DNA from: Ceratodon purpureus
Taxonomy: Eukaryota; Streptophyta; Bryopsida; Pseudoditrichales; Ditrichaceae
Length of the DNA: 64,000 nt
Reading direction: 5' to 3'
Assembly: GCA_014871385.1 (NCBI GenBank)
Contig: CM026431.1
Span: forward strand, 10,255,729-10,319,728
Under the pieces are notes generated by a model. That model saw only the letters and a list, made by a program, of their open reading frames with translations. It did no database searches and had not been told where the DNA came from. The position numbers and the translations under genes were made by a program. Below, one piece after another: positions 1 to 64,000 of this stretch; position 1 is the first letter of the stretch; each line of letters begins with the position of its first letter.

Positions 1-392
1 TGACCGGAGGAAGTGGACGTCATTTCTGGGAAAGATGTGGAGGTCCGAAATGTTGAGCTCCACCAGAGGATGATAACACCGGAATAAAATTCTGTTAGCC
101 ATAACAAACCCCACTGTACAAGGTTAATTCAATGACACGTGAAATAGAAAGTGGAAACGAAAAATGAGGAATTCCACAACAGAAAAGTATAGAACATATA
201 CAACGTGACAATGAGCCAATATCGGTGGAAGTGTCACACTATGCAGTGCGACATATGATTATCGAAATACAATGGGCATAAACCCGGTACAGGGAGGAGG
301 ACAGGATCAAACTCCGAAATCCACTAAGATGATTACGACAATGACGTTAGCCGCAGCCGCTCTTGCCTCTCATTCTTCTACAGAATGTGTAT

Positions 393-998
393 CTATTCCT
401 CATCGTCAGTGCCGCTTGTGGACCTCTCTTCGTCCCAGTCCCAATCTGCGTTAGCCCAGTCCGGGTCGGATTCGGAGTCTGTGTCATGGAACGGATTTTC
501 CCCTGTTGCGGCAACAACCCGATGATCACCCTGAATCCACGCTTCTAATCCTAAAGGCCACTCCTTGCTACCTTCAGCGTATACCATCCACCCGACGCAC
601 ACGCATCTAATATGACACAACATTCTGAATTTATCGACTGGTGTTTCTCCATTCATTAGCAATGGCCATATTTTGTCCTTCACTATCTCTCGGGGCAGGG
701 AGTCCAAGAAAGTCTCCGCGGGGACATGAGCGGGATCGCAATCCGACTCTGGGCCACTACGAGGGCGCTTCAATCCATCACCCACGGTTTCACCGGCATG
801 CGATGTCTCTTCAGGTACCTGTCCAAGCGGAAGATGGCTAACTCGACTACATCTAACATGGTGTGGTGTAAGCCTCCCGGTCCTTCGGCAATCCTTCTTG
901 CGGACATGCGGCTCGGTGACGGTACTCGTGAGTCCATCGCCATTAAACGGCGGGTTGGGGATCTCCGTGCGCGACTTAACAGATGGAACAGTGTCCAA
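393..998 (-). CDS. F-box-like protein, possibly carried by the transposon
   Basis: A 201-residue minus-strand frame begins with a basic, low-complexity stretch. It then contains an F-box-like segment near residues 94-150, with LPREIVKDKIWPLL, a conserved-looking cysteine-containing helix (MLCHIRCVCVGW) and a W-x-L-GLEAW ending. The C-terminus is strongly acidic (DTDSESDPDWANADWDWDEE). The LP-x-E-x-x-x-x-KIWPLL pattern is typical of plant F-box starts, which bind SKP1 in SCF ubiquitin ligases. No substrate-binding repeats follow, so the protein would be short. An upstream exon is possible and the methionine at 998 is only the first in-frame one. It lies antisense to the transposase and could be host-derived cargo, an unrelated host gene, or a chance frame with a fortuitous motif. 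No expression signal can be seen. Confidence 0.4.
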   Translation of the reverse strand: MDTVPSVKSRTEIPNPPFNGDGLTSTVTEPHVRKKDCRRTGRLTPHHVRCSRVSHLPLGQVPEETSHAGETVGDGLKRPRSGPESDCDPAHVPAETFLDSLPREIVKDKIWPLLMNGETPVDKFRMLCHIRCVCVGWMVYAEGSKEWPLGLEAWIQGDHRVVAATGENPFHDTDSESDPDWANADWDWDEERSTSGTDDEE

Positions 999-2107
999 AA
1001 AGAAACAGAGAATCTAACGAAACAAACGAGTGCAGACAACGAACATTGGGTTAGGGAGTGGACCTGAGGTTGGAAGAGAGCGCAGCAATGCGATTGACAG
1101 AGGCCGATTAAATGTCTCTCAATAACATTGTGACACAGTTGAGAACCCCAGGGGCAGCCGCCGTCGACGTGAGCCATGGGCGACGACATCTCATCCCTAA
1201 ACCCTAGAGCCTTGCAAGAAAGTGGAAATCCCCCCCGATGAGTAAGACAAGAGCGCCCACAACTCTCCCGATCACGGCGCTCTGAACCATTACTGCTGCT
1301 GGTCTGCAAATCAGATAAAACGGGACGGTATGCTAAATATCACCATACTGTCCGCCATCGTGGTGCATGTGGTGGAGAGTGGGAACTCCGTCTCAGAGGA
1401 GGTATCTTCAGCATCATAGCTATCCTAGGTTTAATGGTGGAAGTCCTCACTCATGGACGTCGTGGATGGGTTTCCGAAGTGACGCCGTGTCGATGATTAC
1501 TAGAAACTAACCAATATACCCGGTTGTTTACCTGACAAGGCCGACCAGGTACAACCGAACTTCCCCACTTAGAAATAGATAATATAGATCAAAAGCAGCT
1601 TTCGCGAGAATCCCTCAGATGACGGCGCCTATCATTGGTTGGATGGGCCGAGGTTCGGGGATTGAAGGAGCCTCGTCGCTGAAGGTCATCCTCGGACGAT
1701 GGCACCAAGAGACTAAGGTACTCTGGTACGCACTACGGGAGGTTTGGAATGGTCTATAGGTGCATGGGAAGACATAGAATATTTCTATTGCAACGCTGTT
1801 CAGGTGGGGACGTTCCCTTCAAGAGAGCACATGCGTTCCCGCTCACCGATGTACTCTGCTTTCCTTGTTGCGCTGTTGCGTTCCGGAAGAGTGTACTGCA
1901 GACGCACACCCAACACTCCTAATTAGGGTTTACAGAGTAACGGACAATTTCTGAGGTGCTTACTCTGATCGTGGTGTGGTTGAAGTGGATAGAGAGTACT
2001 GAGAGGATGCATCGAGAGGATTTGGATATAGCTCTGATTACGGAACAGATTCGTTACGCGTTGACCGATTTGGTGGGGCACCAAGTCTGTTAGAGAGCGC
2101 AATCCGG

Positions 2108-2494
2108 GTGTATGAGTTAGGAGTGCTCGGTCCTCGTCACGTCTGCATTGAGTTCTGCGATTGCAGTTCGTGTAGGAAACTTAGGTGGTTTAATAATCCG
2201 AAATGCAACTGCGCTCTCGGGAAAATGTGGGGAAAGTATTTCACCTTGGATGGAGCGATGCGGGTGAAGTGGTTGCGTTGCAGGTGCAATACACTCTCGT
2301 CATTGGCGACGTCGGCCTCTCTATTCTGCAAGTGTCTTTTACTACTCCCTACGCAGGAATACAATCCGTCGGAAGGTAGTACACGTCCCGAAGAATACGA
2401 AGAGCCTTCTGCAGAAGTCTCTAGCTCTGATTTTCCAGCGGACTTGGTTCGGATTGAATTCGACGGCTTGGAGGAGGTGTATCGCCTTGGATAG
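2108..2494 (+). CDS. Cysteine-rich hypothetical frame
   Basis: This 128-residue frame has a dense N-terminal cysteine cluster (CIEFCDCSSCRKLRWFNNP, then CNC and later CRCN and CKC) followed by an acidic serine/glutamate-rich tail. The spacing suggests possible zinc binding, but it does not match a domain I can name. It sits upstream of the transposase exons in the same orientation. It may be part of an upstream transposon gene or a chance frame; start and end are those of the open frame only. Confidence 0.25.
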   Translation: MYELGVLGPRHVCIEFCDCSSCRKLRWFNNPKCNCALGKMWGKYFTLDGAMRVKWLRCRCNTLSSLATSASLFCKCLLLLPTQEYNPSEGSTRPEEYEEPSAEVSSSDFPADLVRIEFDGLEEVYRLG

Positions 2495-2742
2495 GACCAA
2501 TGCTGGTCAGAATAGTTCTGCACAGAAAAGGGGATTTCGCTCAGACGCTTACATTTGTTGGGTTTGCGAGGTGAAGCATTTAGGTATGCTGCCATTCCTT
2601 GACCCGTTGGGCACCAATTGTGATTAAGGAGTTTTCGGTGGGTAGAAAGTGCTTAATTACGTAGTTACCGTGATGTACATGGCTGTTCATTGACAGTGCG
2701 TGAGTCTGAAGAACCGCTGTCGTCGTTCTTCATGTTCTTAGA

Positions 2743-4878
2743 ATGGAAGAGGGCATTCGAAGGAATCCACCGGGGGAGGCTCGCATCCTGTCTCGGAGAG
2801 CGAAATTACTCAGGCGGGAGTTGGCGTACGCGAGGCGGATGAGTTGGACGAAACTGCCATGTCCATGTCAAATCCACATGCGGGAGGCGGAACTCACTCT
2901 CGACTCATACCGGAGATGCCTGAGGGATAATGGAAGGCATGTGTGGTTCTATGGAAGGACAGAGGTATGTCTCATATTTTCCTTCGTGTGTTGATGTGGT
3001 GCTCATATGTAAGATTAACCACGACAACTCAGGAACTCGAATTCTGAAAATTCACTTAGAGCCTTCACCTTCCATGCACAGTAGAAGAACACAATACCGA
3101 TTGGTTGATGCTATGAATTGGGATATCGCATGTCATGAAGCACCTCCTGCCTAACAGTCGAAGATGTTCTGTTGTACCAGGGATACGAGGACGACGACTC
3201 CGACGTCGAGTGGGAGGACCACATTACGTGGTACTATGGAGCGCAGGCGAGAATGCGTCCAAACGCACTACGGCGGAGGGATTTAGACCCGGGGATTGAT
3301 GTGACGCAGATGGTAGTCGAAGCTCATGATATCGTGGACAGAATTCATGAAGAGGTGATGGTGGACCAGGTTCATGCTGGAGAGCATCCGAGAGGAGATC
3401 CGCACCAACAGAGATTTCCGAATGGAGTCAGCGACGACTTAGGGCAGGAGAACAGAGCATCACCCGTAGGAGCAGGTCGGGGTGGGGGGATTCCTAGTCC
3501 GGAGAGAAGCAGTGACTCGGCAATCCCCTTACGCGAGGAAGGTAATGCAGCAGGTGAAGACGGCCGTGACATCTCCGATGCACCGTCAGTCGACGTTTCT
3601 GATGATAGCTCTGGAGACGAGGGGGCGCACCAGTGGGAGACTCTGACGACGAGACAGACGCTTCCATCGCGGCCCTAGAGGAGGCAGCGACTACTCCCTT
3701 GTTCCCAGGATCAGAATACTCTAGCATGGGAACGACGTATGTGCTTCTAAGTAGTGGAAAGCTGCACGGCTGTTCCGACGTCTACCTGGATGAGCTATTC
3801 CGGACCTTAAGCACTACCATTCTTCCTAAGCCGAATACCTTACCCAAGACTTACAGAGAGGCATCCGAGTACTTGAGGAAGTTGGGCCACACTTACAAGT
3901 CAATCGACTCCTGCCCCAACAATTGTTGCCTGTATCGGAAGGACCTGAAGGACGCTCGTGTTTGTCCACATTGCAGGGCTCCGAGAAAAAGAAGAGCAGG
4001 GAGATCAGAAGTGCCGTTCAAGGTTACGAGGGCCTTCCCTCTTACTCCGCGACTCAAACGGATGTTTCGAAGTGCTCTTCAGGCAGCTGCAATGACATGG
4101 TGGGCGACCCTCGCAGTCACGGACGGTGTGATGTCTCATGTCTCTCACTCAGCGCAATGGAAGTGGATCTCGGAGAGATTTCATGCAGAGTTTGGCCATG
4201 ACGATAGAAACGTGCGAATGGCTCTTGTTACAGATGGATTCAACCCCCACGCAGACAAGAGGAGTACTTACTCTATATGGCCTATTCTCCTCATGAACTA
4301 CAACATTGCACCGTGGCTTACGACGAAGAATTATTTTATTATGTTGGGGATCCTAATCCCGGGTCCTAAATCCGTAACAGCTGATTACTTCGATATCTAT
4401 ATGGAGCCACTGATTGAAGAACTCTTACATCTTTGGGAAGAAGGGGTGTACTGCATGGATGTCGCCCGTTATAAGGAGTCGTCTCATTTCATATGAAGGC
4501 GATGATCATCTGGACAATTGGCGACTTCCCAGCCTACGGCGTTTTAGCTGGTTGCACAACCAATGGGTTCGTTGGCTGCCCAGTGTGCGGGGAGGGCTTT
4601 AGATCACGGCGTTCTAAGGTTTTACACAAGAACGTCTTCTGTGGATGTGCCCGCAGGTTCCTTGTTAGGGCAGACCATCCCTTCAGGGGCGACAGTTCAA
4701 ACTTCATAGATGAGGAGCACCGAGTGGCCCCTACTCCCGTTACCGGAAGTGAGCATTGCAGAGGGGAGAGGAGCGTGTCAGGTGGCTTAGAGAGTATGGA
4801 AGACCGAAGGAAATGACCCCGTCAGAAGGCACGGCATCAAGCGAGTTTCCTCACTATATAGGCTTCCTTACTGGAAGG
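2743..4878 (+). pseudogene. CACTA transposase, zinc-finger-like N-terminus and TNP2 domain, frame-disrupted
   Basis: The first exon (2743-2964, donor GTATGT) has the transposase-associated pattern: a CPCQ-type cysteine pair, a helix, then VWFYGRTE. After an acidic, variable stretch (from ~3172), TNP2 follows: ALEEAATTPLFPG near 3675, then CPNNCCLYR with a CPHC knuckle near 3910-3980. The core near 4080-4440 has VTDGFNPH, the family's aspartate-containing motif, then SIWPILLMNYN and LLHLWEEGV; next come TIGDFPAYG and CPVCGEGF, and LPYWK just before a donor at 4879. The family cuts and rejoins CACTA transposon ends in the nucleus. The frame change near 3633 can be explained by a short intron (3554-3633), but changes near 4490, 4755 and 4857 have no plausible intron. 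The copy is therefore probably inactive, unless these are assembly indels. Confidence 0.75.
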
Positions 4879-5390
4879 TAAGAGTGCCACTGAGCGCCCC
4901 TGATCCTTGTTTACAGTCTGCACATGTTGTCTTCGACGTCTCGATATTGTGTGGCTCCAGTGGCTTCATGTCATGATCACTTGGGACTCTATGTCTAGAC
5001 GTCGGGGTGATGTAGCTGTCTTAACATATGTCATTGAAGTTTAGCCCAGCCTTTTTTTTCGGTGTCGATAAACTTGCTGGTGAATGGGGTTCGAACTACC
5101 AGGCTCTGTCCACCGGGACTTCTAACCATTCATTTAGCGTATGTTGTTCTCTTAGATAGCGTATAATGACTGCTGGAATTGGATTATATGATCATGCTGT
5201 TCGACGACATGAATTGCACATGTCGATGCTCACCTGCGCATGATCTGGTACTGTGTGACCAGATGAATATGTAGCAGACTATGTTTCTCGGTGCAATGGT
5301 CAGTCGTGCTTGCTGATCCCCCATTCTTATATTTTCAGCTGAAGTCTCACAACTTTCTTCATGGTGCTGTGAATAGGAACTTCCAGTTAG
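4879..5390 (+). other. Probable intron of the transposase
   Basis: A good donor (GTAAGA after LPYWK) opens at 4879 and an acceptor (CCAGTTAG) precedes the DVMHVEKN coding stretch near 5391. No other coding sequence is recognised between them. A GTTCGAAC box-B-like string near 5088 was considered as tRNA and rejected. Confidence 0.5.
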
Positions 5391-6280
5391 GCACACACTC
5401 GACGTCATGCATGTGGAAAAGAATATAGCGGTTACAATTACTGGATTTTTTACTCGGTGAAGAAGACACGATAGCCGTGCGAAAGGACCTACAGGATCAA
5501 GGGGTCATGCCTAGTCTGCATCTTGTGCGGGATGAGTTAACCGATAGCTACCTGATGCCGCAGGCACCCTACGTTCTTAGCCCCGGTGAGAAACGACGAG
5601 TCCTACAGACGATCAAGAATGTTCAAACACCGACTGGTCACTGTTCGAACTTGTCGAAGGTAGTTAACTTGGATAAAGGGAAGTTCCAGTTCATGAAAAG
5701 CCACGACTGGCATGTTGTTCTAGAGGAGGTGTTACCTGCCGCCTTGAGAGGGTCGCTCGCAGATGGACCTCGGGTAGCTGTTATTCGACTAGGGCACTGC
5801 TTCAAGAAGATTTGCGAGAAACAAGTAACCGTGAGTGAGCTCCCGAACTTATTGAACTACATTGCCGAAACTTGCTCTCTGCTGGAGATATACTTCCCAC
5901 TGGCGTATTGGAATATAATGCCCCATCTCGTACTTCACTTGCCAAGGGAGCTTTACTGGTGCGGGCCCGTTCATGCCCGCTGGATGTATAGCGTGGAAAG
6001 GTACCTTAGGTCACTTGAAGAGCCTCGTGCGTAATAAGGCCAGACCCGAAGGATCCATTGCCCAGGGTTATATGTATACGGAAGCCATCGGATTCGTCAC
6101 AGAGCATTTCCAAATGTATCCAGGAGTTGCGAGACTACTCTGGGACATGGAAGAAGACGAACAGGACGCAGGGGAGGTGATGGAGGGGCAGGGTCGTGAG
6201 CAATTCTGGGACGACATTGAATTGAAGAAACTTCACGAACATGTTTTGCGTCACTGCGTCCACACGGAGGACCTCTATAG
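5391..6280 (+). pseudogene. CACTA transposase, DUF4218 part, two frameshifts
   Basis: The segment starts with the conserved link between TNP2 and DUF4218 (HTLDVMHVEKN). It continues with RKDLQDQG, then LSPGEKRRV, FLKSHDWHV-type sequence (FMKSHDWHVVLEEVLP), LNYIAETCSLLE and FPLAYWNIMPHLVLHLP, all typical of DUF4218 in plant CACTA transposases. A run of six T at 5447-5452 shifts the frame by one base. A second one-base shift lies at about 6003, just after MYSVERYL; the family sequence GHLKSLVRNKARPEGS continues in the next frame. A donor GTATGC at 6281 probably ends the exon. The function of DUF4218 is not established. Confidence 0.75.
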
Positions 6281-6410
6281 GTATGCTACCCTCATGCGTA
6301 CTGTTTGGGTCAGTGTCATCGCATTGGTGACTAAATAAAGAGTGCTCTAACTGTTATTAAAACGAGTACGTAGAGTACTGTTTAACTCTACAGCCGTTTC
6401 TGTTGCAGTA

Positions 6411-7420
6411 TTTTCTCAGAGGAAAGAAGATCGCTTAGGGGTCGCAATCCAAGGAGACTCGTTCCATTCGCAGACTGGATCGAAGAGAGAGTGCGTCAAA
6501 TGGGAATCGATGGTCATAACCCCTCTCCAGATCTGGTGACTATGTCCAGACTTCCGTCTCCGTACGTAAAGCATCATAACTCGATGTGGGCTTTCGGCTA
6601 CCACTTCAGAACTGACGAAGAGGACGGGAAACAACACGTAACCTTCGACGCTGGAGTGGCAGCCATCATAAACCAAACCTGCCGTTCTTCAGTGTCGGAT
6701 GTGAACCAAATTGAGTCGGAGCTCCTTTATGTAGGAATTATTAAGGACATACTGCGCGTTGACTACGGACATTTGAAGTTCAACGTATTGAGGTGTTCAT
6801 GGATCAAGCCTGATCTCGCAGGGGAGCCGACAATCAAAGTAGACCAAGACGGTTTTTGGCTCGTAAAACACGCTGCTCGACAGAGTGCAGACGTCGAGCC
6901 GTATCTCATGGCCGCACATGCCCGTCAGGTCAGTTAATCGACGCAATTCCCTTTCATTCGTACAGTCTCCCAATGTTTGCATTCCGGTCTAAGCTGAACC
7001 TCTGAATTGCATCATGAGCATCGTATCACTTATCACAGTCGTCATTATGGACTACCCAATGCCGAACAGGTTTATTTTGTCGATGATCCATACAATGAAG
7101 AATGGAAGGTTGTGAGGTACAAGGAGCCGAGATCACGGCGGGTCACTGATGGGCTACCAGACGCTTCTCTTAGCGCACCAGGTCGGACCACTGCCACCGA
7201 GCTTAACATTGCTAGAGGACAAGGCGAGGCTGCAGCTGAGCCTCAGAGGCAGCCAGTACTAGAGGCCGACGTGGTGCATGTCATGGCACACGAAGAGGTC
7301 GACGAAGAAGCAGCTTACATGCAAACGGACCACATCCATTCCGATTCAGAGGACGACATCCCCAACGACGAGGCAGCAGTTCCAGTGATTCCCGTACCTA
7401 ATGCGATTGACGATGCATAA
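6411..7420 (+). pseudogene. CACTA transposase, DUF4216 part
   Basis: After an acceptor (TCTGTTGCAG at ~6410) the frame reads through MGIDGHNPSPDL, MWAFGYHF, YVGIIKDILRVDYG, and FNVLRCSWIKPDL with DGFWLV. This is the normal layout of DUF4216. A donor (CAG then GTCAGT, 6935) and an acceptor before 7038 join this to YGLPNAEQVYFVDDP and WKVVRYKEPRSRRV, the usual end of the domain. An acidic tail rich in Asp and Glu ends at a stop at 7420. This part alone is open across its splice sites; I call it pseudogene only because the upstream parts of the same protein are broken. Confidence 0.7.
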
Positions 7421-8780
7421 CTCTAACGAGTTTGAAATGCCATCAGCCCTTCACGCAGAGCTTGAACTCGGTGTTACTACGGCATTCCCTAAGACATTGG
7501 TACGTCAATTCAGCGAATGAATCCTTCATTACAGTCTCTCACAGCATTCTGCAAACTGATCAGTTGAGGTTACTCTCTGAGGTCAGTAACTGAATAACTC
7601 CCCAAAAGTTTTTCCGCAACCTCTATATTCTAGGTTCTGTTCAGAGAAATACCGTGTGCTTCTCTGGCCATGGGGCATCAGTAGGTCCACGGTTTAGTAT
7701 ATCCACATCCCTCTTAGGTAATATGTTCACACGTCCAAACTGAGTCAGAGGCTCGTCCCATGTACTGACTTGTCAGAACTTGCTTCACGTACGAGCCAAG
7801 GTTCTGACGGAGGACGGTCATGTCACCAGCACCGGACACTGAGTAGGCGGAGCCTCTTTCACCTGTCACAAAATCTTAGCCTGTTTGTCTATTCAGGAAG
7901 TCCATCTAATCAATCATAATCCAGAGGACGAGTACATACGCATGTCAGTTCCAGCCGTTTCGAGTCCATTCCATCAAAGTAGGCGTAGGTCATGCCGTCA
8001 TGGGGCACTGAAGTAGACATGAGTAGAACGCATAGCATCCCATCAGCGAGGCGGCTCCTTCTAGTTTCACATGTCATTATTCTGTCACCTCTGGGCTGTA
8101 ATTAGCAGCAGTCTGCCTCGCTGTATCGTCAATGAGTGGAAGGTGTTGTGGAGAATTGACAGGTTAGTGACACAATGACCATCGTGGCGTATCCACACCC
8201 GTCACGCATTGGATTTCAGCATCATATTATGACAGGGAGCAATAGATGTGAGGTGACTACCAGCCCCAATCAATTGTCGGCTGTCTTCTAGAACCCTAAT
8301 TTCCTCAGAATAAAGCGAGTCGCCTGAGAGATGGAGAGGCGGATGCTCCTCAATGCTTCCATCGCACAGGTGGGCGGAGCCTCCAGAGTGCGAACCCGTC
8401 GACTGATGCTTTCTGGCGTCTGTGTGCTAATCCACTCCTTCCCCGGTGCGTGCGAAGCAGAATCACGGGCTTCATTACTGAACCAGGTACGCGCTTCCAT
8501 CTATGATATTATGTTCCGAATAGTATTTCCATGTGCTTGTACCATGCTGACTTCTCCATATCTTGTCGACGGTCCAGACGCCCTTCTCCTCCATATTGTG
8601 TGTGTTTGAATGACTCGTAACCATTTCATCCTCCGAATTTGTTGGGTTCTCGTTCCTCTTTGCTGGAGTTGTGTAGTTAGTGCGCCTTTTTTTTATTTAC
8701 AATGGAATAGAATTTAACCCTTGCTGTCTCGGCTATGGAAGACTTAATCAATATGATGTCTTCTGTATGTCTTCGCAGAC
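7421..8780 (+). other. Gap between the two transposon genes; nothing recognised
   Basis: No domain-bearing frame is visible. A short frame from 8331 (MERRMLLNASIAQ...) ends at a possible donor (CAG then GTACGC at ~8488) and could be a 5' exon of the next gene, whose first clear coding exon follows an acceptor at about 8778. The segment 7500-8290 is unassigned. Confidence 0.4.
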
Positions 8781-10937
8781 ATGGCCATCGACAGCCATGA
8801 CATTCCACGGAACCCTCATCGGGGATCGCCACGATGGTTTTTCGTGGACAAGAAACTGAATAACTACGGATACTTGCCGGGAGCCCCGAGACGCGACCGG
8901 GACGCACTTCCAGACATAGTCGTGAACGAGGAGAAGTGTGCGAAGCGATGGGGACCAAAGCAACACGGCAAATTCTGGTACGCGCGGCCAGGTTCGAGCG
9001 AGAGTCCGAGAATGATACAGAGGATTGAGAGTCTGTACGAGGTTACCCACCAGCGCCCAATGGGGAAGCAGCGCTGCATTGGACTCGCCTTTGCACGGGG
9101 ACTGATTGCAGAGAAGCTCGGGCACGCAGTGGATTGGGCCTCCTTTGCCGCCAAGCAGTGTCAGCGGGGGGGGCGTCCGTTCATATCCTTAGAAGAGCTG
9201 AGAAGCAAAACAAGACGGGAGTCCGGTTGGTGGCCACGGATTGAGGCGTCGGAGCTGAACGCGAATGACTTGGAGGGGGCTCCGGATGACTGGGAGGTTA
9301 ATAGGCATCCTCGGCAGATGAACATGAGGCTCATCAACGGCTACGACTTGAAGGATGCCTTGCCAACGAGGCCGGACACCGTCGTCTCCCCACCACTGTA
9401 CGGGCGAGTGGTTCATATCGGAGGTCAGCCCCCCTACCGTTTCCCTTCAAGTACCTTGAATATGAATTCTACTCCGCTACTCTGACATGAAATTACATTG
9501 TTCTGTACTGAAATAGATGCTGGCTGTTTGTACATAGTGTCGTCGCATGCAGACAGTGATACTGCAAGCTCTGGGAGTGACTCGTCGGAGAAGATAGTTA
9601 ATAACCACGGTGAGTCTCCTGTCATCCATTATGTACGCTGATGTTCAATCCAGTGTTAGTTAAATAATCCTACAATTGGAGGACATTGTGCTTGGTGGAA
9701 TCCACTACGTCTGCCAATCATTAGAATGTATCGAGGCGTGTGGTCCAATTCGTGCAGGTACAGCTCCACTCTCGGTTGAAGAGGTCCAATCCGCGGAAGT
9801 ACCACCTATTGCAACACAAGGATCACCAATCGTAGAAGGAGGCAACGAGTGGGACAGCTGCCCCGTGTCACCAGGACCAGGTACTATTATGTACTCCAGA
9901 AATAGCCTCGGTTTAGCTTGTTAGTAGATTTGAAGATATAACACTTAAGTGTTTAGTCGAATAGAAGCACTTTTTAACTTGCTAATGGGTGGCCGTCAGC
10001 AGTTTCTCCTGTCGGTGGTCGCCAGGTTGGACGATCCACATCGGACTCTGATTACGAGCCGTCCGACAGGCATAGGACTGAAACGAGTATCCACCCATCC
10101 GCCGGCGTGGAGCGCGACCTCGAGGACATTGTTAGCGATGAGGATGTCCTCGGAGTAGACATCTCCGACCGTGTTCACGCCGAATGTGAGTTTTCAAGAG
10201 TTCCCCTGTCATTGTCTCATCCTGAAATTGTAGTCGAGAAGTGAGACACCTAAACCTTACTGAACCTATTCGACTTCAGAACCACAACCCGTCTTGATTT
10301 TTTTTTTAATCTCATGCGACGACGTGGGCTTACTGTACCTCTGAATTTTGCAGTGGATCACTGGGCCGTGGAGGCTGGATTCTACACAATCGAACCCGAA
10401 GCACAGTTGACCTTCCTCCAAGAGAAGGAGACGGAGTTCAAGAGAGAGTCGAAGAAGCGGAAGGCGGAGGAGGAGGCACAGGAAGGGTGGCTTACGAAGA
10501 TGAGATGGAAAACAATTGACATGGCTTTTCCACCTGAGGGGAATGAGGCGTCGCAGGTGCCGGATTGCAACATCGTAGTGGACAAGTATGTGGCGGATTC
10601 CAACGTTTCTGTGAAGTTCTCACCGCTGAGGTTCCAGCGACGTCCACTATTACTCCCTCGCGGTGAGCGATCTATCACCTTTCACTTACATAAGGATAAT
10701 CTCTACTGCTGAGTTGCTTACGTACTCATGAATATATATAACGTATCACTTTTTGTGAGTGCTGATAGTCGTAGCCATGTCTCCTGTAACAGCAGTTACA
10801 CTTATAGAATATCTCTGTACTACGTGTGTGAATTTGACGCAGAGGTTGCGGCTTCTGGTTCGGGATCGGGAGATTACGATGCGAATGTTGGAAGGAATAT
10901 GGGGAGCATCAATATCGGGGACACCGATAGCGACTGA
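8781..10937 (+). CDS. Second transposon gene (TNPA-position), intact six-exon hypothetical protein
   Basis: Six exons (8781-9423, 9553-9609, 9758-9880, 10000-10185, 10354-10662, 10843-10937) join with matching phase at every junction and standard GT-AG sites, giving about 470 residues. Residues 1-214 form a basic, tryptophan-rich globular region (RWFFVDKKLNNYGYLPG, KRWGPKQHGKFWY). Exons 2-4 are serine- and acid-rich (SDTASSGSDSSE, STSDSDYEPSD). Exon 5 has a probable helix or short coiled coil with a nuclear-localisation-like KRESKKRKAEEEAQ. I do not recognise the fold. CACTA elements usually carry a second gene here whose DNA-binding product assists transposition (TNPA type), so that role is plausible but inferred from position only. 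A further 5' exon is possible. Its clean frame contrasts with the damaged transposase. Confidence 0.5.
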
Positions 10938-11880
10938 TGTGTTCAGAATTGGAGGGCTTCAGTAATAGTATGAGTACTGGGGGGTTTTGGTCTGTACATA
11001 AATCATTTTGATGCACATCCGGACGGGCTGATATAGAGCTTTAAAATGAACTTGACGACTGCCGGAGAGTTAGTGTGATCGTAAAGTAGGTGTGATCGGA
11101 AATTAGGTGTGAGCTTAACATTTTCTTTGAACTCACTCGGGTATCATGTGCGTGATTGCACCGGACTGAGCGTATCCGCTATGTGGTGCACTCGTTACAT
11201 ACTTCTATAATGGATAATTGAATTTCGTTTCTATCTTCGTATTACTACAGGCCCATGAATTCCACTGCTTTTTCTGTGAAATGGCGTGCTTGTCATGTAC
11301 TGGACTGGATGTGGTCGTTCAAAGTATTAGGAAAAAAATTGCATCCCTCAGACGTCTATTTGAATCTAAGTGACGACGCGGTACAACTACCGTAATGTGG
11401 ATCAACAGTAATATCATCAGGAAAAAAAGCGTACTGTACACATTGAGGTCATTCTCCCACATGAAGCACCGGGCATCAACCGGCACCCGAGTCACCCCAA
11501 CGAGGACGACCTCGAAATCGTGGGACCTAAAATTCCCGGCGTCTTGGACCAGTAATCTCGTAGCTATGTCGAGGGAGGGTCGTAATTCATACGTGGCTCG
11601 CGCTTGCTTATTACCCTGTCCGAGGTGGTTCCACCCAGGATAAATCCAGTACCATCGCGCATCCTGATTCGATGTTCAGCCTTCCAAGGAGTGGCCCACA
11701 CCGCCCACACCGGCGACCACGCAGGGAAAGACAGAAACCGCCGGAGGAGCGCCTAAGCCGCGACCCAGCCCTTACAGTCCGGAGTGAGAAACGACCACTT
11801 CGCTAGTAGTGTGTCGGGGTCTAGTGGGCATTCTGTCGGTAACCCCTTGGTCGCCTTGTTTTCCGTGTTTTCAACAGGAT
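10938..11880. other. Right flank of the transposon region; nothing recognised
   Basis: There are no convincing coding exons; the frame at 11395-11643 has no recognisable motif. GC-rich sequence stops at about 11,880, where similarity to the upstream region of the second array gene begins. The element's right terminus should lie in this stretch, but no paired terminal repeat was found. Confidence 0.4.
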
Positions 11881-13109
11881 TTTGTGGGAGGGTTGCAGTG
11901 ACGTCCTTGCTTTCAAATTGTGTTTGACACGTCCTACACTCGTCTATTCTCTAGCCATATTGCACCGGAGCTCGATTCTCCGGCAGTTGCATCAGGCAAT
12001 ACTTCGAGACTCCCGAACATGTCGGTAAGCTTCACGTTGAGCCCCTTTCTAAACAGTAGTTTTTTGTGAGCTTGCGAGGGAATATTCAATTGGAGTAGTC
12101 CCGACAGCAAGTGGTCTTCTGGAGCCTGGTGAAACTTGCTACGATCGGATCTACCCTATCGAGGTCATATATTCCTGGTCTGATTGCAATCGTCAAGTAT
12201 TGGTGGTAATCTATCCCAGTGAAATTGCAAATTTGTTCCTAGTCATTTCGGAACATGATCATTCAATGAGCTGTTGGGGCTGCAAGGTTTTCGTCATTTT
12301 ACTTCTTCTGCACATCTTGGTTTTCGTCATCTTGGGTTCAACTCTGTCGAAGGCACCATTTCTCGGTTGTTGATGGTGTGGAGGGTAAGCTGTTCAGAGT
12401 TGAAAAAGTCCAAGCCCGTGCCATGTCTGAAGGAAGGACGTAGTTTCCTATTCGTAGCAGCAAAAACCGGTGCATAGCCGAACTCTGCAAGCACAGGTAG
12501 GCGTCCACATGTAGGTGACTGCTCAGATGTTTCTGTGACTTGTGGTATTTTGTACTCGAACCACCCATTAACATTTAGGCAAGTGATTTCTGTACTCAAA
12601 CCACAGGATTTCTGTAATTTTCTTCGCTTAGTATTAAGCAAACACTCGGAAGTAACATAGCTATATTTAAGAGCAAGCTCATAGGATGAAGATTGCTGTG
12701 AGGCATGTTGTTAAGAGACTGTGGAGGTAATCTGAGAATAGAGCATGTTTGTGGGTGCTTTGTTGCTAAGGAGTAGGCTTTGTTCATCAGGTGGCAGAGT
12801 GCAGCCACTGGTTTCCGTGATGGAGTCTGGAGTGTCGACTTCTTGTGAAGCAGATGAGACAATTGGGGGCGATATCACTGTAATACAAAGGTTCGTGCTC
12901 CAGATCGAACAGATTGATGAAGAATTGGATGTGTATTCTGGACTAGCCCAACTGCAACATAGTATTGGAGCAGCACAAATGGACTATGCAAATTTTCAGC
13001 TTTCCATTTGAGCATTTTACATGAAAGTAACTTTGTCATGAATTTGTTCACATTCAATCCACTCCAAGCTCATTCCATTTCAAATTGTGAGTGTCTTAGT
13101 GATGGTGTG
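11881..13109 (+). promoter_or_regulatory. Conserved upstream/leader region of array gene 1
   Basis: This stretch is clearly similar to 40,831-41,998, at the same position upstream of the second intact receptor gene, and so probably contains promoter and 5' leader. Matching landmarks include TGGGAGGGTTGCAGTGACG at both left ends, a shared block around GGTTGTTGATGGTGTGGA, and a block around the codons MES-VSTS-EADET. The latter could be coding (12,821 onward is open here), but the equivalent frame in the second gene has a stop, so I treat it as leader or an upstream frame. No TATA box can be assigned with confidence. Confidence 0.45.
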
Positions 13110-16100
13110 ATGTTGGAAGCGAAGCACAAGGTGTTCCTTAGCCATAGTGGGGCACAGAAAGACTTCGTCGAGCAACTATGTCTTGATATAGAAAGATGTG
13201 ACCGACATCCTTTCTTCGACAAACGACGGAGCAGCCTACCCATTGGTGAGAAGTTTCCTCCACTCATATTTGATGCTATTCGACAATGCAATGCTGGTGT
13301 ATTGGTTCTATCCAAGGAGTTCTTCACAAAGACCAAGTGGCCCATGTTGGAGTTGGTGGCCATGGTGAGGGAGTTGAAGAGCCCCAACTCAAGATTGAAA
13401 CTCATCCCAGTGTTCTACAAACTTTCTCGAGAGGAGTGGTTGGATGATGAAAACCGCTTAGAGTGGATTGCACAATGGAAGGAATGGGCAAGTGTGGATG
13501 AGAGGATATGCATTGAAGAGTGGAAGAAGGCTTTGGATGCGTTGAAGTCCATCAATAGTTTGATGATGAGGGATGGAGAGGTACAACTTCGGAAGGAGAT
13601 TGTGGATGCGGTATGTAAGTTAGTCCTTTCGGAGACTAGGTGGGATGATTCACATGTCCAAGGACGTTCACGCATGTGTGAAGTAAGTAAATATCTCAAC
13701 AAATGTTCCATAAATATTGAACTTTACGGCTCATGTAATTGTTGTATTAGGATTGACATCAATATTGGTATGCCAAGGTCATCTTTTATAATATATGATG
13801 GTTCATGTTGTTGAGATACTTCTTAAGGCATAAAGACTTGCATGTAATTTACACAAAATTAAAATTTTGTTGCGCATGGTGGCAGATTTTGCTTCAAAAG
13901 ATTAATGAGCGGGAGAAACGCAATGGAATCCAAGTGATGGGCTTGTACGGAATTGGGGGCATTGGAAAGACTACAATGTGTAAGGCCATGTGCAATGAGG
14001 TGTTTGAAAGATTTGGAGGGCGAGTGTGTCATGTTGAGTTGAATACGACAAGTGAAATTGAGATTCTCCAAAATGTATTGAAAAGGCTTTCGACCATTGA
14101 ACACGAGCATGTGGGAGGACTAAACATTGATGAGGTGTGAGATGTTCGGCTATTTACCTCATATGCATTTAGTTTCAAACATTATAAAGTCCATCTCAAT
14201 ATTATTTTTAAAAAAGAATTATGTATATTTTCTTTAGTAATACACTCTCATGTTTAAAATGTCTAATCTATTCTTTCTAAGATTGCAATGTTGGATATTC
14301 TTTTAATTGGATTACACAATAATTAGATTGTATCAAGAGCGTGAATACTAGTTTTCATTACTTTGAGGAATAGTTTCAGACTTTATTTCAATGTACTAGA
14401 CTTGAGAAACTGTTATAGTACTATTACACTTCTTTTGAGTCTAAAACTACATAGTATAAAATACCACATTGATTCTAGAAATCAATGAAGTAATATGTAA
14501 GTGATGTTGAGTACAAGTATTAATCGATAAGATAAATCTAAATAAAACATAAATGATGTTAAGTATCAATAATATTGTGTTAAATAGATCTATAATGGTT
14601 GGCCAAAATGTAACTGTCGGTGGCATGGCATTGTATGAAATCGATTCACAAGAGGATCATTCTTAATGGACTTGTCAAAAGAAAAGAAATTAAAATTTAT
14701 AACATAAGTACTTCCCCTTGACTTTGTGGGCAATCACATCAATGTAATTTGCGACCTCCATTGAGTAACCATACTTGTTTCTTTGAGGATCTTGTGTAAA
14801 TCATTGCATTGTTTTTGAGTATGCAGTGTCGAGACAAACTGAGGAGATGCGTTGTGAAGCAACCCGTGTTCCTGGCTATTGATAATCTTCTCGACAACCC
14901 AGAGGCCAAAAAGCAAGCCAAGACTCTTCTTGGAACCCAGTGGACTGCAGGAAGTGTTGTGATTGTAACCACACGTGCTCATGGAGAGCTCACCAATCTC
15001 AACCAATACATTCGAAGTGAAGATTGTGTAGAAATGCCAGAATTGACGGAAGTCGAAGCGAGGTGTTTGTTTTTGAACCATGTCACATGTGGCCAAGGTG
15101 CTACAATTGCTATGTTGGACAAAAGGCTTGTAGGTCGTTGTGTGCAGCGGTGTCATTTTGGTAAAGGTGAAGGGTTGGGATGTCACTACATTCCTTTGGC
15201 GCTTGAGGTACTTGGTGAGCAGCTTGGCTGCAATGGCTATGATGCGGAGCTGTGGGAAATGCAGTTGAAGAACATCGACGTTTTCAGGGAGAAGCTAACA
15301 AAAGACGAGCACCCTATCTTCTCCATCTTGAGGACAAGCTACGATAGTTTGTCTGAAGATGTTCAGATGTTGTTCATGGATACCGCTGTTTTTCTACCTT
15401 CGCACCCCTTTCTCCCCACGGATATGTACAAGTGGAACTTATTTGACTGGCTGAGCACGGTGCATGGAACAAGTGTGGACGAGGTGATGAAACAGGTGAG
15501 GGTTTGGCTGCTATCTACCTGGTGTGGCCAAAAATTGTAACTAGAGGAATCTCTCTATTTTGTAGGCCTCAATGTCTTACACGGGGTTCGAAGGATCAAT
15601 TTTCGGTTTCCTGCATTCACATTGCAAAGTTATTGCTTGTGAAACTCTCCCAGCTTTGTGCTGAATCGGTAGAGCAGTTACATGTGACATACGGTGATGC
15701 TGAGATGGACTTGTGCTGGTGTGCAGTTGGAGTATCTGAAGCGGAGATCGCTGCTTGAGTCATTGGGCGATGGACGGACCAGAATGGTGATGCATGATCT
15801 GTGGCGCGAGTTTTGTGTGGCGGAAGCGGCGATTGGAAAGTTCGAAGATGGTCGGTGCTTATTTGTGGAAGAGGAGAGCAGCAAGCTTGCGGAGACCAGC
15901 CCAGGTCCCGGTGGTTGTTGGAGAAACATGAGGAGGATGGGCTTTTCAAACGAGGGATGGAGATGTTTGGATGGAGTAGAGGTGGATCAGTTTGTGAATC
16001 TGTTGTTGCTGAAGGTGGAGAGTGGATCATTTTCGCTTGGCGGGTCGTTGGAACTGGATGTGAAGGGACTGAGGCACTTGAAGAGCTTGGAACTGACGCC

Positions 16101-19100
16101 GGGAATATTGAATCGTGTCAATTGTGTGGGACTTGAATCCTTGAGCAAGCTTACTTATTTGAGGTGGGATAATTACTACACCCTAGCACCAGATGTTGAA
16201 GAGATCGGGAGTCTAAGAAAGCTCCAGGTTCTTATCCTGGGAGGTTTCAAAGGTGACAAGCTACCAGATTTGAGCATGCTGACGTCATTGCGACTGGTTT
16301 CTTTCCAAGGCTGTTCAACAGTGAAGACCATAAGTGGCCTAGGCTCGAAGCTGACCAACATCGAGTTCTTAAGTCTACGAGCTTGCTACAGTTTGCAACA
16401 GTGCCCTGGTGTGGGTGACTTGTATGCCTTGGTGGAGCTTGACTTAGCTTTTTGTGGGCAGCTGAAGGATGTGCCCTGTCTACGGATGCTGACAAGATTG
16501 AGGAAACTGGTCATCGAAGGTTGCCAGTTATTGAGAGCAGTGCCGGGACTGAGCGACCTCGTCGCTTTGGAAGAGCTTTGGGCCTCGGGTTGCACTGCTC
16601 TTGAAGTGTTGCCTGATCTGCGGAAGCTCTCAAAGCTGAGAATGCTGAAATGTGTAGGGTGCAGTGCCTTGAAGAGATGGACCTGCACTACACCCTTGCG
16701 TGCAGTGGAACAGATCGACCTCCGTGATTGCAGTAGTCTGGAAGAAATGCCGGATTTGAGTACCTTTCCCCAGTTGGAATGGCTTTATCTGGGCGGTTGC
16801 ACAGGCTTGATGACCTTGACCAGTAGCGCACCCTTGCGTGCACTGTTGGAGCTTGATTTGGAAGGATGCAGCAAGTTGAGTTCCCTGCCAGATCATCTGA
16901 GTGGGTCGGTGGATCTGGAACAGCTCCGTCTGCAGAAGAGCGGAATAGTGTTGCATGAAGATGAGATCACGGAACTGAAGGCATGTTGTAGAAGGCTTGA
17001 GGTGTTTCCCAGCTCTGCTCGATCCGTGTATGGCGGTTTAGAATCCTTGTGTTCATCAGCTTATGGTTCGAGCAATAGGGAGATGGATGTGGATGACCTC
17101 GAAGTTAGCAACGCGCAGAATGGATGTCGATCTAGAAGGTTACCAGACACTTTACCCCGAGAGAAGGTGCTATATCATATCCTTATATATGACATTCATG
17201 TTAATTACGTGCATCAGCAGTCGAAAGTTGCGAATTGTTTCGCAGGGAGATGTCCTGGATTTCCCTCTGAATGAATTTCTTGATGTGAGACGACTATGTA
17301 AGCGCAGGAACTTGGCAGTTGGATGTTGTTTTAGGCTATTGCACAATTATTGTTTCTCGGATAGTATGGAAACCTGGATGAACTCTCTCTGTTTGTTTGT
17401 ATTTTTTGGCAACTTTGTAGGGTGCAATTGGGTTGTTTAGTGAATGTGGTTTTTCTGGTGGGCACAGATTGCAAGACTCATGTACACCAGGGCTGGAGGT
17501 GCCCTTTTGGCGCTGACATCGACTGGGATACTCAAAGTTTGGAACTGGGGACGGGTATTTAATGACCCGGAATGCCAGGTAACCTTCTGTGCACTTGGTA
17601 TCATGATAAAGTGTCACTGAATGTTTGTAATCTGGTAAGGTCTTTCGTAACCCTCTAAACTTGATTCTATGATTTTGTTTTAATGAGAAGCAAGGGGATC
17701 TTGGCAGGTGTGACAATGATGATGGTATGAATGTAGGTAACATGATGCCATTTTTATCTCTTTATAAGGTCAGAATCTCTCTGATTATATTCATGGTCTT
17801 TTGGTGATTCTAGCATTGTGTATGGAGTTGTGAAATCAATGAGACTTGAGAAAATTTTAAACTCTTTTTTCATCTTAATTTTGATTTTCTACATGATAAT
17901 TGTGGGGTATGTAGGGCTCCAAAGTAGAGTGTGCTAGAGATTTGAACATATTGCTATTGTAAGATGTTATGTAAATTGCTATGCTAGGGTTCTACAAGTG
18001 GACTTCAATTAGTGGTATTGTACACTTTTTGTGACATTTAACGAAAAGAATCAATGGTCATGGATGTGATTTTGAGGATGTGGTTTTTGAGTTGAACTAA
18101 AGTTTATGTGATTTGAGGCTTTTAAATGGGCTATGTTTTATAGTCTTGCGTAATCTTGAGCATAGATATCTTGAAGGTATAAGTCTATTCAAATTAAAGA
18201 TCATTGAAGAAGGTGAATGAAGGTATAAATGTGAAATATATAATTAGCTCAAAGTGTGAATTAAGATGTTGGTGATGGTATTTCTTATGCTCATGAGTAA
18301 TAGATTTTTTGTATTTTACAAAGCTAGTACTGGTCCAATTTATAGTACTTGTGGAAGTTTTATCTATATTCATCTAAATCTATGAGGATTTATATATTGA
18401 TTTTCTAAATATATTAGTGACCAATCCTTTCTTCCAAATAAATTTTCCTAGGCCATTGTAAGTATTGCTCCACAATTATGGCTACATGCAAGTGGAAGGT
18501 TGATGGTCAACGATATAAATGACGTCAATTGGGAAGAAGTGGTGCATTCTTTGACTCTTAGCTACGATGGCTATAGTGCAATATCAGCCTCGGGAGGAAA
18601 GGTTTTTCGGTATGATATCCGCACTAGCGAGGTATAGTATCCTCACGCATTTTAATAGAATAGTTGGTAGTGTGAGAATTTTATAATTATGTTGTAATAC
18701 TCTATTCTGATAATTATTTTCCATCATCTCTAAATCTTGAAAATATTCATGGTGTAAACACATTTTGATCAAGTTTAATCCACATATGCTTTAAAAACGC
18801 CTAGATTGCTAGAGTTGTTAAATTAAAAACTTCAAAGCTAACATTGTTTTGTCATAAAGGCTTTAGATTATAAATTATCTAGCTACAATATTAGTGAGTT
18901 AACAGTTTGAGAAGATATCTATCTATATAGATATACGACACCCTAGCCTTTCTCTCATCACTGGATTCAAATTTGAACTTGAAATTATGTGGTTATTGAT
19001 GACATTTGCTGTGTAAATGATGCAAATTTGGATTTAGAGGGTGTTTACAATTATGTATCCACCTCCAACACCAACATCTATTGCATACTATCCCCATGAC

Positions 19101-20800
19101 AACAATATTGTGGCCATAGGAATGGCGGATTCAACAATTCAAATCTTAAATACAATCGAGCAAGTGGTTAGTAATCGTGACATGGCCCCATTTGTGATTC
19201 AATGTAACTTCTACATGAATCTTCCACATTGTTATTCTTGGCTAGGTTGAGGACACCGATGTGCAACTAGCGTGACTCTCGCATGCTCTTTGCAGGTGGT
19301 GTGCACATTGGCTGGCCATCACGACAAAGTCATTGGGTTGGCATTCTCCATTCCCGACAATTCTACAAGTGTACTTGTATCCTTAAGTGCAGATGCTCAG
19401 GTACTGTAAACAACCCTTTCACCGCCCTTCAATCAAGGATGCAAACTCAAGCTTCTCAACAACTTTTGTGAGAGAGTGATCGAGAATCCAATGTTGTAGC
19501 TACATAGCAAAGAAATCATTCAAATATATTCGGTTGAAACCATAGCTGCATTTGAAGCAGCCGGGACTCAATTACACTAATGTTGGCATTATTGTTTTTG
19601 TGTTTGCAAAGGAGGAAGTAGGGTTTCTTCATACTATAGTAGCTAAATTGATAAAGTGGAGTAAGTCACAAGTTGTTTCCACATCCTGGTGTGATGTTGT
19701 AAGCAATCTCTTCCAAAAGCTAAATTGTTCTAAGACATCCCCTACTGCAGTTGTGCGTATGGAAAACAGAGGAGTGGGGCAAACGTCAGTCGAGGTTTGG
19801 GTTATTACAACCGGATCAGAGGACAGTGTGTGCAGGGGACCTTCGCGTTCAATTCCACAACGACCAACGCCACGTTCTTGTTGTGGGGAAGTCGCAGTTG
19901 GCTGTGTACGACACTTTGAATGTGGATCGTCCTATTACCGAGGTCAGCTCCTTTGAACACTGATGATCTGTATGCCGTACAAAGTCTTTTAGTCCAGGTA
20001 GACCAGGGTTGCTCTGAAATAAATGATTCTGATGGTTGAGAATGAAGTCTGGAGTAGCAGATGTCCACACATGGTATCTTGTGCAGATTTCTAGTGGCAG
20101 TTTTGAGAAGGATGGTCTCAAACTGCTGGAGCATCTTGCAGATTTGAATTTTTGAATGTAGCACGTTTCCTAAGATTGAGAGTATCGTGGTGGGGGTTGT
20201 GCAGTGGGTTCCTCAAAGTCCATTCACGGCAGCAATTACAGACGCCACCTACTCATGTACTGGCCATCGTGTTTTTGTGGGCTTTGCCGATGGTTCTGTC
20301 GCTTATCTTGATTCTAAATTTCGGCCACGGCGTCGATTGGTCCCTCCGATTCACCCACCTCTGGGAGCGAGCGGGTATGGAATCGTGACTGGATCTATGA
20401 GCATTCGCTGAACCCAATTTATTGTTGGCATCTATGAGTATGATGATTGGTGTGAGCTTGTGAGTTGCATTGCATCCTGTTCCTCAACGGCACGGAATGA
20501 GGGCTTCAATCTTGGAATGGTTTCTTACTTTCTAGTCTCTCTGTTATCGAAGGAATAGGTTACAGACTACAGACTGGCTGCAAAGCACTCATGACATGGT
20601 GATTGATGTTGTGTGGTAGATCAACAGCCTACCCCGTGGCGATTGCTGCACATCCTAAGATTCGATGTCAGTTTGCACTGGGCATGAGCGATGGGAGCGT
20701 AATAGTGGTAGAGCTTCGGAGGGCCCCAGCAGACAAGGAACCAGGAAGTGGGGAAGGGAGTCACAAGAGGAAAGCGAACTGTTTGGAGGTCTGTGAGTGA
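13110..20800 (+). CDS. TIR-NB-ARC-LRR immune receptor fused to a TOPLESS-type WD40 domain (array gene 1)
   Basis: Eleven exons: 13110-13682, 13886-14134, 14827-15495, 15727-17166, 17468-17578, 18452-18631, 19038-19166, 19296-19400, 19751-19942, 20205-20374 and 20620-20800. All phases match, giving about 1,332 residues. Residues 1-165 are a TIR domain (KVFLSHSG; the expected catalytic glutamate, E81, in WPMLELV), so NADase activity is plausible. NB-ARC follows: P-loop GIGGIGKTT (213-221), kinase-2 VFLAIDN (N replaces the usual second D), GSVVIVTTR, IPLALEVLG, and MHD at 519-521. About a dozen LRRs of the C-x-x-L type run from ~580 to 930. From residue ~964 the protein is TOPLESS-like: CRSRRLPD, IARLMYT, SGRLMVNDIND, ISASGGKV, PHDNNIVAIGMADSTIQI, LRVQFHNDQ, ALGMSDGSVIVVE. 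The start ATG opens MLEAKHKVFLSH. It probably acts as an intracellular immune sensor. The NH2-terminal LisH/CTLH part of TOPLESS is absent. Confidence 0.85.
14135..14826 (+). other. Long intron 2 of array gene 1
   Basis: This intron (about 690 bases) separates the P-loop exon from the kinase-2 exon. It is AT-rich with no exon-like content. The equivalent intron in gene 2 (43,022-43,407) is only about 386 bases, so it differs by insertion or deletion although the flanking exons are the same length. Confidence 0.7.
17125..20800 (+). other. Integrated TOPLESS/TPR C-terminal WD40 propeller within array gene 1
   Basis: The end of exon 4 (about 17,125-17,166) encodes CRSRRLPDTLPREK, which lines up with the CRSLRLP-type segment preceding the second propeller of TOPLESS-related proteins. 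Exons 5-11 then follow that propeller in order to its last blade (AIAAHP...ALGMSDGSVIVVE). Only the second propeller is present; the EAR-binding N-terminal half and first propeller are missing. Introns are retained between blades, so capture was by genomic DNA and not by a reverse-transcribed copy. The TOPLESS comparison is from memory of the family, not from an alignment program. Confidence 0.85.
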
Positions 20801-22805
20801 GCAGGACAAGATGGGCTTTGTTGTGGGCGGGAGTATGTGAGTTCGTTTTGTAATTGGGATCTTTTTTTTTTTGATGTGAGGAAATTGAACTGGTGTCAAG
20901 GAGGCTCTGTGTTGCCATACAAGTTTTGTGGACTCTTTCAGCTTTGTAAAATGTTAGCAAGTATTGGGCATTGCATGGGCATAGTCTACACAAGGCACCT
21001 TGACACATTCACCAAGTAGGAAGTGGCACAAGAATGATGTGAATTTGTGGTGATCACATGCTAAATTGAACAACCACTTGGAAAACTTGTTATAATTTGC
21101 AGTTTGGCATTGAACAACCACTTGGAAAACTTGCTATAATCTGCAGTTTGGAAGCAATTTTTACTTGGCAGTGAATTGGTCAATGCTCCTTGTGATATTG
21201 GAAAACATCAACGGGTTTTCATGATTTTAGAGTATCAAGGTATTTTAAAGATGATGAAGGATGATTTTGGAGTTGAAAGTTTTATGATCTGAGATTATGT
21301 TTTAGTACTTCAACTCAAGTTTGCCAAACTATTGAAGTTCTCATAGCATATAGAATACACCATTCGGGACCCCATCCCAATGCATGTCACTCATGCGTAT
21401 ATATGAGTCACCTTGAATGTGTTGGTTATGAACATTTGAGGGGTGAGGGTCATGAATAGCGCTTGTGACCCCTAATAGCAATTCTTGATATCAACAGATG
21501 ATGTTCTTCTTCCAATGTAGGAGTCGGAATTTGGAGTCTAAGTTTGGTCCACATTGTTTTCGATAAGATTATTTCAAGTGTAGGTGATTGAGATTTATAT
21601 CTCTCATTTTTATTTACATTTTTTTGTACTTAAAATTAATGATATTTTTAAAATGGAAAAAAATATGGGATTTTTATAGGCTAATTTAGTGTATTTATTG
21701 CATTTGTTAAAATTTTAGGAATTGGATTATGGAAAAAATGGCTAGCGCTTATATTAAAATGAGATGTTGGTTATCTCTAAAAAAATTTAGTAGTGTGATT
21801 CTTTAGTGTACATCTAAAATATTATACAATATTATTATACCTCTATGCAATATTAAAATACTTCAATGCAATATTTGAACATATTCAAATCTATCTATTC
21901 CACTAATAAAAGCACAAAGAATGATTTATAAGTAATCTTAAAGCAAAACATTACATAATTTTTGTAATATAACCAATCAATAATGAAAGTGGGCACATCA
22001 AATTTTAGAATTTTATAATTCCACTTTTCAATAATAGTGTTAAATATCATAACAATGTAGGTGGTTTGAGTTCTTCTAAATCATGAATAATTTTTTTTTG
22101 AAAATATAGGATTTTTTCCACAACAACTGAATTTATTAATTTCTGTCTTTTCAAAAAACCTAATAAAATAAGCTTCAAATAACTTCAAATTAACAAATAT
22201 CACTAAAAGAAATTTTTCCTATTTTTCCTTATTTATCCTTAGAATTTCCCATTCTTTGGGCTATTGATTTAGGACTATGTTTGAACAAACCATCTACTAT
22301 GGTAACAACTGTCATTCAAATTTTTAAAATTACAATTTGATTGTTGTATTCTTTGTGCTTATGACCTGTATTGATATTGTAAATTCTCTCAGCAAACTAT
22401 GAAATAATGTTTTAAATGTTTAGAAACTAGTTCGATTTTTCAACAATTCTTTTATATTTCGAGCTAGAATATATCTTCAAGAAATGGAGTTTTTGAAATT
22501 TGATTCTTTTATTTATTCTTTGATTCTAGGAAGGGGACAAGCGTTATAAAAGGAATCCAATGGTTTTCAGGTTTGTGAGTGAGTATTGTTTATTTTAATA
22601 TATCACATACAATACGTCAAGCCTTTCCAAAGCATAAATATCATTACGGTGAACGAAATTCACTATGTTTTATTTGAAGATTTGCCCCCAATAGTTAATT
22701 ATTTTTAGTAGTTATATTTAATCATAATAGTGTATTTTGAAATTCATTTTATTTTGATTATATTCCTCATCTAATTTCACTGATGATACTCATGTTAGAA
22801 ATGGT
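20801..22805. repeat. 3' flank and AT-rich spacer of gene 1, truncated at 22,805
   Basis: The 3' untranslated and spacer sequence continues the near-identical block shared with 49,464-51,468. It belongs to the same spacer family as 26,815-33,337 and 34,351-39,770. At 22,805 it stops abruptly at GTTAGAAATGG, whereas the paralogous spacer at 51,468 carries on; the next ~15 bases lead straight into an LRR/TOPLESS exon fragment. No gene is seen here. Confidence 0.8.
21065..21152 (+). repeat. 44-bp tandem duplication
   Basis: Two copies of a 44-base unit beginning ATTGAACAACCACTTGGAAA stand head to tail with a few mismatches (TTGTTATAATTTGC versus TTGCTATAATCTGC). The same pair is present at about 49,728-49,815, so it predates the recent segment exchange. 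Confidence 0.85.
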
Positions 22806-22817
22806 TCAGACGAAATC

Positions 22818-25234
22818 ATAGAAGGCTGGAGGTGTTTCCCAGCTCTGCTCGATCCGTGTATGGCGGTTTGGAATCCTCGTGTTTGTCAGCTTATGGTTCG
22901 AGCAATAGGGAGATGGAAGTGGACGATTTTGAAGTTATCAATGCGCAGAATGGATGTCGATCTAGAAGATTACCAGACACTTTACCCCGAGAGAAGGTGC
23001 CATATCATTTCCTGATATATTACATTCATGTGGAGTACGTCGAGCATGAGCAGTCGAGACTGGCGAGAGGTTTCGCTTGGAGAAATTTCCTAGATTTTCT
23101 TGTTAATAAATTAATTTTTTCTTGATGTGAGAGGACTGTGTTGTTGGTGTAATCGCATGCGTGGCATCCCGAGGAACTTGGCAGCTGCAGGTTGTTTTAG
23201 GTTATTGCACAATTAGTGTTGCTCGGATAATACGGAAACCGTTGGATGCACTCTTTGTGTGTGTTTGTCTTCTTGGGCAACTTTGTAGGTTTGAAACATG
23301 CGAGGTTTGTTGTGGGACGTTTTATAGTGAATGTGGTTTCCTGGTGGGCACAGATTGCAAGACTTGTGTACACCAGGGCTGGAGGTGCCCTTTTGGCGCT
23401 GACATCGACTGGGATACTCAAACTCTGGAACTGGGGACGGATATTTGATGACCCGGGATGGCAGGTAACCTTCTGTGCACTCGGTATGATAAAGTGTCAC
23501 CGAATGTTTGTAATTTGGTAAGGTGTTTGTAATCTGGTAAAGTGTTTGTAACCCTCCAAACTTGATTCTATGATTTGTTTTCATGAGATGGAAGGGGATC
23601 TTGGCAGGTGTGACAATGATGATGGTATGAATGTAGGTAACATGATGCCATTTGTATCTCTTTATAAGGTCAGAATCTCTGTGATTATATTCATGGTCTT
23701 TTGGTGATTCTAGCATTGTGTATGGAGTTGTGAAATCAATGAGACTTGAGAAATTTTTAAACTCTTTTTTCATCTTAATTTTGATTTTCTACATGATAAT
23801 TGTAGGGTATGTAGGGCTCCAAAGTGGAGTGTGCTAGAGATTTTAACATATTGCTATTGTAAGATGTTATGTAATATGCTATGCTACGGTTCTACAAGTG
23901 GACTTCAATTAGTGGTATTGTACACTTTTTGTGACATTTAATGGAAAGAATCAATGGTCATGGATGTGATTTTGAGGATGTGGTTTCTGATTGAACTAAG
24001 GTTTATATGATTTGAGGCTTTTAAATGGCCTATGTTTTATAGTCTTACGTAATCTTGAGCATAGATATCTTGAAGGTATAAGTTTATTCAAACTAAAAAT
24101 CATTGAAGAAGGTGAATGAAGGTATAAATGTGAAATATATAATTAGCTCAAAGTATGAATTAAGATGTTGGTGAAGGTATTTCTTATGCTCATGAGTAAC
24201 AGATTTTTTGTAGTTTACAAAGCTAGTAATGGTCCAATTTATATAGTACTTGTGGAAGTTTTATCTATATTCATCTAAATCTATGAGGATTTATATATTG
24301 ATTTTCTAAATATATTAGTAACCAATCCTTTCTTCCAAATAAATTTTCCTAGGCCACTGTAAGTATTGCTCCACAATTATGGCTACATGCAAGTGGAAGG
24401 TTGATGGTCAACAATATGAATGACGTCAATCGCAAAGAAGTGGTGCATTCTTTGGCACTAAGCAAAGATGGATATAGTGCGATATCAGCCTCGGGAGGAG
24501 AGGTTTATCGGTATGATATCCGCACTAGCGAGGTATAGTATCCTCACGCATTTTAATAGAATAGTTGATAGTATGAGAATTTTATAATTATGTGGTAATA
24601 TTCTATTATGATAAGTATTTTCAATCATCTCTAAATCTCGAAAATATTCAGAGTGTAAACACATTTTGATCAAGTTTGATCCATATTTTCTAATGTATAT
24701 TTGCTTAAAAAACACCTAAATTGCTAAAGTGGTTAAATGAAAAACCTCAAAGCTAACATTGTTTTGTCATAAAGGCTTTAGATTATAAATTATCTATGTA
24801 CAATATTAGTGAGTTGATAGCTTGAGAAGATATCTATCTATATAGATACACGACACCCAACCCTTTTTCTCATCACAGGATTCAAATTTGAACTTGAAAT
24901 TATGTGGTTATTGACAACATTTGTTGTGTAAATGATGCAAATTTGGATTCAGACGTTGTATACAATTATGTGTCCACCTCCAACACCAACATCTATTGCA
25001 TTCTATCCCCATGACAACAATATTGTGGCCATAGGAATGGCAGATTCAACAATTCAAATCTTAAATACAATCGAGCAAGTGGTTAGTAATCGTGACATGG
25101 CCCCATTTGTGATTCAATGTAACTTCTACATGAATCTTCCACATTGTTATTCTTGGCTAGGTTGAGGACACCGATGTGCAACTAGCGTGACTCTCGCATG
25201 CTCTTTGCAGGTGGTGTGCACATTGGCTGGCCAT
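22818..25234 (+). repeat. Segmental duplication B, partner at 45,566-47,982
   Basis: The end of exon 4 through the start of exon 8, introns included, matches gene 2 at a constant offset of 22,748. In my line-by-line check I saw only isolated single-base differences (for example near 23,198 and 23,765). The match ends at 25,235 (CAGGAC here, CACGAC in gene 2), where gene 2 switches to the gene 1 sequence. Confidence 0.9.
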
Positions 25235-26814
25235 CAGGACAAAGTCATTGGGTTGGCATTCTCAAGAAATTCCGCCAATTCTACAAGTGTACTTGTATCC
25301 TTAAGTGCAGACGCTCAGGTGCTGTAAACATGCCTTTCACCACCCTTCAATCAAGGATGCAAACTCAAGCTTCTTGACTAAACTTTTATGAGAGAGTGAT
25401 CTAGAATCCAATGTTGTAGCTACTTATGTAGCAAAGATATCATTTAAATATATTCAGTTAAAACCATAGCTGCATTTGAAGCAGCCCGGACTCAATTACA
25501 CTAATGTTGGCATTATTGTTTTTGTGCTTTGAAAGGAGGAAGGAGTGTTTCTGCATATTGCACTAGCTTTGATTTGGAGTTTTTCACAAGTTTTTTCCAC
25601 ATCCTCGTGGGATGTTGACATCAGCAATCTCTTCCAAAAGCTTTGTTCTAAGACATCCCCTACTGCAGTTGTGTGTGTGGAAAACAGAGAAGTGGGCCAA
25701 ACGTCAGTCGAGGCTTGGGTTATTACAACCGGATCAGACAACAGCGTGCGCGGGGGATCTTCGCGTTCAATTCCACAACAACCAACGGCACGTTCTTGTT
25801 GTTGGGAAGTCGCAGTTGGCTGTGTACGACACTTTGAATGTTGATCGTCCTCTTATCGAGGTCAGCTCCTTTGAACACTGATGATCTGTATGCCGTACAA
25901 AGTCTTTAAGTCCAGGTAGACCAGGGTTGCTCTGAAACAAATGATTCTGATGGTTGAGGATGAAGTCTGGAGTAGCAGATGCCCACACATTGTATCTTGT
26001 GCAGATTTCTAGTGGCAGTTTTGAGAATGATGGTGTCAAATTGCTGGAGCATCTTGCAGAGTTGTATTATTAAACTAGGCACGATTGCTAAGGATGACAG
26101 TAATATTGTGGTGGGATTTGTACAGTGGGTTCCTCAAAGTCCATTCACGACAGCAATCACAGACGCCACCTTCTCATGTACCGGCCAGGAGATTTATGTG
26201 GGCTTTGCCGATGGTTCTGTCGCTGAAGTTGATCCTCAATTTAGGCAATGGGGTCGATTTGTCCCACCGATTCATCCACCTCTGGGAGCAAGCGGGTATG
26301 CAATCGTGACGGGATCTATGAACGTTCGCTGAACCCAATTCATTGTTGGCATCTACGAGTATGATTATTAGTGTGAGCTTGAGAGTTGCATTGCATCGTG
26401 TTCATGAACCCACACTCATCGAAGAAACGGCAGTAAAATCTGGGATTCAACCTTGGACTGGTTTCTAGTCTCTCTTGAAGGCAAGGAATAGGTCACAGAT
26501 TATAGACTGGCTGCCAAGTACTCTTGATGACATGGTGCTTGATGTTGTGTTGTAGATCAACAGCCTACCCCGTGGCGATTGCTGCACATCCTAGTATTGC
26601 AGGTCAGTTTGCACTGGGCATGAGCGATGGGAGCGTGATAGTGGTGGAGCCTTGGACGGCCCCAGCAGACAACGAACCAGGAAGTGGGGATGGGAGTACT
26701 CACGATGTGAGGACACCGAACCGGAACCAAGACGGCTCGGTGTTGCCATACAAGTTTGTGGACTCATTTAGCTTTGTAAAATGTGAGCAAGCATTGGGCA
26801 TTGCAAGGCCGTGA
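22823..26814 (+). pseudogene. 5'-truncated TNL-TOPLESS copy (WD40 part only)
   Basis: This copy lacks TIR, NB-ARC and almost all LRRs. It starts inside exon 4 (22,823-22,996, from VFPSSARSVYGG) and retains exons 23354-23464, 24353-24532, 24953-25081, 25211-25318, 25669-25860, 26126-26295 and 26556-26814, with open frames and matching phases. It could therefore still encode a free TOPLESS-like propeller if transcribed, but no promoter or proper start is visible upstream. Exon 8 is one codon longer than in the intact genes (SRNSANSTS). The last exon has a longer tail (GDGSTHDVRTPNRNQ) than genes 1 and 2. It probably arose by a deletion that fused the preceding spacer to exon 4. Confidence 0.8.
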
Positions 26815-27194
26815 CCCACAGTCTGTCTGACAGTCTGGGGTTCATTACCCACGCTAACGGCTCTCGTATATGAAATAACATAGTTTGCAATATTTTAGAA
26901 CAGATAAATGGGTTTTTATGATTCTAGAGTATTTAAGGTATTTTGAAGATGATGAGAGATAATTTTGGAGTTGAAAGTTTTATGATGTGAGATTAAGTTT
27001 AGCATTTCAACTGAAGTGTGCCAAACTATTGAAATTTTGATAGCGTTTCTTGATATCAAAAGATGATGTTCTTCTAATGTAGGAAGAGGAATTTGGAGTC
27101 TAAGTTTGGTCGACTTTGTCGTCAACAAGTCTATTTCAAGTGGAGGTGGTTGAGATTTCTATATCTCACTTTTCTTTTCTTTTTTTTTTGTATT

Positions 27195-27780
27195 TAACCC
27201 CTAAAGTTCTGAGGGCATTTTTCATCAAAACTACCTCAAAACAAAACAGCCCCTCTTCAATGCAAGGTGGATTTTGCAAACTTGGGGTCTTAATTAGTAC
27301 ATCTAACCCTAAGATCTTGTAGCTGACTTCTATGTCTACATGTCCACCAAATCTCACACACTCATTCCTCACCACACTCATTCCTCACCAATTGCAAGAT
27401 CATAACGTTCAAAGTTGAAAAACAAGTTTTTCTTCCCTGGGCAAAAAGGGGACAGTAGAGTTTGAAGGCCCAAAAAACCATTTTTTAAAGTAGATATGGA
27501 ATGAGTCTCTCCATATTCTTGTTTCTAAGTGAGTTAAGGTAGAAGGATCTATAACCAACCACTTAAGGTTTTGAGCATATGTTTTTGAGGCGAATAATTT
27601 GAAGAGGATTTTTCCCCGGTACAAACATAAGGTTATTTTTGAATGCAAATTTTTTTGGAATTTTATTCCCACTATTGAAATAGGTATAAATTTTATAAGT
27701 AAAAAGTTGAAAACCACCCAAAATGAATATGTAGGCCCACCTAAACCGACCACCATGACACCAAAACTTGATCATTTTTA
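27195..27780. repeat. Unclassified ~585-bp insertion in spacer S1
   Basis: Spacer copies at ~34,670 and ~21,620 run directly from the TTTGTACATAAAA-like segment to the AATGGATTTTAG-like segment, but S1 has about 585 extra bases between them, starting near ACCCCTAAAGTTCTGAGG and ending near CTTGATCATTTTTAGG. No terminal inverted repeats were found. A 115-residue minus-strand frame inside it has no recognisable motif. Confidence 0.45.
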
Positions 27781-30700
27781 GGAAATGGATTTTAGAAAAA
27801 ACGACTAAAAGTTTTTTATATTCTATTTAGAATCATGGTCTTTTTTAGCAATTAAATGATTTTTTAACAGCTCAAATTATGTTAAAATGTTGGTTCATCT
27901 GAACCAATTTAGAAGTGTGGCTGCAAGTGTACTCTTAAAAAATAATACTAATCAATACAACAATACATGTGTGCAATATTCAAACAAATGCAAATTTATT
28001 TATTCCAATAATGAAAATCAAATAATTAATTTCTTTGGATATGAGAGTGATCTTAAGATCGAATAATATGGAATTGTTTATCGATTAAAATAGCACTATT
28101 GAAAGTTGACACATAAATTTTAAAAAACTCCAAATTCTATTTTTCCAAGAAAAGATTAAATAACAAAGTTAGGTACTGGTAGGTGGTTTGAGCTTCTTCA
28201 AAATCATGAATAAATCCATTTCAAAAAACATAGATTTTTTTCAAAAAATCTTAATTTATTGATTTTTGTGTTTTTCAAAAAAAAAAATTAAAAAAATTAC
28301 TATCTGATTGTTGTATTCCTAATGCTTATGACCTGTATTGATTTCGTGAATTCTCCCTACAAACTATAAAATAATGTGTTAAATGTATAAAAACTATTCC
28401 GGTTTTTTAAACAATACTTTGATATTTTGAGGTATAAAATATCTTCAATAAATGTCTTTTGTGAAATTTGGTCATAACTTTTGTTCTTTGATTCAAAGAA
28501 GTGGACAAGCATAATAAATGGTATCCATAGGTTTGCAGGTTTGTAAGTGAGCAGGTGCAGACGGACCACGGTCTCTGTTGTTTATTTTAATATTTTACAT
28601 ACATACATTACCTCAAGCCTTCCCAAAGCATAAACATCATTCTGCAGAACGGAATTCACTATGGTATGTTTGAAAATTTGCACCTAGCACATCTACCAAT
28701 AGTTGAGTATTCTTACCAATATTTAATCAAAGTAGTATTTTTTTTAAATTCTTTTTATTTTGACTATATTTCTTCAATGATACTCATGTTGGAGATGGAC
28801 CATATAATCAAACAATTGAATATTTAGTCATAGAACCTTAGGTCAATGATATATCATAATTTGAATTGTATGAAAAGTAATTGTTCAAATTATCTATAGC
28901 TTTGTATAAGGTCTTAGATTTCTTATTTTATCTTTTTATGTATTGTAGAACTAAAACACCCTACTAACAGATTTGATTTACATGTTATCAACTAAAATTT
29001 AAGAACTTTACTACAATGATCAATTTTTTATTACCTTTGAAAACTATAAACATATGAATTACATATTTCAATAACAATATACAATATTCATGATGTCATA
29101 TGATGTGCAATATCATGTTTAATGTATTTCATGGTAGTTAAAAAGAACTCAACATTTGTCAATAGTAAAAAAGATCTAAAAGAAATTGTAAATTTTCAAA
29201 TAAAGATATACGAACAAATATGATGTCTTTTTCTATTTTACAAATTATTTTTCATTCTTGACCTATAGGCTTAAAATTGAATTGGAACCTTCTTCGTTGT
29301 ATTATAACATCTTTCTTGAACAAATATCAAAGATATTTTTGTTACAATAATGTTAATTAATATTTCAATGAATATTACATAAATAATCCAATCAAACTAT
29401 AGAAAATTAAGCCAAAACATCCAACTAATGTCATTTGAATATATCTTAACACTTAAAGCTAAATTAGATAATTGTATATACTATGAAATGAATTTAAGAT
29501 TTTATTTTGTTTTTTTGCATTATTTTTTATTTATGTAATTTTATTCTTTACTCTAGAAAACATTCAATCAAAATACCACCTTAAACCAATACAATTATAT
29601 TTTAATATGTGATATTTGTGCTCTAATTTTTTCAAAACCCATAAGAGTTAAAGCATTACAAATGCAAGAAAATTTGAATTTTTCTTTAGTCAAATTGAAC
29701 TTTACAATAGTCAATACAAAGGCATAGTTGATTATTAGAAATGCATAGTGTGAAAAAATTGATGAAGAGAATTCATCCAATGTATATTAATTATGAAGTG
29801 GAGGTTAGTGGACACGCTAAGAATATTATAACGTTCGAGAAGTAAGATCACAAATATGTATAAATGGATAACTTTTACATTTTATAAGTCTAAGGTTGTT
29901 CATTTAAAGGTATTCATGTCTTAGATGAATATTGTAAAGGAACCTTTTTTTTTTAAAGAATCGAATCTAAAAAGCCATATGCCTTTGATTGATATATAAA
30001 TTTAAGATTCATTTCTAATGACTCTTTAAGTGTTGTTGTGTCAAGTAGCTATTTTTCATTAAATTGTAGGCCTTTGCCTTTGTGAAGTTTGGACATGAAA
30101 TGTAAACATCAAAGGTCTAAGTACATTACTCATTCAACAAAGACTTTATTTCAAACTTATCGGGTTATATTTTTGCATTGTTTTTTTAAGTGTGATGAGA
30201 TTTTGATAAGACATATGATGAAAACGCAATTGTTTACAATGTACAACAAAGTATGTAATTCATAAAAATAAATTGAATGAATGTTGTACATTTTCTCTAT
30301 GTTATTTTTGAAATAAACATGTAATATTGTATGTTTATGTAATTCTTATTATACTTGCCAAAGATTAACAACTATCCAATTTACTTTCCAATTGAAAATA
30401 GCAAACACCAATTGTTTAGAAAGCTTTATATTGTTCACAAAGAAAGATATGCTTAAATCCATCTTAAATTTAATAACAAATAAATAGGTAATTCAACCTT
30501 CTTTGAAAATTGTTATAGTGATATTGATATATACTACAAATGCTCTTTCAACTTACCACCACAGAGTTGAGCTATTTAACAATTACACGATATATCATAT
30601 TAATATCTGTGTAGCAAAGTTTAGAGGTGAAAAACATGTATTGCATTTTTGATGAAATCTTGGAAGTTGGAATGGAAGGAGCTATATGAAATGGCTAATG

Positions 30701-31782
30701 CACACTTTATTTTTATTTCTAAAAAATCTATATATATATATATATATATTTTCAAAGATTAAAATCAAAAATTGTTAAATCAAAGTTTGATGTTGTTTTT
30801 TTGATTTGAGACAAAAATACGAAGAAGAGGAAAAATAATCTTTGACATTTTTGTATCAAAACAAAGTTTTATTTTTATAATTTTGCACCTTGCTTAGTAG
30901 GGCACAAAAAACTTGACTCTATTAAATTGAAATTTGTATTCCATAAGACATTCTTCATTTTCAAATTTAAAAAAAAAAAAAAAAAAAGATTATGCTATTT
31001 ATTTTGTATAAGAAGTTCAATAATTTTAGAGGTAGTAGAAGGAACTATCATTGTTGTCTTAATTCTTTGCAATTTAGTAGTTACAACAAGTTTGCTCATT
31101 GTGATTTTTCTTTGGATGAGACGTGAAAGAATGAAATATACTTTTATATAGCAATTTTTTAATTTGTACTTTCAAAAAAAGCTTAGAAGAAGTTTCACAT
31201 CTAAATTTGATAACATTAAAACTCAATGTCCAAAATCTTAAAATAACTTCTTACAAACAATTGTTTTCTAAAAATTGATCAAAACTCTTGGTCTACAAGT
31301 TGAATACTAGATGACTTTATAAATAATTCCATTAGTTGGGTGATTTCATTGGAGCCATTTTGAGGCATTTTGATGACTTTGCTTGTTTATTTCACCTAGT
31401 TGAATGAATGCTTTCAACCGTTTCTTCTTTTAAATAGTTTTTGATGGATATAAAGTACCTCTTCAAATTTCTTTCAAGTTATATATATATATATAAATTT
31501 CTTGGGATCTCTAGTCTAAAACAATCAATATGATAAATGTTGTTGAATTTGAATTTAGTATTTCCGTAATAAACCAATTGTCATACCATTTTGACATTTC
31601 AAAAGTTCGTCAAAACTATGCATTTTATTGCAATTACCATGTCATACATATTACATATATATTTCCAAATAATGCATTCTATTCATCTAATTTTCATCTT
31701 CTACTATCTTTTTCCATTATAATTTGTAACTACACTAAAATCATTTTTTAGATTTTTCCAATAAATTTGGCGTTGAAATGTA

Positions 31783-32704
31783 GTCCCTCCGTCTCACTAA
31801 AAGAGCATGATTTGCTAATAATAGAAAATTTAAGGATAATTCTAAATTTAAAAACAAGTTGGACAAATTTGGATATAAGTTGCCATTTTTAGAAACCACT
31901 TTTTTTTTTTGAGACAGATTATTTTACCAAAGGGGGAGAGCACAATAAAGTGGACCACAAAGTGCAAAATGTGACCACCAACAAGTGAATATGAAGTGTG
32001 CTGTTTTTTTAAGGCTCAAAGCTGATTTTGAGCATTTTGGTGTAGTTTTTGAGCATTTTAGTCACTTTCTAGGGTGTCATAAGGTATCTTATATACATCT
32101 TCATAAAAAGAATATCTTCAATTGAAACTTAATTTGACCACTAGTTTTAATTCATGAAAATGAACTTTTCCAAAGTCTTAATTTCTTCATTTGGAGCCAT
32201 CTATTGTCTTTAGAAGATGTTTTTTTCAATTTGAAAAACAATGTTCGGTGAAAAAAAATGCACAAAAAGTACCGTGGAAGTGATCCTCTTAAAAAGTATC
32301 CTTGTGGTACTTTTGGAACCCTAAACCAATCAATGAGTATATTAATTGACTATTTTAGAATACTTCTTAAACATATAGAGTGCACCGCGAAATTAAAAGT
32401 GATTTTGGACAAAACCCTAAACCGTTATGTTCACTTTTCCAAATGACGACCATTGACTTTGCCTGACTTTGACGTCTCCGTTTTCCATTGTAAACTCAAT
32501 ATCTTTTCTCGCAACTTTGGGAAGTTGAAGAAGATCAAGTCTACTTTCCGTATCCCAAACTTAATTTTGCATCAATATAACGTAAATCCCACTTTCTCTA
32601 GTCTTTACAGAAGGGGCTGAAATTGGAAAAAAGATAAGCACTTTTGTGGTTCACTTTATTGTGCTTCCCCCCCAAACCATGCTCTTTTAGTGAGACGGAG
32701 GGAG
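31783..32704. mobile_element. Stowaway-like (Tc1/mariner-type) non-autonomous element with TA target duplication
   Basis: The 922-bp element is bounded by inverted repeats of about 27 bases: the left end begins GTCCCTCCGTCTCACTAAAA and the right end is its reverse complement ending TTTTAGTGAGACGGAGGGAG, with one terminal mismatch. The CTCCCTCCGT start is characteristic of plant Stowaway elements. TA dinucleotides flank it at 31,781-31,782 and 32,705-32,706. The homologous spacer has a single TA at 39,125-39,126 in the same context (GAAATGTAGCTTTTTTAC), which is the empty site. A subterminal inverted repeat (GCACAATAAAGTG near 31,940 and its complement near 32,655) is also present. No transposase frame. 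Confidence 0.92.
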
Positions 32705-33337
32705 TAGCTTTTTTACAATTTTTCTAAAACTATTACAATACTTTCAAATTTTCACCAAAAGTTGTGAAAGTATCCTGACACACAATCAACACACACTTTC
32801 ATCAATCAAAACCATAGCATAGAAATCTCATACAACTCCAATCCAAACATTTGGATATGAATGTGAAGCGCAAATCCATAGTACTAGAAGCTAGATCCGT
32901 TGCAGGGCGAAACCAATGCCCAACGATGTTTGGAAAGTTTCGGAGATCATTTAGCTATTATCCTCTTTTCCTAAAATCATTTGGTAATTATGTATGATAC
33001 TTGAATGATACTTAGGTGATACCAATGTGATATCTATATAAGATTTAGTTTTGAACCAAAACAAAATCGTAAACCTCTAAAATCAAATCGATAATTTGGC
33101 AATTTCGTTCCGCAAGGCTTTCAACTACCTGCCAAATCTCCCCAATCATTGGTGCCCAACATCTCCACGGAGCCAAGTTTCAAAATCAGCACCATTCCAT
33201 AGCAACATCCCATGATTCACGATGTCCAAAATCTACATCTCCCATACATTTCTATCTCATCGTGAAACTCACAGCACACGAGCCATTACAAATGTCGGAG
33301 AAAGCATTTCATAGCGATTGTGCACAATTACAATTCG

Positions 33338-34350
33338 ACAGCGTGCGCGGGGGACCTTCGCGTTCAATTCCACAACGACCAACGCCACGTTCTTGTTGTG
33401 GGGAAGACGCAGTTGGCTGTCTACGACACTTTGAATGTGGATCGTCCTGTTACCGAGGTCAGCTCCTTTGAACACTGATTTGTATGCCCTACGAAGTATT
33501 TTAGTCCAGGTAGACTAGGGTTGCTCTGAAACAACTGATTTAAATGGTTCAGTATGAAGTGACCTGGAGTATCTTGTGTAGATTTACAGTGGCAGTTTTG
33601 AGAATGATGGTGTCAAATTGCTGGAGCATCTTGCAGAGTTGTATGATTAAACTAGGCACGATTGCTAAGGATGACAGGATTGTGGTGGGGTTTGTGCAGT
33701 GGGTTCCTCAAAGTCCATTCACCGCAGCAATTACAGACGCCACCTACTCATGTTACGGCCAGGATGTTTACGTCGGCTTCGCCGATGGTTCTGTCACTTA
33801 TGTCGATGCTCAATTTAAGCAATGGGGTCGATTAGTCCCACCGATTCACCCACCTCTGGGAGCGAGCGGGTATGGAATCGTGACCGGATCTATGAACATT
33901 CGCTGAACCCAATTCATTGTTCGCATCTACGATTATGATGATTGGTGTGAGCTTGAGAGTTGCATTGCATTGTAGTTCATCAACCTACACTGATCATCGA
34001 AGAATCGGCAGTAAAATCTGGGCTTCAACCTTGGACTGGTTTCTGGACTCTCTTGAAGGCAAGGAATAGGTCACAGACTCCAGACTGGCTGCAAAGCACT
34101 CATGACATGGTGATTGTTGTGTTGTAGATCAACAGCCTACCCAGTGGCGATTGCTGCACATCCTTGGAATAGAGGTCAGTTTGCAATGGGCATGAGCGAC
34201 GGGAGCGTGATAGTAGTGGAGCCATGGGAGGCCCCAGCAGACAATGAACCAGGAAGTGGGGAAGGGAGTTCTCGCGATGTGAGGGGACCGAACCGGAACC
34301 AAGGAGGCTCTACCAAGTTTTGTGGACTCTTTCAGCTTTGTAAAATGTGA
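33338..34350 (+). pseudogene. Severely truncated TOPLESS-WD40 copy (last three exons)
   Basis: The copy begins in the middle of exon 9 at about 33,338 (ACAGCGTGCGCGGGGGACC) and keeps the rest of that exon to 33,457, exon 10 (33,700-33,869, WVPQSPFTAAITDATYSC) and exon 11 (34,128-34,350, AYPVAIAAHP and FAMGMSDGSVIVVEPW), with intact splice sites. Everything upstream is missing, and the join is directly to spacer sequence. Its last exon has the DVRGPNRNQ tail seen in the 22.8-kb copy, so it belongs to that sublineage. It is a relic; expression is unlikely. Confidence 0.85.
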
Positions 34351-35631
34351 GCAAGCATTGGGCATTGCAAGGGCATAGTACATTGGAACACATCACTGGG
34401 TTTTCATGATTTTAGAGTGTCGAGGTATTTTTAAAATGATGAGGGATAATTTAATTTGGAGTTGAAAGTTTAATGATGTCAGATTATGTTTTAGCATTTC
34501 AATTCTAGTTTGCCAAACTATTGAAATTTTCATAGCATTTCTTGATATCAAAAGACGATGTTCTTCCAATCTATGAGGAATTTGGAATTTCAGTTTAGTC
34601 CACATTGACTTCAATAGGTCTATTTCAAAAGTAGGTGCTTGAGGTTTTTATATTTTACTGCCACTTACAATTTTTGTACATAAAAGTAATGATGTTTTTA
34701 AGATGGAAAAAAGTATGGGACTATCATAAGTTAATTTAGTGTACTCACAGTATTTATTTACTTTTTAGTAAATGGATTTTAGAAAAAAATAACTAAAAGG
34801 TTTTTGTATTCTATTTAGAATCATGGTCTTTTTAGCATTTAAATGATTGCTTACCAGTTCATATTAAGTTAAATTGTTGCTTCATTTTTAACCAAATTTT
34901 GAAGTGTGGCTTTCTAGTGTACTTTAAAAAAAATAATACTAATCAATACTACAACACATGTGTACAATATTCAAACGGATGCAAATTTATTTATTCCGAT
35001 AATGAAAAACAAAAAATAAATTTCTTTGTATATGAGAGTGATCTGAACATCGAACAATATGTAATTGTTTGGCAAATAAATGAGCATTAATGAAAGTTGG
35101 CTTATAAATTTAAAAAATTCAAATTCTATTTTTCAAAGAAAAGCTTAATTATCAAAATTAGGTAGGTGGTTTGAGCTCTTCAAAATCATGAATAAATCCA
35201 TTTCAAAAAACAGTTGATTTTTTTTTAAAAAAAACTCTGCATTTATTGATTTTTTTGTTTTCAAAAAAATAATAAAGACATTTGCTATTTGATTTCTGTA
35301 TTCCTAATGCGTATGACCAGTATTGATTTCGTGAATTCTCTGTACAAACAATAAAATAATGTGTTAAATGTATAGAAACAACTCCCGTTTTCCAACAAAA
35401 CATCATTATTTTGAGCTATAAAACATCTTCAATAAATGCCATTTTTTAAATTTGCTCATAGTTTTTATTTGTTCTTTGATTCAAGGAAGTGGACAACCTT
35501 TTTAAATGGTATCTAAAGGATTACAGGTTTGTGAGTGAGCTGGTGCAGACGAACCACGGTCTCTGTTGTTTATTTTAACATTTTACATACATACATTACC
35601 TCAAGCCTTCGCAAAGCATAAACACCATTTT

Positions 35632-35838
35632 GCAAAATGATGAGGGATGATTAAATAAGAAGTTGAAAGATTTATGGTGGGAGATTGAGTTTTAGCATTT
35701 CAATTCTAGTTCGGCAAACTATTGAAATTTTCATAGTATTTCTTGATATCAAAAGATGATGTTCTTCCAATCTAGGAGAAATTTGGAGTTCAAATTTAGT
35801 CCACATTGTTTTCAATAAATGCCATTTTTTAACACAAT
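35632..35838 (+). repeat. Internal duplication of 34,430-34,615 within spacer S2
   Basis: About 200 bases starting at AAAATGATGAGGGATGA repeat the sequence at 34,430 (through TATCAAAAGATGATGTTCTT and TTTAGTCCACATTG). They end with a short piece that also matches 35,427 (TCAATAAATGCCATTTTTTA). The S1 spacer has nothing at this point, so this is a local insertion, possibly a template-switch product. Confidence 0.75.
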
Positions 35839-37212
35839 GCCCCCGGTACATCTACCAAGAGTTGAGTATTCTTACTAATATATAATCAAAGTAGTATATT
35901 TTTTAAATTCTTTTTATTTTGACTATATTTCTTCTATGATTTGATTGCTGATATACATGTTGGAGATGGACCATACAATCAAACAATTGAATATTTAGTC
36001 AGATCAATGATATATCATAATTTGAATTGTACGAAAAATAATTGTTCAAATAATCTATAGCTTTGTATAAGGTCTTAGGTTTCTTATTTTATCTTTTTAT
36101 ATATTTTATTTTTTAGGATATTCTACTAACAGATTTGATTTTACATGTTATGAACTGAAATTTTAAAACTCTACCACATTGATCAATTTTTTATCACCTT
36201 TGAAACCTATAAGCAAACAAATTATATATTTCAATAACAATATGCAATATTCACCATGTCATATGATGTGCAACATCATCTTTAATGTGTTTTATGGTAG
36301 TCAAAACGAATTCAACATTTGTCAATAGTAAAAACATATCTAAAAGAAATTGTAAATTTTCACATAAAGATATATAAACAAATATGATGTCTTTTTCTAT
36401 TTTACAAATTATTATTCATTCTTGAACTATAGGCTTAAAATTGTATTGGATTCTTCTTCGTTGTATTATAACATTTTTCTTTGAACAAATGTCTTAGATA
36501 TTTTATTACAATAATATTAGTTAATGTTTCAATGAATTTTTCATAAATAATCCAATCAAACAAAAGGAGATTGAGCCAAAACATCCATCTAATGTCATTT
36601 GAATAAACCTTAACACCTAAAGCTAAATTTGATATTTATATACACTATAAAATGAATTTAAGGAAATTATTTTATGCATTATTTCTTATTTATATATTTT
36701 TATTCTTTATTCTAGAAAACATTTAATCAAGAGACCACCTTAAAGCAATACATCAGTATTTTAAAATGTGACATTTTTGCTATAATTGTTTTCGAAATCT
36801 ATAAGAGTTAAGGCATTTAAAATGCAAGTCAACCAGAATTATACTATGGTCAAATTGAATTTTATTATAGTCAATACAAAGGCATAGTTGATTATTAGAG
36901 ATGCCCAGTGTGATGAAGAAAATTCATCCAATGTATAACAATTATAAAGTGGAGGTTAATAAAGACGCTAAGATTACAATGTTTGAGAGGTAAGGTCACA
37001 AATATGAAATATGTATAAATGGATAACTTTTACATTATATAAATCTAAGGTTGTTTTTATTAAAAGGTATTCATGTCTTAAATGAATATTGTAAAGGAAC
37101 CTTGTCTTTTTAAAGAATCAAATCTAAAAAGCCATATGTCTTTGATTGATATTTAAATTTGAGATTCATTTATAATGACTCTTTAATTGTTGTTGTGTCA
37201 ACTAGCTATTAT

Positions 37213-37463
37213 GAGCATACTTGTTATATTGAGACTTTTTGTTGATTTTGAGACAAAATGCTTATTATTGAAAAAATCATTTAAAAAACAAATAAATGAA
37301 ACCAAAAATAGATAATATCCAAATATCAATTCTGAGATAAATAAATCAAAGTTTGTATTGCTATCTATTAATAGAAAATTACTAGTAAACATATGAAGCA
37401 ATTTATCTTCAAGTCAAGGATAAAAGTGAGATTGCAAAAGGTCTCAATATAATGAATATGGTG
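37213..37463. mobile_element. Small inverted-repeat element (MITE-like) with empty site in S1
   Basis: About 250 bases absent from the equivalent point of S1 (~30,050, AGTAGCTATTTTTCATTAAA) are bounded by inverted repeats: left GCATACTTGTTATATTGAGAC, right the reverse complement of CCATATTCATTATATTGAGAC. The inner 12 bases match perfectly. Exact ends and the target duplication (possibly TATT) are uncertain. There is no coding capacity. The superfamily cannot be assigned. Confidence 0.6.
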
Positions 37464-39882
37464 TTTATTTCTCAATAAATTGTAGGTCTTTGCCTTTGTG
37501 AAGTTTTCCACATGAAATGTAAACATCAAAGGTCTAAGCAATGTTTCATTCAACAAAGGATTTCATTTCAAACTTATCAAGTCATGTCCTTGCATTGTTT
37601 TTTTTAAGTGTGATGAGGTTTTGATAAGACATATGATAAAATGGTGTTTATTTACAATGTACAAGAAGATATGCAATTTACAAAAAATAATTGAATGAAT
37701 GTTATACATTTTCTCTATGTTGTTTTTGAAATAAACATCTAGTATTGTATGTTTATGTACTGGTAATCCTTGTTATACTTACCAAAGATTAACGACTATC
37801 TAATTTACTTTCAAATAGGTAATCCAATCTCCTTTCAAATTGTTATAGTGATATTGATATATTCTACAAGTGCTCTTTCAATTTACTACCGCAGACTTCA
37901 ATTATTTGACAATTACATGGTATATGGTAAAAAACATGTATTGCATTTTCGATGAAATCTTGGAATGGAAGGAGCTCCATGAAATGGCTAATGCACACCT
38001 TATTTTATTTCTAAGAACTCTATATATTTTCAAAGATTATAATCAGAATTGTTAAATCAAAGGTTGACGTTGTTTCTTTGATTTGAGACAAAAACACAAA
38101 AAAAGAAAAAAAGAATCTTTGACATTTCTCGTATAAAAACAATTTTTTATTATTATAGTTTTGCATCTTGCTTAGTAGGGCACAAAATGTTTGGCTCTAT
38201 TTAAATTGAAATTTGTAATCTATAAGACATTTTTCATTTCCACATTTATAAAAAAAGATTATGTCATTTATTTTGTAGAAGAATTTCAATAATTTTAGAG
38301 ATAGTCGAAGGAACCATCATTGTACTCTTAATTATTTGCAAAGTAGTTATAAACAATTTTGCACATTGTAATTTTCTTTGGATGACAGGTGGAAGAATAA
38401 AATATACTTTTATATAGAAATTCTTTAAATAATTTTAAAAAAATCATTTTAAGAGTTTACACATCTAAAATTCATTATATATAAATTCATTATATATAAA
38501 CTCAATATCGAAAATCTTAAAATAACTCCTTACAAACAGTTGTCTTCTAAGAATTGATCAATACTCAAGGTCTACAAGTTGAATACAAGATGACTTTATA
38601 AATGATTCTAATAGTTGAGTTATTTCATTGGAACCATTTTAAACCATCTCCATGACTTTGCTTGTTTATTTTGCTAGTTGAATTAATGCTTTCATCCCTT
38701 TCTTCTTTTAAAATTTTTTATGGATAAAAGGTACCTTTTTCAATTTCTTTTAAGTTATTTTGATTTTTTTCGAATTTTTCATGGGATCTCTAATCCAAAG
38801 CAACAATAAAAGTAGACCGCCAAAATTTTTAGTGTCTTGGAAACTTTTTCTACAAACTCAATCAAAGCAATCAACATGGTAAATGTTTGTTGCATTTGAG
38901 TTTAGTGTATCGGGAATAAACCATTTCTCATACCATTTGGAAATTTCAAAAGTTCTAGAGAACTATGCATTTAATTACATTAAGCATGTCATACATATTA
39001 AAGGTATTTTTACACAATACATTCTATTCATCTAATTTCATCTTCTACTATTTATTTTCATTATACTTTGCAACCACACTAAAATCATTTCTTTGAATTT
39101 TCCAGTAAATTTGGTGTTGAAATGTAGCTTTTTTACAAATTTTCTAAAACTATTACAATAATTTCATTTTTTCACCAAAAGCTGTGAAATTGTCATGACA
39201 CACAATCAACAGACAATCAACACACAATTTCATCAACCAAAACCATAACATAGAAATCTCTTTCAACTCCAATCAAAATAGTTGGAAATGAATGTGAAGC
39301 CCGAATCCATGATCCTAGATCCGGAGTTACATAGCAAAACCAATGCCTAACACTGTTCGGGAAGTTTCAAAGGTCATCCCGCTATTATCCTTTTTTTCCT
39401 AAAATAATTTGGTATTTATGTATGATACTTATGTGGTACTTGGGCAATACTAATATAAAATTTAACTAAGATTTAGTTTTGAACCGAAAAAAATCCTAAT
39501 CCTCCAAAACCAAATCAGCAATTTGGCAATTTCATTTGAGAAACTTACAACTACCTGCCAGATCTCCCCAATCATTGCCCAACAACTCCACGGAGCCAAA
39601 TTTCAAAATCAACACCATTCAATAGCAACATCCCATGATTCACGATGTCCAAAATCTACATCTCCCATGCATTTCTATCGCATCATGGAACTCACAGCAC
39701 ACGAAGCATTCCAAATACATTTCGGAGAAAGCATTTCATGGCGATTGTGCACGGCAACATTTTCTTGTGAGGTGACGAGGACAGCGTTTGTTTCGTTGAG
39801 TTTGGGTCATTTGCCACATGCTCATGTTTCGGAGGATGTGCATGGTCCACACATATGTAACTTTTCACATATGAGATAGCTA

Positions 39883-40075
39883 TTGAGAGCGGGATCGATG
39901 GTTGTAGATTGCTGTGTCAACGTGATGGTAATCCGAGAAAAGAGTAGGATTGTGGATGCTTTGTTGCTATGGTGCAGGCATTGTTCACCATGTGGCATAC
40001 AGCAGTCACTAATATACGTGATGGAGTCTAGAGTGTCGACTTCTAGTGAAGCAGATGAGACAGTTGTGGTCTAAG
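39883..40075 (+). repeat. Extra partial copy of the array-gene leader
   Basis: This stretch resembles 12,690-12,880 and 41,580-41,760, with the shared block GTGATGGAGTCTAGAGTGTC and the following GAAGCAGATGAGACAG. It is interrupted soon after by a stop (GTGGTCTAA). It appears to be a third, truncated copy of the gene leader, upstream of the leader that adjoins gene 2. Confidence 0.7.
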
Positions 40076-40139
40076 TGGCCCACAATTTCTAAGTGGAGAT
40101 CAGACGACCCCAAAATTTCAGTTTGAAGTTCATCTTTTT

Positions 40140-40830
40140 TTGAAGTTCACCTTTCTCTGTTTGATCGCTTCTTTATTAAAGAACACCCACTTTCTACACG
40201 TCGTAACATCATGTTTTGGCCAGTGTGTTCCTGCAATGGCTCTCTTGGAAATTGATTTTCATCCGGGCCCTTTGCACTCGTCACCCAATTCTATTCGGTC
40301 TAAGGAATCGTGCTTCGTAGCCGTTCTGTTGCTTAGCTTTGCAATACACTTTCTGTTCTTGATTCTAATTTATCTCTGGGACCGTTGTCTTTGAAACAGG
40401 CAAAATCGCTTGAGAAACACGAATCAGCTTCCGTATCTCCAAGTGAACTCTTTAAGACTCGAGAGGAGTTCCAGTTGAGACTTCACATTTGTTGACCGTG
40501 GTGTGCCCAGTCACGACAAGGATGGGAACGAACTGACGAAGAGCACCAAGAAGGTGTGAAGTGTTCCCCTGCTTGTTCAAAATAAAATTGAAGCAACCAC
40601 GAGTATCATCCTTCTCTTGTTCTACTTTGTTCACTGACAGTAATTGTCAGAGCATCATGGAGTGTTAACATACTGATGCTCATTGGTGTGCAGAAAGCAG
40701 AGGCAGTATACAAGAAGGCTGCGGCAGACCATGAAAAATTCAAAGCCAGCTTGGCTAAAGATCCAGAGTTCTTACAGAACATGTAGAAAGAGTTGCAGGA
40801 GATATCACAACTAGAACAAGATAGATAGGT
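40140..40830 (+). other. Unassigned segment with exon-like remnants
   Basis: Two stretches look like degenerate coding exons: QAKSLEKHESASVSPSELF near 40,398-40,490 and, after an acceptor-like GTGTGCAG at ~40,695, KAEAVYKKAAADHEKFKASL near 40,698-40,790. The latter is helical and lysine/alanine-rich and is interrupted by stops (after QNM and after LEQDR). I do not recognise the parent gene. This segment is not present upstream of gene 1, where the transposon region ends. Confidence 0.4.
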
Positions 40831-41998
40831 ATTTGTGGGAGGGTTGCAGTGACGTTCTTGCTTCCAAATTGTGTTTGGCACGTCCTGCACTTGCCTTTTC
40901 TCCAGCCATATTGCACCGGATCTCAGTTCTCCGGCAATTGCGTCAGGCAATACTTCAAGACTCCCAAACATGCCGGTAGGCTTCTCGGTGAGCCCCTTTC
41001 TAAGCAGTAGAGTTTTTTGTGAGCTTGCTAGGGAATATTCTTCTGGAGTTTTCTCGACAGCGAGTGGTCTTCTGGAACCTAGTGGAACTTGTGAGGATCG
41101 GACACATGCCCTGTCGAGGTCTTACATTCCTGGTCTGATTGCTATGCTACAGTAGTGGTGGTGGTCCATCCCAGTGCAATTGCAAATTTGTTCCTAGTCC
41201 TTTCGGTATTTGATCATTCCGTGAAGCTTTTGGGGCTCTTTTCACTTTTTCTCCGCACCATGGCGCAACCAGCTGGTCTAAGTCTGTCAAAGGCACATTT
41301 CCCGGTTGTTGATGGTGTGGAAGGTTGAGCTGTTCAGGATTGAAAAAGTCCAAGCCCGTGCGATGCCTAAGGGAAGGTAGTTCCATCAATCGTAGCAGCA
41401 ATACCACCGAATTCTTGCAAGCACAGGTGAGCGTCCACATGTAGGTGGCTGCTAAGATCCTTCTGTAGCTTGTGGTATTGTGATTGTGCAATTAATTCCA
41501 GGAAGAGTAATCTGCTTAACTTGGGATAAAGCACAACTCAGAAACAACCTAGCTCCTAAGGGCAGGTTTGCTGGATAAAGATTGCTGTCAAGGACTTTTT
41601 GCGAGAATGTGCAGGTAATCTGAGAATAAAGAAGAATTGTGGGTGCTTTGTTGCAAAGATGCAGGGTTTGTTCATGAGGTGGCAGAGTGCAGCCACTGGT
41701 CTACGTGATGGAGTGTGGAGTGTCGACCTTCAGTGAAGCACATGAGACAGTTGGGGGTGATATCTCTGATACACAAAGGTTTTTGCTTCTGATCGAATAG
41801 AGTGATGAAGAATTGAATGTGTATTCTAGACTAGTGCAAGTGCGATAAAGCTATGAAGCGACAGACATGGACTATACACATTTGCAGCTATTCTTTTTGA
41901 GTGTTGCACACGGAAATACTTGTGTCATGAATTTTGTTTACATTCAATCCACTCAAAGCTCATTCCATTTGAATTGTGGCTGTCATAGTGATGCTGTG
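40831..41998 (+). promoter_or_regulatory. Conserved upstream/leader region of array gene 2
   Basis: It is similar to 11,881-13,109 at the same distance from the TIR start codon. The frame equivalent to the gene 1 MES-VSTS segment (41,709 onward) contains an in-frame stop (CTGATCGAATAG), which argues that this block is leader rather than coding. No core promoter element is assigned. Confidence 0.45.
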
Positions 41999-44900
41999 AT
42001 GTTGGAAGCAAAGCACAAGGTGTTCCTTAGCCATAGTGGCGCACAAAAAGACTTTGTGGAGCAACTATGTGTTGATTTGGAAAGATGTGACCGGCACCTT
42101 TTCTTCGACAAACGACGAAGCAGTCTACCCATTGGTGAGAAGTTTCCTTCACTCATCTTTGATGCTATTCGACAATGTCATGTTGGAATACTGGTTCTAT
42201 CCAAGGAGTTCTTCACAAAGACCAAGTGGCCCATGTTGGAGTTGGTGGCCATGGTGAGGGAGTTGAAGAGCCCCAATTCAAGATTGAAACTCATCCCAGT
42301 GTTCTACAAACTTTCTCGAGAAGAGTGGTTGGATCATGAGAACCGCTCCAAGTGGATTGCACAATGGAAAGAATGGGCGAGTGTGGATAAGAGTATTTGC
42401 ATTGAAGAGTGGAAGAAGGCATTGGATGCGTTGAAGTCCATCAATAGTTTGATGATGAGGGATGGAGAAGTACACCTTCATAGGGAGATTGTGGATGCGG
42501 TATGTAAGATAGTCCTTCCGGAGACTAGGTGGGATGATTCACATGTCCAAGGACGTTCACGCTTGTGTGAAGTAAGTAATTATCTCAACAAATCTTTCAT
42601 TAATTTCACTATGAGGCTCATGTTATTGATGTATTGGATTTGACATCAATGTTGTGACATCAAGGTCATCTTCTATAATATATTATAATTTATGTTGGTG
42701 AGATACTTCTCAAGGTACAAAGGTTTGTATGTAATTTATGCAAAAATAAAATTTTGTTGTGCATGGTATTAGATTTTGCTTCAAAAGATTAATGAGCGGG
42801 AGAAACGCAATGGGATCCAAGTGATGGGATTGTATGGAATTGGGGGCATTGGAAAGACTACAATGTGTAAGGCCATGTGCAATGAGGTGTTTGAAAGATA
42901 TGAAGGACGAGTGTGTCATGTGGAGTTAAATACAACAAGTGAAGTGGAGATTCTGCGAAGTGTATTGAGAAGGCTTTCGACCATTGAACTTGAGCATGTG
43001 GGAGGACTAAACATTGATGAGGTGTGAAGTGTCAAACTATCTACGTCATGCATATTCAATTTTGCACATTACAATATCAGACTTGATATATATTCTTTGG
43101 AATAATGTGTGTTCATGATTAAATTGTCCAATTTACTATTTTGCAATATGGTGATTTTATATATTGTTTTGAATGGATTTCTTAAGAGATGAAATATAAG
43201 AAAAAGGAACATCTGTAAAGTTTTATACTTTGGGGAATGGTTTTAAACTTTATATCAATGAAGAAGACTTGAAAACTATATACTATCATTTTCTTATTAA
43301 TATCTTCTTCCTAACTCTAAGAATACATGGTATAAAACACCACATGTTCTTATGATTGTTCATCAGAAGAATTTTTGTAAATCATTGCATTGCTTTCAAA
43401 TTTGTAGTGTCGAGACAAACTAAGGAGATGCATTGTGAAGCAACCGGTGTTCTTGGCTATTGATAATCTTCTCGACAACCCAGAGGCCAAAAAGCAAGCG
43501 AGGACTCTTCTTGGAACCCGATGGGCAGAAGGAAGTGTTGTGATTGTAACCACACGTGCTCAAGGAGAGCTCATCAATCTCAATCAGTACATTCAAAGAG
43601 AAGATTGTATAGGAATGCCAGAATTGATGGAAGAGGAGGCCACGTCTTTGTTTTTGAACCATGTGACATGCGGCCAATGTGCTACAATTGCGACGTTGGA
43701 CAAAGGGCTCATAAGTCGTTGCGTGGAGCGGTGTCATTTTGGGAAAGGTGAAGGATTGGGCCGTCACTACATTCCTTTGGCGCTTGAAGTACTCGGTGAG
43801 CAGCTAGGTTGCAATGGCTATGATGCAGAGCTCTGGGAAGAGCAATTGAAGAACATCGACGTTTTCAAGGAGAAGCTTACAAAAGACGAGCATCCTATCT
43901 TCTCCATCTTGAGGACGAGCTACGATAGTTTGTCTGAAGATGTTCAGATGTTGTTCATGGATACCGCTCTTTTTCTACCTTCGCATCCCTTTCTCCCCTT
44001 CGATATGTACAAGTGGAACTTATTTGACTGGCTGAGCACGGTGCATGGAACAAGTGTGGGCGAGGTGATGAAACAGGTGAGGGTTTGGCTGCTATCTACC
44101 TGGTGTGGCCAAAAGTTGTAGCTAGAAGAATCTCTCTATTTTCTAGGCCTCAATGTCTTCTGCATGGTTTGATGGATCAATTTTCGGTTTCCTGCATTCA
44201 CATTGCAAAGTTATTGCTTGTGAAACTCTCCCAGCTTTGTGCTGAATCGGTAGAGCAGTTACATGTGACATACGGTGATGCTGAGATGGACTTGTGCTGG
44301 TGTGCAGTTGGAGTATCTGAAGCGGAGATCGCTGCTCGAGTCCTTGGGCGATGGTCGGACCAGAATGGTGATGCATGATCTGTGGCGCGAGTTTTGTGTG
44401 GCGGAAGCGGCGATTGGAAAGTTCGAAGATGGTCGGTGCTTATTTGTGGAAGAGGAGAGCAGCAAGCTTGCGGAGACTAGCCCAGGTCCCGGTGGTTGTT
44501 GGAGAAACATGAGGAGGATGTGCTTTTTGAACGAGGGATGGAGATGTTTGGATGGAGTGCAGGTGGATCTATTTGTGAATCTGTTGCTGCTGAAGGTGGA
44601 GAGTGGATCATTTTCGCTTGGCGGGTCGTTGGAAGTGGATGTGAAGGGACTGAGGCACTTGAAGAGCTTGGAGTTGAAGACGCGACATTTGAATGTCAAA
44701 TGTGCGGGACTTGGATCCTTGAGCAAGCTTGCATATCTGAGGTGGGAGAATTACCACACCCCTCCACCAGATGTTGAAGAGATCGGGAGTTTGAGAAAGC
44801 TCCAGGTTCTTATCCTGGAAGGTTTCAAAGGTGACAAGCTTCCAGATTTGGGCATGTTGACGTCATTGCGACTGGTTTCTTTCCAAGGATGTGCTGCAGT

Positions 44901-47900
44901 GAAGACCATAAGTGGCCTAGGTTCGAAGCTGACCAACATCGAGTTCTTAAGTCTACGAGAATGCTACAGTTTGCAAGAGTGCCCTGGTGTGGGTGACTTG
45001 TATGCCTTGGAGGAGCTTAATTTAGGTCATTGTGGGCAGCTGAAGGATGTGCCATGTCTGCGGATGTTGACAAGATTGAGGAGACTGATCATCGAGGGTT
45101 GCCAGCAGCTGAGAGCAGTGCCGGGACTGAGCGACCTCGTCGCTTTGGAGGAGCTTTGGGCCTCGGGTTGCACTGGTCTTGAAGTGTTGCCTGATCTGCG
45201 GAAGCTCTCAAAGCTGAGAAAACTGAAATGTGCTGGGTGCAGTGCCTTGAAGAGATTGACCTGCACTACACCCTTGCGTGCAGTGGAACAGATCGACCTC
45301 CGTGATTGCAGTAGTCTGGAAGAAATGCCGGATTTGAGTACCTTTTCTCAGTTAAAATGGCTTCGTCTCGGCGGTTGCACGGGCTTGAGGACCTTGACCA
45401 GTAGCGCACCCTTGCGTGCACTGTTGGAGCTTGACTTGGAAGGATGCAGCAAGTTGAGTGCCCTGCCAGATCATCTGAGTGGGTCGGTGGATCTGGAACA
45501 GCTCCGTCTGCAGAAGAGCGGAATAGTGTTGCATGAAGATGAGATCACGGAACTGAAGGCATGTTGTAGAAGGCTGGAGGTGTTTCCCAGCTCTGCTCGA
45601 TCCGTGTATGGCGGTTTGGAATCCTCGTGTTTGTCAGCTTATGGTTCGAGCAATAGGGAGATGGAAGTGGACGATTTTGAAGTTATCAATGCGCAGAATG
45701 GATGTCGATCTAGAAGATTACCAGACACTTTACCCCGAGAGAAGGTGCCATATCATTTCCTGATATATTACATTCATGTGGAGTACGTCGAGCATGAGCA
45801 GTCGAGACTGGCGAGAGGTTTCGCTTGGAGAAATTTCCTAGATTTTCTTGTTAATAAATTAATTTTTTCTTGATGTGAGAGGACTGTGTTGTTGGTGTAA
45901 TCGCATGCGTGGCATCCCGAGGAACTTGGCAGCTGTAGGTTGTTTTAGGTTATTGCACAATTAGTGTTGCTCGGATAATACGGAAACCGTTGGATGCACT
46001 CTTTGTGTGTGTTTGTCTTCTTGGGCAACTTTGTAGGTTTGAAACATGCGAGGTTTGTTGTGGGACGTTTTATAGTGAATGTGGTTTCCTGGTGGGCACA
46101 GATTGCAAGACTTGTGTACACCAGGGCTGGAGGTGCCCTTTTGGCGCTGACATCGACTGGGATACTCAAACTCTGGAACTGGGGACGGATATTTGATGAC
46201 CCGGGATGGCAGGTAACCTTCTGTGCACTCGGTATGATAAAGTGTCACCGAATGTTTGTAATTTGGTAAGGTGTTTGTAATCTGGTAAAGTGTTTGTAAC
46301 CCTCCAAACTTGATTCTATGATTTGTTTTCATGAGATGGAAGGGGATCTTGGCAGGTGTGACAATGATGATGGTATGAATGTAGGTAACATGATGCCATT
46401 TGTATCTCTTTATAAGGTCAGAATCTCTGTGATTATATTCATGGTCTTTTGGTGATTCTAGCATTGTGTATGGAGTTGTGAAATCAATGAGACTTGAGAA
46501 ATTTTTAAGCTCTTTTTTCATCTTAATTTTGATTTTCTACATGATAATTGTAGGGTATGTAGGGCTCCAAAGTGGAGTGTGCTAGAGATTTTAACATATT
46601 GCTATTGTAAGATGTTATGTAATATGCTATGCTACGGTTCTACAAGTGGACTTCAATTAGTGGTATTGTACACTTTTTGTGACATTTAATGGAAAGAATC
46701 AATGGTCATGGATGTGATTTTGAGGATGTGGTTTCTGATTGAACTAAGGTTTATATGATTTGAGGCTTTTAAATGGCCTATGTTTTATAGTCTTACGTAA
46801 TCTTGAGCATAGATATCTTGAAGGTATAAGTTTATTCAAACTAAAAATCATTGAAGAAGGTGAATGAAGGTATAAATGTGAAATATATAATTAGCTCAAA
46901 GTATGAATTAAGATGTTGGTGAAGGTATTTCTTATGCTCATGAGTAACAGATTTTTTGTAGTTTACAAAGCTAGTAATGGTCCAATTTATATAGTACTTG
47001 TGGAAGTTTTATCTATATTCATCTAAATCTATGAGGATTTATATATTGATTTTCTAAATATATTAGTAACCAATCCTTTCTTCCAAATAAATTTTCCTAG
47101 GCCACTGTAAGTATTGCTCCACAATTATGGCTACATGCAAGTGGAAGGTTGATGGTCAACAATATGAATGACGTCAATCGCAAAGAAGTGGTGCATTCTT
47201 TGGCACTAAGCAAAGATGGATATAGTGCGATATCAGCCTCGGGAGGAGAGGTTTATCGGTATGATATCCGCACTAGCGAGGTATAGTATCCTCACGCATT
47301 TTAATAGAATAGTTGATAGTATGAGAATTTTATAATTATGTGGTAATATTCTATTATGATAAGTATTTTCAATCATCTCTAAATCTCGAAAATATTCAGA
47401 GTGTAAACACATTTTGATCAAGTTTGATCCATATTTTCTAATGTATATTTGCTTAAAAAACACCTAAATTGCTAAAGTGGTTAAATGAAAAACCTCAAAG
47501 CTAACATTGTTTTGTCATAAAGGCTTTAGATTATAAATTATCTATGTACAATATTAGTGAGTTGATAGCTTGAGAAGATATCTATCTATATAGATACACG
47601 ACACCCAACCCTTTTTCTCATCACAGGATTCAAATTTGAACTTGAAATTATGTGGTTATTGACAACATTTGTTGTGTAAATGATGCAAATTTGGATTCAG
47701 ACGTTGTATACAATTATGTGTCCACCTCCAACACCAACATCTATTGCATTCTATCCCCATGACAACAATATTGTGGCCATAGGAATGGCAGATTCAACAA
47801 TTCAAATCTTAAATACAATCGAGCAAGTGGTTAGTAATCGTGACATGGCCCCATTTGTGATTCAATGTAACTTCTACATGAATCTTCCACATTGTTATTC

Positions 47901-49463
47901 TTGGCTAGGTTGAGGACACCGATGTGCAACTAGCGTGACTCTCGCATGCTCTTTGCAGGTGGTGTGCACATTGGCTGGCCATCACGACAAAGTCATTGGG
48001 TTGGCATTCTCCATTCCCGACAATTCTACAAGTGTACTTGTATCCTTAAGTGCAGATGCTCAGGTACTGTAAACAACCCTTTCACCGCCCTTCAATCAAG
48101 GATGCAAACTCAAGCTTCTCAACAACTTTTGTGAGAGAGTGATCGAGAATCCAATGTTGTAGCTACATAGCAAAGAAATCATTCAAATATATTCGGTTGA
48201 AACCATAGCTGCATTTGAAGCAGCCGGGACTCAATTACACTAATGTTGGCATTATTGTTTTTGTGTTTGCAAAGGAGGAAGTAGGGTTTCTTCATACTAT
48301 AGTAGCTAAATTGATAAAGTGGAGTAAGTCACAAGTTGTTTCCACATCCTGGTGTGATGTTGTAAGCAATCTCTTCCAAAAGCTAAATTGTTCTAAGACA
48401 TCCCCTACTGCAGTTGTGCGTATGGAAAACAGAGGAGTGGGGCAAACGTCAGTCGAGGTTTGGGTTATTACAACCGGATCAGAGGACAGTGTGTGCAGGG
48501 GACCTTCGCGTTCAATTCCACAACGACCAACGCCACGTTCTTGTTGTGGGGAAGTCGCAGTTGGCTGTGTACGACACTTTGAATGTGGATCGTCCTATTA
48601 CCGAGGTCAGCTCCTTTGAACACTGATGATCTGTATGCCGTACAAAGTCTTTTAGTCCAGGTAGACCAGGGTTGCTCTGAAATAAATGATTCTGATGGTT
48701 GAGAATGAAGTCTGGAGTAGCAGATGTCCACACATGGTATCTTGTGCAGATTTCTAGTGGCAGTTTTGAGAAGGATGGTCTCAAACTGCTGGAGCATCTT
48801 GCAGATTTGAATTTTTGAATGTAGCACGTTTCCTAAGATTGAGAGTATCGTGGTGGGGGTTGTGCAGTGGGTTCCTCAAAGTCCATTCACGGCAGCAATT
48901 ACAGACGCCACCTACTCATGTACTGGCCATCGTGTTTTTGTGGGCTTTGCCGATGGTTCTGTCGCTTATCTTGATTCTAAATTTCGGCCACGGCGTCGAT
49001 TGGTCCCTCCGATTCACCCACCTCTGGGAGCGAGCGGGTATGGAATCGTGACTGGATCTATGAGCATTCGCTGAACCCAATTTATTGTTGGCATCTATGA
49101 GTATGATGATTGGTGTGAGCTTGTGAGTTGCATTGCATCCTGTTCCTCAACGGCACGGAATGAGGGCTTCAATCTTGGAATGGTTTCTTACTTTCTAGTC
49201 TCTCTGTTATCGAAGGAATAGGTTACAGACTACAGACTGGCTGCAAAGCACTCATGACATGGTGATTGATGTTGTGTGGTAGATCAACAGCCTACCCCGT
49301 GGCGATTGCTGCACATCCTAAGATTCGATGTCAGTTTGCACTGGGCATGAGCGATGGGAGCGTAATAGTGGTAGAGCTTCGGAGGGCCCCAGCAGACAAG
49401 GAACCAGGAAGTGGGGAAGGGAGTCACAAGAGGAAAGCGAACTGTTTGGAGGTCTGTGAGTGA
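41999..49463 (+). CDS. TIR-NB-ARC-LRR immune receptor fused to a TOPLESS-type WD40 domain (array gene 2, mosaic)
   Basis: Eleven exons: 41999-42571, 42773-43021, 43408-44076, 44308-45744, 46102-46212, 47101-47280, 47701-47829, 47959-48063, 48414-48605, 48868-49037 and 49283-49463. They have the same phases as gene 1 and give about 1,331 residues (one codon shorter, in the LRR). TIR (FLSHSGAQKDFVEQLC, WPMLELV), P-loop GIGGIGKTT, kinase-2 VFLAIDN, MHD and the TOPLESS-like propeller are all present. Differences from gene 1 are spread over the TIR, NB-ARC and LRR exons (for example LLEGFKGDKLP-type changes in the LRR), whereas exons 9-11 encode the same protein as gene 1. The 3' part is stitched from two other array members (see duplications A and B), so this gene is a recombination product that has kept its frame. 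The role is as proposed for gene 1. Confidence 0.85.
45566..47982 (+). repeat. Segmental duplication B (gene 2 partner of 22,818-25,234)
   Basis: The constant offset is 22,748, with isolated single-base differences. The left limit is TAGAAGGCTGGAGGTG inside exon 4, and the right limit lies in exon 8. Confidence 0.9.
45703..49463 (+). other. Integrated TOPLESS/TPR C-terminal WD40 propeller within array gene 2
   Basis: It has the same arrangement as in gene 1, starting at CRSRRLPDTLPREK at the end of exon 4 and running to exon 11. Blades in exons 5-7 differ from gene 1 (ILKLWNWGRIFDDPGWQ, NNMNDVNRKEVV, FYPHDNNIVAIG), and those from exon 8 onward match it, reflecting the exchange near 47,983. 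Confidence 0.85.
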
Positions 49464-51468
49464 GCAGGACAAGATGGGCTTTGTTGTGGGCGGGAGTATG
49501 TGAGTTCGTTTTGTAATTGGGATCTTTTTTTTTTTGATGTGAGGAAATTGAACTGGTGTCAAGGAGGCTCTGTGTTGCCATACAAGTTTTGTGGACTCTT
49601 TCAGCTTTGTAAAATGTTAGCAAGTATTGGGCATTGCATGGGCATAGTCTACACAAGGCACCTTGACACATTCACCAAGTAGGAAGTGGCACAAGAATGA
49701 TGTGAATTTGTGGTGATCACATGCTAAATTGAACAACCACTTGGAAAACTTGTTATAATTTGCAGTTTGGCATTGAACAACCACTTGGAAAACTTGCTAT
49801 AATCTGCAGTTTGGAAGCAATTTTTACTTGGCAGTGAATTGGTCAATGCTCCTTGTGATATTGGAAAACATCAACGGGTTTTCATGATTTTAGAGTATCA
49901 AGGTATTTTAAAGATGATGAAGGATGATTTTGGAGTTGAAAGTTTTATGATCTGAGATTATGTTTTAGTACTTCAACTCAAGTTTGCCAAACTATTGAAG
50001 TTCTCATAGCATATAGAATACACCATTCGGGACCCCATCCCAATGCATGTCACTCATGCGTATATATGAGTCACCTTGAATGTGTTGGTTATGAACATTT
50101 GAGGGGTGAGGGTCATGAATAGCGCTTGTGACCCCTAATAGCAATTCTTGATATCAACAGATGATGTTCTTCTTCCAATGTAGGAGTCGGAATTTGGAGT
50201 CTAAGTTTGGTCCACATTGTTTTCGATAAGATTATTTCAAGTGTAGGTGATTGAGATTTATATCTCTCATTTTTATTTACATTTTTTTGTACTTAAAATT
50301 AATGATATTTTTAAAATGGAAAAAAATATGGGATTTTTATAGGCTAATTTAGTGTATTTATTGCATTTGTTAAAATTTTAGGAATTGGATTATGGAAAAA
50401 ATGGCTAGCGCTTATATTAAAATGAGATGTTGGTTATCTCTAAAAAAATTTAGTAGTGTGATTCTTTAGTGTACATCTAAAATATTATACAATATTATTA
50501 TACCTCTATGCAATATTAAAATACTTCAATGCAATATTTGAACATATTCAAATCTATCTATTCCACTAATAAAAGCACAAAGAATGATTTATAAGTAATC
50601 TTAAAGCAAAACATTACATAATTTTTGTAATATAACCAATCAATAATGAAAGTGGGCACATCAAATTTTAGAATTTTATAATTCCACTTTTCAATAATAG
50701 TGTTAAATATCATAACAATGTAGGTGGTTTGAGTTCTTCTAAATCATGAATAATTTTTTTTTGAAAATATAGGATTTTTTCCACAACAACTGAATTTATT
50801 AATTTCTGTCTTTTCAAAAAACCTAATAAAATAAGCTTCAAATAACTTCAAATTAACAAATATCACTAAAAGAAATTTTTCCTATTTTTCCTTATTTATC
50901 CTTAGAATTTCCCATTCTTTGGGCTATTGATTTAGGACTATGTTTGAACAAACCATCTACTATGGTAACAACTGTCATTCAAATTTTTAAAATTACAATT
51001 TGATTGTTGTATTCTTTGTGCTTATGACCTGTATTGATATTGTAAATTCTCTCAGCAAACTATGAAATAATGTTTTAAATGTTTAGAAACTAGTTCGATT
51101 TTTCAACAATTCTTTTATATTTCGAGCTAGAATATATCTTCAAGAAATGGAGTTTTTGAAATTTGATTCTTTTATTTATTCTTTGATTCTAGGAAGGGGA
51201 CAAGCGTTATAAAAGGAATCCAATGGTTTTCAGGTTTGTGAGTGAGTATTGTTTATTTTAATATATCACATACATTACGTCAAGCCTTTCCAAAGCATAA
51301 ATATCATTACGGTGAACGAAATTCACTATAATTTATTTGAAGATTTGCCCCCAATAGTTAATTATTTTTAGTAGTTATATTTAATCATAATAGTGTATTT
51401 TGAAATTCATTTTATTTTGATTATATTCCTCATCTAATTTCATTGATGATACTCATGTTAGAAATGGA
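47983..51468 (+). repeat. Segmental duplication A (gene 2 partner of 19,320-22,805)
   Basis: The constant offset is 28,663, running from exon 8 to the spacer. It ends at GTTAGAAATGG, where this copy continues into full-length spacer (ACCATATAATCAAACAATT, as at 28,798 and 35,968) but the gene 1 copy is interrupted. Confidence 0.9.
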
Positions 51469-52450
51469 CCATATAATCAAACAATTCAATATTTAATCAT
51501 ACAACCTTATGTAAATGAAATATTATAATTTTAATTGTATTGAAAACGTTTGTTCAAATTATCTATAGCTTTGTACAATGTCTTAGTTTTTTTTATTTTA
51601 TCTTTTTATGTATTTAAAAATTATGACACTCTAATACATGAATTGATATGTACAAATAAACTTATTTTAGATATGCCATGTTATAGAAATTAAAATTAGA
51701 AAAAACTCAAAAGACAATGATCAATTTTTTATTACCTTTCAAAACTATGAACAATTAAACTATATTTTCTTATAACAATATGCAACAATCACCAAGTCAT
51801 ATGATGTGCAATAACAAGTTGAATGTGACTTGTGGTAGGTAAAAAGAATTCAACATTTGTCAATAGTAAAAATACGTCTAAAAGAAATTGTAAATTTTGA
51901 CATTAAAATGTACAAACAAATACGATGTCTTTTTTTAGTTTACAAATTAATATTCATTCTTAACCTATATAGGTTTAAAATTGTATTGGATTCTTTGACA
52001 ACTTTGTATCATAACTTCTTTACTTGAACAAATGTCTTAGATGTTTTATTATAATGACATGAAATAATATTTTAATGAATTTAATATAAACAATCCAATC
52101 AAACTATAGGATACTAAGCCAAAACATCCATCTGATGTCATTTTGAATAAATCTTAACATTTAAAGCTAAATTTGATATTTGTATATATTATAAAGTGAA
52201 TTTTAGGAATTTTTTATTTTTTATATATTATTTCTTATATATCTTATTGTATTCTTTGCTCTAGAAAACATTCAATTAAGATATCACCTTAAACTAATGC
52301 ATGAATTTTTTTAAATATGATATTTATTATCTATTTTTTTTTTCAAAACATATTAGAGTTGAGGCATTTAAAATGCAAGTCAATTTGAATTTTACTACAG
52401 TCAATGAAAAGGTACGGTTGATTATAGAAGATGCTTAGTGTGGATATTTT
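49464..52450. repeat. 3' flank and spacer S3 after gene 2
   Basis: The first 2 kb is duplication A. From 51,469 it follows the older spacer family (similar to 28,798-29,800 and 35,968-36,960) and decays by about 52,450. No gene is seen. Confidence 0.7.
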
Positions 52451-54313
52451 TTATGAAGAAAACTTATCTATGTAACAATTTTGAAGTGGAAGTTAGTGGA
52501 TAGGCTACTAATATGATATAATATTTTATTTTATTTATAGACATTCAACATATTTTTGAATGAAATTACATGTTTGTCATACATTTATATATTGTTTTCA
52601 AAAATAAACATATTGCAATTGTATATTTATTGTGATTTCCATTGCACCTATATAAAACATATGGAAAAACATGACTCGTCAAGTTTGAAATGAAGTCCAA
52701 ATCAGTAATGAACATCTCAATGAAATCTTGAAGTTCCATGGTTTTCAATCTATTTGATCCAATGATATTATGAACAAGCTTCATATGATTGGGCAACAAC
52801 CAAGTTTCAATGTGTAGCTACTTTTAAGACCATCAATAGACTTCTAAAGAGGAAATAATAATATTTAAGAAAAATTTGTTAAGCTAAAAAATAAATTAGA
52901 AAGTCCTTGTATCCTTGTGTCAAAGAAACTAAAATAAATAGATTTATTATGATGCAAGAATGTAATACCATCATTGAGTGTGTTTTACGCTATGAGATAC
53001 AAATAGGTTTTTACTAAAATTTTGTATTAGGAGTCTAATATTGAAATAAGGGTTCTTTATTTTTTCATCGTATATTTGTGTACTTATGTCAATGACCAAA
53101 AATGGACATTTAAATTTGCATATATATTATCACTCTTGTTTATCATCAAAAATTAAATTTTTGTCGATAATTATGTTTTGAAAAATTGTATGGATGAGAT
53201 TTTAAGGAGATGATACAAACACAAATGATTTTTAATTTAGTGAAAAGTATCCTTTCCAATGATGGTTTTCTCTACTATAAAAGAATTCACCAATTTATAT
53301 GCTTTGGGCCTCATTCTTTTTCCATGGATTTAATATTTGTGATTGATATTATGAGATCTCATTGATTTGGTCTTACCATTATTTTTTATTTTTTATTTAC
53401 ACCAATTTATCTTTATATTCAAGATCAAATGCACCAAAATCTAAAATTTAAAAAATGAATGTTTGCACAAATAAATTGATTTCAATTATTTTCATCATAT
53501 TATTTAATGAAAATGTCAATTTGAAAGAATGATCTATTAAAAAATAGTTAAATTGTGATCTTATGTCCAAAATTTGGAAGAATATGTGGCTTCAACAAAT
53601 ATCTTTAAGTTTTCTTAATTGGCTAAACTTTATTATCTTAGAATATGTGCTTCAATAATATAGGCAACAAAAGTAAAGAAAGTAAGATATAAAAATAATT
53701 AAATAAACAAATTCAATGACATGAAAATGAATTTATAAATTGCTCTATAGACTTCATTTATTTGGCTTTATGAAGTTATTTTTGAAGATAAATTTCATAT
53801 TTTTCTACATTTTTAATCTTGAATTTCCAACTTCATCAAACAAATAGTGAAAATAGATGAATTGTGGATCAAACAAATTAAACACATTCTATTTGGCAAC
53901 ATTACAAATTAAAAGTACCAAGACAATACCACACCAACATCCAAAAATATAAGATTATTCCACATACCAAAGTCAGGATATGTATTTTTATTATAAGGGT
54001 ATATCCCTTTAACCTATTTATTGGATAAGATTACAAAAAAATAAAAATTCCAATGAATTAAATACTAGAATTACAATGGATGTTTATAATTATGAGCTCT
54101 TGGAATTCATTTATGAATTTATTTTTCATTTTGATATCACAAAGTATCCACATATGATATGTATAGATTATAATAAATTATAAACTTGAAATGTTTATAA
54201 TTCATGTTATAATGTTATCAAGAACATGCTTATTAATGTGTACCTTTAAAAATATTTTATGTTACAAACATGGACAAATTTCAACCTTAATTTTTATAAT
54301 TAAAATATCTAAA
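52451..54313. other. AT-rich intergenic region; nothing recognised
   Basis: This stretch separates the receptor array from the 3' end of the EDM2-like gene. A 77-residue minus-strand frame at 52,566-52,799 has no motif, and part of it is a short inverted match to spacer sequence near 37,560-37,590. The last part should hold the poly(A) region of the minus-strand gene. Confidence 0.6.
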
Positions 54314-63560
<9,247 letters not shown>

Positions 63561-64000
63561 CTATTGTCATAAATGTCAAATATAAATAATTTTTTGGATA
63601 AGTTAAGTATAGATATATCAAATTGTAGAGTTTTATATCATTACATTACATAGATTTCTAACATTTTGAAAGGATCCAGAGATAAAAATAGAATGCATTG
63701 TATTCTTCAACATACTGAAGACCCTAAAGTTGGATCATACAATTAAAAATCATTAAATTGCAAAGGCTTTATACTTCAATACTTTAGTATTTTCATTTTG
63801 TTTTTCTTGAATTTTTTCTTTTTATTATTGGTGGTTTAAAAAACACATTTGTATATTTAAAGAAACTAAAATTTCAATCTTAACCAAAACCTGTAATAAT
63901 AATCACATTATAGTTCTTATATTTTCAAGTTCAAAATAAAACATTACAAGTGAAGTCTTTTAGAATTGTGTATTTAAAATAATAATTTCGGGAAATTAAA
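63561..64000 (-). other. Right edge: probable intron of the EDM2-like gene
   Basis: AT-rich sequence with no recognised exon follows the acceptor at 63,561. The N-terminal exons of the gene are expected further to the right. Confidence 0.5.

Follow-up and report, generated by a model that had tools for sequence, protein, structure and literature searches.

Does a moss immune receptor carry part of a TOPLESS corepressor in its own reading frame, and if so, what would that part do? The question is raised by a gene in a 64-kb stretch of Ceratodon purpureus DNA (64,000 nucleotides), referred to here as the window; all coordinates are window positions, and all features described lie on the plus strand. 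The gene, copy 1 (12820-20800), has 12 exons and encodes 1359 amino acids: TIR, NB-ARC and LRR regions, as in a TIR-NB-ARC-LRR receptor (TNL), followed by the second, C-terminal WD40 propeller (WD40-2) of a TOPLESS/TPR protein. Every internal splice site is GT-AG, the frame has no internal stop, and Pfam places the domains in the order TIR, NB-ARC, LRR and WD40-type propeller, which confirms the exons and frame that a first-pass annotation had proposed for a TNL running into a TOPLESS propeller. That annotation began the gene at 13110 and overlooked the first coding exon (12820-12890), which encodes MESGVSTSCEADETIGGDITVIQ- and is also present in the published model KC19_10G116300 (P0047); the published model starts still further upstream.

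Exon 2 (13100-13682) encodes the TIR domain at about 13131-13484, matched by Pfam TIR_2 (2.8e-13, residues 8-125 of a 1332-amino-acid query) and TIR (1.1e-9). The receptor contains a WPMLE motif, the putative site of the catalytic NADase glutamate. The NB-ARC domain (Pfam, 3.4e-13) begins in exon 3 (13886-14134) with GIGGIGKTT and continues in exon 4 (14827-15495) to about 15345. Exon 5 (15727-17166) contributes VMHDL, the LRRs at about 16255-16932 (LRR_4, 1.4e-12; LRR_R13L1-DRL21, 3.8e-12), a linker, and the first TOPLESS-derived residues. GIGGIGKTT is the P-loop and VMHDL the MHD motif. Exons 6 to 12 (17468-17578, 18452-18631, 19038-19166, 19296-19400, 19751-19942, 20205-20374, and 20620-20800) encode the TOPLESS second propeller, the stop codon ending at 20800, and the introns total 3901 bp. 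In copy 1, and in full-length published models too, a non-NLR host domain lies within the open reading frame of the receptor.

At the junction (17125-17166), CRSRRLPDTLPREK aligns with Sphagnum TOPLESS and comprises the TOPLESS linker and the predicted propeller-closing strand, as judged by alignment to P0167 and P0004 and by predicted strand 110-114 of P0004. Because this strand is encoded in the LRR exon, NLR and propeller are joined inside a single exon. The copy 1 propeller aligns with residues 782-1119 of the 1153-amino-acid Sphagnum TOPLESS at 51% identity; opening at residue 782, the alignment covers neither the N-terminal domain nor the first propeller of TOPLESS. Copy 1 thus holds only the second of the two WD40 propellers of a TOPLESS/TPR corepressor, and the N-terminal domain of LisH, CTLH, and CRA has no match in it among the 25 Pfam families listed of 32. 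For a Sphagnum TOPLESS WD40-2, 28 strands are predicted, and its predicted model resembles solved structures of WD40 propellers (0.88 against 5yzv_B, TM-score by target).

A protein search with the C-terminal 369 amino acids of copy 1 returned two short Ceratodon models first and plant proteins next, and the source names TOPLESS, TPR, or REL2 stand on 6 of the 43 matches. Another of the source labels, on P0019, reads apoptotic protease-activating factor 1. Since the Pfam matches listed (25 of 32) include no TOPLESS-propeller family, homologues and the tree are the basis for calling the propeller TOPLESS. The first-pass annotation had left room for another WD40 family as the source of the propeller; when this was checked, the non-TOPLESS propellers among the 25 Pfam families listed of 32 fell below their curated cut-offs, mostly far below, with PF23383 as the sole exception (28.1 versus 27 bits), and another family was rejected. 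A sequence search of the PDB gave designed WRAP proteins at 80 to 108 bits, over several overlapping stretches, and 6r60_A as the best other match at 53 bits; Sphagnum TOPLESS scores 335 bits in a separate pairwise comparison. The moss propellers have lost 12 residues that are invariant across 19 TOPLESS rows.

The search for the same domain order that the first-pass annotation had called for was run on protein databases and returned at least four proteins beyond copy 2, the second full gene in the window: the three Ceratodon models M758_10G116000, M758_10G162600, and M758_5G068900, whose numbers place them on chromosomes 10 and 5, and P0052, a protein from a contig. By database entry, the TIR-NB-ARC-LRR-propeller architecture occurs in P0045 (copy 2 itself), P0046, P0048 (with most of its TIR missing), P0051, and P0052. 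It is these four additional proteins, not the window copies, that provide independent support for the fusion, and chance gene-model fusion is rejected by such independent cases for the family, though not for each published copy. P0052 is a 1449-amino-acid open reading frame (4350 nt) on a 4889-bp contig, which leaves little room for introns compared with the 3901 bp in copy 1. Further fusions may exist, because the search finds only relatives with short exact shared words and the best 120 of 220 matches are listed; one protein search for fusions missed the known P0045, P0046, and P0048.

The published models of copy 1 and two relatives (P0047, P0049, and P0050, with gene prefixes KC19 and M758) read on past the first propeller exon and terminate within the intron that follows it, with the C terminus VTFCALG(I)MIKCH. 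The intron spans 17579-18451 in copy 1, where translating on into it yields VTFCALGIMIKCH-stop, with which published KC19_10G116300 ends; copies 2 and 3 read five codons further before a stop. KC19_10G119800 and KC19_10G120100, the latter numbered beside KC19_10G120200, are short propeller-only models. A single transcript over NLR and propeller is suggested by the P0052 frame on its short contig, with the three models ending in the intron pointing the other way.

The window contains three further copies, and the C. purpureus models that it matches carry chromosome 10 numbers. Copy 2 (41708-49463) is a full TNL-TOPLESS propeller gene with exons at 41708-41778, 41989-42571, 42773-43021, 43408-44076, 44308-45744, 46102-46212, 47101-47280, 47701-47829, 47959-48063, 48414-48605, 48868-49037, and 49283-49463; from 41999 it is published KC19_10G116800, identical across 1331 amino acids. 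Copy 3 (22819-26815) is headless, consisting of the end of the LRR exon (22819-22996) and propeller exons in an open frame. Copy 4 (33337-34387) retains the last propeller exons only (33337-33457, 33700-33869, and 34128 onward), with the stop inside the last exon. A 3484-bp tract is identical between copy 1 (19128-22611) and copy 2 (47791-51274), and 2 mismatches in 2418 positions separate copy 2 (45567-47984) from headless copy 3. The first-pass annotation had cited two intact copies as evidence against a chance fusion; the fusion itself is real, but the identity profile showed that the copies share identical sequence in their 3' part, so the argument is weak, and we rejected them as independent proof. 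A supposed inverted repeat at 62635-62759 is a TA repeat.

On the tree, NLR-fused propellers fall at three places, in a moss TNL, a Miscanthus CNL, and a Rhododendron CNL, the last two known from protein models. A single origin for all fusions was rejected, since the AU test excluded one clade of fused propellers (p = 5e-5). In all three groups alike, the part matching TOPLESS is the second propeller, and the NLR carriers include Rx-type and RPS2-type receptors. In the Miscanthus protein model P0165, the receptor tail is repeated ahead of each of two propellers. The TOPLESS second propeller could, on evenly balanced judgment, be a recurrent receptor bait: NLRs of at least three lineages, the moss TNL, the Miscanthus CNL, and the Rhododendron CNL, would each have captured it independently, two of them as a tandem pair. 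Such repeated capture would single out WD40-2 as a surface that effectors target directly, from mosses through to flowering plants.

TOPLESS is described in published work as an effector hub, and the fungal effector Jsi1 is reported to bind the second WD40 domain of maize TPL1 (PMC8126959); deletion of jsi1 reportedly left virulence unchanged. With its WD40-2 identity, the integrated domain resembles this known effector target. We consider that the fused TOPLESS/TPR WD40-2 of the TIR-NB-ARC-LRR receptor probably lures TOPLESS-targeting effectors as an integrated bait rather than acting as a built-in repressor. Effectors docking on TOPLESS WD40-2, for example via a DLNxxP motif, would bind the receptor's own propeller; docking would release the NB-ARC switch, after which TIR signalling would follow. 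We infer the existence of such effectors in moss pathogens, their binding by the receptor, and the activation of TIR signalling by this contact. Such a bait would not catch every TOPLESS effector: it would miss SIX8, reported to bind WD40-1, Tips and Tip6, reported to bind the N terminus, and HaRxL21, described as working via an LxLxL EAR motif. The first-pass annotation had offered an integrated decoy or a direct path to transcriptional repression. We lean toward the decoy as the best-supported reading because the captured piece is the second WD40, bound by Jsi1 in maize TPL1, and because fusions occur at three places on the tree; the path to repression is not supported, as the LisH and CRA repression domains are missing. 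The literature drawn on also includes PMC12787737, PMC9153377, PMC10754003, PMC12886408, and PMC13251949 (preprint).

Four other explanations were weighed against the integrated bait. The propeller might be a built-in signalling arm that recruits TOPLESS transcription factors or chromatin partners, so that the receptor, once active, would repress negative defence regulators in the manner of SNC1 via TPR1. TPR1 and TPR2 are reported to bind SNC1, itself a TNL, at its TIR domain (PMC7935258), and TOPLESS propellers to bind regulators at their RLFGV and DLN motifs and perhaps to touch other repressive machinery (PMC8203292). This is doubtful, however, since the repression domains mapped in the latter work, N-terminal LisH helix 1 and CRA helix 8, are both missing from the fusion, and propellers are fused to Rx-type and RPS2-type NLRs also. 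It is less probable still that the propeller acts by dosage, competing with TOPLESS for partners or holding the receptor inactive via a TOPLESS partner with no effector contact. In yeast, maize TPL1 reportedly needs WD40-2 to bind ZmERF4, which bears DLNxxP (PMC8126959), but the fused propellers have longer branches than TOPLESS itself, which would be unexpected if they bound conserved host partners.

Alternatively, a duplication may have left a piece of TOPLESS downstream of a TNL, and the fusion may be passive or degenerating, carried without a selected role. The window's headless and partial copies, exchange within the cluster, and raised propeller dN/dS fit this explanation. Two propeller stretches give ratios of 0.85 and 0.65, versus 0.19 to 0.31 in TIR, NB, and LRR exons; these values speak for the bait but are compatible with relaxed constraint too. 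The high value of the first stretch arises mainly because dS is low (0.08 versus 0.15 to 0.24), with dN at 0.070 versus 0.044 to 0.054, and the other value is computed with headless copy 3. The propeller evolves at about the rate of the LRR, which also favours the bait; copies 1 and 2 are more alike in the propeller (93.9% identity) than in the LRR (89.3%) because of the shared tract. We regard a passive fusion as unlikely, given that the propeller exons are open in all four window copies as far as present, that 28/28 predicted Sphagnum strands have aligned counterparts in copy 1, that 53 of 93 TOPLESS-invariant columns are kept in all five moss fusions compared, that the architecture is retained between the chromosome-10 models and P0051/P0052 at 46 to 51% propeller identity, and that fusions occupy three places on the tree. 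It is also rather improbable that a short TNL ending in the intron is the main product, with the full fusion minor, alternative, or, in some copies, a gene-model artefact. The shared ending of P0047, P0049, and P0050, equal to the copy 1 read-through, and the propeller-only models agree with this, but the full-length published P0045, P0046, P0048, and P0051, the contig frame of P0052, the later read-through stops of copies 2 and 3, and the closing strand in the LRR exon speak against it.

We take AT1G15750 to be TOPLESS. The NLR-IDs of Sarris 2016 (PMC4759884) likewise have a further domain of host origin within the open frame of the receptor; WD40 is listed there as an integrated domain in six angiosperms, and HARXL21, AT1G15750, and WD40 share one row of the effector-target table, while the word "topless" is absent from the main text. 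Relative to that angiosperm-only WD40 row, the present case adds TOPLESS WD40-2 identity, a moss TNL carrier, and repeated capture. NLR-ID expansion is reported in Ceratodon and Sphagnum (PMC11218826), where the main text contains neither "topless" nor "wd40"; the moss gene may be in its supplementary list. With TOPLESS/TPR corepressors the gene has the C-terminal propeller in common, at the identity to Sphagnum TOPLESS given above, but it differs in having no LisH, CTLH, CRA, or first propeller. The red-algal TIR-NBARC-WD40 proteins of Chondrus crispus (PMC9806590) also combine TIR, NB-ARC, and WD40 in one protein, but are named without an LRR, whereas the moss gene has an LRR and a TOPLESS-derived propeller, a distinction drawn from their published description. 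Arabidopsis SNC1-TPR1 (PMC7935258) is also a TNL working with a TOPLESS protein, but as separate proteins in contact through the TIR, whereas the moss gene has only WD40-2, fused. Among titles and abstract openings of the matches listed (20 of 184 in one search), no NLR with a TOPLESS domain was found, and "topless" with "NLR-ID" returned no paper. The moss gene belongs to a known kind, the NLRs with an integrated domain, here TOPLESS WD40-2.

If receptors repeatedly captured TOPLESS WD40-2, plants would often have met effectors aimed at that surface, over a long time. Two ideas that are often mixed would be told apart, TOPLESS serving a TNL as its output and TOPLESS built into a receptor as its input, and TOPLESS WD40-2 would, if this is true, be a ready bait for finding new effectors, those of moss pathogens included.

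The first full-length gene (copy 1, 12820-20800) has 12 coding exons, with GT-AG borders at all internal splice sites, and its 4080 nt of coding sequence, interrupted by 3901 bp of introns, translate without an internal stop into a 1359-aa protein. The first-pass annotation had placed the fusion in an open spliced frame, and this held, but its gene model missed coding exon 1. Pfam domains follow one another in the order TIR, NB-ARC, LRR and WD40-type propeller, and the product carries a P-loop (GIGGIGKTT), an MHD motif (VMHDL) and the motif WPMLE, whose glutamate we take to be the catalytic residue. The window belongs to the moss Ceratodon purpureus, whose published model KC19_10G116300 is identical to the spliced copy 1 product over 1041 aa, as is KC19_10G116800 to that of the second full-length gene (copy 2, 41708-49463) over 1331 aa; the chromosome 10 location of both is read from their gene numbers.

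A protein search with the last 369 aa of copy 1 returned 43 matches, headed by two short Ceratodon models (83-84% identity). The other 41 showed 33-51% identity at 50-95% query coverage, and six of them carry TOPLESS, TPR or REL2 in their source names. Sphagnum TOPLESS (1153 aa) aligned with 51% identity through residues 782-1119, its second propeller only, and on this likeness the copy 1 propeller is TOPLESS-derived. All 28 strands predicted for the second propeller of a Sphagnum TOPLESS (P0004) have an aligned counterpart in copy 1. In the P0004 model the C-terminal end contributes three strands to the last blade, which the protein's first strand (110-114) would complete as the fourth. Copy 1 residues 991-995 align with that strand and come from the 3' end of the LRR exon, so the propeller-closing strand would be supplied by the LRR exon itself. 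The NLR/TOPLESS joint, CRSRRLPDTLPREK, lies within the same exon at 17125-17166. The relative P0002, headless and missing the initial propeller exon, was also predicted to form a propeller (mean pLDDT 78), and its structure matches include 7bif_A, a designed 7-bladed protein.

Among the best 120 of 220 whole-protein matches, NB-ARC and propeller occurred together in five proteins: P0045, P0046, P0048, P0051 and P0052. P0045 is copy 2 itself, whereas P0046, P0048 and P0051 bear the gene prefix M758 rather than the KC19 of copies 1 and 2; P0048 starts inside the TIR, and the gene number of P0051 points to chromosome 5. P0052 is a 1449-aa ORF (4350 nt) on a contig of 4889 bp, which is most likely a spliced transcript, because only ~540 nt remain for all else. 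Some shorter published models speak against a single gene. The KC19_10G116300 model (P0047), P0049 and P0050 share the C-terminal tail VTFCALG(I)MIKCH; in copy 1 this tail results when reading continues from the first propeller exon into the following intron (17579-18451), and two further published models are propeller-only, so that a short receptor isoform ending in this intron is possible; the common tail hints at one. KC19_10G120100 and KC19_10G120200, adjacent in gene numbering, may be parts of a single gene divided between two models.

The first-pass annotation had also argued that two intact copies make a chance fusion unlikely. Both copies are present, but the argument is weakened because the copy 2 propeller is, by sequence comparison, a mosaic of copy 3-like and then copy 1-like sequence: 45567-47984 matches copy 3 (22819-25236) at all but 2 of 2418 positions, and 47791-51274 is identical to copy 1 (19128-22611) over 3484 bp. 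The mosaic reflects either recent exchange within the cluster or an assembly error. Copies 3 (22819-26815) and 4 (33337-34387), headless or partial, have propeller sequence in open frames and no TIR or NB-ARC part. Several blocks of repeated DNA (66-87%) shared between the regions at 27-33 kb, at 34-40 kb and at 50-52 kb (27000-40000 and 50000-52500) suggest that the cluster grew through duplication. A remnant Transposase_21 (tnp2) element with DUF4218 lies ahead of the cluster at 3609-6031. An open frame on the minus strand (54317-56467) encodes 717 charged, low-complexity residues, for which a Pfam search at a cut-off of 0.01 gave no match. An inverted repeat at 62643-62753 in the self-comparison was rejected, the sequence being a TA repeat of ~110 bp.

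A search with the P0052 propeller found 43 proteins, at least five of which have NB-ARC in Pfam: P0051, P0052, the Miscanthus NLRs P0165 and P0179, with Rx-type N-termini, and the Rhododendron NLR P0166, with RPS2-type LRRs. The propeller is doubled in P0165 and P0166. The P0165 receptor tail (EAEAALEH..VHPKHPTLL, at 938 and 1351) recurs ahead of the second propeller, so the repeated unit appears to have held tail and propeller together. In a midpoint-rooted tree of 35 rows, 10 of them fused (32 proteins picked from the propeller, whole-protein and P0052-propeller matches, plus copy 1), the fusion state changes at least three times, on starred branches. Three changes could also be one gain and two losses; we read them as three separate gains, because the receptors differ in kind. 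AU tests, on groups defined after the first tree had been inspected, rejected a single clade of all ten fused propellers (p = 4.7e-5), of moss with Miscanthus (p = 2e-6) and of Miscanthus with Rhododendron (p = 4.9e-59). Long branches lead to the moss fusions, and with these and a midpoint root the tree does not establish their descent from moss TOPLESS. The Rhododendron fusion is one protein model and could be a mis-joined gene. The nearest tree relative of the Miscanthus receptor propellers, P0034 (360 aa, Miscanthus, propeller-only, TPR2-like), may be either their donor or their derivative.

Between copies 1 and 2, dN/dS (Nei-Gojobori) was 0.19 for the TIR, 0.23 for the NB and 0.31 for the LRR exon. 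Across the first three exons of the propeller it was 0.85, a value owed chiefly to a low dS (0.08 against 0.15-0.24; dN 0.070 against 0.044-0.054). For the last four exons it was 0.65 between copies 1 and 3, and it was 0.45 between copies 1 and 4. On rounded counts, NLR and propeller differed in their ratio of changes (Fisher p = 0.019 between copies 1 and 2, and 0.0009 in the test with copy 3, whose part may be relaxed because that copy is headless). At the protein level the propeller changes at about the rate of the LRR: NB-ARC, LRR and propeller identities were 87.6%, 77.7% and 70.6% for copy 1 and P0048, 88.8%, 82.7% and 84.4% for copy 1 and P0046, 81.0%, 76.3% and 75.1% for P0051 and P0052, and 87.6%, 89.3% and 93.9% for copies 1 and 2, the last value being raised by the shared identical tract. 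The 19 TOPLESS rows compared (6 of 25 non-fused rows, divergent or short, were left out) share 93 invariant columns, of which 65-70 of 90-93 are retained by moss fusions, 83 of 92-93 by Rhododendron and 90-92 of 93 by Miscanthus; across five moss fusions, 53 are kept in all and 12 lost or deleted in all. This pattern is compatible with an arms race as well as with partial relaxation.

The fused propeller could be a bait for TOPLESS-targeting effectors or an arm through which the receptor represses transcription. The TOPLESS repression domains mapped to date are in the LisH and CRA helices (PMC8203292). The copy 1 product has neither, so the propeller, judged by its domain content, would give partners a surface to dock on but lacks the repressor part mapped in TOPLESS, and a bait would fit better than an output arm. 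Among effectors, the fungal Jsi1 binds WD40-2 of maize TPL1 (PMC8126959) and SIX8 targets WD40-1 (PMC10754003), several other TOPLESS effectors target the N-terminus or act via LxLxL motifs, and deletion of jsi1 did not change virulence. As a bait, the propeller would require that moss-pathogen effectors use the TOPLESS WD40-2 surface, that an effector bind the receptor's propeller and thereby activate the receptor, and that the TIR then signal in moss.

AT1G15750 is TOPLESS. It appears with HARXL21 and WD40 in a single row of the Sarris 2016 target table (PMC4759884), and for six angiosperms WD40 is among the integrated domains listed. Many Ceratodon NLR-IDs are on record in PMC11218826, whose supplementary list may hold the copy 1 gene. 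A literature search for NLRs with a TOPLESS or WD40 domain, covering titles, abstract openings and passages, named no NLR-TOPLESS fusion. NLRs with an integrated domain are of an already known kind, and the unexpected part is the apparent repeated capture of a TOPLESS propeller.
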